A stretch of 64,000 nt of DNA from Seiridium cupressi (Eukaryota > Ascomycota > Sordariomycetes > Amphisphaeriales > Sporocadaceae). The notes under the pieces are model-generated. The model had not been told where the DNA came from and did no database searches. It was given only the letters and a program-made list of their open reading frames with translations. The position numbers were made by a program, and so were the translations under genes. The stretch covers positions 124,001 through 188,000 of the forward strand of contig JARVKI010000042.1 in assembly GCA_036674765.1 (NCBI GenBank), read 5' to 3'. Shown piece by piece: positions 1 through 64,000 of the stretch; positions within the stretch are counted from its first letter, which is position 1, and each line of letters begins with the position of its first letter.

Positions 1-346
1 GGGTAACGTTATAAAACATGGGTTAAATGAAGTTATACCAAGAGCGCAGGGCGACCCTAATGAGCATTGGGTAGTAAGCCAACGACTCACTTTCTAAGCG
101 ACAGACGATTTGGCGAAGTTCATTCAATTTTTGAATTGAGTGCCTTGTCTTCAATCGGATGCGTGGAGATGTCACAAACTCTTTTCGAAACCAGAAATAA
201 TTGCGCCAAGCGCCACGCCGAAGAAATATGATAATAAATGACCCCTTTGGATCGTTGAACCTACAAGCCGCCCATCTGTACATCTGGATATATCAATAAG
301 AGTTTTGCCTTCCTTGTAATCTTTTGCAGCCGTGGGGTATCTCCAA
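1..346. other. Gene-free left edge (kinase 3' flank)
   Basis: Sequence downstream of the minus-strand kinase stop. Short open frames are present on both strands but none resembles a known protein and they overlap one another. I see nothing to annotate. Confidence 0.6.
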
Positions 347-3188
347 TTAAGCAGCTGCGCCAGTCTCTGCAACCTTCTTTTGCTGTTCCTTCCCCAGTTG
401 CCCCCCATCCTCTTCAGCCTCATATATCTCTTCAATCATCTCGCCCGGCGCCTGAATTATGGGACTGAACTGGTCCACTTCCTCAACGCTCTCTTCATCG
501 ACTTCTTGGTCGAAGCTTTGGCCTCTCGCCGCACCTTCGTCCTCCTCTTCATCCTCCTCTTGAATCGGCATCTCGCCACTTCTCCTTCCCAAGCCCGAGG
601 CGCTTGCATTTCGTGAATGACTGCCGCTGTCCTTTCTCCTATTGCCAGGGGCTGGGCTATGATTGCCAAATTGTAACATAGGCCCTTTGAAAATGTTCTT
701 CCTTCTCTTCGCGAAGAACACAGATGGTCCCTGATTGTTGACGGAGAATGGATTCGGGCTTCCCATTGGCGGACTCTGATCATAGGACACCAGGTTCTCA
801 CTCAGGTTCAGAGTCAGCGGTGGGCCACGAGCGAAACGAATGTTGGACGGGAATGCCGTGGCCGTAGGTGTTGCTGGAAGCACCTTGACAGAATGGTGGG
901 GTGAGCGCCCAGAACCGATTGGTGTTTTGCTCGTGGAGATGGAGCCGTTAGAGGACGTCGACGAGGCCTTGGAGTGGGTGTGATGATGATGCGGCGGCAT
1001 CGTACGAATGGAACTCAGTGAGGATGAGGTTGATTTCCGCCCGCGGAGACCAGCGGACGACCGTCGAACCGTGGATCGAGGCGTGAGAGGAGCAGGGGAA
1101 AGCGACTGTCGCTTATACGATGACGATGATGGCATTCGATATCCACTCTGCGAGGCTGTGTTTTGGTACACTGGTGCCGGCGGCCCTAGTGAGGTGCCAC
1201 TGTCTACTCTGTGATTTCCTTTCGCGCGGCCGTTGGCTTGTGGCTCAGTAGATGTTGCAGCTGGTCCGGAAGCAGACGTCGGATATTTGCTGGTATGGGG
1301 TCGTGGACTTGGGTTCTTCGAGTTTCTGCCACCCTCGCCACTATTACTGGCGAGATTAGGCGTTGAATGACTACCGCGTTTGCTTGGCTTGTGTCGTCTC
1401 GTCGTGTCTACCAACCAGTGCGTCCAGTTTTTCCAGTGAGCAATGATAGCCTGTGAAGGCTTTTTCCGCACCTTTGTGGGCGGCTGTTCCGGAGGTTTCA
1501 GGCCCAGGGCATCTGAGGTTGTCACCAGGTGCAAAGTCGAGCCTCTAGATCTCGCACTCCGGAGTATCCCTTCCTTGGGTGGCGGAATAGGCCGCCGATG
1601 CCGAGATGTGCTGACAGATCGGATCGAATCTTTGTCCACGGGGGTCGGTGGTATTTCAGTCCCCGGGCTGCCGTCAGTGGTCTCGGGAAGATTGGGCAGT
1701 TCTGTGACGTTGTAGTCAGGAGGATAGTGCGCACTTCTTCTTTCGGTCCTACCGCGTGTCCTGGGCAATGGTGGCTCTTTCAGGATGCCATCCTCGTCAA
1801 GTATTGGGGCCATGCGCTCAAGCTTGCCGGACGCACCAGAAAACCTCCGTGAGTTTCTGTTTTCCGCCTCTTTTTCTTTTCTTCTTCTTTCCCTCCTCTT
1901 GGCTTTTCGTTCTTCTTTCTCAAGCAGCAAAGTCCACCATCCAGCAAGCCCGTCGCATCTCTGTGACAGTACGCTTTCTATGACTTGATCAATATCCACT
2001 CCGGCGAGGCGCATCCGTTCCAAACAATCTTTTTCGAGCGGGGTGCTGAAGGGCGCGGGCTGTCGCAGCTTCAGGATAGCTTGTTGATGAGGAGCATGCT
2101 CTGACAAAAAGGGGTGCTGGAGTATATCGGGCAGAGTGGGCCTCAACAATGGCCGTTTTGACAAGAGTAATTTGATCAGCGAGACGGCATCAGCGGGTAG
2201 ATGCTCGGGATACTTGGGCTCTTCGGACAGGATCCTCGTTCTCGTGATGTTGTCGTCATCGTCGTCGAACGGAAGTTCTCCGCATAGCAGCGCGTAAAGA
2301 ATCACGCCCAAACTCCACACATCCACCTTCTCTCCTGCGTACTTTTCGCCCTTCAGCATTTCGGGTGCCGAGTAGCAGATGGTGCCACAGAATGTCTGCA
2401 AATAATTCGACTTGCCCTCATATTCACGCGTGAAGCCAAAGTCAACGAGCTTGACATTCTCGTACTTATCTAGCAATATGTTCTCGAGCTTCAGGTCGCG
2501 ATGCACACATGATTGTTGGTGGACGTAGGAGACGGCGCCCACTAACTGGGTGAAGGTCTTTTGGACCTTGTCCGCCGGCAGTGGACCATGTTTGAGGAGG
2601 TAGTTGTAGAGCTCGTCGCCTGTGATCATCAGCTCTCATCCTTCCGAGTATGCCATTCTCAAGGAAGTCCTACCGGGGCAATATTCCAATACCAGCCAGA
2701 CCATGGATTCCGTCACGATGACCTCGTACAATCGTGCGATGTGGGGATGGACGAACTGCCGGTGGTGGTGAATTTCGCGGGCAAGGTTCGAGTCATCTTT
2801 CTTTGCCGATTTGAGAACAACCTGGTCTTGTTAGTTGGTGCTCCGTGGAACTCGAAACAGCTGTTGAGGACCGACTTTGGAGCCATTGGTGAGTTTGTGA
2901 TGGGCAAGATAGACCTTTCCGAAAGAGCCTTTGCCTATCAACCTTCCTAGCCCGTAATTTCCAACATTCTTGAGATCCTTATTTGAAAACTCACTGCCCA
3001 AAAACAAAGCTGTCAGTTAAGTCCTTAATACTCGGACGCGTGGCACTCACTCAAGGAGTTCCTGGTACGAATTGGCAAGCTGTGAAGCAAAGGAAAGGTC
3101 AGTGTTCGAACTCATGGAGGTTTTTGAGTCGCTGGCTGACCTTGGCCTTCCGTCCCAGCGCCTCGGCTTTCGCCCTGTTCGTCTGCAT
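347..3188 (-). CDS. Serine/threonine protein kinase, CAMK-like, fungal type
   Basis: Five exons: 3188-3141, 3079-3051, 2993-2876, 2821-2674 and 2619-347, with introns of 61, 57, 54 and 54 nt, giving 871 aa. The kinase domain spans about residues 35-290. It has a glycine loop GKGSFGKVYL (about 45), the VLK lysine, catalytic loop HRDLKLEN (about 155), DFG (about 174) and APE (about 200), so the catalytic set looks complete. The long tail is basic, then Ser/Pro-rich, then ends acidic, which suggests a regulatory or localisation region. The DFGFTREYEG and FDDDDD segments recall the fungal kinase group that includes yeast YPL150W; that link is from memory. The ATG at 3188 is the first that joins in frame through a plausible intron. 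Coding-like sequence continues upstream in shifted frames, so the true N-terminus may be longer. Confidence 0.82.
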
Positions 3189-4882
3189 ATCCTCCTTTTC
3201 ACAATGCGACGACTGCGTCCAGCCTCGCCCACGGCCACCGGGTGTCGCCCCTCTTCAGCTGTAACGCCAGTATGTCCTTCTGGTCTTCGGCCGCATACGA
3301 TTTGGAGGGTGGTCGATTTGTGGTTTCGCCAGGTACGGCGTTCGTCGCCTTAGGAGCTCGTGCTCATCGAAATATTCTTCTGGGCCGAGATTCAAGGGGT
3401 CTCCGGGTTCGACTTTGAAATCTGCAGGTTGAAGATGCGGGAGACGCCAGTGCTACGGCAGCGAATTGATCTGAAGTTCCTCGGGCTGGTCGAAGACACA
3501 GACTGTCGTCTGATGCGCGTCGTATGTTGACAGAAGCACTAGGTCTCGCGATGGCTGGTCTGACAATCTGAAAAATGTTGGTCGGTAGCGCCTCTGGGAG
3601 CTATGTGCTAATTCAACGTTGTCCGTGACCCTGTGGATCCAAATCTCCAGGGTGGTCGAAGCTCCAATGACACCCGACCGACCCGCTGCACCCACTAATG
3701 ACGGGTCCAGTAGCTGCTGCTAGCGGTCCGGAAGGTTGCGCCGGGACCAACTCAAGCGTGGCGTGAATCCGCTGCCAGCCAACAAGTCAGTGATTCGTGC
3801 TTAATTAAGCCCTACGACTTTGGAACTCCAAGAAAAGGCCTTCTCTTTCGAAGTGAAAGGAGAAAAAGGACAGTGGCCGCAGGGGGCACGGGGTTGCGGA
3901 CACTCCTAATCCTAGCAGCCTGGTAAGAAAACACCCCCTGTCTTACGGACCCGGCAGCCCGTGCAGGCCTCGCTGAAGCACGGAGCACGCCACGCGAGCC
4001 TGCTCCAGTGATCTCGAGGTTTGAAACGCTGGATTCCGGAGCACCATCCTCTGTCAGCCCATCTTCCACTCCACATGCAGCCAGGAGCCATCGAGCAGGC
4101 ACTGCACCTTTGTACGCAGCGAATCCCATGTCTCGGAGTTTTGGGAAGTCAATTTATTTGCTTCGCTGTTGCGGAAGTGGCGCCGATCAGTACCCGATGG
4201 AGTATAGCACCATCTACTTGCTGAGCCTTTTGAAGTTTTTGTATTCTTTATTTCAGAATACGGTGCTCCCCAGCACCACATATCGGAATCAGTAGGACAC
4301 CGGCAGAGTCCGCCATTACAATTCACTTTCAGACAGCAGAACTAGGTATGTTTTAGTCGTGATCGAGGTGATACACGCAACCATAGGTATCTCCGCCCAA
4401 GATCCATCTCGATTCGGTCATTTGAGCCGATATCATTGTCCGAGTTGACAGTGTGGGTCTGTGCACATTTATGTACACAAACCTACAATGTATGCTGGGT
4501 CCCTCCTTGGCACGTTAACGTTAGGGAAGTATCGCGACTTATAACCTGGTTAGCCCTAAAGCGTCGTTCAGGCGAGCTGGATCTTTTTTACGTGCTTCGT
4601 TGACAAGCTGGTAGGATATACTACACCGATCTTGGCGTGAACGACATGTCTATATCCAGTGCAGTGTCAAGTGGGACTCGGATTCCTCTACAGCTGACTG
4701 GGCACAACGCCGTTTGAGAGATGGCTAATGGTTCAATTTTGTCAATCTCTGACTCTGGTATTAACTTTTCCCGACCTGACTGCTACCTAGCTTGAAGTGG
4801 CATTCTATATTCAAGCTCAAATCGATCGTTCTCGGCGTCCATCACATTCCTGCCATTGCGCGTTGACTTGGACAGTCTTCCG
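3189..4882. other. Upstream region of kinase, partly coding-like
   Basis: Between 3420 and 3189 (minus strand) three successive short stretches look like protein but lie in different frames (see findings). A minus-strand open frame at 3695-3453 could be an exon or leader sequence; I do not recognise it. From about 3700 to 4882 I see only overlapping short open frames and no gene. Confidence 0.5.
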
Positions 4883-5195
4883 CTACGAGCTCCCAGGCAC
4901 GAGCTTGTTGATCGTCTGCTTGATCTTGGAACCAACACCTGATCCATCTCCATGCTGTATCATGAATCACGTCAGCTCATGTTCCAGGTGCAATAACGCT
5001 GGTCTGGTGGGCATGTACCGAGGCACGTCTCTCAGCGCCCTGGATGAAGGTGCGTTCGTTGTTAACGGCCTGGTCACTGAGACCGTTGCGCTTTCGCTCA
5101 AGCTCATCTTGGTGCTGTGTTTGATCAGCATAGCCAATAACTTGGTGTGCTGCCATTGCAGCATTGTCAGGGATGCCGTGGCCGTCTGAAGACAT
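4883..5195 (-). CDS. Small conserved hypothetical protein, 82 aa
   Basis: Two exons, 5195-5019 and 4954-4883, with a 64-nt intron (4955-5018) that has a good GTACAT donor, a GCTGAC branch site and an ACAG acceptor. The product is a hydrophilic 82-residue protein, rich in Asn, Gln, Glu and His in the N-terminal two thirds. It ends in a Gly/Ser/Lys segment (GVGSKIKQTINKLVPGSS). There is no signal peptide or membrane segment. The frame stays open upstream to 5408, but the ATG at 5195 gives a compact start consistent with small fungal proteins of this type. Function unknown. Removal of the intron joins the tail smoothly, which supports it as a real gene. Confidence 0.6.
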
Positions 5196-5895
5196 GGTGC
5201 TAGGACTCTGGTCAGGCACAGTTGAAAACGGTTTGATGTTCAATGGTATTTGGCAAAATGGGGAGTCAAATCTATTTCGAGCAATAATTGACATGCGTTC
5301 GATGGTGATGGAGGTGGAAGATGGACTTGCGGGAGAATGAGCCCCTTTATCATTGAAAGCTGAAAATAAGCCGGCCAGGTTTGACGTCAGTTCTCCAACT
5401 ATCTCCAAACCCGAGAGGAGGCCACACTGTCAATCCTCCACAAGATAGTACTTGGTGTTGCGATATGCGATCATGGAGACGTCATCTCACAGGTATCGTA
5501 GATCTTTGTCACGCTTTGGAGCGCTGGAGAAGTTGGTGGCGTGTTGCCTGCTGACACAAAGGGGGTACAATGCGAATGGCCACCATGGAGCTTGATATTG
5601 ATGAGGGTAGCTCGATCGATTTCTCCAACGCTGGATGACCCAGGCACTTACACTTGGTGGGGACATCATGTCATGATTGGATATATCTACAGAGTGGGCA
5701 AGCTTCTCATCTATCAATTCTTTCGTGTTTATTATCTAATATCATGATTTCGACATCCTTGCTCCCCCAGCCAGATTATCGTTGTAACACCGTAGAGTCA
5801 ACATCCATACCACGGCATTTTTTTTTTTCCCGACTCATCTAACAAGATAGTAGACACGCTCGTTTCCTGACGTGTCGTCTCGTACGCTTTTCCAC
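5196..5895. other. Intergenic region
   Basis: Upstream region of the minus-strand 82-aa gene and downstream region of the next minus-strand gene. A run of T residues lies at about 5818-5829. No convincing gene is visible. Confidence 0.5.
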
Positions 5896-6909
5896 TTAGG
5901 AGCTTCGATGTTTATGGCACCGGTTAGAAGATGAGTTTTCTGAAGGGCTACGGCAGTTCGGCTGTATGCATAGTCCCATGGAAATCTTTTGCGGCTTCTT
6001 ACTTACCCGAGGTTTTGGGCGATGCTGCGCACAGAATTTCGCCCGAAGTGTCCATACCGCATTGCTGCACTCGCCCGATTTACATATCCTTTCATATTTC
6101 ACGTCAGGACGATGCTGTTGACAATAACCGGCCCATCGTGACCGGGTTCTGTTGCGGCATCCGTCTGACTTACATATTTTAGAAGATTCGGTATGGATCA
6201 ACAGCTGTTGAGTGGCCTCTTCTATATGGAAGGAGCACAAACTATAGGGAGCTTCCATCGGCGCATAACAACCTGACTTGACACACACGGGGCATTGGAG
6301 TTGTGGAAGCGGATTCCTCTCGCTCGTACGAGGATATCCATATGTACCCAGCTCTCCCGAAGTGCCCTGCTCCGCTGGTCCCTCACCGACCGGGGGTTCT
6401 GGATCGAGACTTTCTTCATTCGTATGTTTCCTAATTTCCATCCCCTGGGGGACTTCGGCAACAGGTGAGTCTTGACAAGAGTCTCTGATGCTGACGTTAG
6501 GCTCATGATCGAGATTCCGATCTTGCGTTTGACGGAAAGGAATTGGACTTACTTGACCTGCCTCAACTGGGGAAATTGGTAGTAAGGGAGAATCGATCAT
6601 CATCAGATCAGGGCGTTCCTCTTGTCCGTACGCACTTTCATCAATGTCTGCAGTTACTGACTCATGGACCGCCAAGTTCGAAGGAACCTCATTTATCGCA
6701 GTAAAATGGATAGACATAATGGCTGAATCTCTTGGAGATACCTGTTGGTGCTTTGATTGATGACAAGAGATAGTCAGTAAGACCCACAATATATATACAG
6801 CGGCGAGGGTGCGTACTGATGTAGGAATACAAGTGATGAACTTCTTTGGCTGCGAACAATCTACTTGCTCTTCGGATGTGTGCCGACCTCGAGGTGTCAA
6901 AGGTTCCAT
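5896..6909 (-). CDS. Hypothetical protein with four C-x4-C-x10/11-C-x2-H motifs
   Basis: Open frame of 337 codons. The C-terminal third has four regular Cys/His units: C-x4-C-x10-C-x2-H once, then C-x4-C-x11-C-x2-H three times, e.g. CKSDGC...GYCQQH. The spacing implies an array of small zinc-binding modules, possibly for nucleic-acid or protein binding. The N-terminal half is acidic and low in complexity. Residues about 30-52 read as a hydrophobic helix, but the same 66 nt has GTACGC at one end, a CTGAC branch and CAAAG at the other. It is a multiple of three, so it may be a frame-neutral intron rather than a membrane segment. No family recognised. It sits next to the decayed transposon block and could be accessory. 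Confidence 0.5.
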   Translation of the reverse strand: MEPLTPRGRHTSEEQVDCSQPKKFITCIPTSVRTLAAVYILWVLLTISCHQSKHQQVSPRDSAIMSIHFTAINEVPSNLAVHESVTADIDESAYGQEERPDLMMIDSPLLPISPVEAGQVSPIPFRQTQDRNLDHEPNVSIRDSCQDSPVAEVPQGMEIRKHTNEESLDPEPPVGEGPAEQGTSGELGTYGYPRTSERNPLPQLQCPVCVKSGCYAPMEAPYSLCSFHIEEATQQLLIHTESSKICKSDGCRNRTRSRWAGYCQQHRPDVKYERICKSGECSNAVWTLRAKFCAQHRPKPRVSKKPQKISMGLCIQPNCRSPSENSSSNRCHKHRSS

Positions 6910-7214
6910 GTAGACAAAGAATTAATTGCATTTTTAATAGAAACGTTTTCAGCAATCGCAATGTCAAGGGTTTCACGTAGACAAAGAATTAGGGTTCATA
7001 CTTAATGAGAAAGGGCTAGAAAGTAATTGTAACACGTCGTGCTACAACTGTTCTTCACCCTTATCCCACCATACACCACTGACAGATAATGACAATCTTT
7101 GGGCCTTGTCTAGCTAGATGTTAGTGAAGAAAGACATGGGGTATTCAGGCCATTGAACATGATGTACATGGCAGCAACGCTCCGATTTATCGACAAATAA
7201 ACAATCAAATAAGG
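6910..7214. other. Flank between Cys/His gene and transposon block
   Basis: AT-rich sequence upstream of the minus-strand Cys/His gene, ending at the TA that borders the left inverted repeat. A short near-direct repeat (TAGACAAAGAATTA) occurs at about 6912 and 6978. No gene is seen. Confidence 0.5.
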
Positions 7215-7216
7215 TA

Positions 7217-7405
7217 CAGACTGGTTCGAAATTGGCTTCCGCTTTTCGTCACTCTACTCTCTTCTTTGAGCACGGACGGTCCGCTTTTGGCGCTGACATG
7301 TATGTACCTTCTGTGGGCACTTAAAGTACCGTAATCGGGTAGGTACTTATGTCAGCCGAAAATGGCCCTCCTTAGATGTACGTTCCATGCTGATAGTACT
7401 AAGGG
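7217..7405 (+). repeat. Left terminal inverted repeat
   Basis: Matches the reverse complement of about 14462-14649. By eye about 80 of the first 94 bases agree, including a long shared core around 7256-7281. Agreement is weaker but continuous to about 7405. It is preceded by TA at 7215-7216. Confidence 0.85.
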
Positions 7406-7959
7406 GTAATCAAAATGTCCTAATATAAGCCACTCTCGAGATTTATAAGAGCGGTTATAGTATATACCGAACTTTCACGTTTATTCGCAATATGATCAAC
7501 TTAACTACATATTATACGATTAGGATCATGCACGGTCTTTCCGGGTATTGCTAAGCTTCTGTTACGGTTATTCAGTTTTAAATATATACTTATAATATAC
7601 GTATATTTAGATTTATTTTCTTACTCTCCCGAATAACGCGAATATTCGTATCTCAAACATAAAGTGGGATTGTTTGTTGTTTTACGATTTAACGTAATTA
7701 ACTATGCGTTAAAAGGCGCAAGTATACCATCCTAGTTTACTCGGTAATTGGTAATATATAATACTATAAGTCTACTGCCTTCTGTAAAGTTTATTTACTA
7801 ACGTTTATGCTAGCCTTTAGATAGAAAGGTCTCCCTTTTGCAATTCTATACCCGTGTTACGCTTAGTTACATATCTTCCTTATATACGATTTTCTAAATA
7901 TACTAAATATAAAAAAGAGCTATAATGCGCGAAGTTCGCCTTAATATATAAATCTTAGA

Positions 7960-9588
7960 ATAAATAGGGCCGATATCGACGATCGCATTAAGTCCGAAGT
8001 GGAGCTTAATACCGCTTTAAAGACTAATTACGTACCGGTATTTCTAGTATAATCCAAATCCGAGCTATAGAACCTTATCGAATCGCGTCGAAAACTAATA
8101 AGTCATTCGCCAAATCAAAGGCCTGTTTAAATCCCTGCTTATATTGCAATTTACTATAGGCTATACAGGTTTCGCTTTTCCCAGCCTTACAACGCATTTA
8201 CTACCAAATAGGATTTAAAAGGCGTTTTTCTCAAAATATAATTTATCGAATCGAATTGAGACCGTTTCTTAAATAACTTCCAACATAACGACGAGTATTC
8301 CTTAAATTCAAACGGGTCGCAAAACCTCGATAACGAATCCGAGGTAGAGTTGCTTTTTTAAGGCACCCCCGAATCTATCGACTCGAACGATAACTTTTCT
8401 ATTCGAGCCAACGAAAACCGCCTTACTCTAGGCTTACTTCCACTTCTGACTTTAGCCGACTAATAGGAAAATAGCAATTACAACGAAAAACCGCTAACTT
8501 GTATTTATTACTCGCTTAAACAAAAGCTTACAGTCAATGGCAGATACCGAACTAAAGATATAGAGCAGGACGTCGTTCTCGCACCAAGTGGTGTTTGGAA
8601 GCGATCGTTGTAATCGAATCTATAAAAGATAATAAACAAGCTGCCAGTTAATAAAACGTATCGAGCCAACGAAACGTACGTAATCGTATCCGTATCCGAT
8701 CGTTTTAAGCAAGACTTAATCAAAAGATTTAATGGACTTAACGTAAATTGGCCAATCCTTAAAAGCCAACTGATAACCTGGAGCCGGCTGTTTCGAGCTG
8801 GTAAAAGACTTCGAGTCATAATAGAATTTAAGTATATTAACGTCGGCGTTATGATTAGGAACGGTTAAGGGCGCGGACGAACCAGGAATACTACTATTAC
8901 ATAGATGCTATCCGAGAGACCGTTACAAATTACGGCCGAGTCGAGCACCAACGATAAACTGGCAGTTTGGAGCCGTGTTTATAACTTAATAAGGTGCCCT
9001 GGCCCACCTTGTAAATCAAATTAATACTGTATAATTAATCCCAAGACTAAGGAGCATCTTCCTTTAGGCCAGCTTTACATGCGGGAACTTATAGAATACG
9101 CCAAGAGTGGTGAGATATTTAAAACCCACGGAGATATTCCGCAATATATCCTGGACTAACTCAGGGCTGTGGCTCGAAACAACGAGAACCGCAAACGCAA
9201 GCGGGATAAATCACCTCTTTAAGGGCTTCCTCCGATTAATATTAATATCTCTGCCCCGCAGACTGCTAATCCAGATAGCCTGTCGACTATAGCGTTATTA
9301 AATCCCAGGTCGGTACCGCGCTTAAATATCCCTGGTCTTTGGGAAGACGTCTTTTACAATTATACCGCGTGGTAGCACTCGAGAGTTAGGACTAATGAGA
9401 ATAAAACTGAATTTACGAAGGTTTATAGTCTTATTTTAGAGGCTGGGCTTTCTTTCGATTAAGTACATTGAGGCTAGAACCCTGTATTTTATATAAAACA
9501 AGGCATTAAACTTGGCATTGCACGGAGCTTCGTAGAGGATGTTCCTGTATGGGTTAACGAAGGGATGGCGTTTAGTAACGAGCATTAA
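7960..9588 (+). pseudogene. Decayed conserved ORF of the transposon block
   Basis: A single reading frame can be followed for about 540 codons without a frameshift but with many TAA/TAG/TGA stops. Coherent segments include FRAGKRLRV, RCPGPPCKSN, HLPLGQLYMRELIEYAKSG, FKTHGDIP and, near the end, GIKLGIARSFVEDVPVWV. From memory these match a widespread fungal hypothetical-protein family with a cysteine-bearing centre and a C-terminal GIARRFV-type helix; I know of no assigned function. Many stops sit where Gln is expected (e.g. TAG in AW*HSRV), which implies C-to-T change. The 5' limit is uncertain. It converges on the transposase with only about 77 bp between the two stops, as if both belong to one element. 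Confidence 0.6.
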
Positions 9589-9665
9589 ATCTTTTTTTCT
9601 AGGTTCGTTTTATACTATGTTTCTCTGTATATAGACGTATATAAATTAAGGTTATTATATTTTCC

Positions 9666-10643
9666 CTACAGGGTTTCGACTGTGATACTTGAATGACGGA
9701 AATGTCCCTCGGCGCTTACTTGTCTTAACCCCACCGTGTTAATATACCACTTAAGGAACTTTATAAAGCCTAAAAACGATTCGCTAATAAAAATCTGCCA
9801 ATTACGCCTGATGAACGCCTTCAACTCCGCAAAGAACTCTTCTATTAGGTTAAAATCGGGCGAATATAAGGGAAGATAAAGCAGTTTAACCCCGGCTGCA
9901 GTATACATCTATACCACTCGGTCGGAGCGATAGATCGAAGCATTATCTATAATCAATACAGATCTCGGCTCGGGCCACCTGCCACAGTGACCTAAAAGCT
10001 CTGCAATAAAATCCTCGAATACCGCTCCATCGATAAATCCCTACAGCACTCGCGTAAGGAGGATGCCTTCCTGGGTATATGCGGGTAATATTTAATATCT
10101 ACGGCCTCGGTGTAGCCTTATTACTTAAATAGGCGTCACGCCTCGAGGCGACCATCCTGTCCGTCGTAATCCTACTCTGCCGTCACATCTAAATTCGTCT
10201 ACGTAGATTAACTAATAGGAGCGGAACTCAAACAATTAATACTAGTAGTAGTCTCGCAGGTCTGCGTTACGCTGCTGTGCTACGCGTCGAGCCGCTTTTT
10301 TAGTCTAGCCTTTTAAGGCTAATATTCTTCTAATGTTTTACGCAGTTACTAGGGCGTTAAATTTATCGTATAAAAAGACGGCTATTTCGTCGAGATATAA
10401 GTTAGATTTTATTAGTAGATATTCGCATAATATATTTAGCATGGTCTTTATAACTGTCCTCGGCCGACCGACGCGCCCCGTCGGCGCTCAAGTGCTTCTA
10501 AAGCATCGCAGATTAGAACGAATGGCTCGTATCGAACGAGTACTACAAGGGACTATTCTCGCTATTTCTACATCGGTTAATTCAAGTCCTAGGATTATAT
10601 CGCGTATCTGTCGATGCTTCAGATTTGATAGATTAGGTGCCAT
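9666..10643 (-). pseudogene. Tc1/mariner-type DD34E transposase, RIP-degraded
   Basis: One unbroken 326-codon frame from the ATG at 10643 to the stop at 9666, with about ten internal stops and no indel. The N-terminus (MAPNLSNLKHRQIRDIILG) leads a helix-turn-helix DNA-binding region, followed by GRPRTV. The catalytic core is visible: YVDEF (first Asp), LIIDNAS (second Asp) and YSPDFNLIEEFFAELK (Glu, 34 residues after the second Asp). Stops fall where related fungal transposases carry Gln, Arg or Trp, so CAA/CAG/CGA became TAA/TAG/TGA and TGG became TAG, the pattern left by RIP. It cannot make active protein as it stands. It lies inside the 7217-14649 inverted repeats and probably served that element. 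Confidence 0.88.
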
Positions 10644-11130
10644 GGCTTCCTGCCCACAGGCAGGATAAGGGCTGGAAGAGAAAGGAGAACAGGAAACCCC
10701 GCTGGCACGGATCGGTGGGGTGTGGGACTTTAAAGATTTAGCGCTTTGCTGCGCAACTGCCTATGCTTGTGCATATAAGGACCCTGGAATGTCCCGCACG
10801 CCATAGTCATGGGCCACATTCTTTACAGTACATACCCGTTGAAGCAGTTTGGACAATTTCCGCCCTTCCGCCTGTTCGATACTGCATTGAAATCACCACC
10901 AGAAGGGACGAAACAGTGATTTTGGAGTCCCTTTAACGCCTGATAACCTCATTGGCTCGACACTTTCAAAGATGCCCAGTGGCTTGCAGCTCAGCTGCGC
11001 TGGCAGGCTGTGCAACCATGCCTTTGCTTTAGGCTACCCTCAGTCAAGTCGTCAACCTAATCAATACCCCCAGACGGCTTCCCCTTAATAATCCCGTGCT
11101 CCAAGGCCTCCAAATAACCGTGACGCAACG

Positions 11131-14100
11131 ATGAGTTTTGGTTTTGGTGTCGGGGATTTCCTCGCCGTTATTAAGCTTGCTAACGAGATTCGGACGGTCT
11201 TCGCGGGCGCGCCTGATCAGTTTAAGCAGATAACCGCCGAGTGCGTTCGATTTGCTGTTCCCCCATTTGAAGCGTACAATCGCTAATATGCCATTTACCT
11301 AGTGTCCGGAATCTTTCTATCGTCCTTCAAGATGTCGAAGTCTTTACGATCGAACACGACGTGACCGAGGCCTAGGAGAAGAACCTACACGAGATCCGCG
11401 AGAGTTATCGGTGCGTATTAGAAGATACGCAACAAGAATTGCACAAATATTACAGCCTGGACTTAAGAGGTGGGACCTATAAAGAACGTGCGAAAAGGCT
11501 CTGGAAGCGAGTACAATGGGAGCCCGATGAGATTCGTAACCTTAGAAGTCGGATTACCGCCAACATTACTGCCCTCAATGCCTTCACCGCTGCCAACACC
11601 AGGGATAATGTCACGAAGCTAGTGGAGCGACAAGATCAGCAATAACGAAAGGAAATCTTAGACTGGCTCACGCCGATTGGATCTGCTCCTTAACAGTCCG
11701 ACGTGATCTGTTGTCGACAGGAAAGGACAGGCCAGTGGCTTATTAACTCGCCTAAGTACGCTAAATGGCAAACAACGAAAAGAGAGATTTTATTCTGCTA
11801 TAGCATTCCTGGAGCGGGCAAGACCATCCTCTCGTCCATTGTCGTGGACGACCTACAAGAGAATTATTACTCCAGGACAGATGTTGTAATATGTTATTTT
11901 TATTACGATTTCAAGCGTTAGGGCGAACAAAGCCTCGAAAGTGTAACTCTGAATATCTTAAGACAGCTGGGCCAAGCGGGTGCTGGCATACCCGGGAGTT
12001 TAAAAGTGCTTTTTAATCGGTACCAAGCTAAAAGTGGCCGACCAAGTCGTGACGAAGCTATTAAAACACTTCATTCTATTATTAGGTCATTTTTAAGAAT
12101 TTTTATCGTGGTCGACGCACTCGACGAGTGTTAAACATTTAACAGCTGCCAAAAAGAGCTTATATCGCAGCTAATTGAACTTCAACGCCTCGCTAACGTC
12201 AACATACTGGCGACTTCGCGCCCCGTGCCCCATATCATGGACAAATTCCGGGACTACACGTCACTAGAGATTCGTGCCAGCAAAGACGACATCAAATGTT
12301 ATATTAATAGGAACAAACAAGATCTCCCGGGCTTTGTGAATGACAGTCCAGAGCTACTGGAAGAGGTTACGACTACAATAATGGGTGCTGTCGATGGGAT
12401 GTATGTACTAATTGCTGAAACTCTTACCTCGCTAACGTTTACAGGTTCCTGCTCGCGAAACTCCATCTTGACTCTTTAAAAGGGAAGAGGTCACTAAGAA
12501 AGCTCCGGGAGGTTCTGGCCACCTTGGCTAAAGGAAATGATACCTATAATGAAATATACCGTAACACTATACTGCGGATTCACGGGCAGCTCGCGGATTA
12601 GAAGGACCTTGCTAATTAAACTTTAATGTGGATTGTGCACGCAAAAAGACCTCTAATAACGATTAAACTTGTCTATATATTAAGCGTCGAAATCAATAAG
12701 CGGGAATTCTTCGAAGATAATACACTAAATATTAGTAACACGCTTTCAGCCTGTTATAGATTGGTGGCTATTAACGGTGAAAGCGATATTATCCGATTAA
12801 TTTACTACACGACATAAGAATTCTTTAATAGGCATAGGAATAAATACTTCCCTCGTGTGGATGTTAAAATGGTAAATACTTATATTACTTACCTGTCCTT
12901 TAATGAATTCCGGAGCGGCCCTTATTAAAAAGAAGAGGTTTTTAAACATAAACTTCTTATATTTCCGTTATATAAATATTTAAGCGATTATTAGGGCTTT
13001 TATGCGAATGGTTATAATGATGAAAGTATACGAGATTTTTTAGACTAGTTAAATCTGGTAAAAGGATCGTGTTAGGCGATAATGGTTAACGATAAATAGG
13101 GAAATTATCTTAAAAGGGTTCCTTATAAAGTGACTGGACTTTATCTTGCTGCGCACTTCGGATTAAATGTTATTATCGTGGCATTAACTTTAGATGATAT
13201 TAACGCTAATGTCCAGGATAGTTATGGTAGGACGCCGCTATCGTGGGCTGTAGAGAACGGCCATAAGGCTGTAGTGCAACTACTGTTAGACAAGAATGCT
13301 CAGGTCGATTTGGCAGATATTGAATATGGGCGGACGCCGCTGTCGTGGGCTGCTCGGTACGGCCACGAGGCTGTAGTGCAACTACTATTGGACAAGAATG
13401 CTCAAGTCGATTCGGCAGACATAAGCGGGCGGACGCCGCTATTATTAGCTGCAGAGAACGGCCACAAGGCTGTAATGCAACTATTACTCGATAAGAATGC
13501 TCAAGTCGATACGACAGATAATATCGGCCAAACGCCGTTATTATAGGCTGCTTGGTACGGCCAAGAGGCGGTCGTGCAACTACTACTAAACAAGAATGCT
13601 CAGGTCGATTTGGCAGACATTAAATATGGGCGGACGCCGCTATTATTAGCTGCAGAGAACGGCCATAAGGCTGTAGTGCAACTACTGCTCGATAAGAATG
13701 CTCAAGTCGATACGGCAGACAATAGCGGCCGAACGCCGTTATCACAGGCTGCAGAGAACGGCCACGAGGCGGTCGTGCAACTACTGCTCGATAAAAATGG
13801 TCAAGCCGACACCTTAGATATTATTAGGTGTTGATGTATAGGATTAAAATGGGCTGTATGGAGACGATTAACCTTTTGCTTGCGTGCCACCATCTCGATG
13901 CTAATGGAACAGATCATTTGGGCTCAGCTGCATTATCCTTCGCTGCCCGTTTTGGTTGGTGACCTTGAGATGTTTAAGCAGATAATAGCTCTGCCCGATA
14001 TCGATTTCCTCTTAGCAGATTCATTCGGCCGGACATCTCTTTGGTGGGCCCGTTACAAAAACATAAAACCATCGCGAGACAGTTACTGGAACTAAACTGC

Positions 14101-14270
14101 TCGAATAATAATGTACTGACGCCTTTTATACCGACTAGAGAGCCTGGTTATTTCAGCATTTATGGCCGAGAGTGTGACATTTGCATGTGTAACATTGAGG
14201 ATCCGTACTATTAGTGTGATGTTTGTACATATACATAGATGGTGACTCTAATATTCGTCAGGAATGCTAG
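11131..14270 (+). pseudogene. NLR-type gene: NACHT-ankyrin-ZZ zinc finger, degraded
   Basis: The N-terminus (FGVGDFLAVIKLANEIR...) is the helical domain common in fungal NLR-like proteins. Intron 11241-11302 (62 nt) restores its continuation VRNLSIVLQDVE. The NACHT domain has Walker A IPGAGKT (about 11810) and Walker B FIVVDALDEC (about 12110). A second intron, 12401-12444, restores DGMFLLAKLHL. A helical linker follows, then at least six ankyrin repeats (about 13205-13830). The end (about 14167-14230) reads CDICMCNIEDPYY-stop-CDVC, a ZZ-type zinc-finger pattern. In-frame stops occur throughout, many at expected Gln positions (DEC*, YTT*EFF), and there is frame loss after the ankyrins. Intact relatives act in fungal non-self recognition and heterokaryon incompatibility. 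The gene lies within the inverted repeats. Confidence 0.85.
13205..13835 (+). repeat. Tandem ankyrin-coding repeats, 99-102 bp period
   Basis: Six near-identical units with VVQLLLDKNAQVD cores beginning near 13271, 13373, 13472, 13571, 13673 and 13772, each preceded by GRTPL and GH(K/E)AV. Units differ by only a few bases, indicating recent duplication or gene conversion within the array. Confidence 0.9.
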
Positions 14271-14461
14271 AGCTTAAGAGCTTGCTGTTTCATAGAAACT
14301 CACATTCTCTTAAAGTCGAGTTGACCAATATATATCCTCTTCGACCCGGCTTCATTATTGCTATTTAGCACACTACCTTATTTAGTGTAATTTGCAATTC
14401 TTTGCAGAATTTCCCGATCGCTTGGATCTATACGACGCTTTGGGCACAGTGTATATCTAGA

Positions 14462-14649
14462 CGGTAAGTATTGTCAGCATTATGAGTACATTTGAAATGG
14501 TCCTTTTTTGGACGGGAGAAGTACCCCGCATTTCAGCTACTCCGTGGGCCTGAAAAAGGTACATATCTATCAGCGCCAAAACTGGACCGTCCGTGCTCAA
14601 AGAAGAGAGAAGAGTAATTAAAAGCGGAGGCCAATTTCGACCTCGTCTG
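14462..14649 (-). repeat. Right terminal inverted repeat
   Basis: Inverted partner of 7217-7405 and followed by TA at 14650-14651. It ends about 280 bp beyond the stop codon of the neighbouring minus-strand cyclase gene, so an insertion here would not have broken that gene. Confidence 0.85.
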
Positions 14650-14930
14650 TAACGAGCTCTAGACCTACTGCTGTTTCGTTCGATTGCCACATTCGCAACA
14701 ATGGTACCCCCGGAGGGCAGCGGGAGAGGGGCTGGCCTGGCCCAGCTTTGGAACAGTTTCATTTCACTTTAGGACCCATTTTCGTCCTTTATTCTTGTTG
14801 TCTGCTACGTAACAGTCAACCACAGGGGAAACAGGACAGAAAAAGATAATAGTTGGACCATGGTTGTGTCGAACTATTCCAAATCAAATTTATCAACGCC
14901 CGCTTGAGACATTGATACAGCTACATAGGT

Positions 14931-16040
14931 TTATTCTGATACGAGTTCCATCATATCTAGCCACTCCATTGTAAAGCCTGTTACAATTTTGGCCCAATCT
15001 CTTACAGTCGGCAGGTCTAGGTGCGCGCCATCGTCGTTCATCGTATGCCAGATGCCAACTGGGAATGGCGATGGGATAAGGTGCAGTGTGTCCACACCGC
15101 GAGTGATGAAGGGGATGTGGTCATCTTGCACGCCGCCTCTGCTAAACTGGTTCGGTTTCTTGTCGGCCTCAGAGAGAAACGGCGTCGACGGATGAGTCTC
15201 CAATAGACCCAAGTTGCGCATCCGCTGCTCGACGCTGGCCATGCCCTGATATGCCCAATGCGTTGTTTGGAAGTATGAAGGCACATTGGGGCTCGCCGTT
15301 CCCAACAAGTCGAGCAGTACGAACATGCTGATTTGCTCTAGTGGGTCTTTGTATGGCGACATGGCCGGGTTCATGGTATTCTCCCACTCTGCTGCCAAGC
15401 TCCTGGCGCCGTACAGCGAGTCCGTCGCCGTCCACGAGACGAAAGCCTCTTCCCCGTCCAGCAGTAGTATTTGCACCCCCATGTCCATAGGCACTGTGCC
15501 TCCCAGTTCGCCGAGTGCTATCATCTCGTCGTGCATTCTCTGCATGTATTCGTCTACGAATCGAGCAACGTGTAGGAGAATCGCACATGGCACAGCGCTG
15601 TCGGTTGCCCCAATAAACCCATCCGGCTTCATCTTGCTATCGTAATGTGCCACGAGCGTTAGGTAGTTGGCCTGCCCCGGCTTCGTCCACGGCGGCTCTC
15701 TCCTCGCTATCAGGTTCGCAAAGGGTATCTGCTTTTTCCCCGTCGCGGGCGTCGTCGATGTCGAGTTCTGCCAAATCAGCTGCCATTTCGGCAGCTCTGT
15801 GCGGAAGAAACCCGCCAGGTGCTCTTGCGCCTTCACCTGGCCAGGCGTGCCGGGGACCCGTGGGATTAATATCGGCGCCAAAAGTCCTCCACTACTTATG
15901 TCGAAGTCGGCTTCGTTCAACGTGAGGTTCCGTAGGAAGTCGTCGGATAGTGCTTGGTAGGCCGGCACGGCGACGAAGAGAATATGCAGGGCCAAGAACG
16001 AGAGAAAACGGCCCCATGGCTGGGTGAAACGGCGCGACAT
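14931..16040 (-). CDS. Glutaminyl-peptide cyclotransferase, M28-type
   Basis: Single-exon, 369 aa. Residues about 12-30 form a hydrophobic signal peptide or anchor, placing the enzyme in the secretory pathway. The metallopeptidase-like zinc set of glutaminyl cyclases is visible: Asp in AHYDSK (about 134), Glu in LDGEEAF (197-198) and His in WHTMNDD (about 332). The family converts N-terminal Gln or Glu of peptides to pyroglutamate. Length and motif spacing fit a full-length protein. The ATG at 16040 directly precedes the signal segment. No defect is seen, although the decayed transposon ends only 280 bp downstream of its stop. Confidence 0.93.
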   Translation of the reverse strand: MSRRFTQPWGRFLSFLALHILFVAVPAYQALSDDFLRNLTLNEADFDISSGGLLAPILIPRVPGTPGQVKAQEHLAGFFRTELPKWQLIWQNSTSTTPATGKKQIPFANLIARREPPWTKPGQANYLTLVAHYDSKMKPDGFIGATDSAVPCAILLHVARFVDEYMQRMHDEMIALGELGGTVPMDMGVQILLLDGEEAFVSWTATDSLYGARSLAAEWENTMNPAMSPYKDPLEQISMFVLLDLLGTASPNVPSYFQTTHWAYQGMASVEQRMRNLGLLETHPSTPFLSEADKKPNQFSRGGVQDDHIPFITRGVDTLHLIPSPFPVGIWHTMNDDGAHLDLPTVRDWAKIVTGFTMEWLDMMELVSE

Positions 16041-17670
16041 GGCTACCTCGGGCCGGCGAAGTGGCCGCGCATCGAAGACGAACAGGTGATTTGTTGGTGT
16101 TCGAGACGAAAGGAAGCGTGCGTGGGCTGCCTGGAGTGCTTTGTTGTCGATGCTGTCGCAATTCCATTCGAGCGCCCTGATCTGGAAGTTGTCGAGGTGT
16201 CCTACGTCTAACGCGAGGGTGGGGCGAGTCGCAGCTGCTAACTAATCCTTGTCTGCGACACATCTCAGGGGTCTTGCCGGCAAGGTCTAGCAGGGGTTGG
16301 GATGGTCCTCCACCGGGGTATTGAAAACACAAACGCTAAAACCGAGAATACTGCATTTTGATTGGCTCCTCAAAGTACACTAATTTTCGATACTTCAAAC
16401 TCACATTTTCAACTCCCATTCTAACTCCCAAAAAGACGGATTAGTTAGCGGTTAGGGTTACTCTGGAATACGGCCATCAGCCCATCTGAGAGCGCAAAAG
16501 AAACGGAGTCCAGAAGTACTTCTTTCCACCCAAATAGGTATAGCGTTGTGTTTTCGACAGTACCGTGCTTGATGAACCCTGCGTCAAGAATTCTCCGCCG
16601 CTATGTGTGATCTCACCCACAATGCATAGTACAATGCGAAAGCTCCATCGATCTGACATCGGCGATGCAAAGCAGAAAGCTTCTAGGCAAGGCGAAGAAA
16701 TACCCCTTCACGGCTTGGTAGCGTTGTTGAAATGCTAGATTACCTCTTGTCACACTGTCTGACTTGATTTGACCTTGGACTGTCTGATGCCTGCCCCATT
16801 GTCCCAATTCTTGGCCTCAGTAATTTGCCACGATATCCTCCCGCCGACTACGAGAGTGTCTCCGCTCAGCGATGCCTGCCACTGTAGAGACAACAATCCC
16901 ATACATCAACATCCAGACGAAGGACTTTTGACTGTTAGGGAGAGTTCAAGGTTTCTAAAGACGTGTAAACTTCTGGCGGAGTGCTTAAACGAGAAGGTTG
17001 GACGACATGTTGTAAATTGTAGCACATGATAATCATTCTCCTACGTGTCGTTCTCAAAGCTCTGCGATATGGAATCACGTAAATAACGGCTTTTTGAGAT
17101 ATTGTCCCAATAACCTCGTGATATCAGTCTATCAAAGTTACATGTAGGCAGTGACGATCCGTTAGCGACCTGACCTTGGCTGCTCAGAAGGGATTGATTA
17201 TTCGGATGTTTCAACAACTGGCTGAGCCCAAGCAACCACAACCCAATTCTTACCAGGAATCGCTTGATCAATTGACGGTGAAATCACATCTTTAACAACT
17301 TCTCATCGCCCTTTCGCCCAGGACGCGGCATATCAATTGCAAGATCTTTGAAGTTGTTCATGCAGCTTCCGCGACTCTGCGTACACATCCTGCACCACTT
17401 TCACGTCTGCGATCGTCCTTGCTCTGATCATTCTTCCAATAACCACCGTACCCTCCTTGGCTCTTGTTCTGACATCCGTTAAAACAGCCGGATCGTTACC
17501 TGCGAATGCGATAGCGCAACTACTACTTCCGTGTTTAGGATAGTTCTGCCTGGAAATCGGCATCAAACTCGCCCATCAATCCAAGACCAGATTGCGATTC
17601 ATCGACTTGAATTTTCCAGAAAGGAATCGAATAACGCTCACGGGAGATCTAGGCGCAGCCCCAAAAAGAA
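16041..17670. other. Intergenic region between divergent genes
   Basis: Divergent spacer between the cyclase and the coiled-coil gene. A minus-strand open frame at 17333-17566 (77 aa, ending LHEQLQRSCN) looks mildly protein-like but I cannot place it. The rest shows only short overlapping frames. Confidence 0.45.
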
Positions 17671-19261
17671 TTGGCCAACTCGGGTCGAGGTCGCAAAGGC
17701 GACAGTGTCTTCCAACTGAAAGGATTTCATGACTGCGTCTCACTTCTTGACCAAGGGAGCCGCGACATTCTCCTCGAGCCTTCCCCGATCGCACAAAAAA
17801 GAGATCCCCCAACGAAAAAGGTGGTGAGGAACTTGACCCTCATCGTCAGGACAGCACTGGCTTACAAGGCTGAGGTGAATTCGCCCGCGTACGCTCAGAT
17901 CGTCGCGAGTGACGTCGGCATTCCAATAGCGGCTCGCCACCCAGAGTGGATCGAACAGATCTTGCGTTTTTATGGCAACGCACGACAATACCGTACAGAG
18001 AATACGCAGTCCAAGAAACCGAAACATTCCATCTTTACGAAGCTTTTTGAAGAGCTGCTTCAGTTAAAAGCTAGCTACCCGATGTATATTGGCAACAATC
18101 CAGACGATCTCAATCGACTACGAGAAGAGTGGAGATCCCTGCTGGCATCACCTATCAGCAATGATTTGTGTGTCGATCTCTGCAATGTGGAATTTGTGAA
18201 GAGTTGTAAGTTATGAACAGCGATTCTTTGTTTGAGCGCTTTGGTATAAAAAATTACGTCTCGCTAAACCAGTCACAGTTCAACAGAAGCATCCGGATAC
18301 TGCTTTCCATGACCTTTCTGCTCTGATGGAAACAGGACGAAGCCCAATCGAATTGGGTTGGTTGTCCGAAGGCCCTATCCCAGGTTTCCTTGGTCACATA
18401 AACGTGGAAGGCGACAAGGCCGAGACCCAAGCGGTGATATCTACTGCCAAACATGCTCTCGAGAGTGGTGACTCCAAATCGAACAAAGCCCCCAACAAAC
18501 GCCAAAGGCTTAACCCAGTCGAGTCCAAGCAAGAGAAGTCTCCAGAACGACTCCTTCAGTCAGATCCCTATGCGGTATACGCAAACGACACTGATCAGCC
18601 CGGTATGGAAGCTAGAATCACCAGGAACATGTTGGTGCCAGCAACTCATGGTGCACGCGCAAAACACATCCCTGCTTCGAACACGGCAGATTCTGCCCGA
18701 GTCGCTTCCTTGATCAGGAATAACAATGTCCATCCGGCACCAAGCGCGCCAACAACACGACCTGATAATGACACATCCAACCGCAGCCTGTCTGGGAAAG
18801 ATAAAAAGGTTAAGCGGCTTGAAACAGCCCTCGAGGAGCATGTCAATCTCATCAAAAACAAGGACACTTTCATCAAGCATGTTGAAAAATCACTCAAACT
18901 CAAGGATGCAATCATCCAGAAACAGGATAGTGTAATTGAGATTTTGAGGGCAACTATCACCGAGCGAGATGACACCATCGAGCAAAGAAATGACAAGATC
19001 TCAAGGTTGGAGATGACCAACGACAAAGCCTTAGAGTTTGGGCAAGCGCTGAAGAAAGACCTAGAGGATCAGTCCAAGGTAATGAAATCCAAAGAGGCTA
19101 TCATCAAACAGAAGCTGGCAAACATTGCGCGAAAGGATAAAAAAACCAACAAGCGCAAACAGCAGTTGGTAGCTGGTGAAAACAACAGCGATAATACTAG
19201 GCTCAAGGGTCTTGAGAAGAAAGTCGCGAAATTGGAGCGCGATATGAAAGCATCTCGTTGA
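17671..19261 (+). CDS. Hypothetical coiled-coil protein, 507 aa
   Basis: Two exons, 17671-18205 and 18273-19261, joined across a 67-nt intron (GTAAGT donor, CCAG acceptor) into 507 aa. Residues about 45-180 form a helical, basic domain with no family I recognise. The middle is polar and probably disordered. Residues about 330-505 are a long Lys/Glu/Asp-rich coiled coil (repeated KDxxIxxxxxxI patterns), ending in Lys/Arg-rich sequence. There is no signal peptide, membrane segment or catalytic motif. The composition suggests a scaffold or nuclear protein, but that is only a guess. The ATG is the first in the open frame; a slightly earlier non-frame ATG at 17531 is ignored. Confidence 0.65.
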
Positions 19262-21946
19262 CGTCTGGCTCAATTCTGGTGCCGGTGATTAATCTTATCA
19301 CACCCGGCTTACCTCCAACTCTCACGGGCAATTTCCGAAGAATTCTGGTTTGATTTGACTGCTTTTACTCTCAATGTGGGTTAGTCATCGACTCAATCTG
19401 ACTTATAACAACTCCACGCATGAGAACGGCTCTGCGTGTCTGTATCTTTGATCGGTTCATTTTCATTGTTCGAGGGGGGAATTCACTCCAGTGGCGCCAC
19501 CGAGCTTATGCTATGCTACTTATGGGAACGACACAGGGAATGGTGTCACATTTTCGGGGATTGCATCCTCAAAAAGACCGGCTGCGTAAGCCCGCTGTCT
19601 TTTAGGTCAGATAGACAACAATATCGCGTTTTATTTTACCAAGTCTTCAGGGTGAAACTTATTTGTGTCTCGTTGTAGGTATGAATCTGATGATCAAATC
19701 ACCAACTTACTTTGGGTTTACTAATGATGATTGATTATGTATTCCTGAACCTCACGAGGTTTGAACCCTAGCTAGCGCCTTGAGGAGGATCTGGCATGTC
19801 TCTTCATGCATGTCGAATATGTAATATCCTCGCAGGCTTGGCGGCAGGAGTCTTCAAAGTTCCAGGGACGACGTAGCTCCCCCTTCACCCTTTTCCTCCA
19901 GCGCCTCCTGAGGGGCATTGGATCGGTTCAGTGGGTTTGGGACAAAGATGCGACATGAAAGTAAGATTATGATGATACGTTCTTTTTACTGGAACATTTG
20001 GTTTATGCCAGGCTTGACGCGCAAGTTTTTATATGCTACTTCGATCTGTGCGCTTTGTACTCGTTCGTTACGGCCTGACGGGAAATTTATCCAATACGTA
20101 TACAATGGACATATCGTGGGAGGTTTTCATGTATCTTTTCTGATATTACGCTGGTCAGATAGGGTTAGTACCAAGATCTGATGAAAATGGAGAACCATCA
20201 AGAAGATTCTAACAGAGGTGACAGGCTCAGAACAGCGCCAAGAGCACATGGTAACAGCGGAAAAACTGGGCAATCTCTACACTCTCGACGCTCTTGTGGA
20301 ACTATTGGATGCCCATTTTATTCGACGTGTCAAGTACACGGCTGGATACGGACGATAGATGCATCAGCTACCTGCCATGAAGTCTAGAGCCGTGAATTCA
20401 TGATTACATGCGCGGGGGCCACAAAAATGCCGTACCGCATGGTAAATTGATCGTGGTATCCCTCCGTCTTGTACAGCGCTTGACATGCGCTTGAATCATA
20501 GTTTATAACTTGTAACATGATCCACGGATGGAATGCCTCCGGATTCGCTTTCCTTTTCTCAACCTTGGCGCTGGCACTGCCCAAAACCAAGTAAGACTTG
20601 ATCCCACTTTAGTCGTCCTTTGGACGGCATAGCGTGAGTAGGTTGGGTGGATCAATGCATACTTTGGGAACAGCTCATCTTTACTGTATGCAACTCCATT
20701 GCATGGATCGTCCTCGAAGCTCTGCCAGATCAGATCATGACCCCATACGTGCAATGCTACATTATGCCCATTATAAATTGTTCCGGTCGAACCCCCACGA
20801 TACGTTTACTCCGTGGGTCAACGAATATATACTGTATATGTCATTGCGAGAATGTCTCCTTGAGGAGTTTCCAAGTATTCAAAACCAGAGACATTCCAGG
20901 TTTGTCGCGCATATTTGATATGATGACCGTTGGGCTTTGAATTGTGGATCCTCTCCTGTCTCAAAGGTCCCATTGCCAGGGCTAAGTCGCGTTACCTGAT
21001 TTAGAGATTCCGGGGATGGAGCCTACGGTCCATGCACGCTAACTTCTAGTGAGCCAATCACTTTTCTACGGCTAGTTATGGCTCCTGCCCCACTGTACTT
21101 CTGGGAACATTGAAGCCAGGTCCGTTTTCGCCCTTGTCAACCTGCACGTTTCTTGGCTCTGGCAAGATCTGTTGGTGTTAGGTTTGGTCTGTAGAATATA
21201 GTCTCGTGACTCCGTACAGACTCCCTCCAATAAGGTGACGGCCTAGCAACACATGCTCGAGCACTCTGGCTCTTCATGAATTGTGGCATGCTGACGTTTT
21301 TGCCAGGTTACGCGCTGTGCAGCACAAGCCCGCTGCAGAGTGGCAGTGCCCTCGGCCGCAGATTCATTCACAGGACCGTGACCCTAAGATGGTTAATGAT
21401 CCTACAAAGGCTTCGCTGGCTCAATCTGAACTCAATTGGGAAGCCATCTGCACATGGTGCACATCGTACAGCATGCATAGCCGGCGCCAAGCTTTAGTGC
21501 GCCAGCCTCAATGGGTCTGCATCCGTGTTATTCTGTTGCCTGGAACATGCGCCCAAGGATCGCCCCCTGAGCCGCGCTGTGTTGTTGCTGTTGAAAATGA
21601 ACGTATCTGAAGATCCGGGAAGTCATCATTCGGGCCTCGTATCATTTGAGTGGCATTGGTCTCTTGGCCATCGCCGTGCGCCTGGTCTCTCCAACTGGTT
21701 GTATTCATCTACGACCTGGGCGTGTAACAATGCTTATGCTCTCTTACTCCACAGCAGCGGCTCGAAACTTTCTCATATCTCACGGCTCCGTCTGAGCTCA
21801 GTAGTGGTCAGACCAAAGTTAATCGACTCCGCAGTTCTGCAGACAAACTCCCGTTACCCATGGAGTTGGATTGAAATAGCTATCGATTTCAATGCAATCA
21901 CCACTTCTCCTCTCCTCTAGCCTCACACTACCTTGAAACGACAGTC
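19262..21946. other. Long gene-poor stretch with one coding-like relic
   Basis: About 2.7 kb without a gene I can support. A plus-strand segment at 20185-20358 reads as 57 open codons with protein-like composition (LYTLDALVELLDAHFIRRV) and then stops, with no start or partner exons visible; it may be a relic. A minus-strand frame at 20503-20754 is weaker. The 3' end should hold the promoter of the ABC transporter. Confidence 0.45.
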
Positions 21947-24900
21947 ATGGCTGCTGCATTGCAGACGATACGGCGTCAGACTTGGGCGCTGACTAAGAAG
22001 AACTTCACTACCGCAATCATTCGATCATGGGGTTGGACATTGTTTCGTGCGTACATACTTCCGATCATCATCGTCGTTCTTCTGCTCGAAATTCCCAACT
22101 TCTCCAAGTCAAGCAACAAATATGGCGTCGGATCTCCCGCCACAGTCAAGAGCCTAGCACAGTCTATGGACAGCTCGAAAAAGCTCGCCATCGTTCAACC
22201 GCCAGACTTGGCTAGTGATGCCCAAGCTGCCCTGGACAGACTCACGGCTCCATTGGACGACAGCAGAGTTACTCGCCTGGACAGCCCCGACCAAGTATGG
22301 GACGCGTGCAGTGTAGATTACCACGGCAACTCCAATTGCCATGCTGTCCTCACCTTCACCGACTCTCCTGGCAGCGGCAAGCCAAATGCTACGTGGAACT
22401 ACACCATTCAAGTAGACCCAACTCGACAATCGGGAGGCTTTGATGTTTTCAATCACGACAGCATTTATGAGAAGTTCTGGATCCCTCTGCAGGTCGCGAT
22501 CGATAATGCTATTGCCGACTCTACGACGATGCCTGAGGCATTCCCCTTCGCCTGGGGCAGCCAGGAACAATATGACAAGCAACTGAAGGAAATGCTTCTG
22601 TCCTACACGCTTTACATCCTAGGGTTCGTCTTCTTCCTCTCGATGGTGACTGTCGTTCATCACCTTTCCAGTATGATAGCCACCGAGAGGGAATCCGGGC
22701 TCTCACAGCTTGTGGATGCCATGGGCGGCGGAGCGGCTTGGCCTAGAGTTCTAAGCTATATCTTGTTCTTCGATCTGCTCTATCTGCCGGTATGGATCAT
22801 CCTTGGATGTTGTGAGTGAAGCTCAACTAGGAGTCTTACTTAATTGTAACTGACATAACACAGTGTTTTGGTACTTGCTAATTCCGACCACAAACCCCGC
22901 GATCCCTATATTCTGGCAAATCCTGACAGGTTGGGCTACCACAAGCTCTGCTGTATTCGGTACAGCTTTCTTTCGAAAGTCTGCGCTCGCCGTTACCGTT
23001 GTTTTCGGTCTTTCTTTTATTTTATCAGCGATCTGTTCCGTTGTTGAAAATCTTTCAAAAAACCCCGCTGGAGTCGGAGAAATTGCTGTGCTCTCTCTAC
23101 TATTCCCGAGCATGAATTATGTGTTTTTCTTGGGGTTCATGGTCAGATCCGAATTATTGGGACTGCCTACAATTCTCAGTTCTCCATTGCCAGCATACAA
23201 TTTGCCCTACAACCGCCAAATGGCTGGGCTGTGGGTTTATCACACTGGGCCGTACCTACTGTGGGTATTCTTGGGGATCCAAATTATCGTATTTCCTCTG
23301 TTTGCCGTTATGGTAGAACACAATTTTCATGGAAACAATCGCCACCGCCGCAGTTTCCACAAGGATCCAGACGCAGAAAGCTCTCATGTTGCCATTGAGA
23401 CTGGGGGCCTGGAAATGCATTACAGGCCATCAATATGGCGCAAGATATTCTGTTGTTTCTGCTGCGGAGCTCGAAAGCCCGTGGTGAAGGCCGTGGACGG
23501 GTTGAGTCTTACCAGTCAAAAACGCCAGATCCTATGTCTCCTGGGACCAAACGGATCAGGGAAGACCACGACGCTGGATATGATCGCTGGGTTTCAAAGG
23601 CCAACTGGTGGTTCCATCAACATCAATGCCCTACCGTCCCAGATCGGCGTCTGCCCACAGAAAAATGTCCTGTGGGACGAGCTCACCGTCATTGAGCATC
23701 TCATATTCTGGAATACTGTTAAGAGTGGGACAGATGACCAGGCGACTTTGGAGAAACTTGTCCAAACATGCGACCTCACACATAAGAGGAACACACTCGC
23801 TAAAAACCTCAGTGGAGGTATGAAGCGGAAATTGCAGCTTGCCTGCATGCTGGTTGGCGGCAGTTCCGTCTGTCTTATGGATGAGGTCACCTCTGGACTA
23901 GACCCTATCTCGCGTCGTGTCATCTGGAACGCTGTGCTTGCTGAGAGATCTCGCCGCACGATGGTGTTCACTACTCACTTTCTAGACGAAAGTGAAGTCC
24001 TATCTGATCATATCGTCATCGTCTCATTAGGCAAGCTGAAGTGCCAAGGTACTCCTGCCGAGCTCAAAAACCAATATGGTGCTGGGTACCGAGTTCATCT
24101 ACCTAAGACGACAGATGTTACTAGGATAGACTATCCAGTGGCCGATCACGGCGATCGGTACATCTGCACGACCCCCGACTCCTTCTCTGCAGCGCGCCTC
24201 TTGGCAACAGTGGAAGATTCAAGGGACTCGGAGAATTTCATCACTGGTCCCACAATTGAAGATGTCTTCTTGAAGGTGTCTGAAGAGCCTCATGTACTAA
24301 GTGATAGTGCTTCTGAAGGAGAGACAGTCCATGAAAAGGGGATCACAGCAAGCTCCAGCTCCATCCCTGAAAAGGCGCCTACACGGCGCGTCATCTTGTT
24401 TCGACAGCTAAGAGCATTGTTCCTCAAGCGTGTCATCATTATGCGCACTCAGTGGTGGATTTATGTATTCGCTTTGGCTATCCCTATAGTGGCGAGTTAC
24501 TTCCTTAAAGGGTTCCTGGTGGACTTCCAACCTGCTAGCTGCGAGAACCTCATTGGTAACACAGAATCGCCTTCACGAGTCCAGATGTGGAGCTCGAGCA
24601 GCTTTCTCGTTGGCCCGGAATCCGCGAACCAGAGCGCAATACAAGCGCTCAATATATCTCGCACAAGTGACAGCTATTACAGTTATTATTCCAACTCAGC
24701 GCCAACTGTAGTAAACGAACGTGACAACTTTACTCAATATATACACGATCATGCGGAGAATACCACCTACGGCGGCATGTTCATTGACAACGTCACGACA
24801 CCACTGTTGGCTGTGCCAGTATCTGCAGGAGGCACTCAGCTCGGACTCGTCAATGTTTTCAACATGGCACGGCTAGGCATACCTATTTATATGTATACTG

Positions 24901-26871
24901 GGAGTCTTAGATCAATATCATCCTATCAGATGGGTAAGCAAACTGACGCCATTCATTGTCCACATGACAAAATTGAGCATCCGTTGCTAACCGCTGCTTA
25001 CAGGTAAGTCTCTCATTTATTCCATAATATTTTGCCTCTTGATGGCAGTGTATCCCGCCTTCTTTTGTCTCTACCCAACATACGAACGAAGATCCAAGGT
25101 TCGGGCCCTACAGTATTCCAATGGCATCCGGGCGCTACCCTTGTGGCTTTCGTACATGCTGTTCGATATGATATTCGTATTGATCATCTCAGTCGTCTGC
25201 ACCGCATTGATATCAGTTATTCCCACGCATTTCTGGGGAATCGGCCATTTGTGGCTGGTACAATTCCTTTACGGCATCGCCGCCTTGCTCATGTCCTACA
25301 TTGTGTCCACATTTTCCTCATCGCAACCCGCTGCGATTGCTTGGGCAATGTTGATCATGATCGTTCAATACATTATCTCTATCATCGCGATGATCGTCGT
25401 GCAGGACAGTCTGGCCGGCGACATCAAGATACTTGACGGTACCACTTATGGCCTGGGTCTGATCTTTCCAATCCAAAATCTTCTGCGAGCGTTGGCATTG
25501 AGCTTGAACCAGTACATTGTCCGCTGTCGCGGAACCACCATCATCAATGATCCGGGTTCATTCTACGCTTACGGCGGTCCGATCTGTCTGCTCATTATTC
25601 AAATAAATGCATTGTTCCTGTTGCTGCTGTGGCTGGACGGCACCATATTCAGCTTCACACGCTCGAAACTACCACAGCAGGACAATGAGAAGTCTGTACC
25701 CGGGTCATCCGGGCGACCCGATGTAGACGCTGAAACTTCGAGGGTGGAAGCTTCACAAACTGACCTGCTGCGCATGGTTCATGTGTCTAAGCGGTTCGGT
25801 GCCACACATGCTGTCGACGACGTCACACTAGGAATGCGCGAAGGTGAAATCCTAGCCCTCCTAGGTCCGAACGGAGCGGGAAAGACCACGTCCATCAACA
25901 TGATTCGTGGTGACATGGCGCCCTCATCTGGCTCAATCCTACTAAAGGACGTCGATGTGCAGAAGAGTAAGAGGCTGGCACAGACACATCTAGGCGTGTG
26001 TCCACAGTTCGATGCTTTGGACCTGTTGACGGTTCGCGAGCACTTGGTTTTCTACGCTCGATGCAAGGGAGTTCCCGACATCAAGCAAGACGTCAGCTAT
26101 GTCATGTCTCGAGTCGGCATCGCAGCACACGCCCACAAGCTGGCATCAAAGCTTTCGGGCGGGCAAAAGCGGAAACTGTCCCTCGCCATCGCTCTCCTCG
26201 GCAATCCGCCGGTGCTTCTGTTGGACGAGCCCAGCTCGGCCATGGACGCGGCGTCGAAGCGCGTGCTCTGGAAGACTCTGGAAGCCATCGCTCCTGGAAG
26301 AAGCGTCCTCATCACGACGCACAGCATGGAAGAGGCTGATGCATTAGCGACGAGGGCGGCCATCATTGCGAGGAGGCTACTGGCCATCGGTACCACCCAA
26401 GAGTTGCGCAAGAGGCATAGCAACGAGTACCATGTGCACCTGATCTTGAAGAGCGCACCGCTTTCGACGCCGCAGGAGATGCAGCAGGTCGCCGACTGGG
26501 TGGTGCAGCGGTTCTCGGCCCAGGGCAACGAGGTCGAGTTTGAGGGCCAGAATCTGGGTGGACAGGTCCGCTTCAGGGTTCCGGCGGACGCTGTGGTGCC
26601 GGTCCGGGCTACGGCATTGGACATCGGGCGGGCTTTTGGAGGTGACGAGCTCGTCTCGCCGATTGAGGGAAGAGATGGTGGAAAAAGCTTTGTCCGCTAC
26701 CTCATTGAGACTCTGGAGGACTACAAGGCAGACCTAGGCTTGGACTGCTACTCGATCGGTGCTGCGACCATGGAACGTGTCTTCTTGAGCGTGGTCAAGG
26801 AAAGCGACGCGGTGGAAGAAGAGGATGAGAAGAGGAGCATTTGGCGGAGGTTGGGGTTCTCTAGAAAGTGA
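21947..26871 (+). CDS. ABCA-family full ABC transporter, 1,585 aa
   Basis: Three exons: 21947-22811, 22864-24933 and 25049-26871. Layout is TMD1-NBD1-TMD2-NBD2. NBD1 has Walker A GPNGSGKTTT (about 515), signature LSGGMKRK (about 604) and Walker B VCLMDE (about 625). NBD2 has GPNGAGKTTS (about 1250), LSGGQKRK (about 1346) and VLLLDEP (about 1367). Both halves carry a switch His (TTHFLDE and TTHSMEE), so both ATP sites look competent. Each TMD begins with one helix and a large polar, N-glycosylatable loop (NxT/S sites), then a helix cluster, as in ABCA proteins, which move lipids in animals. The fungal substrate is unknown. The second intron (24934-25048) contains an internal splice junction; see findings. 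Confidence 0.93.
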
Positions 26872-28688
26872 TTGGGGGGCTCGAACAATATTTACGTGTT
26901 TTCACATTTTAATCACTGCCATAATCGCACTCGCTGTACCTGTGTGGATAGCTACTTCTCATATTTCCATCTTATTTCGTGCATGAGTTGGCAGCCTCCG
27001 TATGGTCTCTGGAAACTTGGGGCACCTCGCGTAAAGACTACCAGCCGGCCTCTTTGGTGGTAACCTAGTAGAGTGGACCCGAGACTTTAGATATATAAAG
27101 GAGCACGCATCATGTTGCGGCCGCGCGATTGGTCAAGGGAAGCCAGCTTGTTCATATGCCCCAATTCGCGGTGATAATCCTCACCATGACTGATGTAGAC
27201 TTGGTAGCCCGTCAAGGATTATGTGAAGAACTATGTAGTGTTGCCTCGAGGGGTTCGCACAAGCGACGACGATCATGTATCATGGCGGTGGCAGCTTAAA
27301 GCGCTGTCTCGAGCTCGTAGGCTGAGCAAGGAGCTCGCCTTATGAAGCCAGCTTGGTAGAGAGCCCTAGTGTATGTCTTGTATCTTCGTGAGGCAAATTG
27401 GAACTCACACTCCTTAGGATGAGACACTATTTGCAAACAAGTTTCAGGCTGGAAAGAGGCTGCGCTGACTTCGCAGAGAGGTTCTGTGACGAGATGCACT
27501 GAACTTCACTGCCACTCGGTGTGTCCAAGTTGGGTTGGTAAAGATATCAGTATGGGTGAAGTTGCACCTCTAAAAGGCAAGGAACTGATGACCATAGCTC
27601 ATCTCAGTTCCTTGCTTACTCAATTGTGTACAGTACTGTAATTAAAACTTTGGAGCGTTTCGGCGGATATCACATTGGGATTTGTACACAGTGACCTTAC
27701 GAGAGGTCGTTGATGCGATACGGCACTCACTCGAACATACATGTAATCTTCTCTCCGAGATGACGGTTGATTGGTCCAATGCATAAGACTTGGTAGGAAT
27801 CCCATGCCCCGGGCCAAATGGAATGCAGCGCATTAGCTGGCTGATGGCCGGAATAAATATGATGGAACAACTGACTGACGCGCGTCTGTTGTTCAGGCTC
27901 TCTGGCCTGGCCAATAGCCAAGCGTGGCATGGCTATGAACCGTTATTTCCACCTCTCCGGCTTGGCGGTAAACCGTGCAGCAGGAGCAAATGTCCCAACG
28001 ACACATTTTCAAAGGCGTCAATGAGCAATCTATACGGCTCATAGGGCGAGGCGCTGTACCTTACATGTCGGATCCCCTTTCTCATCGGATCCAAGCGCAT
28101 CTAGTGCACCGTGCCTTACTGCTTCGGTGCAAGGTTGTACGCGTGGAGATGCGATGCGGCGTTCCAGACCATTGGTACCGCAAAATCATATCGCCCCCAC
28201 TGAATCTCTCAAAAAGTGGCGAGCTGAGACCCCTAACGAAACGCCCTTGGTGGCTTGACGCGACAGACTAAAAGTATCCATCCAATTTCACCCACATGAC
28301 TCGGACTGCGACGTTTGGGTGAAGCGCTCGCGATAGCCCCTACTATAGTGCAGCTGAGTCCCCGAACTCGTTTCTTTCATCGATAGTCGATCGTCTTAGT
28401 GCCCTGACTGGCGCCGCCCACAAAGTAGCCAAACACCATGGCTAAGCCAGGCGCAGAGCCCAGCTGGGCCATGAAAGCCTCAACGGGTTGCATATAAACA
28501 TGATGGAAATCCCTCAGTGCTGCCGGGAACGCGGTCTCTCGTCTCCCACACTTGTCGTCTCTTTGAGATTGTCGCTGTCAATCTGAGCCGTTTGCTCGTC
28601 CTCTGACGTATCGCACGTCGTCCGCTCGCTTTCAGCTTTTGCTGTAGTCACTCATTCATATATAATAACTAATTATTAACTAATCACA
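26872..28688. other. Intergenic region, 1.8 kb
   Basis: Spacer between the ABC transporter 3' end and the GH16 start. Only short overlapping frames are present. The last 150 bp are pyrimidine-rich and end in an AT-rich leader just before the ATG, as in strongly expressed fungal genes. Confidence 0.5.
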
Positions 28689-31486
28689 ATGACACCTTCA
28701 ATCCTTTCCGTTGCGGGCGCTGCCCTTTTTGCCGCCCCGGCTCTGGCTCTGGTTACGGCTGCGACTACGACTACGACTGCGGCTACGAAGAAGACCTACC
28801 AGGAGGTCGATAGCATGGGCCCCGGCAACTTTTTTGACAAGTTTGATTTTTTCGAGGTACGTTATTGCCATTCCATGGCTGCAATGAACCACAGCCTGAA
28901 CCCGACTGACACCCACTCAAGAGTAAACTGTCAGAGCTTCCCTACCGTTATGACATCGACCCGACTGGTGGATATGTCCGTTATCGTAACAAGGCCGATG
29001 CTTTCGACAAGGGATATGCCAAATACGACGTGGACACTGGCCTCCCCTATCTCGGAGTCGATTACACCAACCCCTATCCCAAGGGTGACAACTTCGGCCG
29101 AAGCAGTGTGAGGATTGAAAGTAAAGACTCTTATGGCAAGGGCCTCTACGTCTTCGATATTGCTCACTTCCCCGCCAGGGTTGATGGTGCTTGGCCAGCC
29201 ATGTAAGACCACCCATGACTTGTCCTTGCGCTTCTTGATGTTAACATTACTTCAGTTGGACCTACGGAGACTGGGTGGACAGCTACGACAACTGGCCCAA
29301 ACATGGCGACATCGACATCTACGAGAACTGGAACAAGTACGACTTCAACCGCCAGACCCTTCACACCAAAGACGGCTGCTGGATCAAGGGAACAGACCAG
29401 CAAATGACAAACACGCTGGATTCCTACAGCTGTAACTACCAGCAAAATGGTGTGTTTGAAGGCATGATGCAATACGAGTATCAAGGATGCAGCTCTCAGG
29501 AAGCCTCGGGCACTTTTGGTAACTCTGATGGTGGTGTCTGTAAGTCAATCCAGCTATTAAGACAATGGTCCTAGTTCTAACCACGCGCTAGACGTCGTTG
29601 AATGGACTGACGACCATATCAACATGTGGAGTTTCCGACAGGGTAGCGTTCCAGCTGATATTACCGCTGGCAACCCCGATCCGTCCCAATGGAGTGGACT
29701 GCCAACTTTCAGCACCGTGTCCAACGAGGGTAGCTGTGACATTGACACCTACTATGACAACCAGAAGATCGTGTTCAACCTGGACTTCTGCGGCACAGCT
29801 GGCGATGACAGCTACTACTGGCTACAAACCGACACCTATAAGGCGAACAACAAGATGGAATGCCCCGAATACGTCGGTAGCAACCCCTCAGCTTTCAAGG
29901 ACTATTACTTCCTCATCAACTCGGTCAAGATCTATGAGAAGAAGGCTGCCACTACGTCCAGCACGTCATCTTCTGCATCAAGCACTTCCACATCCAGTGT
30001 CTCTAGCTCCACATCTTCCACCGCTAGCACCACGTCTTCCACTGTCAGCACAACTTCTTCCACTGCCAGCTCAACATCGTCCAGCGCCAGCACAACGTCT
30101 TTTAGCACCTCGAGCTCTTCCAGTGCTTCCTCCAGCGCCACCGAAACATCGTCTAGTGTCAGCACCTCATCGGCCAGTGCCAGCCAGTCGACCTCCACCG
30201 TCAGCGGCACAAGCTCTTCCGCCTCAGAGACTTCAAGTCTAACCAGCTCCTCCTCTGCCAGCGATTCAACCACCGGATCTACTAGCTCTTCATACTCTGT
30301 CACTGGCTCAGCCACTGGGTCGACTACCGGATCTATAAGCTCTTCGTACTCTGTTAGTGGATCTATCACCGGTTCCGCATCTATTACTGGAAGCGTTTCC
30401 GGTTCATCTTCTTCTTACTCTGCTGGCTCGACAAGTAGCGCGATCTACAACGAGGAGGATTCCTGCGATGACGATGACGAGGATGCTTCCGACTACCCTA
30501 CCGCCACCGCTTCGGGTTACCCTGCCAAGGGCGCACATGACGTGACTGTCTCCGGCTCTGCCGCACCTACCCAGAACCAGTCCGGATACCCCACTGGGTC
30601 TTTCTCAGGCTACCCTGCTAACAACATCTCTGTCTCCGCCACTTCTTACGCCACGTCGACCATCTACAGCACCAACGTGTACACTGTTACATCATGCGCT
30701 GCTTCCGTGACCGATTGCCCGGCCAAGATGGGACAGGTGACCACTGAGGTCATCGCTGTGACCACCACTGTCTGCCCCGTGACTGCGACCGAGACTGCCA
30801 CGCCTGTCGGCCCCATTATCACCAGTGTTCCTGCTGGATACACCACTAGCACCCAGTACATCACCAAGGTCTACACCATCACTTCATGTGCTCCTTCGGT
30901 CACGAACTGCCCTGTCGGCTCCGTCACCAGCGAGGTGCAGACCACTGTCACTGTGTGCCCCATCACCGAGGCCACCGCGACAGCTATTGCTACAGGTGGA
31001 TCGAATACTGGCAGCTCCGGCTCGTCTGGCTCAGGATCTAGCTCCTCTGAGAAGTCTAGCAGCAACGGCAGCACCGGCTCCAACACTGGCTCCAACACTG
31101 GCTCTGGCTCCAGCTCCGGTTCGGGATCTGACAAGGGATCGTACGCCTCAAGCTCCGCTAGCCCGGCCAAGTCTGGCTCCAGCAGTAGCCCCAGCAGCGG
31201 TACGGCCTACTACGGCCAGGGCAACTCGACAAATGTCGCGGGTACTGGCTCGTCGTACATTGTGGTCCCTACGACCGCCATCGTTGTCCCTGTTCCTTCC
31301 AAGGCCGCCAACGGCACCGTCACCACCATGTCATCTTCGTCGCCGTACATTGCCACATCGGCTTCGTCGACTCCCAAGGCTAGTGGCTATACCGTCAGCG
31401 CTAATGGTGCTGAGTCCATGCATGTCGGTGTCTTCGGAATCTTGGCTACCGTTAGCGCTGTTGCCTGGGCTGCTCTTTTGCTCTAG
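28689..31486 (+). CDS. Secreted GPI-type GH16 protein, 875 aa
   Basis: Four exons: 28689-28856, 28922-29202, 29256-29539 and 29592-31486. A signal peptide (about 1-25) precedes a GH16-type beta-glucanase fold (about 40-320; WPAIWTYGDW, QTLHTKDGC, FNLDFCG). The motif normally written ExDxxE reads DIDIYE here (Asp codon at 29308-29310), so the usual nucleophile Glu is Asp. A Ser/Thr-rich stalk follows, then two copies of a roughly 55-residue module (YTVTSCAASVTDCP and YTITSCAPSVTNCP), a Gly/Ser region and a hydrophobic C-terminus typical of GPI attachment. This implies a cell-wall or plasma-membrane location and a role in beta-glucan binding or remodelling. Activity is doubtful given the substitution. 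Confidence 0.9.
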
Positions 31487-32430
31487 TTGGATGGCTGTGC
31501 TATAGCTATTTCTTTGGGTTGGATATAGTTATCTTCGGACATATAAAGTATTATACAGATAATATGACATTAGTTCCCAATCAATCATTTCGTTCGAGTA
31601 ATCGTGGTATTCCTAGGCTGTGCAATCCGTTCACCAAGCACGTTTCCTTGCCTTTCTATCTATTAGTCAACAAAGTTTAGGTAAACTAAGAGTTCACTTG
31701 ACATGTGATTGGCGTCTCAACTCATATATCAGCTAGTTCCTTGTCAATACTATTATAGTATGGAAGTTGTTTGAGTGATTGAATGGGGATGATTAACCAG
31801 CTATCACTGCCACAACCGCTTTCGTATTTTAGTACCTTTAGTTAATGTTGCTTGGACCATTAAGTTGGATTTGAGCTGGCATAAATTTGTTCTTAAATGT
31901 AAGAGGAAAGAAATAAAGACAAATCTCAACAGCACCGATCTCCGTGCGTAAAACCTGAGGCTCTGGCGTATGGTCTCTAACAGTTCTCCTTGCCTATAGC
32001 CAAATGCCACCAGTCCGTGTTACTTCCCGATCATGTCGAATGATTCACCGCGTACAGCCCACCCTTCTGGCGCTGATTAAAAAAATATGTTACTCAAAAA
32101 GCCAGCGTCAGTTGATGGTGTCAAGAAGTTGAATATTGAATACCACGGAAGCGACGAGACGGCAGTAGTGCATACGATTTGGCACGCCTCAATTTTCCCT
32201 CGTGTCAGCCGGGCAGCCCCGGTACATAATGGTTTCACCCGGGTTTCTCATACTTGCCCGTAGTTTTGCACGATTGACGATTGATAAGCATGCCTCGCAA
32301 TCCTTTAGACCCGGTAAGTCCGAAATCCGAAATGCGAGCCGCATCGTCGAACCGATTTATACGCCGACTGATACATAGGCCTCAAACACGTACCCCAACC
32401 TCATCGTTTAGCTAAAACACATAGCCCATC
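31487..32430. other. Intergenic region
   Basis: 3' flank of the GH16 gene and promoter of the hydrolase gene. No gene seen; a minus-strand frame at 31804-32010 lacks any recognisable feature. Confidence 0.5.
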
Positions 32431-33655
32431 ATGCCTCCTGTCGGGATCCCAGAGAGCCAGAAGACAGTGAAAGTCTATATCATTGATACTGGTGCCCGCA
32501 TATATGGCAGGTTCTCATTTTTTTCGGAGCCGGCCCTGCTAGATCACCTACAGGATGAGGGGTATTCCGTGCCTGCATACTCATTCCTCGTTGAGCATGA
32601 AGAATCCGGCAGGCGAGTCCTTTTCGACTTGGGTATCCGCAAGAACTTCGAAGAGTACCCACCCGCTGTGAAGGGATATCACAGCGATGTCTTTCGATTC
32701 GAGACAGGAGAAGAGGTATTCGACATGCTGAGAAATGGCGGAGTGGATCCCGCTACAATTGAAGCAATCATCTGGAGGTAGGTAGTTGAAAGGTCCGATA
32801 TGAGCAAAACTTATTGAATCATTAGCCACCACCACGTTGATCACGTTGGAAATCCATCACTTTTTCCTTACACCACGGACCTGATCGTAGGTCCAGGCTT
32901 CAAGGAGATGATATTACCGGGATATCCGAAGAACCCGAAATCTCAGGTCCTGGAGAGTGACTACGAAGGCCGCAATCTACGCGAAATCAACTTCGATGAC
33001 GAGTCGAAAGGGTTGACCATTGGGGGTTTCAGGGCTGTCGATTTTTTCAATGATGGTAGCTTCTACCTCCTGGAATCTCCTGGTGTAGGTCGTCCCAAAA
33101 CAGAAATATCTCGTCTTATGTTAACAAGGGTAGCACACCATCGACCACATAGCTGGTCTCGCCCGAACCCACACATCGCCATCAAGATTTATCTTCATGG
33201 GGGGAGACATCGCGCACCACGCATCTCAATGGCAGCCAAGTGAACTGTTGCCATTGCCAAAAGAGCTCGAGCCATCAGCCCTGGGTGCCCATTCCGAGCT
33301 CAACAATCGCTTCAATGTCTGTCCGGGAGAATTGTTCATTGAGCACGCACATCCGCAACGATCCGGTGGAGTACCTTTCCTTAAGACCAAGGCCGGACAT
33401 CCCTACGACCGAGAGATGGCCGAAAGATCTGTCAGACCAATGGAGAGGTTCGATGCAGACGATAATGTTTTTATCATCACTGCGCACGATGCCAAGTTTT
33501 CTCCAGGTTTGGACTTTTGGCCAAAAGGGGCGAATGGATGGTTTAAGGCTGGCTGGAAAGAGTCAAGCACGTGGGAATTTTTGAAGGACTTTTCTTCAGT
33601 TGTCGTAGATAGTGTCAGAGTCGATCCGGTATCGGATCGCAATCGTGTATATTAG
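32431..33655 (+). CDS. Metallo-beta-lactamase-fold hydrolase, 375 aa
   Basis: Three exons: 32431-32777, 32826-33084 and 33134-33655, with 48- and 49-nt introns. Splicing restores the metal motif HHHVDH (HxHxDH) and then SPGHTIDHIAGLAR, which carries the next metal His. A late FIITAHDAKF supplies a further His/Asp. No signal peptide, so probably cytosolic. The family hydrolyses lactones, lactams and thioesters; this version resembles fungal lactonase/lactamase-like proteins. The substrate is not visible from sequence. It converges on the dienelactone hydrolase gene and sits close to a Zn2Cys6 regulator, suggesting joint use in catabolism or detoxification of a cyclic compound. Confidence 0.88.
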
Positions 33656-34070
33656 GGTTGCCTCCCCCCTTATTCGATAGAAGGCAGAGGTCAGCGTGCC
33701 AATACTCAGCCCCTAGCACTCCCTGCGACAACCTTATCTGACAGATAGCGTCCAGCGAGTAAAGCAGTAGCTGCTATGGGCTTGGTTGAAGTTAGGGGAC
33801 CGGGGCTGGTGGAAGGTTATTGGGACTGATAACTGTCTGAACAATAACATCATTACCACCTAATTTTATACGCAATGGTGTAACGGTTCGCAAACACTTC
33901 AACTAGGGCACGAAGACTAACAGACGCGGGAAGTGCCACCGGTAAACACCACAGCTAAAGCATTTGGTTGCCATGATTTCAACAGAAACTGCACGTTTGG
34001 GTATAGTCTAGTATTAAGAGTGTTTCAAATCTAGAGAAATTGGGAAAACATGAAAAGTGTCATACCCATA
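33656..34070. other. Convergent 3' spacer
   Basis: About 400 bp between the stops of two convergent genes. No open frame of interest. It should hold both polyadenylation regions. Confidence 0.5.
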
Positions 34071-34971
34071 TCAGAGCCACTTCCCGAACCAGGTCAAAGT
34101 CTGCGTAATCGAATGCTCCAAACATGCCCGCTCCTGTGGATCATCCGGATTGCCCCTCACCGCAAAACCATGCCTTCCAGGCTTGTATACCTTGTGTTCC
34201 ATCTCAGGTACTTTTCTGCCTGCTGCTACAGCCTTCTTCTGTATCTTCTCAATCTTGTCCTTCGTCTCGATGCTGACAACAGTATCTTCTTGTCCCCATC
34301 CATAGGTGATGGGTATGACCGGGCTCTCGGCGTCATCCGGTAAGACGAGATTGCTCGGATGCAAGGCAACCGCTGCGTCTATCAGCGGCACTTTAACCCC
34401 TTCAATCTCAATCATCTTACTCTCTAGGCCGGCTCGAATCGCATATCTTCCACCCCAGCAGAATCCAACCATTCCGACCTTCTGGTCCTTGGGAGTGGCT
34501 TTTCTCAGTGATTCCAGGAAATCCATACATGTCTTGTCAGTGGGCGCCGCCTTGTGCCTTATCATCCACATGACAAACGACGGCGCACTAGCAAGCAACC
34601 CCGTATACTTGGACAACGATGACTGCTTTGCGGCATCCACCGGGATGAGGACATCGGCAAGCTTGAGTGATACGGGGTCGCCTTTGAAGAAGTCCGGGAG
34701 GTAGACAAGCCATTCGCCGCTCTTTGCAAGGGCGTCGGCAATGAGTTTGTTATTTGGCAGGGTTAGCCCGAAGACGTCGGAGTACATGACAATGATTCCT
34801 CGCGGGTTGGTGCGATTCCCGGTGACATAGGTGTTGAGCCCATGGACTAACTCTTCCTTGCCGATAGGCTGTCCTGCGTGAATAGTGCCCTGGGGAATGG
34901 GATGAGTATAATTTGTGAAGCAGTTGGATGGGGCTTTGTACCTTGATGCACTCATTACACGAAGAACCCAT
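34071..34971 (-). CDS. Dienelactone hydrolase family protein, 282 aa
   Basis: Exon 1 (34971-34942) encodes only MGSSCNECIK. A 52-nt intron (34890-34941) leads to exon 2 (34889-34071), giving GTIHAGQPIG, the usual family N-terminus. An unspliced start 8 nt upstream gives a longer, less typical N-terminus and was not chosen. The alpha/beta-hydrolase triad is visible: nucleophile Cys in GFCWGG, Asp in GQEDTVV and His in GRHGFA. No signal peptide. The family opens lactone rings such as dienelactone in aromatic breakdown, though many fungal members have unknown substrates. It faces the metallo-beta-lactamase-fold gene (convergent) and diverges from the Zn2Cys6 regulator. Confidence 0.92.
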
Positions 34972-35674
34972 GGTGACAATAGAAATATATTTTATCCCTT
35001 TTTTCTATGCTGCTTTCGAGAGGAGAAGGGTAAATGACCAACGGCAGTCGAGTTGGCGCTGCGATCGGAACAGTGTTGGCGGGATCTCTGCTAAGCTGGA
35101 ACTCAATATTTATAAGATAGCTGGTGATAAATGTGGCGTTTGGGAAGGGACTCCGGTTACACTGGTGAGAGACCTTGGAAGGTGGGAATGCTCAGGTAGA
35201 TGCATCCTGGACAACAAGAGACGATGCTGTGGTCATTTATATCTGGCAAGAAGCGCAAGCACTTCTTTAACTCGGCAGTTTCTCGCGTGCGACTCGGGGT
35301 GAAACCCCATGGCATTGACAGGTTGCAGGCTGTGCATTGTCTGCAACAAGATGCGCGTGAAGACTTCATGTCAGCACTAACCTAGATGTGTCGGCAGGAT
35401 TCTAGACTTTCCCGACCCAACAGTCAATGCCAAGGCCTACAAGTACCGGCTTGGGGTTAGCGCAGCACCAATTTAGCGCTAATGGCCGTGAGATGACTAC
35501 AACAAAGCCGTGCCACCAAGTGCTTCGCAGCCAATCGTGCCTGGCTTCGGCATGATGTTGCTCCCGCGCAAGAGAGACCTCGTCGCCCTATTCCTCGCAA
35601 GGCGGTTGTGCTCCAACATAGACATGACGACTGACAGGCCGGCCTAGCAAAGTTCCCGCGCTTTTCGACCCTGA
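34972..35674. other. Divergent promoter region (hydrolase / regulator)
   Basis: About 700 bp shared upstream region of the dienelactone hydrolase (minus) and the Zn2Cys6 regulator (plus). No gene seen. It is a likely site for control of both. Confidence 0.5.
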
Positions 35675-38384
35675 ATGGTCGGTAGCATGTCGCGCGTGGC
35701 TGCCACAGTCTCCACTTCGAGCTCCGAGAAAAACGCGAGCTCGGCCCCGTCCTCGGGGCCAAAGATGCGCAGTTGCGTCGTATGCCGCAACCGCAAGGTC
35801 CGTTGCGACAAACTATCCCCATGTTCGAACTGCCGTCGTGCAAACATTGCATGCGTCTTTCCCGGTCCGCTGAGTGGCCGCCCACCAAGATGGGCTCGTC
35901 GCCTCGATCGCGCCACTAACTACAGCACACCGTCTGGTGTTCCCGCACCGCACGGCATCGAGACAGCCCCCGAAAAGGTTATGGACAGATTGAGGAGTCT
36001 CGAAACTCTTGTCAAGGAACTCCGCGGCCAGGTGGAACAAGAACAGGCACGCGCGGCGGCTGTCTCGGACCGTGATGAGGTTAGTCGCGAAGGTACTCTT
36101 GATGAGCGAGAGCCAGGATTCCAGAGAGACACAAACCCGGCCGAAGAAATCAGCAGCGTACAGAAAAAGTTCGGCAGACTAGTCGTCCAGGATTCAAATC
36201 GCAACCGCTATATCAGTAGCGGCTTTTGGTCCCAGGTCAGCGACGAGGTAAGGCGGGCTTGATCTGGTCATACATTCGGACCGAACCGAGCCGCTTGCTA
36301 AGTGCTATCGCAGCTTGATGGGCTGGAAGTTCACTCCCGCAATCTGGCGGGAGAGCTTTCGGACAGTTCAGAGGAGGAGGGATCCTCTGAGAGGAGCCTT
36401 CCTACGACGATGCGGCATGGATTCCTGTTTGGGCACCAGTTGCGCCCTTCAGTACCCGACCTCCATGAATTGCACCCGTTGCCTTCGCAGACCCCATTCC
36501 TCCTTAATGTATTTTCTGAGAATGTCAACTTTATTATCCAAGCCGTCCACATGCCAACCATTGTCAACATGAGTCGGAACTTGCACAGGGATAACACCAC
36601 ACATCTCACAATAGCCGAGGAAGCCTTGTTATTCTCAATGTATTATGCTGCTATTGCCTCTATGGAAGAGGACGATGTGAGTTTCCATTGGTTGATACAA
36701 AGTGGCGACTCAAGCCCGTTGTTGAGCAGCCAACTAACGTATTTCTTCCGGTAAGGTGATAATGAACTTTGGAGATACCAAGGCCGAATTAAGCCACAGG
36801 TACCGAATCGGCCTGGAGTGTGCTCTTGCGAAAGCTGATTTTTTGAACCGCCCTGACATAGTCTTGGTCCAAGCATTTGGCATCTTCCTTTGTCTTCTTC
36901 GCCGGCACGATAGCCCCCGTTATGTGTGGATGATGACTGGGCTTTTGATCCGAATGGCCCAGTACCTTGGGCTGCAGCGCGATGGCGCCCAGCTGGGGCA
37001 TCTCACTCCATACGAAGTTGAAGTAAGGCGGAAAGTGTGGTGGGGAATATGCCTTCTGGATCTGAGAGCATCAGAGGATCAAGGGACGGACCTGACCATC
37101 GCGAGTGGTAGCTTCGACACAAGGATTCCGTCAAATTTCAACGATGAGGACATCAGTCCGGACTCGAAGCAAATGCCCCAGGAACGCGATGGCGTGACAG
37201 ACGCGACGTTTGCGCGCATCAATGCCGGGACCTCCGAAATAGTGAAGCAGATGATGACGCGGGGGTTGATGGACGGCGTTGCTGGGTTTGAAGCGCAAAA
37301 CCGCCTGCTAAATGACATTTATCGGCAATACGAACGGGAGTATTTGCAGTACGCGTCAGAATCGACGTCAATACTTTGTTGGGTTGCGGTTACCATTGCA
37401 CGGCTTGTCATGGCCAAGATGACCCTTATCGTGTTTATGCCCGCTGTCTTTTCTTCTGGCAAAGACGATATCACGGACGAACTTAGGACCAAGTTTCTCA
37501 TCTCGGCAATCGAGGTGGCAGAGTACAACCACGAGCTAAATTCCGAACCAGCCTGTCGCCAGTGGCGCTGGGTGTTTCAGACATACACCCATTGGTATGC
37601 TATTGTATATCTTTTGATTGAGATCACCCGGCGCCCTTGGTCGCCCATCGCCGAACGGGGTTGGATAGCACTTCACAGCAGGTGGCTAATTCCTGCTCAG
37701 ACCGACTTGGACAAGACCCTGCGTATCTGGGTTCCGCTGAAAAAGTTGATGTACAAGGCGCGCAAACATCGCGATGCTGAGGTCGAGCGATTGCGGACTG
37801 ATCGGCGGGTTGCTGCCAGGCTAGAGTTGGAGAATCAAGACGTTGCCTTGCCGTCAAGTTCCGGGCCCTTTCCACCCAGCTCCAGTGTTGATCATTTCCG
37901 CCAGATATGGCGTCAGCTTGTGGGCTTATCGGACCAGCCCGGAAGTGAGACCCAAAGATCTGGAATTCTCAGCACAGCGCCTACCGAGCCGTTGGCTTAT
38001 ATACCTTATGAGAGTCAGCTACCAGCGAAGTCAAGCTCTACGCGTGATACAGGCGGTTTGAGCTCCAACATGCCATCTGAGCCAGCAGGTCCAGGTGCGA
38101 GCGCAAAGCAGGTCACGACAAGCAGTGCCAACGAGACTAGCATGAATCCGACAGTCAACTTGCCACAGGCATCCTTGGTCGCCCTGCCTCCAGAGTGGTC
38201 CGAGGGTGGCGTCAACGAACCTGGCTTCGCTCCATGGCTATGGGGTGATTTTGATCCTTCGGTGAATCTGTTTTCGAACCTAGATGTAGTCCTTGCTGGT
38301 AATGATATGGACTTAGATAGCGAGACCATGTGGTATAACTGGGTACAAACTGCTACTGGCATGGAGAAAGACGCAAGGACTTAG
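35675..38384 (+). CDS. Zn2Cys6 fungal transcription factor, 854 aa
   Basis: Three exons: 35675-36247, 36314-36676 and 36756-38384. Near residue 32 is a complete binuclear cluster, C-x2-C-x6-C-x5-C-x2-C-x6-C (CVVCRNRKVRC...CSNC). A Pro/basic linker and a short coiled coil (LRSLETLVKELRGQVEQEQ) for dimerisation follow. The middle region is the fungal-specific transcription-factor domain, with the diagnostic RMAQYLGLQRDG and RRKVWWGICLLD segments. The C-terminus is Ser/Pro-rich and acidic, a likely activation region. It acts in the nucleus. Its position among two hydrolases, an oxygenase-like gene and a transporter suggests a pathway-specific regulator. A second in-frame ATG at 35687 is an equally possible start. 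Confidence 0.93.
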
Positions 38385-39226
38385 ATCGCTCTGACAGAAC
38401 CGCAGTCGTTGAGGTTGCTTTCACAGGATGATTGAATGCATGATCCAATGGATAGTCGATACCACTCGACTCTGCTGAATTTATCTGCCCTGCTAGGACA
38501 CTTGTTGTTGCGGTCACCTGTCTGATATTAACCAGACACTCCACGAGCCCACGTTGGATGATCCGCATGTCCATCTTGATTGATGCCGTTGTTGATATTC
38601 CCGTGATGATCGTTTGACCCTCGTGACTTCTCGCTTATAGAAAATCCAGCCTCTCAAAAGCCCCTAGTTTAGCCTCCCGAAAATGTGAAAAGTCCCAGAT
38701 AAGCGCATTACTAGGTGTACGATTCCACATTAGGCTTGTAGAAGCCTTCGGCGATTCCCCGATCTTGTGCTTCATCTTAGACATCGCCATAGCCATAACC
38801 TGTCTCTTTAAGCTCTTAAACATATTGAATACAATGAAGTGCTCAGCTTAAGTTAGAAACCAAACATTTCGTCCAGACCAGTTGACGTCACCTTGGCTTG
38901 TAAGCTGTGGTTGGCGCCTGGTGCACTACAGCATGCACTACAGCATCTACAAGTGTAACAGAGAAATAAGTACGATGGTTGCCGGTGGTACTTTATTATG
39001 ATTGAATACATACTTGGATCTGTATCACGGATAGGCTAACGGCTAATAGTGCATTCTGTGAATAAGTAATTCCATGATTAAAAACCTATCTAGCATCCAC
39101 ACGTTTAAGGAACCTGTAAACTGGATCTTTTGAGAAGAATTGCAATCCGTGGCAGAATTTGCCCGGTATGAATGAGATGATCCAGCTTTGGAGATTTTAA
39201 TTCGTATCGGACAAACCCGACTCTTC
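38385..39226. other. Convergent spacer
   Basis: Between the stop of the Zn2Cys6 gene (plus) and the stop of the oxygenase-like gene (minus). A minus-strand frame at 38635-38823 (62 aa) is short and unrecognised. No other signal. Confidence 0.5.
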
Positions 39227-40391
39227 TCAAACGTCGGCCAGATATTCTCCAAATACATTGGGAGGAAGGTCCTGGCCAATGTAATTAGGCACGCGTTCGA
39301 ACATCTCCCACGACATATGCTTCAGCAGGTTTATTTGGTCCTTGACCCAAGACTCGACCTTTTCACGGTCTGCGGTCTCGCCCTCTTCATTTCTTTCCTC
39401 AATCCACTTCATTGCAACGTTGCAACGTTCGCGCATGCGTGTGAGCTTCTGGATCATAATTGTGTTCCGCGCCTTAATGATACTTTCACATTTCGGGTTG
39501 AAACTTCTGAGCGAGGTAGCCGTATCGTCCGCGTTCGGGTCGTTGAAGCAATAGCTGTTAACCAGGCTCAGGCGCTCACCACAGTTCTGCACTCGCACTG
39601 CCGAGTGCAGGAGATAGCCGCCAGTCATCATGACGGCACCGCCAACGGAGGCACCACGAACTTTAACAATCTGGCCATTGCCCATCTTGATGACGGTATC
39701 TCCGCCCAGCATTGTGGAAGTATCGCTCAACATCAACACGAGGACTACTGGGGTCATGTCCTTGTGCCACATGTCCAGGATCTCTTCCTCCTCGACGCTC
39801 CCCACGGCGTCCTTTGGTTTCATTGGCATTTCCGGCAACTCGTACGGGCTAGTCACACCGCCTTCGCCCAGCTGAACGTTGATATAACCCAGAGCTACTT
39901 CGCCAATTTGGAGCCTCAGGGCATGGCCATATGCACTATTCACGGCCGCCTGGGTTATTGGGTGGGTCATTGCTTGTTTTATGAAGACACCATCCTACGC
40001 AGATGGTCAGCATATGTCTTCCGCGGATGGCGATCGTGCGAAGATTTACCCCTTTGACGTTGCCATATCCGCGAATTATGGTATAGTCCTTTTCACCGTA
40101 AGTCTTCATGTACTTGTCAAGAAACTCGCGGCGGAAGGCCTCCCGTCGAATCATGCGGATGCCCTCGTCAGAGAACAGCTGGAAGGGTTCAGTAAAACAC
40201 ATGTCAGGGCAGCCCTTTGGCACCGGCAAGCCCATCTCTGTGAACGTATGACGAGCGCTCGGTGCATGATAGCTCAAATGAATAGCAGGGTCGAAATCGG
40301 GGATGGGTAGGTTTGCCTCAGCGCGCATGTCCGTGATCGTGGTTTCTGGTTCCCGAAAAGGGCTCGGGAAATATGTCTCAACAGCAGTCAT
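39227..40391 (-). CDS. 2OG-Fe(II)-oxygenase-like fungal protein, 369 aa
   Basis: Two exons, 40391-40050 and 39994-39227, with a 55-nt intron whose removal gives NVKGDGVFIKQAMTHPITQAAVN in frame. The second half carries an oxygenase-type core: GYINVQLG, WHKDMTPVVLVLMLSD (His-x-Asp at about 190-192), GGDTVI, and a later His in YLLHSAVR that could complete an iron facial triad. A charged helix follows. No signal peptide. This resembles a fungal family of Fe(II)/2-oxoglutarate-type proteins common near secondary-metabolism or catabolic genes; the exact reaction is unknown. ATG 40391 was preferred over 40439 because the upstream segment is hydrophobic and atypical. Confidence 0.75.
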
Positions 40392-41690
40392 TTTGACGCT
40401 CAGAATTATCACAACCCTGCAGAAAGGCTCTCTGATCACAAAAACAATAATAATCTTCCTTAATTTTAAAGAAAGCAGAGAGGGCGGTCAAAACAAGCGT
40501 TTGTAGAGATTCCTTATCTGGAGGAGCTTCGGATTGATCTGCGGCAGCGTGCTCTCCGGAATCACTCGTGATCGGTTTTGTGTCCAAGTCTGCTACATTA
40601 TGTAGTTTGCATAGCTAAATTAGTTGGCTCTGGACCGTCGTTCTGGACCGAGATCGGCTTTGCCATCCTCCTCCGTGACTGGATTTATCGGGCAGCTCAG
40701 CCACGCCATTGGATGTCCTAATCGTTTACTATGTCCTGAGATGGGATATCTTTCCAGGCGTACAGGATGAAATATTGCGATGACCCAACAACTACAGAGT
40801 AGGTCGAAACGTCATATGATCGAGCCATCAAACTCCCACACAGCAGTGGCCGGATATGAATACCTGTCACGCCACTTCAGGCATCATGCATGTACGGCAC
40901 CCCTTGGGACAAAACGTCCGTGGTTACGTAATCGAGCTAGCCTGGACGGGATGCTTTTACCCGTTTTGTTGACCAGACAACCTGGAGGTAACTTATCCTC
41001 TGGACTGTATTGCGCTGAGCTTCGGTAATGGTCACGCTGCAATTTTCTATTTACGGAATAGTTTGACCCACACCAGCGCCTAACTTAAGTGATGACATGG
41101 GTGCAGGTCCTTATAGGAGAGGCGGGGAAGACACGGGGGCTGTTAAGACCCCGCATGGCGCTGCAGGTTTGTAATGTGGTGGATGCAAGACGCTCCCGAG
41201 AAGAACTGGGACTACCAGTCCAGATAGCGAATTCGATTGGGAGTGCAGAGAATTCGCTAAAATTGGGAAAGCTCCTTTGTGTTTCCCAGTTCCGATACGA
41301 TAAAAAGTCTCTGTGGGTTTCTGTCACTAGCCATTAACACAACTTGCTTGCGTTTTCTTTATATCTAGTCCTCATATTAGAGCGCCGAGCCAATATACCA
41401 ATATATAAGAACCTGCTACGATACAGTTAGTATATGAGCTTCACGTGATCAAGTGATGGATGGCGTTGTCCTGATTGAGATGGTCTGAATTTGACGTCAT
41501 TGTTGCTTTTTCATGCTTTGTGAGCAAGGGGTTCATGTTACGTTGCTCTTGCAACAATTCCATGCCATTGTATCGCGGCAGTAAATCGCTTTCTGATTCC
41601 ACAGATGTGGGGTTTCTTTCACCCCACCCCCCGAATCATATTGGTATGTCCAATGTCAACGATGCCGTCAAGCTAAACACCACAACCCTT
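40392..41690. other. Spacer upstream of oxygenase-like gene
   Basis: About 1.3 kb between the oxygenase-like start and the 3' end of the broken transporter. Overlapping short frames only; none supported. Confidence 0.5.
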
Positions 41691-43565
41691 CTACACGCTG
41701 CGATGACCATATGGCTCGAATGGGAACGAGGACGAGACGATTGTCATCACAATGAACAGAGCTGCACACAGGTAGAGAGGAGCCGCTGAAGTAGTGTCCG
41801 CCTCCGTTGGGATGACTGCAGACATAATTCCCATTATTCTGTTGCAAGCAACAGCTATGCTATTTCCAGTGGCGCGATGAGGATTGGGCAACACTTCAGG
41901 CGTATATGCGTAGAGAGTTCCGGAATAGATGTTCAGGCAGAATGCGATCAAGCAAGTGAATACGAGATCCTGAACTGAAGTCTGCACTGAAGTGTAAGCA
42001 AAGAAAAAGGCCATGGTGGCCAGCGCGCCAATAGCCATCGTGTAACTTCAGCCGAGCTTTGTGTTACACATAAAGCCTGCGACGATAGGCCCGGGAATGC
42101 CGCTAATATTTGTTATAGCGTAGTTACGCCATGTTTCGAACACTGAACGCGCGAAGACAGCTCCCTTATTATTCAAATAAGTCCTGCAAAACTGTTAATA
42201 TGTTCTACAAGTTAAGGTTTCGCGGGCAAGATTTTCTAATCCGCCCCTTGACAACCTTGGGTTTGACTTACGGTAAGAAAACGTATAACAAAGGATACGC
42301 TAGACCAATTAATGTCCAGGACAAAATGATACCGGATGTCGAAACTCTCATCTTTCTGGAAGAAAATAGTCCTCGGAGATGAATCATGGCCTCACCGACT
42401 GAAAACATGTTGCCAGCATGAGCAGACGTGACAGATCCGCAGGATTGCAGAATTTCTGTTGTAATAGAGCATGGGCGGCTGTACCTCTTAGCAAGTTGCT
42501 GGAATGTTTTGACCAGTTCCTCTTCTTTGCCGACTCCTAGCAAGTATTTCGGCGTCTCACGCAGTCGGATCACAGTGATTCGAAGCACCGACAGGACGAA
42601 GACAAGAGAACCGCCAGTAAACATGACGTACCGCCAACCCAAGTTGTTATCGCGTGTGCAGGTCGCAACGTCGGCGCAGTTCCACTTCTCGGGGACCAGG
42701 AAACCCCAAGCGATAAAGTCCGTAATGGCTTGACCGAAACCCCACCAGCAGGCGAGCAGCGTCAAGAGCCATTGCTTGTTGCTCGGAAGATATTCGAGTA
42801 GAACTGCCGTGTCCATGATGAGGTTGCCTCCTGCTCCAAAACTGAGCAGCGCAACGAAGAAGCCGAGGGATGCCCAACTGGGCATAGCTCCAGCTATGAT
42901 GCAACTAATGGAGCAGATAAAGAGGGATGTGTTGAAGGCAATTTTGCGACCGATAATATCAGCGCCAAAACCCCAGAAGATGGCACCGGCCAACATTCCC
43001 ACATATGTGGCAATCGTAAGACCTTTGGCATATCCAACCTGGCCGAATTCCATGAAAGTTTGCACGGCGATTATTGATTGGAACAGGGTGATCATGGAGC
43101 CTACTGCATAGTTTAAGATTACGCACAAATTAGTAAAGTCGGAGTTTTGGAAAGGCTGACTGCAAGAGTGATAATTGCGAAACATTCACGAACCCAAAAC
43201 CAGTGAGACAGAACAGTTTTAAATGATAATTCGTCCAGCCAATCTAGTCAATCGCCTGCACAAATTGGTAGTTAGAATTATGTTGTTTGCAGTGCATCTC
43301 GAGGAGAAAGGGAGGTGTGTTATATATGCCACATATGTCTTACATTGTTTATAAGATGCATCTTCAAGTTAAGAGCTGGATCCAATGAGTTGACAAACAA
43401 GATATCGTCACCATCAGCAGCGATAACCTGAGCTCTAGCGAGGTCTGAGCATATCAAGGCGCCTGGCGCATCAACACCGTGCTGAGCTTCAAGCTTTGCA
43501 AAGTATTTGGATTGCTGCTCAAGGAACGTCCCGTTCGGACTCTCTGGCTTCATTTCATGAGACAT
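41691..43565 (-). pseudogene. Broken MFS transporter (SVOP/sugar-type)
   Basis: A nearly complete major-facilitator gene. The N-terminal exon (43565-43344) ends LKMHLINN; an 88-nt intron (43256-43343) leads to AID-stop-IGWTNYHLKLF, with a TAG at 43244-43246. A further junction near 43090-43200 does not join cleanly in frame. Then come hydrophobic helices including GFGADIIGRK and RVSTSGIILSW up to YVFLP. An 88-nt intron continues as TYLNNKGAVF...GFMCNTKLG-stop-SYTMAIGALATM, with a TGA at 42048-42050 where relatives have a charged residue (Arg-type). The C-terminus (YAYTPEVLP, GNSIAVACNRIMG) is intact. At least two premature stops make function unlikely unless they are sequencing errors. An intact version would import or export a small solute for the neighbouring catabolic genes. 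Confidence 0.8.
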
Positions 43566-43913
43566 GGTGTGTGGGTGAAACTGCGATGCTCCCATGTCAT
43601 TCGACAGGATGCAAACCTATCAGAGTTGAGCTTTTCAATTAAGGAAATAGTACTCCAATATAAGAGTTCCCGGTGAGAAGGGCGATTGGATTACATCACC
43701 GTAGATACAGTACCTGTTAGGTCTGTTATCTACAGAGGGGGTCGGTTTGCCTGATCAGGAAAGATGGAGCCGTCTTATCAAGTATGCTTTCAAATACAGA
43801 AATAGCGCACGTGTATGCGACCCAGTCCTGGGGCTCCCAAAAGCTGGGGTGGTCCGAAGAGATCCACGGCACGGAAATCAAAATCCCGAGTGGATAAGCA
43901 ACGAATCATCCTG

Positions 43914-43956
43914 AAAAAGAAAAAAAAAAAGAAAAAAAAAAAAAGAAAAAAAAAAA
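43914..43956 (+). repeat. Poly-A/AG low-complexity tract
   Basis: Runs of 5-13 A interrupted by single G over about 43 bp. It could be a nucleosome-depleting tract or the worn tail of a retro-inserted sequence; no flanking target duplication was found. Confidence 0.85.
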
Positions 43957-44464
43957 CCGAGGAATGAGGCAGTCTCCATAAATAAGCAGCAACTGATAGT
44001 CACTACCGAAGAGCTTGATAACGGGCGTAAAGACTTCGTACCCCTACCGCATATCTTATCGGGGACTTGGGCTCCAATTGGCAAGCGTATGTAATTGAGC
44101 CACTTATTAGTGCTTATAACATTATGATACTTGACAGGGGTAGGTGGGGGGATATAATGGGATACGGTACAAACTCTTAACATCTATTACCCGCACTGTG
44201 TGGTGCAGTGGTTTTTATACCACCTGACAGGTACAAAGTTTTTGGCACATATTGTGCCTTATCGCAGTGGATGTAGACACCTCCTGATGAGTTGGATTGC
44301 TGGACGTTGATATGCGAGGTCGAGTATCTGAATTGTGAAAAGACTCAGCGTCCATCAAGACGTACCGTATTGAATCCCGCAGAGATTGATTTCGTACCAG
44401 GCAATTCTCTCATATTATAAAACAAACACCTCGTCTTATAGAGACAGGGAAATGTGTTGCTGGC

Positions 44465-44498
44465 TTTACTTCAGCTTTCCCTATATAGCTGAAGTAAA
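44465..44498. repeat. Perfect 12-bp inverted repeat (hairpin)
   Basis: Arms TTTACTTCAGCT (44465-44476) and AGCTGAAGTAAA (44487-44498) around a 10-nt loop, about 380-415 bp upstream of the F-box gene. It may be a dyad for a dimeric regulator or a remnant of a small foldback element. Confidence 0.8.
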
Positions 44499-44891
44499 TG
44501 AATTGTTCGATCTAACTGCCTAACTGCGCCGGTCGCATATTGTACCTAACGCGGCCAGTTGTTAGTTTTAGGTCACGTGATTCAAGGCCCGTCTACCGCT
44601 GTGACAGCACAATGTATCGAGCTTTCTCCCGTGGTAGACAAACCTTGAACTGAGCAACTTTTAAAACTTTAAACCTCAAGCTTACGAATAAAAAGGCCCA
44701 CACCCTCTCCCTGTAATCCGGCTGTTTTGCACGGCGTTCACACCGCATTGCTACCTGAAAAATTAGATCACGGCAGCTCTACAATTTGAAGCATCACCGC
44801 TCCTAGCCAGAGAGTTTCAACAAAACGGCCCCTTGTCCGCGAATATCAACAAATAAACGCATAGAGTTGTATTGACATAGTGTATCTTACC

Positions 44892-46442
44892 ATGGTTGGT
44901 TGGAACTCTTTACCCAATGAGCTGAGGCTCATCATACTCAACGACCTGTTCGCCTCTGAAGTACCATCCTTCCACAGGACGCGCACTTTCCGCCGCAGAT
45001 ATCATCAATCTTCATACGCTGCAGTGTCACGGCAACTCCAATGGTATTTCGAGAGGAAAAACTTTGAGTGCCTCCAAATACGACAAGCAGATCTACAAGA
45101 CTTTGGTAGGATAATGACAGAAGAGCGGAGACTTGCATTGCGCACCCTGTGGCTTTGCGTTGAATTCACACCTTATACATGCGACAAATGCCATTCCGAA
45201 GAAACAAACGAAGAAGCTGCGGCAAACAACGTCACATTTACTCATGCGCTGTGGAATCTATTCACCACATTGAGCGAATGGACAGCTACGGATGGGACCG
45301 ACACAAAGTGTCCGCGGCTAACATTAGCCCTGAGTGCCTACTCACCAAGTGACAAAGACCATCATTTCCGGGATCACCGCTTCGATGATAATTGCTCAAT
45401 GTTTTTCTGGGACGATCCAACCGTTCATCATGATCCAGCACATGGTTGGTACTCAGGGACACAGGTCTTGCCTTCCCAGGCTTCGAGGTTGAGGCTGCTT
45501 GGAAAGCCCCTCCACTTCGACTTCGCCCAAATGGAAACGGATACGAGAAACCTACCGGAAATACGTTTCGTTCATACACTGCGGATACCTCGTCAATTCT
45601 ACCGACAAATTCCAGAGTTAGATATCATTCTCAAGAGCCTTCCGAGACTACAAACGTTTCAATATGAGCCATGGAAAGAAGTAACAAGCGAACGAGACTG
45701 GGAGTGTGTAAAAGGGCTCGGGAAGCTATTGGCAGCACTACCAACATCCTTGAAAAGATTATCTGTCTATCAAGGTTTAAGTGAGAGTATCAATCAGGAG
45801 ATCAAGTATGATTCCAGTGTTCTCACTGCTTTCTGGCTGAGTTCTCCAAGACTAAGTCTTTGGGAGCTCAATGCATCTTTCATCACCGAGACAGAAGATT
45901 TCTTTCGACCATTTGATACAAGATACCGACCCAAGGAGTCTGTTTATAGTGATCCCAGATGTGTGGCTTCATGGCGGGAGTTGAGGGTTCTTACGATGAC
46001 CACAAGGCTCCTCGGTCCACGAAGACACGGACAAGGACAGGAGCTCGATCGTTTTCTGAGAGCCGCTGCAGCAGCTGTCTTGCGTATGCCAAAGCTCAAT
46101 ATTCTGGAATTGTGGTACGGCCGTCGTCAAGAAGGCCGCATCTTTCGCTATACGCGTACTCCGGCGGAAATTCTTATCGAATGGCGAGATATGGACAACA
46201 CACCGGCATCCCTCAGTTCACATGTCATAAAAGCTTGGCAGAATATTGCGAAGTGTAAAAGGCGCCCTTTTCGCTTGGAATACGATACTATACAGCGGCG
46301 CCAGATCAGGTCTCGTGGGTCCATGCTTCTAGAGCTGAAGACATCTTACGCCGTTGTGAGTGAATTGTCCAGAGCGCAACTTTTGTGGGAGTCGAGGAAT
46401 TTAAGAGTTGTACGGCGCATTCCGCCACACGGAATATTATGA
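44892..46442 (+). CDS. F-box domain protein, 516 aa
   Basis: Intronless. The N-terminus GWNSLPNELRLIILNDLF is a fungal F-box, which in known members binds Skp1 so the protein can act as substrate receptor of an SCF ubiquitin ligase. The downstream layout (basic patch, SYAAVSRQLQWYFERKNF, then RTLWLCVEF...) is common in a large, fast-evolving family of mould F-box-like proteins of unknown target. There are two CxxC-like cysteines (CDKC) near residue 90. No signal peptide or membrane segment. The in-frame ATG at 44880 adds only four residues; 44892 puts Met directly before the F-box and is preferred. Confidence 0.82.
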   Translation: MVGWNSLPNELRLIILNDLFASEVPSFHRTRTFRRRYHQSSYAAVSRQLQWYFERKNFECLQIRQADLQDFGRIMTEERRLALRTLWLCVEFTPYTCDKCHSEETNEEAAANNVTFTHALWNLFTTLSEWTATDGTDTKCPRLTLALSAYSPSDKDHHFRDHRFDDNCSMFFWDDPTVHHDPAHGWYSGTQVLPSQASRLRLLGKPLHFDFAQMETDTRNLPEIRFVHTLRIPRQFYRQIPELDIILKSLPRLQTFQYEPWKEVTSERDWECVKGLGKLLAALPTSLKRLSVYQGLSESINQEIKYDSSVLTAFWLSSPRLSLWELNASFITETEDFFRPFDTRYRPKESVYSDPRCVASWRELRVLTMTTRLLGPRRHGQGQELDRFLRAAAAAVLRMPKLNILELWYGRRQEGRIFRYTRTPAEILIEWRDMDNTPASLSSHVIKAWQNIAKCKRRPFRLEYDTIQRRQIRSRGSMLLELKTSYAVVSELSRAQLLWESRNLRVVRRIPPHGIL

Positions 46443-49400
46443 GAGCCAGACGGCATGGGCTGTCAGCAAGTTGGTTGAGAGATCTCTGTGAGCTTCTAAT
46501 CATAATGGCATGTTGTTAAATACTTGTTGTTGCCCATTCAGGATTAATAGATTCCTTGATCATACCGATCCTGGTACAGACACCCTACGAGAACATAATA
46601 AACCTATATGCCTATGTTTGGAAGGGTGCCACACCCTACATTTCGTATCTCAGGAGTTTCAGTCTACGGAATGGGAAGTTTAGCCTGATGCCAGCACCGT
46701 AGAACCTCGTATGCAGCTGACCTTAGAATTGCAAGTATCCCTGCCAGGCCAACTAATGCTTCTTATATACACAAGCAGGCGTGTCTACGTAAAGAGAAAG
46801 CGGATCTAATGGTCATGCTGCAGCGACTTAGAGGTATCGTGGAAGTGATGAGAGCTTCTCTACCACGCTCTTTCCCTCATCCTCCAGGTAAGCATGGACA
46901 ATTTCGGTACCAAGAATGTTACCCATGGCTTAGTAGTGCAGCTTATGCTAATCTCTGACCGTCCATCCCATTTTCTTCTCTGGAAAGGTCGGTAACTACA
47001 ATTATGTGGAGAATGTGAGAGACTGGATGAGTCAGAATCCGAGTATGCCAGCTCCTCGTAAACTATGAGTGGTCTGTATCCCCTTCTCTTACGACTCCGG
47101 GATTCCAAAGTCCCCTAGACCAATGAGTTCGCAAGATATTCACAAAACGGAGTCTTTGATCAAATTGTCGACTAACTGAAGTAATATTCTTGAGAAAAGG
47201 ACACAAGGGCGGCAAGTTCGCCGTGCCTGTTCGTTTTTGCTATACCTATTGTGAAGGGGGTCCCAACATCGAGATCATATATAAAGGCACCACAGATTAC
47301 ATCATTCAACACGTCACAAGCAAGTTCAAGCTTACAGCATTGAACAAAGCACACCATACCGTCTCCAGATCTACACTTCACGAACTTGATCCTGTTCGTC
47401 CTACATGAGTATATAGCCTCGAGGGACATGAGCGTGTACTTGTCGAAGGAAGGGACAAGTAAATGAGAAATCTCCAAAACCACATCAAAAATCTAGAGAA
47501 ACAGAAGCATGAGATGGATGCGCATCAGAAAGTGCAGGACCTGCTTATTGATGCAGAGCATGATCTGATCAAATCACTGGAGCGAGACGCTGGAAGCTCA
47601 CCCAGCCCCATACTCTGTGGCATCGTGGCCCGGCCTCTGCCCCCAATACCAGCTCCTGTAACCGGCCGCGAACGCCTTATCCATTCATTTACGGTCCCTC
47701 CGACTCGGCTCTGAGGTGACATGATTTGAGCATGCAGCAACGATGATGTTGGGGCATTGGCAAGCAAACGACAGGAAGAGCGCCCTGAGAGTGGGAAGTC
47801 TCTGGAACGACAGAGAACCAAGGGTTGATAATATGTCTCAGACAGCGCAGCCCCTAGCTCGTGCACAGATTCTGCGACTCGGGTACTGTAAAACGTAGTT
47901 TCGGATGATCTCACCCCCCTCACTAAAATGGTTGAACGAAACGGCCCCTAAGCGCTTTTCGAGATAGCGGGAGAGGCTACCTGGGATGTACGGGCTGGGC
48001 CTTGCTCCAGGCATGGGTGCCATCAATCATGCATTGCATACATTAGCCAGATCAGCAAACGCATTTCGCGAACCCCGGAGAGAGCGCCGGGGATGTTGTT
48101 CCGAATAAGCCTGCAGTGGCTAGGGTAGAAAATGCATTAGCCCAGGAGCCGCTCGTCAACAACGCATCAATTGAACCCAAGACGAGAAAAGCCTTCATAT
48201 ACTCGATATCGAAGTAGCTAGTACCACCGGTGCGCGTTATATAGTATGTCCGAACCATGGATACTGTCAGTGGCTTGTTAATCCCAATTGCCATCTGCAG
48301 GCTTTTTCGACTTTTCGTAGCTCCATGGTTCACGGATGACTTCATCTAGACCATTGGAAATGGCGGGGATCAGATCCTTTCAATACCATATATACCTGAG
48401 ATACACGATAACAGATGGTGTGTGGACAGCTTACTTGCTGATAGCAAGGCACACCCGTTTTCAGTCGGCCATACTTGCAGTCTGCGTCGTTGTTGGGCCT
48501 GCAAGGCTTTCAGAACATGTTACATGATACCGTTTCTGGGCTGTTGGTGCCTCGCCCTTTTGTTTATTACGCCCTGGGTCGGAACGTAGGGTTGAGTAAG
48601 CATTGGACCACCACGTCATTGCTGCTGGGAACGTATTACATCGCTCTACTCAAGCCATTGAATATGAAATCCTGGAAGACTCTGTGTGGCAGACAACTTC
48701 TGGACACACATTTACAGGCGTCGTGGAAAGATCACAATGGGAACGTGCGAATAATGTAAGAGCCACAATTTTGAGACTTCTGCTATTTGCATGAAGAAGG
48801 AGCAGCATGTATCGTCTGTAGACGACGCCGTGTGCCAAAGGGGAAATAATTTGCTTCGCGCCTTAGCCGAGCTTGAGGTTACGCAAATTGTAGTTTACCA
48901 ATTAATTCTTCTGCCTTTTTCATGTGCCAGGTATGTTACTTTTGATCTAGGAAAGCGATATGCGTATGAAATGATGGATCTAGTTATTCAACTGATTTCC
49001 ATACTCTTCTGTCCCTGATCCATGATGTAAAGTAAGGTTGGTGACCTTACCATGAAATACCGTAAGTCACTGAGTCAAAGACGCAGCGAATATCCAAGCG
49101 TCGCATTAACCTCGTTCCTGCTATGTTCCCAAGTACGCAAGCTGTTTGATGTCATGCGACCATGCGTCGGGCATCTGCTGCTATTGCTGCAAGGCTTCCT
49201 TTGTTACTCGTGCGCCCTGTAGTCGTACAACCGCAAACAAACAATCGCGGGCGCCATTGCCGCCCCGTTCCGAGGCGAACGCGACTAGAGAGATGGTCAA
49301 CTCATTTTTGAGTTATAGGTGTGATTGATAACTTCAGCACTTGGTATTCGAACTCTGAGCAAGTTTGTCTTCTTCCCCACCTCGTTACCAGGGATGGTCC

Positions 49401-50182
49401 AAGATGAAATAGTAGAACTAGCAATAATGTAAAACCACACTTGCATCCGACTCTAGTTTTGCCTTCTAGCAACCAAACCCAATTTACCTTTACAAGCTAT
49501 AACTATCAGTGGGGTCGGATTCAAAAAAGAAAGGATAATTCAAAAGATTTCGGTCGTTAATCCTGGGTGACACTAAATCGTCCCCTGGGATTGTTTTGTT
49601 GAGTTTCAATGCTGTCGCCCTGGAAATGAAGACATCGTGATTTGAATAAAACTTCCAGCATGAAAGCGTTTGCTGGCTCGGCTGTCTGTTCACTGCTAAG
49701 AGCGGTCAAACATACGAGACCTGAGTAACGTTAACATACTTGCCGAATGGGTACGTCAGTCAAACTATGACCCATCCGCCGCCCAGTAACACAGAGTCGC
49801 GGTGCGGGTATCCAATCCGGCAGCTCCCCTCGAACCGTGTCCAGATCCCCACCTCTTTGCGGGGATATCGCACGACTGCTGTCAGAAGAATAAGCATGAT
49901 TGGAGCTAAGCTGACACCCCTGCGCGACCCCACCCTCGTGTTAAGGTGATACGAGTATTAAGGCTCGTATTGCTCAGGTCAACTGATTAAAGTTACTCCC
50001 AAATAAGCCGCCTGAACTGGTGATTGTTGAGCCGAGTAGCAACGTGATGCTTGCTTTCCAATGTGTCAATTGATTGCCTTCTATGCCCGGATGTTACCGG
50101 TGCTACGTCAGAACATGAAAATAGACTGTGTTACTGCGCCTGCCAAGATGTCGGCCGCCTCGTCTTGATGAGAATACCTACC
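46443..50182. other. Gene-poor 3.7-kb stretch with weak coding traces
   Basis: No gene can be supported. A plus-strand frame from 47190 to 47714 stays protein-like (RNLQNHIKNLEKQKHEMDAHQ, then a Pro-rich part) but has a TGA and a TAA inside, so it may be a decayed gene. Segments at 46772-46960 (plus), 48052-48345 (minus) and 48475-48759 (plus) are open but unrecognised. Confidence 0.45.
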
Positions 50183-50190
50183 TATATAAG
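50183..50190 (+). promoter_or_regulatory. TATA-like box of BYS1-type gene
   Basis: TATATAAG about 125 bp before the ATG at 50314, followed by a CT-rich stretch and a leader ending CATCAAAATG, a good fungal start context. The layout suggests a strongly expressed or regulated gene. Confidence 0.55.
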
Positions 50191-50313
50191 CCAGATCTTT
50201 CTCACTCTCCTCCAACTCGATCACCACTTCAATACAGCCTATTGCGACAAAGATCTACGATCTCTATACTACCTTCGCCATACACATTTAACAGGTTCAC
50301 CTATCACATCAAA

Positions 50314-50960
50314 ATGAAGTCCTTCGCAACTATCATGGGCGCTGTCCTCGTGGCCACTGGTGTATCTGCCCAGCAGGCCGTCGTTAAGAACAACTGCCAG
50401 TCATCCATCTATGTCCAGTCGTTTCCCTACGACGGCAGTGCAGCCGGCACCTTGACCACCGTAGCGCCCGGGCAGTCTTTCGCCGAGGATTTCCATACAT
50501 CCGGCTCGGTCAGTCTCCTTCCTCATTCGGATACCACCAAAGCCAGGTAGAACTAATCGTCCGGGTAGACTGTCAAGATCGCTACCACCAAGACCCTTAC
50601 CGACCCACTCTTTTTCGGCTACTCATTCACCTCGAACCCAGACTACGCCTATTGTAAGTTGCACTTCCATATCCGCATTGACCCGACTGCACGACATCCA
50701 AGCTAATACGCCCTTCTTTTCAGACGAACTCAGCACGTAAGTTCTTCGGTTATGCATGTATCCAATTTTCCGTTTACTAATAACCCAACAGAGAATGGGG
50801 AAACCCCTTCGCTAGCTCGCACAATGTCTTGACTCCAGGTGATGGCTGCAAAGTGTTTGATTGCGCTGCTGAGCAAGCGGATTGCTACAGCACGCCCGCT
50901 CACAAGATTGTTTACGGTTGCCCACAACCTGTCAACCTGGAAGCCGAGCTGTGCGTCTAG
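50314..50960 (+). CDS. Secreted BYS1-domain protein, 153 aa
   Basis: Four exons: 50314-50508, 50569-50653, a 13-nt microexon 50724-50736, and 50792-50960. A signal peptide (MKSFATIMGAVLVATGVSA) is followed by a small thaumatin-like beta domain with KNNCQSSIYVQSF, FFGYSF and YELSTEWGNPF, and paired cysteines at the C-terminus (GDGCKVFDC...CYST...YGCP). This matches the Blastomyces yeast-phase-specific (BYS1) family of small secreted fungal proteins, whose biochemical function is not settled. The cysteine set and length look complete. All intron ends are GT-AG and the exon sum is 154 codons. Frame is lost if the microexon is skipped. Confidence 0.88.
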
Positions 50961-52642
50961 AGTTGGAGGTTACGCAACCGCCTAAACAGCATGAGGATAA
51001 TGAGTGGATGTGTGCCACTACAAATCTATGGGCTATGTACGGTCGATAATTGCATTGCAGGCATTCAAAAATTGGGTTCTGCGTTAATCATATAATGTCC
51101 CAGAATAGTAATTGGAGATACTCCGCAGTGAGGTTGCATTCAAATGAGCATGTGTTTAAATGAGCATGTGTTTAGATTGGTCGAACACCAAAATTCTAGG
51201 ATTTCCATGATTTGGTAGCATCTATACTACGCCGGCATTGTGCTCAACGATACTTTTGTGCGATAGACATGTAAGGATTGAGTTAGTGTGCTGATATCTC
51301 TGGTCACGTAGCTTTTTTTCAGTCGTATCTGTAACAGGCACCGTGGATGGTGTGTTAACAACTTTTGATCCTTGATGCTGGGCGGATAGTCTGTGGGTAT
51401 ACACCTCTGATCAAGCCCTTGAATTCTGGATGCTAATATAGCCTGCCAAATCTCATGCATCATCGCTAGAAAGAGCTTCCATCGCAATGATCTTTAGGTA
51501 GCAATCTTGATAAACAAAATGGGCGTGTCTGGTTAGATGCAACGAACAGGCTACGTCCAGCTTCAAAAAAAATTCCGATGTCCATTTCTCTTCGTGAAGA
51601 GAGTTGGTCATAAAATGCCTGGGAAGAAGCCTATCTTGGTAATAGATAGAAGCATTTAGTCGCTCTATAATTTAGCGGCGACCGAAGAAGCCAAATGTTG
51701 ACAGCATGGGAGATCTTCGATTTCAGTGAACTTGTGGCCCCTTACTCCATTGTCCACTAAGCAGTTCAAAACAGCAACCAGCCCGGCGCAGGGTATGCTC
51801 AAATTGATGCCAATTCCAGGCTGCACCGATCTCTATGTCCCTTGTGAACGAGCTTCTGAAGCCCCTGGCCAACATTAGCCCAGACTTGATCGTTGGAGAA
51901 ATTGGGATGGGAGCCCGAGATGCAAAAGGAATCGAACAATCAATCAATGAATGATGAAAACTGAAGAGGAGGACCGCTAGTTAGCCGCACTGGTCTCAGC
52001 TTGGCTGGTAACACCTTTATTTCTATAACGCAATAGCTGTTACGAACGTTGAGATTACGGTCTTGAAACCTGGTGGGTCAAACCTTGAAGAAGCAAGGAT
52101 GTGCCTATCCTCAAGGGTGAGAATGAAGTTCTGAAAATTGGGAGTCTCCGATCTTGTGGCGAAAGCCTTGATACCAACGCCAACTTTAGTTGTTATATGA
52201 CGAAATGTGAGCATCAAGTGCTAGGTGATATGGTCACAGAGTCTAGATACCGGTCATCGATTTCGGTAGCGTGGCAAGATAATCGTCAATCAATCCATTC
52301 CTTTGTCAATGCGCCGCAGAAATAAAGCCCCTTCTTGGGCAGAGCTGTATCGCACTGTTTTTGTTGAAATTGGAAATTTCGGTGCCAACGAACACCGCGC
52401 CTGCAGAGGAGCCACCAGTGTAAATGCATGCTATGGAGGTGGCCTCGTCGGGAACCACCAACAATCCGCCAAGCCGGTATCTTGAGACCGTAAGATATAG
52501 TAGAGGTTTATGTTACAGTTTTCCTTCCATCATCAAGAGGCTTTTGCATCCCTACTTAAGTGGGAAAGGTAACCATTGTCCCCGATTCCCAGATGGTGCG
52601 ACTGGATACAAAATGACGACAAGAATTCATCGCATGGCAACT
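50961..52642. other. Intergenic region, 1.7 kb
   Basis: Spacer between the BYS1-type gene and the minus-strand small membrane protein. A short direct repeat (AAATGAGCATGTGTTT) occurs at about 51142 and 51158. No gene is seen. Confidence 0.5.
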
Positions 52643-53000
52643 CTACTTGCTGGCCTTGCGCTGGATCTCATCTGCGGTTGAACCAGGAGCAGCGGGGACG
52701 CTTGCAGCCTTCTCGGGGGTTCCCAGCATGAAGAAGAAGACAGCGCCTATACCCAGGGCACCCGCTGCGACAGGAACGACGCTTGATCACATTAGTTCCG
52801 TATGCTACGATTAAACATGAGTCGATGGGGCTCACTCACAGTGACTTGGACTCCGAGCCTCCCATTCCTTCGCCGTGACCTTCAGGCTTCTCGGTTCTGA
52901 TGCCTCGCACACCTCGCATGCGGAGAGGCTGGGGTGTGACCGGACGTGCCGAGGCGGCTCGCAGGCCGGTGCGCAACGCAGAGGTGCGGACGATGGCCAT
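52643..53000 (-). CDS. Small mitochondrial-type membrane protein, 99 aa
   Basis: Two exons, 53000-52840 and 52781-52643, with a 58-nt intron (GTGAGT...TCAAG). The N-terminus is rich in Arg, Ala, Ser and Thr with no acidic residue for about 35 positions, a typical mitochondrial presequence. A polar Gly/Glu segment (EKPEGHGEGMGG) and one hydrophobic helix (VPVAAGALGIGAVFFFML) follow, then a short polar tail ending in KASK. This suggests a single-pass inner-membrane or intermembrane-space protein. Its specific role is unknown; proteins of this shape are conserved in moulds. The exon sum is exactly 100 codons. Confidence 0.75.
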
Positions 53001-53678
53001 TTTCAGTGTTCGTTATATGGTTTGGAATCGGTGGTTTGATGCTGAAAGTCGCAGTTGCAAAAGTAGTTGTGTGACCGTGGGTGTTTGATTGGTGGTGTAC
53101 TGATTGAAGCTCTTCAGCTTGTAGCTGTTGTAATTTAGCGCAGTAAGTAGCACGTAGCCCTGACTACTTCTTGACGTCGCGATGACGCAAATGGCAGTTC
53201 CGCAACGGCGTTCCCATTTTAAAACCAAAAACGCGTCGCACTTGCCGATAATTTAATCGATTGACAAAAGCTATACGGGATTACTGCTATTTGGTAACCT
53301 TTGGTTCACTTAAAAGATTATCTCACCATGAGTGCTCACTGAGAGGGTAGTGTTGGTCATAGGTGTGCTTTCGCACTTTCAGGTATCGTCACAGGCCCAC
53401 AATCACGCTAGGACGAATCCCAGGGCTGGAAGTACACTCAAGTGCATGCTTCGGAACCTTGACACGCCAGAAGATGCCAAATTAAGATATCGATTCATGA
53501 CATCAATACTGAGATGCAACGAGTGCATATAAATATCCTCATTAATTTGGGGAAAGATGAGTCTAACTTGGTTGTGTAGAAGAGAAGAGAAAGATCGCGT
53601 TATCCTGGGACAGGGATGGTGTGGGGTTTAGGAGTCGCGGTTGTGAAGAACAACGAAGTGCTGGGGTGCGAAGAATTC
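53001..53678. other. Upstream spacer of the small membrane-protein gene
   Basis: Between the start of the minus-strand small protein gene and the stop of the minus-strand cupin gene. No gene is seen. Confidence 0.5.
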
Positions 53679-54520
53679 CTACACAGCTCGCTTCTGGAGT
53701 CCGCACTTGGCCAGACACTCATCAACCCTGATGGCCACTCTTGTGGGAATAGCATCCCGCACGCGGTCGATATCCTCACCAGCAATGCTCCCTCCGAAAG
53801 TGCGCTCGATAACGCCGTCGCTCAAAGCGAAAGTCTGACTCGCAATAACACTCACGCCGTTATCATCTGAAGTAAACGCCGCCACAGCTCGTGCTGGCTC
53901 GCATTCCGGATTCACCTGCGTGTGGAATGAGCCCATCGGGAAGACCGTCATCTGGTTTACTCCGAGATCAGTGCGAATGACTCGTTGCTTCCCGGACGCA
54001 TCGAGAACAGTGGTTTCAGGTACCATTTCTGTGAGAACGCGGCCCGAGGTTACAACAAACAGCTCGGCGGCGCGGGGATGGAGGTGGACGAATGTCATAC
54101 CGCACGCTATCGAATGGTTAGTAAGGCATTCGGGCTGCAAAATCGAAAAGATGAAGGGGGGAAGAAAAAGAGAGAAAGAAGGGGGACGTACGTGGAATCT
54201 CTCCAACAGCCATACCGCCACCAGTGCCTTCCAGAGCAGGAAAGCTCTCGCGGTTGCTGAAGGGAAATTTAGTGGTGTTGAAGTCGTAGACAAAGTCCTC
54301 GTCATTCGGAAGAAGGCTATATCGCTGTACAGCACTATGCTGTTGTTCAGTATTTGGGTCAGAGTTGGGGACTGACCGCTTACGTATCCACGAGTTGCAG
54401 TCGGGCTGTTAGACTGAGACCTGGTGCAGTACTGTTGTCCCTGCGTTGAGGAGCAGCCATTGCCAGAGATGAAAGAGCCAAGATGGCCGTACGAATGAGG
54501 CTAGCAGAAATGGTAGGCAT
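53679..54520 (-). CDS. Secreted germin/spherulin-like cupin, 235 aa
   Basis: Three exons: 54520-54384, 54334-54192 and 54106-53679 (introns of 49 and 85 nt). The signal peptide (about 1-20) ends AMAAP. The mature part contains a bicupin-type beta-barrel. Motif 1 is PCGMTFVHLHPRAAELF, with metal-binding His, His and Glu; motif 2 is FPMGSFHTQVNPEC, with a further His. This is the germin/spherulin pattern. Members are secreted metal-binding proteins, some oxidases, many of unknown activity. The metal ligands are all present. Splicing is needed to place PCGM directly after the GEIP segment; the unspliced frame would insert a Phe/Pro-rich stretch. The ATG at 54520 precedes the signal peptide. Confidence 0.85.
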
Positions 54521-55125
54521 TTTTTTCTGGTCAAAGATGTGAGTTGTGAGGGGTGTGGAATTAAGGATGAATAAGCTGATTGTTGCAGGATGTTCTGGTG
54601 TGTTGTCCAGACGCATTTTTATCGACAGCACCTCGAGCACTTCTTATACTCGTTGGTTTCTGTCTCCGCGAAGTCATCTCAATTAGCGACTTTGATGAAT
54701 TCCAAATTCCTCACGGGCAATAACCAAAAGCGTCCACTTCATCAAGCTCGAGCGCGGCGTATAAACATTGCGGATCCTGGCCGAGTAGTGCGTTTACGGC
54801 TGCGCCACGCTTACTTGTGAACTAAAGCTGCGTATTCGCTTGTAGCAGTATCGAGACTAGGTAGAGAAAGCTGACTACAGTCAACTGGAACAAGACGGTC
54901 CAGCCCAAAAACAACGGCTGCACTGAGTGTGCTGGAATGATGAAGAAGCACTCTTCAGCCAAGTGGCTGATCAATACGCAGAGACACTCAATATAGCCAC
55001 GTTGGGCAAGGCGATCCACAACACATCTCTGCTCCTAATAGCCAAAAAGGACTATCGGCATAGCCGCCGCCATTTAACATCTGTTGGTACTTAGTTGGGG
55101 TGTCACATTGAAATTGTCTGCTGCT
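54521..55125. other. Spacer between cupin and dead xylanase
   Basis: About 600 bp upstream of the cupin gene; only short overlapping frames are present. Nothing else noticed. Confidence 0.5.
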
Positions 55126-55897
55126 TTAGTCCAATGTAATGCTGGCGGTACCGCTACTTCCACTTCGGCCGGTCACCGTATACCCTTCCGTAGCTAGGAT
55201 CATATAGTCATGGCCTCCCAGCTTCCTACCAGCCGCATTCCAGGCATCAAAATGGTTACCAGTGGTGATTGCGCCTCCGACCCTCCACTCGGTGCGCACG
55301 CTCCAGAACTGCTGGAAGGTGGCTGTGCCAATGATACTTGGCTTGTCGACTCGCGTGCTGGTGTACAGCTGGTAGGTTCCCTCTTCGAATGGGAAGTTTC
55401 CCTTGGCTGTCCATGGCTCGCCAGGGGATAGGTCACCGTGTGCATCGACGATGTAGTACACTATCAGCGGGTTGCGCGTCCAACTTAGACAGAAAGGTAG
55501 CCCTGGCCGGTAAGGGTGTAAGTCCCGTTGTATTTGACGGTTCTGTTAAGGGTGTTACTTAATGTGACTGATAGTTTGTTTTCAACATAATCAACTATCA
55601 TAAAGATGTCAAGGGTTATGTAGACGAATACCGACTCGGTGGGATTGACCTTGATCCTCCAGGGCTCCATCCCTTCCCACAAACGAAACCACCACCACCC
55701 AACTATTGCGGAGTATACATGTAGGCGCCACCAACCGTATTATTAAAATTGTGACTGCCACTTCTCTCTTGCTAGAATTACCAATAGTAGTTAGCCTGTG
55801 CCGCATCGGGGTCCAGTGCGCTTGCCGGAATCAAGTCGCTTGGCGCAGATAGCACTCCCGCGAGGAGGAAGAAGGCTGCAAATAAAAGCGAATTCAT
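55126..55897 (-). pseudogene. GH11 endo-xylanase pseudogene
   Basis: A signal peptide at 55897 leads to ANYYW-stop-F-stop-QERSGSHNFNN (TAA at 55778-55780, TAG at 55772-55774, where active relatives read Gln and Trp), then another TAG before LGGGGFVCGKGWSPGG. A probable intron of about 107 nt restores SRTVKYNGTYTLTGQGYLSV. Next comes a 1-nt loss near 55485, then SWTRNPLIVYYIVDAHG through to the C-terminus, which is clearly GH11 (RVDKPSIIGTATFQQFWSVR, GGHDYMILATEGY). The acid/base Glu in ATEGY remains, but the nucleophile position in NPLIEYY reads Val (codon 55459-55461). An intact gene would encode a secreted enzyme that cuts plant xylan. This copy has lost function several times over. Confidence 0.9.
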
Positions 55898-57458
55898 GTA
55901 TGACCAGAAGATAAGAGGCTTGAACGTAACATGACTAGATTAATATGGTACGAGCTATCCGGCCAACTTATACAAAAGGCTCAAAAAGCTCTTGCTCTAC
56001 CATGACAACGGATGTAACGTAGTTAGCCTGGAAGTCTTCTTAAGAGGGCTATGTAGCCCAGGTTGCTACTTCGGCTCCACACTATGTATATCAACTTGAT
56101 GAGTCCGGGGAAAGGTCAATAAGATTGATTAAAAGCCCAATTTGAATGGATTTGCAACCAATGGGTCTCTTCACATTCCGGCCGCAGAAGGAATCGTAGA
56201 CTTAGCGGTCGAAATATACCTTCCATCACAACTACCGAACCCCGCATTACATTTCTGATAATCGAGCGGACATTATATCGCCGACGCTGGTATTGATAGT
56301 CGGGGCAAAGGAAACATGTCGGAGCTATTGAGTATAAGTGAATGTTTAGACTTGTAGTGACCAGATAGTTGGTGATGGTCATTTTTCACGTCGGTATAAA
56401 TCCGTTGCTTATTCCGGCCAAGCGCCGTGTGACCCTGTCATGTCCACCACCTAGCTTCGACACGGCATCGTACTCGTCCCTCTCGTGCTCATTGTGGTGA
56501 CCCGCATATGAAACAGTAATAAGTTATTGGATAAAATGTATAACAGTGGGAGTTTGTGTGCCTGTGCACCTATCCAAAGGGAAAGTGAATCGTAGGTACT
56601 GAATGAAGCTTGGAGAAATTGCGTCGAAAGATTGCGGATTGGTTCTTTTGCAAGGGCGAAGTCCCGGTCTTTGGGGCTTTCGTGAGTGGGTTGTCTGTTG
56701 TGATAAGTTCGACGGGAATGAACGGTGTAAAAATCACGTGTTGACCTAGTCAACAAGTAATTGTTTAATAGCAGCAGTGTTGGGATAGGCGATTCACCAG
56801 CTTGAAAGAAAGCAATTTGGAGTTATTTCTTTTTTTGGATGGGTCAGATGACAACTCTGCATGAACATTGTTTTCAGAACTTTGGTGCCAGTGACCTTGG
56901 GCCCTTATCTTTGCCGCGCCTGTGATTTGCTCAAGGATCAACCCGTAGCGTGGTTCGGTCAAGGCGGAGGATCTGCAAGTCGCTACACCACCCACCATGG
57001 TCTGGCCAACGCCCTCCCAGACCCCCGCTGGCCGTGCTGCTTAGCGGCACGCAAACTCGCTGAAATCGAATCCGGGGGAGTTCTTTCGAGTTTAGGGTTC
57101 ACGGGTGCTTATCTCTGCCGCATAGCGGCCCTATCCAACCACAGCGCCTGGTTGCACGGCATGGGCAACACTCAGGCGTGAAAAAGGCCATCAGCGCCAT
57201 GGTGACGTACGTTCTCTCGGGACGGACGAATTCATTCAAATGCATCCAATGTGCGGGCACGCACGACCGTCCTCGACCTTCATCTTGCAATCCTCATTCG
57301 GTAGACGAATTTCAACAAAACACCCCAATTATCGACTGCAGAGACCACTAGGGCAGCGCCCGAGACAGCGAGTTGGATCTGTACCTGCATTATAGCGTCC
57401 GAAACTCCAAGCTACTCCAACTCTCCCGCAGTCCACCGAACGACCGACGATCGTCGCT
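55898..57458. other. Intergenic region, 1.6 kb
   Basis: Upstream of the dead xylanase and of the PQ-loop gene (divergent). Overlapping short frames occur on both strands; none is recognised. Confidence 0.5.
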
Positions 57459-58688
57459 ATGGATGTTCTGGAGACCACGAACCCGGAGCGGTGTATCCAG
57501 CTTTCGACGCCGGCAATACCGCAGTTCGTGGTGTCTTGGTGCGTCGCAATAAAAGCTGCCACACATGCGATGACCAAACTAACATTCATTTCATCGCAGT
57601 CTCTTGATGGGCTGGCTGCTCCTCTCCTACATACCGCAATGGGCTCGTATCGTAACACGAAAGTCAGCTGAAGGACTGTCAACCTTTTACATCCTCCTCG
57701 GCTCATTGTCCGGCGTCTGCGCTGTCGGCAATATCCTCATGTTGCCCTCGACGGAAGCAGACATGGGCTGCTGCACCGTCAACTCGCGCTTTGCCTGCAT
57801 CAGTGGCCTTTTCGGGACATTTCAGGTCATCTTTGGCGTGGCCTGCTTCTGGGTTGTGTGAGTTGCTTCCCCACCAAACCCGTCCTATCGTTATGGTCAT
57901 TTCAATGCGCAGCCCAGTTCGAACCAGGCATGCTAATTCGGTTACGACAGTCTCTTCATGTACGTCTACTTCTCGGAGGAAGAATACAACGCCGAAATTC
58001 ACGGGCGGCGAATGTCGTGGTCGGGACCGGAGCGAACCTTTCGTCGTGCTAAACGCGCCTGGATCGTGCTGCTGGCTGTCTGCGGCTTCGCTTTCGCTAT
58101 ATTGGTCGCGTCGGCAACTATCCTGAATCGCTTCCGGAGCATTTCCCAGACATGGGCTGATATTCTGGGGGTTTCTGTTGCCGTGCTCGCTTGCGTCCAG
58201 TGGATACCTCAAACCTTGACCACGTGGAGTCTACAAAGTCTCGGAAGTTTGAGCTTGGTTTCGTTGTTGCTCATGGCACCGGTATGCGATATCACCATTT
58301 TTCTCACCCAAATGTGGTCATATGTTGGACTTGATGCTGACAAGCTGGTCTTTAGTATACCTGGATCTTCGCTATCAATATGGTCATCCGTGTGGGCATC
58401 GCCGGTTGGAGCGCTTGGATCGTCTACATACTCGTCGGAACCATGCAGCTTATCTTAATAATCATGGGCATCGGCTTCGCCATTCGAGATTGGAAAAACC
58501 CACCAGAGGATCCCCGGGCTAGTCGGGCGACCCTACAAGCCGACTTCAACGGCTGGAATGGCTCAAGACGGTCCTTTGCATCATCGCAGATCGCGCCTGA
58601 TGAGCGCAGACCACTGCTGGCGGATCGAAAACGGCCTTCGGATCAGCCTTCCACAGCCAGCATTGCCCAGTCTCCCATGAGACGATGA
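57459..58688 (+). CDS. PQ-loop repeat membrane protein, 333 aa
   Basis: Four exons: 57459-57538, 57600-57857, 57951-58281 and 58356-58688 (334 codons in sum). Two PQ-loop motifs are present, SYIPQWARIVTRKSAEGLS in the N-terminal half and QWIPQTLTTWSLQSLGSLS in the centre, each on a helix-loop-helix. About seven hydrophobic segments are visible in total. The C-terminal tail is cytosolic-type, polar, with ERRPLL. This is the arrangement of lysosomal/vacuolar PQ-loop transporters (cystine or basic amino-acid exporters) and related fungal proteins. Localisation to the vacuole or another endomembrane is inferred. The exon 1 donor (GTGCGT at 57539) was chosen over two nearby GTs because it keeps frame and gives VVSCLLMGW. 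Confidence 0.85.
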
Positions 58689-59529
58689 GCAGCCATAGTG
58701 ATCTTGGTATTCACCCAACCCCAAAGGCCTGAAACATATCACGGGCTGGGGCCAGTTATACGGCATAAGATCACTCCCCAGTCAACATGCAGGACAAGCT
58801 GTTTGAGTGACTCGGGATAACGCTATAGATAGCAAGGAGTTTCACAGTTTGTTTATCTTGGGCCAGTTTCGCTGACATGTTCTTAGCCAAGCCGAGGTGG
58901 TTAGATTAGATGCTCTTGTCTTAGTTCGTGCTAAATGACTATGCTACAGCGCACACGATTTTTCTAATTTATTACTTCCGTAACTACCCCCAGTATTAAG
59001 AGATTTTCCATGCCATCAATTGTGGGACCACAAACATACATAGGGAGATGCATGTTTCCAACTCCGATCATGAGTTAGCTCCTATTAGTGAAGACAAGGA
59101 CAAAAGTCGCCGCGGAGGATACTGCAAGAATCGGTGACTCGGGTTTAAAGCATGATCGCTGATAACGAAAGATACGAGATACATCAAAGCATGAGCACTC
59201 GACTTATTTTAGAGTCGCGAATCTCCTTCCTTGGCGGTATTCAAACCCAATTGTGGGCTCGTGCAAGCCGACCAACAGAAGCAGATCAAACGACAAAACC
59301 CACGCTATACAGCCCTATTAACTACCATGGGGAAGCAAAAGGATGTGACGGGAATTGATACTTTTTACTAAAGCCCCAGAACCCCAGCCAACATGTAGGA
59401 TAAAAGCTTGATGCCTCTAGAGTTGGTTTTAAACTGGCACAACCTTTTAATAGCCATATTTTCTAACATTTAAAATACTCGAAACAGGTGACTTGGGATG
59501 GCTCTGGCAACTTGCGCAACCCAAATAAC
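58689..59529. other. Spacer downstream of PQ-loop gene
   Basis: About 840 bp with no supported gene. Confidence 0.5.
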
Positions 59530-60160
59530 CTGTCATCGTGGCCCGATGGCGGATCACGGCCATTATCTCAGCACTCGCTTTAATTTCACCCCATATCATT
59601 AATGACAGCGCCTTCTCCGGGGTCCATTAGTATTGACTTGGAAATAGACAGCTTTTTGCACGGTCCCTGACGCTTTCGATCTTAGTGGCAGCCAATGCCC
59701 TGAGTCCGATTCGTTTCGGACCTTTGTGTGAGATATGTAGCCGTCGCCCAGTGCCGCTTGGTTTCAGCCTCCTGTGTTTGGCCTTCAACGCTGCGTGCGT
59801 ATTTGTTCGAACCGGTGCACAGTTCACGACGTATCAGTTAGTCTCTCCGCGCTGATTACGTTAATGGGATCGACACTAGGATCTGTACTCGGTGGTCTCA
59901 TCAGACATTGCAGCTTCTGCCGGTGGGCTTACTGGTCTATCAGTATCGCCGACTGTGTGATCCAGATTATTACCACATTCTGCCTTCGCGAGGCTTTTAC
60001 ACCCGTCATACTGGTTCGGGAAGCAGAAAGGCTACGTACGGTATTCCATTACCGGGATCCCTCTTGGTCCCCATTGGACTTCTATATTATGATTGGAGTT
60101 CTGAAAACCACTTACACTAGTGGCACTTTTAATCGGATTACCGGCTTTCATTTGCTGTAG
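59530..60160 (+). pseudogene. Relic of an MFS drug:H+ antiporter (DHA type)
   Basis: Fragments in more than one frame resemble the N-terminal half of a multidrug-type MFS transporter. First comes FARSLTLSILVAANALSPIRFGPLCEICSRR (helix 2 and its loop), then LCLAFNAACVF. After an apparent internal deletion a new frame carries SALITLMGSTLGSVLGG (helix 5) and WSISIADCVIQIITTFCLREAFTPVIL (helix 6 and the LRET loop). The sequence then loses similarity. There is no start, no C-terminal half and there are several stops, so this is a dead remnant. It lies downstream of the PQ-loop gene and has no obvious partner. Confidence 0.7.
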
Positions 60161-60880
60161 GCATTTGGCCCGTTGTTACGAAAGAGAAGCTGTGGGAAAA
60201 TAATGACATGTATCACAAAAGGAAACTGTTTCTTGAAGTCCAACCTGTATAACACCTCAAGACCCAAGCCAAGATTTGGATCAATCTCCAGTACATGCCT
60301 TACGGAGCCTGGACTAGAGGTTATAAAGAAGCAGCTGCAAGACCTGAATGCATATATATTGTATGTATAGTCAAAGTCCAACTCCCACTCCAAGTCATGG
60401 ACCCGGCCCAGCTGCTTTTCTGCATATTCCCAAGTTAGATCGTTAGCCATCAGTACTTGACGCCGGTAGTACCCTTCCTGTTGGGGACGGTGATATGCAG
60501 CACTGGGTTAAGAAACCCATGAATAGCCTTCGCCAGCGTGCCTGGCCATTTTGACCTACTGAATGTCTCGCGTTGTTACAGTGCTGCTAGAATCGGCTTG
60601 AATATAAATTTGCGACACCTTGAGCACTAAAAGAGCGTTCCATCCAGATAGCAACGCTTTAACAAGTTGGTTTCATGTCGGAGACGTTGCCCTTGATCAA
60701 GACATCTCGCTAGATCCACAGAGTTGAGAATGAGTTCCTTTCCTGGTAGCCAAGCACGTCGGAGTTGACTACATGGTGAACCACAAGATGAATGAAATAG
60801 CAAATATGAATTGATAGATTTTATCTAGTTAGTTTTCATATTTACTGGCTTGGATAAATATTGTTCAACGAATACCACGC
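60161..60880. other. Spacer before siderophore transporter
   Basis: A minus-strand open frame at 60148-60450 (100 aa) is unrecognised. The rest holds nothing visible. Confidence 0.45.
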
Positions 60881-62647
60881 TTAAATAACGTTTCCTTTAG
60901 TCTGCTTGAAGTTCTTCACGTTAATGTCCCTCCAGCAAGCCGCAGCAATCCATGGGATGACGAGCACAGCAGTGGCAGCAATGAGCATGAGCTTCTGCGT
61001 CTCGCCGTACGCGCGCTGGATGGCGATGCGGGTGTCGGATCCGACAGGATAGCTGAGCTGGACGTCTGTGGAGCCATAGATAGTCGTCAGGTTCCCTTGT
61101 TCCTCCGCCGGAAGATAGGCACCTAGCTTGCCAGGGAAGATGCCTGTCCAGATAGCAGTCGCGATGGTCGAGCCAATGGCACCTCCGATACTGGAGAACA
61201 TACTCTCAACGGCGAGAACGACTGCGATATACTGATGGGATGTAGCGGCCAGAGCGGCTACCTGCTCTGTAATAACGACACCGCCACCAGCGACAGCGAT
61301 AAATATTTGGCACATGACAATAAGACCAATATCCTGGTTTGGCTCTCGGAAGGCGATCATAAGACCAGCTCCTAGGATAGTAAACGGGATGGCGAAGTAC
61401 ACGGCGATCCACTTGAAACGACCGCTAGCGCGAATAGCCCAGCCGATCACGAATGACCACACACAAGAGCCAATGGTATAGATATTCAAGACGTAGTTGG
61501 CGTTGACGGTGTTAAGGTTGTTGACCACGAGGATGAAGGCGTAAAAATAGCTATCCCACAGGTAGAACGAGATAAACACGCTACCAGAAACGATGAAAGC
61601 ACCTAGGCAGGTTCTGTCCTTTAGCAGCTCGAAGGGGATGAAGTTGCAACGCGCAAGGTATTTCTCCCATACGGCGAAGAAGGCCATCAGTAGAACACCG
61701 AAGACGAGGAAGCATATGATCAATGGCGACCTCCATCCGTCGGATTGGTAGGTATAGATGTTGAAAGCCAGCAGGAATAGTGCCAGTCCCGCAGCGAGGA
61801 TAAGAACGCCAACGATATCGAACTCCTGGACGTAGTGGCTGAGTGATTGCAATGTGGTTCGACCACTCGCCTTTCTTGGGACTAGGACACCTAACTTCTT
61901 GGCCTTGCGGTAATTGTACATCATGAGAGCCCACAGGGTTAACATCATGAATGGAACAATGATCGCAAAGGCCCCAAAGCTCCATCGGAATCCGGGACCA
62001 TTGAGGAAAGCATCGGCAATCCTTCCATTGATCCATGTAGTGATGATGTAGGGCGACGAGACATATGCGAACATTAGACCTCGATTCTTCAGCGATGATG
62101 TGTCGGACACGAAAACGCTAATGATGTAAACAAAACCATTGTAACCGACCCAATAAAACACCTGGGCGGCCGCATAAGTCTCCACGTTCTGGCACGCAGC
62201 CATCATGATGAGTCCTATTGTCATGCAGCAGACCATGAGAAAATAACCCTGCGGGCGTCCCCAAAGATCAATGATCTTGGCGAGCGGCAGCCGAAACAGA
62301 CCGCCAACGAGACTGGACACGACGCCCGTGGTCGCTGTCAAAGGCACCGATGCGAAACTGCTGGTGACGTGGACCGACATCAGATTGGCGGTCCCCTCCT
62401 GCATCGAGTTGACGAAGTAGATGATCCAGATGAGGACGTAGGCTGCGATGAGGTGGGACTTGGACCAGACCTTGGTCATGGCCTCAATGTCCTTGACGCC
62501 CTCTTGCGCATCGCCGGAGATGGCATCGCTGTCAAAGCCGTCGTCTGGGTGCTGTGTCTTGTTGACGGCCTTCTCTGGCTCAACTGGGCGGGCGGGTTCC
62601 TCTACCTCGGGCACCTCGGGCGGCGCGGTCCTGTTGAAGAATCTCAT
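60881..62647 (-). CDS. Siderophore-iron transporter (MFS, SIT family), 588 aa
   Basis: Intronless. A polar N-terminus (about 1-70) rich in Glu and Pro precedes 14 hydrophobic segments. SIT hallmarks seen include YFVNSMQEGTANLM in helix 1, VVSSLVGGLFRLPLAKIIDLWGR in the 2-3 region, and VESMFSSIGGAIGSTIATAIW with PGKLGAYLP near the C-terminus. The family imports ferric siderophore complexes across the plasma membrane by proton symport. The length is normal and no defect is seen. The start at 62647 (MRFFNRTAPPE) is preferred over 62689 because the added residues look like leader sequence and fungal members begin in this style. Its upstream region carries an iron-regulator-type site (see 63654). 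Confidence 0.92.
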   Translation of the reverse strand: MRFFNRTAPPEVPEVEEPARPVEPEKAVNKTQHPDDGFDSDAISGDAQEGVKDIEAMTKVWSKSHLIAAYVLIWIIYFVNSMQEGTANLMSVHVTSSFASVPLTATTGVVSSLVGGLFRLPLAKIIDLWGRPQGYFLMVCCMTIGLIMMAACQNVETYAAAQVFYWVGYNGFVYIISVFVSDTSSLKNRGLMFAYVSSPYIITTWINGRIADAFLNGPGFRWSFGAFAIIVPFMMLTLWALMMYNYRKAKKLGVLVPRKASGRTTLQSLSHYVQEFDIVGVLILAAGLALFLLAFNIYTYQSDGWRSPLIICFLVFGVLLMAFFAVWEKYLARCNFIPFELLKDRTCLGAFIVSGSVFISFYLWDSYFYAFILVVNNLNTVNANYVLNIYTIGSCVWSFVIGWAIRASGRFKWIAVYFAIPFTILGAGLMIAFREPNQDIGLIVMCQIFIAVAGGGVVITEQVAALAATSHQYIAVVLAVESMFSSIGGAIGSTIATAIWTGIFPGKLGAYLPAEEQGNLTTIYGSTDVQLSYPVGSDTRIAIQRAYGETQKLMLIAATAVLVIPWIAAACWRDINVKNFKQTKGNVI

Positions 62648-63631
62648 GGCGAGCAACAAGGGCGAGTGAACAGGAAAGCAGGATTTCACACGAGGAGCAA
62701 CGCCTCTCGCGAGTTGATCCGTGATTCTTGAGCAAAATCAATGTGCTTGGTTCTTGGGAATATGCAAGGCGCAGCTGTGGTGAGGGATTGACAAGTTATT
62801 TAAGTTGGCGCTGCCGACACATCCCAGCCCGCGCCCAGCCCGGGATACCCTAGTCCAATGGGGCCGTAGGATGGTGCGATTTGTGCTTGACGATGGACCC
62901 TTGGCCACTGGCCGACTAATTATGTCACAGAATAGAGAAAGGACACGGAAATGCGATGCGATTTTCGCGACCAGGTTGGACTAGAAGGACTAAAATGGTT
63001 TTAGCCTTTGCTGAACTGGGCGATCAATGGGGTTCGGAGCGGAACAAGCAGCTGCAAGACGTTCAATGTTGTGGGGCCTTGCACCGAAGAATGGCACGAG
63101 TGGCTGGGGGCCATGGTTGTAAGTCATTGGGGAGAAAAAATAGAAGGATCCTGCAGCAAGCCTGCGAATGCTCTTGGCCTTGCAGCAGACCCCGCCTCAT
63201 CCTTGTTGCCAATTATTCCCTGCATGCGAGTTGCTAACGCCCCCCAACGAGGATTTACAGCGCTGTGCGCCTGGTTAGTGGCGGCCTGTAACGTAGTATT
63301 CCAGCACCGAGCCTTTCAAGCTGAGCTCTGGTATCGCCTCGGAACCCAATCGTTTGATACCAGCCCAGCAGCTCAACGGCCTGGAGCCGAACGCAAGCCG
63401 CCAGCACAGTCGCCTTACCGGTTCTCGACTCCCGAGAGTCTGGGTCAAAATCCACCCATTGGGCTCGATCGGGGAATTTCTGGTTTCAATGGTTCGATTT
63501 ACAGTAGCTGTTCTGGGGATCGAACTCGATCCGAGCTCCATCAGTCCAGTGCGACTGGGTGGCGTCCAGCGATGAGAGAACAGCTGTGCCCGAACCCTGC
63601 GCAAAAGCGGGGTGAGCGCTACAAAATTTTA

Positions 63632-63662
63632 ATCAGATGGATAAGATAAATCTTTATCTGAT
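63632..63662. repeat. Imperfect GATA-bearing palindrome
   Basis: ATCAGATGGATAAGAT and ATCTTTATCTGAT face each other with a 2-nt centre and one gap. It contains several GATA cores in both orientations. Confidence 0.6.
63654..63662 (-). promoter_or_regulatory. Candidate iron-responsive GATA site (ATCWGATAA)
   Basis: TTATCTGAT is the exact reverse complement of ATCAGATAA, which fits the ATCWGATAA consensus for iron-sensing GATA repressors of the SreA/Fep1 type. It lies about 1.0 kb upstream of the siderophore-transporter start. One such site is expected by chance in about 65 kb, so its position is suggestive only. Confidence 0.4.
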
Positions 63663-64000
63663 GGATCCTGTCGACACTATTGGACGCGAGCTTCGCGCTA
63701 AAGAACGTTCGTCTCACCACCCCATTGCGTGTCTCCCATTTTTCATCGGACCATTTCCGGAGTCCCTGTCGTACCAGGAGCGACTGGTCGATGGCCAACT
63801 TACGGGCTCGCCGATGACGGGATGGAGGGAATTCGCATGAGGGACAAATCCAATCGGTCCATGGCAAGACTTTTGGCGCTTCCAGCCGACACGATAATTT
63901 AGGCCTAACGATCAACGGACTAGAATCCAGGCCTATTCCCAATACGGCGCCATACAGCGACCTTGAGTGTATTCTAGACGACTCGAATTTGAAGTCAATG

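What the first reader, a model, noticed from the sequence alone, without database searches (positions are those of the whole stretch)
7217..14649. A 7.4-kb mariner-like transposon that appears to carry an NLR gene as cargo
Two inverted repeats of about 190 bp start with CAGAC, share TCGAAATTGG, and each abuts TA. This is the signature of a Tc1/mariner insertion. A DD34E transposase lies inside, together with a second ORF and a complete NACHT-ankyrin-ZZ gene. Tc1/mariner elements are normally under 2.5 kb with one gene. Cargo NLRs are known on giant Starship elements, but I know of none on a cut-and-paste mariner-type unit. If confirmed, it is a route for moving non-self-recognition genes.
Basis: partly seen in the sequence, partly recalled or inferred. 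Interest (0 to 1): 0.88.

Follow-up and report, generated by a model that had tools for sequence, protein, structure and literature searches.

The report
Mariner-type fungal transposon carrying an NLR
In this mould genome a now-dead 7.4-kb mariner-type jumping element encloses, between its two ends, an immune-receptor-like (NLR) gene, and three more relics of the same transposase each lie back to back with a different gene of that kind, which hints that some small jumping elements have spread fungal self/non-self recognition genes.

Summary
The observation mostly holds. Window 7217-14649 is bounded by inverted repeats (81/94 identical, weaker to ~190 bp), each next to TA; no other match to the repeat was found in the 45.4-Mb genome. 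Inside lie an uncharacterised ORF, a DD34E transposase and a NACHT-ankyrin NLR with two inferred introns; no other pair of ends was found. The NLR is not "complete": ORF, transposase and spliced NLR carry 11, 10 and 14 internal stops. Against a Seiridium cupressi homologue, 66 of 68 differing residues (aligned residues 61-567) are C>T/G>A, the mark of RIP. It is a dead single copy; no empty site could be examined.

Unexpected: the four loci found of this transposase lineage (C42, C117, C228, C144) each have an NLR-type gene head-to-head, about 0.2-0.6 kb away, in four architectures; three Tc3-type loci show none in the 3.4-4.9 kb scanned. No ends were found at C117, C228 or C144, so a resident NLR module remains a hypothesis.

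New variant of a known kind.

The parts
7215..7216 (.). TA next to the left end (putative target-site duplication)
7217..7406 (+). left terminal inverted repeat: 94-nt core 7217-7310, weaker gapped similarity to about 7400
   Evidence: with its partner the only match in the genome search
8497..9588 (+). ORF1 pseudogene: uncharacterised fungal protein family, no Pfam match; 11 internal stops plus a terminal one; similarity to relatives begins at about 8452
9714..10643 (-). DD34E Tc1/mariner-type transposase pseudogene (DDE_3), 10 in-frame stops
10644..11130 (.). 487-bp region between the divergent transposase and NLR starts; shows no RIP (TA/AT 0.80; composite index -0.69)
11131..13834 (+). NLR pseudogene: unclassified N-terminal region, NACHT/NPHP3_N, weak winged-helix match, ankyrin repeats; exons 11131-11240, 11303-12400, 12445-13834 (inferred); 14 in-frame stops
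11241..11302 (+). inferred intron 1 of the NLR
   Evidence: the spliced frame follows P0017
12401..12444 (+). inferred intron 2 of the NLR (GTATGT ... CTAAC ... CAG)
   Evidence: the spliced frame follows P0017
13835..14250 (+). frameshifted remnant of the NLR tail; not RIPped
   Evidence: compared by eye with P0024 and P0026
14461..14649 (-). right terminal inverted repeat: 94-nt core 14556-14649
14650..14651 (.). TA next to the right end

Best explanation
Window 7217-14649 is the RIP-inactivated remains of a three-gene Tc1/mariner-type (IS630-Tc1-mariner, DD34E) transposon. Inferred working of the living element: the transposase binds the long terminal repeats, excises the unit and inserts it at TA, so that ORF1 and a divergently transcribed NLR gene travel with it. 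Shown here: TA-flanked terminal repeats found only at this unit, the catalytic triad, the gene order ORF1> <transposase NLR>, no closer pair of ends detected, and mutations mostly of RIP type. Inferred: binding, excision, integration, movement of the NLR as part of the unit, and any benefit of the NLR to the element or host.
For: Outer repeats far beyond chance and flanked by TA. The repeat was found nowhere else by the DNA search, so the arms are not two stray copies of a common repeat. No inverted repeat above shuffles brackets ORF1+transposase, the transposase alone, or the NLR alone. DD34E spacing intact. Of the aligned NLR residues 61-567, 66 of 68 differences from S. cupressi P0017 can be explained by C>T/G>A (52 in the RIP TpA context), 2 cannot, against 7.9% expected for random replacements; all 9 aligned stops there fall on Q, W or R. 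The NLR has two inferred introns, so it is a gene copy rather than a retrocopy. Three further loci of the same transposase lineage have an NLR-type gene in the same head-to-head position, and C228 also has ORF1 in the same place.
Against: Single copy; no empty site or second copy could be examined, so movement of the NLR with the ends is not shown. RIP is patchy: strong over about 7300-10630, moderate over about 11373-13830, absent in 10644-11130 and 13831-14460. A 7.4-kb repeat RIPped as one unit would be expected to be mutated throughout, so the transposase half and the NLR may have been RIPped through different partners. The right repeat shows little RIP. No ends were found at C117, C228 or C144.
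Confidence: 0.74

Rival explanations
1. The NLR was captured once: an ordinary two-gene (ORF1 + transposase) mariner had one end next to an NLR, and a mutated or alternative end beyond the NLR was used, making a single composite. The C117, C228 and C144 neighbours would then reflect insertion of this transposon near NLR promoters.
For: RIP spares the transposase-NLR spacer and treats the two halves unequally. At C117 and C228 NLR domains are present without element ends being detectable. The spacers of the loci share no detectable sequence (window, C117 and C228; window and C144).
Against: No trace of an inner end in the spacer or beside the NLR. Insertion preference would have to put the transposase in the same orientation, about 0.2-0.6 kb from the start of an NLR-type gene, at all four loci.
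Confidence: 0.3
2. Chance neighbourhood: NLR/HET genes and dead transposons both accumulate in the same repeat-rich regions, and the outer repeats in the window are unrelated to the transposase.
For: The genome has many such genes: 78 NPHP3_N matches and at least 151 HET matches. Three of the four loci hold RIPped DNA or other repeats (window; C117; C144). The pairing at C228 and C117 was noticed after the fact; only C144 was a prediction.
Against: About 5 such matches per Mb give roughly 0.0025 per locus for a divergent one starting within 1 kb, about 2e-8 for three further loci if evenly spread (arithmetic; both counts are lower bounds and clustering would raise the figure). The three Tc3-type DDE_3 loci show no NLR or HET domain in 3.4-4.9 kb at E 0.001.
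Confidence: 0.08
3. The NLR is a resident host gene, and the element inserted beside it; the right repeat is a second, end-only insertion in the opposite orientation.
For: An almost identical NLR, RIP aside, exists in Seiridium cupressi (P0017), whose location is unknown here.
Against: A solo end would be expected to have companions in the genome; none was found. Both arms begin at the same base and lie next to TA.
Confidence: 0.12

Closest known systems
ToxTA (formerly ToxhAT) of fungal wheat pathogens (PMC6737239, PMC12506042; passages read)
   Same: TIR-bounded unit (74-bp TIRs, 14 kb) with a TA duplication, which its authors think likely falls into Tc1/mariner; carries extra genes, the largest a Patatin-TPR gene that they count in the NLR family.
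   Different: Described as non-autonomous, with no transposase shown to move it; cargo includes ToxA; NLR type Patatin-TPR, not NACHT-ankyrin; one independent transposition reported; sits inside Starships. The unit here has its own DD34E transposase and an ORF1, and is dead.
Starship elements (PMC12506042, PMC9594970; passages read)
   Same: Mobile fungal elements whose accessory genes include NLRs.
   Different: 170-196 kb in the case read, with a DUF3435 tyrosine-recombinase captain and direct repeats; here a 7.4-kb DDE element with terminal inverted repeats and TA, and no DUF3435 in a six-frame Pfam scan at E 0.01.
Canonical Tc1/mariner elements of fungi (recalled)
   Same: DD34E DDE_3 transposase, TA flanks, inverted repeats.
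   Different: Normally one gene and under about 2.5 kb (recalled); here three genes, 7.4 kb and long imperfect repeats.
NLR pseudogenes of Podospora anserina (NWDp1 and NWDp2 inactivated by RIP; NWDp3 directly preceded by a transposon relic; PMC1805685, passages read)
   Same: NLR genes inactivated by RIP; one NLR pseudogene directly next to a transposon relic.
   Different: There members of a host gene family; no terminal repeats enclosing NLR and transposase are reported in the passages read.

Membership tests
IS630-Tc1-mariner transposon | DDE_3-type transposase with DD34D/E catalytic triad | tested here: met
   DDE_3 E 8.2e-23; D149, D233, E268 with 34 residues between the last two
IS630-Tc1-mariner transposon | terminal inverted repeats bounding the transposase | tested here: met
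IS630-Tc1-mariner transposon | TA target-site duplication | tested here: inconclusive
   TA at both ends, but no empty site was available to prove a duplication
IS630-Tc1-mariner transposon | evidence of movement: further copies or empty sites (supporting, not defining) | tested here: inconclusive
   no further DNA-level copy in this genome, a result against recent activity; empty sites could not be sought because no relative's DNA is held
fungal NLR | nucleotide-binding NACHT or NB-ARC domain plus superstructure-forming repeats | tested here: met
   NPHP3_N E 2.4e-31, NACHT E 2.2e-7, Ank_2 E 3.7e-51 in frames read through the stops
fungal NLR | N-terminal effector domain | tested here: inconclusive
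   N-terminal region conserved in relatives but without a Pfam match at E 0.01
Starship | DUF3435 tyrosine-recombinase captain | tested here: not met
   six-frame Pfam scan of 7217-14649 at E 0.01 lists only DDE_3, NPHP3_N, NACHT, AAA_22, GPIID_WHD and ankyrin families
ToxTA-like element | shared ends or shared genes with ToxTA | not testable with these tools
   ToxTA sequence not compared; no patatin or MFS family matched in the element

The most novel reading that the evidence does not exclude
The transposase lineage is a dedicated NLR-bearing mariner family: an NLR-type gene is a resident, exchangeable module divergently paired with the transposase (NACHT-ankyrin; NACHT-ankyrin beside a HeLo/HET-s gene; HET-NACHT-WD40; HET-ATPase-TPR), so that a small cut-and-paste element distributes and reshuffles self/non-self recognition genes.
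Probability: 0.4. Interest if true: 0.86.

Novelty: new variant of a known kind. Interest (0 to 1): 0.7.

Why it matters
How fungal NLR repertoires expand, turn over and spread between species is open; known vehicles are Starships and, for a Patatin-TPR gene, ToxTA. A small DDE element with its own transposase and an NLR would be a simpler vehicle, and the head-to-head pairing is a signature that can be counted in any annotated fungal genome, so the idea is directly testable.

Tried and rejected
Wrong frames and failed steps: and the transposase query inside script, used the transposase one base out of frame (9713-10642) and say nothing about it. The right frame (9714-10643) was used. The large protein search could not be repeated because the other two searches went to ORF1 and the NLR, so transposase relatives outside this genome were searched in the right frame only in viral contigs. 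The query called NLR_A was out of frame (the same part was in frame). The tblastn step of scripts 50 and 52 failed on a malformed file and was redone.

Relatives of the DNA: a plasmid search, viral contigs and genome contigs gave no relative. Metagenome scans were capped at zero.

ORF1 function: AlphaFold2 model of the relative P0003 (mean pLDDT 71, pTM 0.34); the best PDB match had E 2e-3 and TM 0.14, so no function is claimed.

Inner ends: none bracket ORF1+transposase, transposase alone or NLR alone. Sequence like the window's ends was not found above shuffles near C117, C228, C85 or C144. Gap-tolerant alignments gave scattered scores of 44 and 48 at C62 and C54 (maximum 38 in 20 shuffles of one locus) and up to 52 with a longer query (no shuffles run). 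They were gapped and unpaired, and the one that I read in its surroundings (C62) was not next to TA; I treat them as noise.

C144 inverted repeat (45328-45790 / 49334-49796) was first thought to be the element's ends. Rejected: its left arm abuts the transposase fragment where that is cut at about residue 139, its outer edge is not like the window's ends, and 95 of 104 mismatches are RIP-type; it looks like two copies of another repeat.

C117 RIP: the mutations in that transposase fade with distance from a RIPped LTR-like element at 115540-117250, so they do not show that the transposase itself was repeated.

C62: ORF1 relative without any Pfam-recognised transposase or NLR domain in 4.9 kb on the left and 4.9 kb on the right, the latter starting inside ORF1, a result against an obligatory trio.

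Full report
WHAT WAS CHECKED. The window is G000:C42:124001-188000 of a 45.4-Mb, 228-contig fungal assembly. The NLR in the window is 75% identical, over 92% of the query, to a protein of Seiridium cupressi (P0017), and another NLR of the genome (C85) is 83-87% identical to one of S. cardinale (P0034) in its main pieces. I infer a Seiridium or close relative; the species was not determined.

THE ENDS. Inverted repeats 7217-7310 and 14556-14649 are identical at 81 of 94 positions and continue with gaps to about 190 bp. Both begin CAGAC and abut TA. The local-alignment score is 127 against a maximum of 23 in 30 shuffles. The 189-bp left repeat matched only these two places in the genome search, and the whole 7433-bp unit matched itself, its own ends and one 69%-identical ankyrin stretch at C85. 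No inverted repeat above shuffles brackets ORF1 plus transposase, the transposase alone, or the NLR alone.

THE GENES. ORF1 (+, 8497-9588) belongs to a family with members in Truncatella and Penicillium and in sources without an organism name (16 proteins listed at E up to 10, the weakest at 8e-35); the four relatives scanned have no Pfam match above cut-off, and the predicted fold of one gave no convincing match. The transposase (-, 9714-10643) is DDE_3 with D149, D233 and E268, 34 residues between the last two. The NLR (+, ATG at 11131) has NPHP3_N/NACHT, a winged-helix match below cut-off and ankyrin repeats and two inferred introns. Gene order: ORF1 and transposase tail to tail, transposase and NLR head to head, 487 bp apart.

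IT IS DEAD. In-frame stops: ORF1 11 plus the terminal one, transposase 10, spliced NLR 14 in 865 codons; after 13834 the frame is lost. Against P0017, residues 1-60 are identical; of the 492 aligned residues in 61-567, 424 are the same and 68 differ, 66 of the 68 explainable by C>T/G>A (52 with the RIP context) and 2 not; random replacements would be explainable in 7.9% of cases. Residues 568-659 have no counterpart in P0017. In the ankyrin stretch 178 are the same, 7 are RIP- or transition-type and 20 are other, with repeat units shuffled. P0017 ends at the residue where the window's frame is lost, so the tail was probably broken before RIP. Setting RIP-type changes aside, 490 of 492 residues (99.6%) outside the ankyrins agree with the S. 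cupressi protein. For ORF1 and the transposase the evidence of RIP is compositional only.

RIP IS PATCHY. Composite RIP index: left repeat 0.75, 7407-8496 0.71, ORF1 0.47, transposase 0.54, spacer 10644-11130 -0.69, NACHT part 0.19, ankyrins 0.05, tail -0.53, 14251-14460 -0.33, right repeat 0.05, flanks -0.60 and -0.52. RIP acts on copies over 80% identical and longer than 400 bp if linked, 1 kb if unlinked (PMC1805685, passages read). One 7.4-kb repeat would not be expected to leave such holes, so the transposase half and the NLR may have had different partners, now lost. This is the main result against a simple single unit.

THE LINEAGE. The DDE_3 family search gave six loci: C42, C228, C117, C138, C54, C70. 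Searches with the window's transposase, that of C117 and that of C228 give four loci of one lineage: C42 (window), C117 (47%), C228 (39-40%) and C144 (41% over 72 residues, E 1e-7, only). Dropped from this count: C138 and C54 (54-residue matches at E 1e-4 and 5e-4), which with C70 carry the HTH_Tnp_Tc3_2 domain, and the rows with E above 0.001 (C138, C54 twice, C85:50669, C167). C117: transposase 117253-118110 (-), HET-NACHT gene from about 118589 (+) followed by WD40 repeats, 478 bp. C228: transposase fragment from 204149 (+); NACHT-ankyrin gene starting at about 203248 (-), with one in-frame TAG and its domains in two frames; about 600 bp, the unrecognised first 98 residues of the transposase being estimated. 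ORF1 lies at 205138-205869 (-), as in the window, and a HeLo/HET-s gene lies beyond the NLR. These two neighbours were noticed after the fact. C144 was fetched to test the prediction: transposase fragment 45789-46001 (-), HET-like start at about 46415 (+, read by eye), then ATPase_2 and TPR matches, about 210 bp. The C144 domains are RIPped, lie in two frames and are weak: HET E 0.0055 and ATPase_2 E 0.0012, both below the curated cut-offs; TPR_12 just above its cut-off. So 4 of 4 loci have an NLR-type gene head to head, in four architectures, while 0 of 3 Tc3-type loci (C138, C54, C70) do in the 4.4, 4.9 and 3.4 kb scanned. These controls were listed at E 0.001, C144 at 0.01; at 0.001 C144 would have shown its TPR matches only. 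C54 has an NLR about 7 kb away in another arrangement.

CHANCE. 78 NPHP3_N matches and at least 151 HET matches in 45.4 Mb are about 5 per Mb, or about 0.0025 per locus for a divergent one within 1 kb, and about 2e-8 for the three loci outside the window. The counts are lower bounds, one gene may give several matches, weak or RIPped genes such as that of C144 are not in the rows listed, and clustering of NLRs and transposons would raise the figure, so I take it only as showing that even spread does not explain the pattern.

AGAINST THE FAMILY READING. No ends were found at C117, C228 or C144; the spacers share no detectable sequence; ORF1 was not found at C117 or C144, where other repeats interrupt the transposase, and occurs at C62 without a transposase or NLR domain in the stretches scanned; and the window's NLR is closer to that of C85, and to five others, than to that of C228, while C117 and C144 are not among its 19 matches.

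HOW IT WORKED (mostly inferred). Transposase binds the long repeats, cuts the unit out and inserts it at TA; the NLR, with its own introns and perhaps a shared divergent promoter region, comes along. [quoted passage not shown] None of this is tested here.

LITERATURE. None of the listings and passages that I saw reports an NLR inside a Tc1/mariner element with its own transposase, but the library holds only open-licence papers, and I read passages of five papers (PMC1805685, PMC12506042, PMC9594970, PMC6431247, PMC6737239), none of them whole. PMC6737239 (passages) says that the largest gene of ToxhAT has Patatin and TPR domains and that such proteins belong to the NLR family, and PMC12506042 (passages) reclassifies that 14-kb element, with TA duplication and 74-bp TIRs, as likely Tc1/mariner and renames it ToxTA.

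VERDICT. A real, dead, mariner-type unit enclosing an NLR (0.74); an NLR-bearing transposase family is suggested (0.4). Interest 0.7.

Noticed in passing
L036 (C228:195001-205000), 4100-8250: A HeLo gene with a HET-s 218-289 prion-domain match (E 1e-23) lies beside the C228 NACHT-ankyrin NLR, whose N-terminus resembles an amyloid motif by eye (recalled): a HET-S/NLR-type pair.
   Followed up: partly
L055 (C144:42001-51000), 45328-45790 and 49334-49796: A 463-bp inverted repeat with RIP almost only in the right arm (95 of 104 mismatches C>T or G>A from left to right) and a doubled short motif of about 17 bp at the right edge; looks like another repeat family.
   Followed up: partly
L040 (C117), 115540-115672 and 117118-117250: Direct repeats of an LTR-like, heavily RIPped element that cuts the C117 transposase; RIP fades into the transposase over about 500 bp.
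   Followed up: partly
L038/L039 (C85:28457-31419): Another NLR with in-frame stops, 83-87% identical in its main pieces to S. cardinale AB5N19_12486.
   Followed up: no
window 8497-9588 and proteins P0001-P0016: ORF1 belongs to a recurrent fungal protein family with a CPGPPC...YCW...HYKL motif and no Pfam match above cut-off in the four relatives scanned; it deserves a name and a survey of its neighbours.
   Followed up: partly
window 6895-6924 and 6962-6991: Two 30-nt direct repeats (90% identical) with starts 67 bp apart, just left of the element.
   Followed up: no
window 30501-32000: GC rises to about 0.60 and then falls to 0.38, with TA/AT between about 0.9 and 1.2.
   Followed up: no
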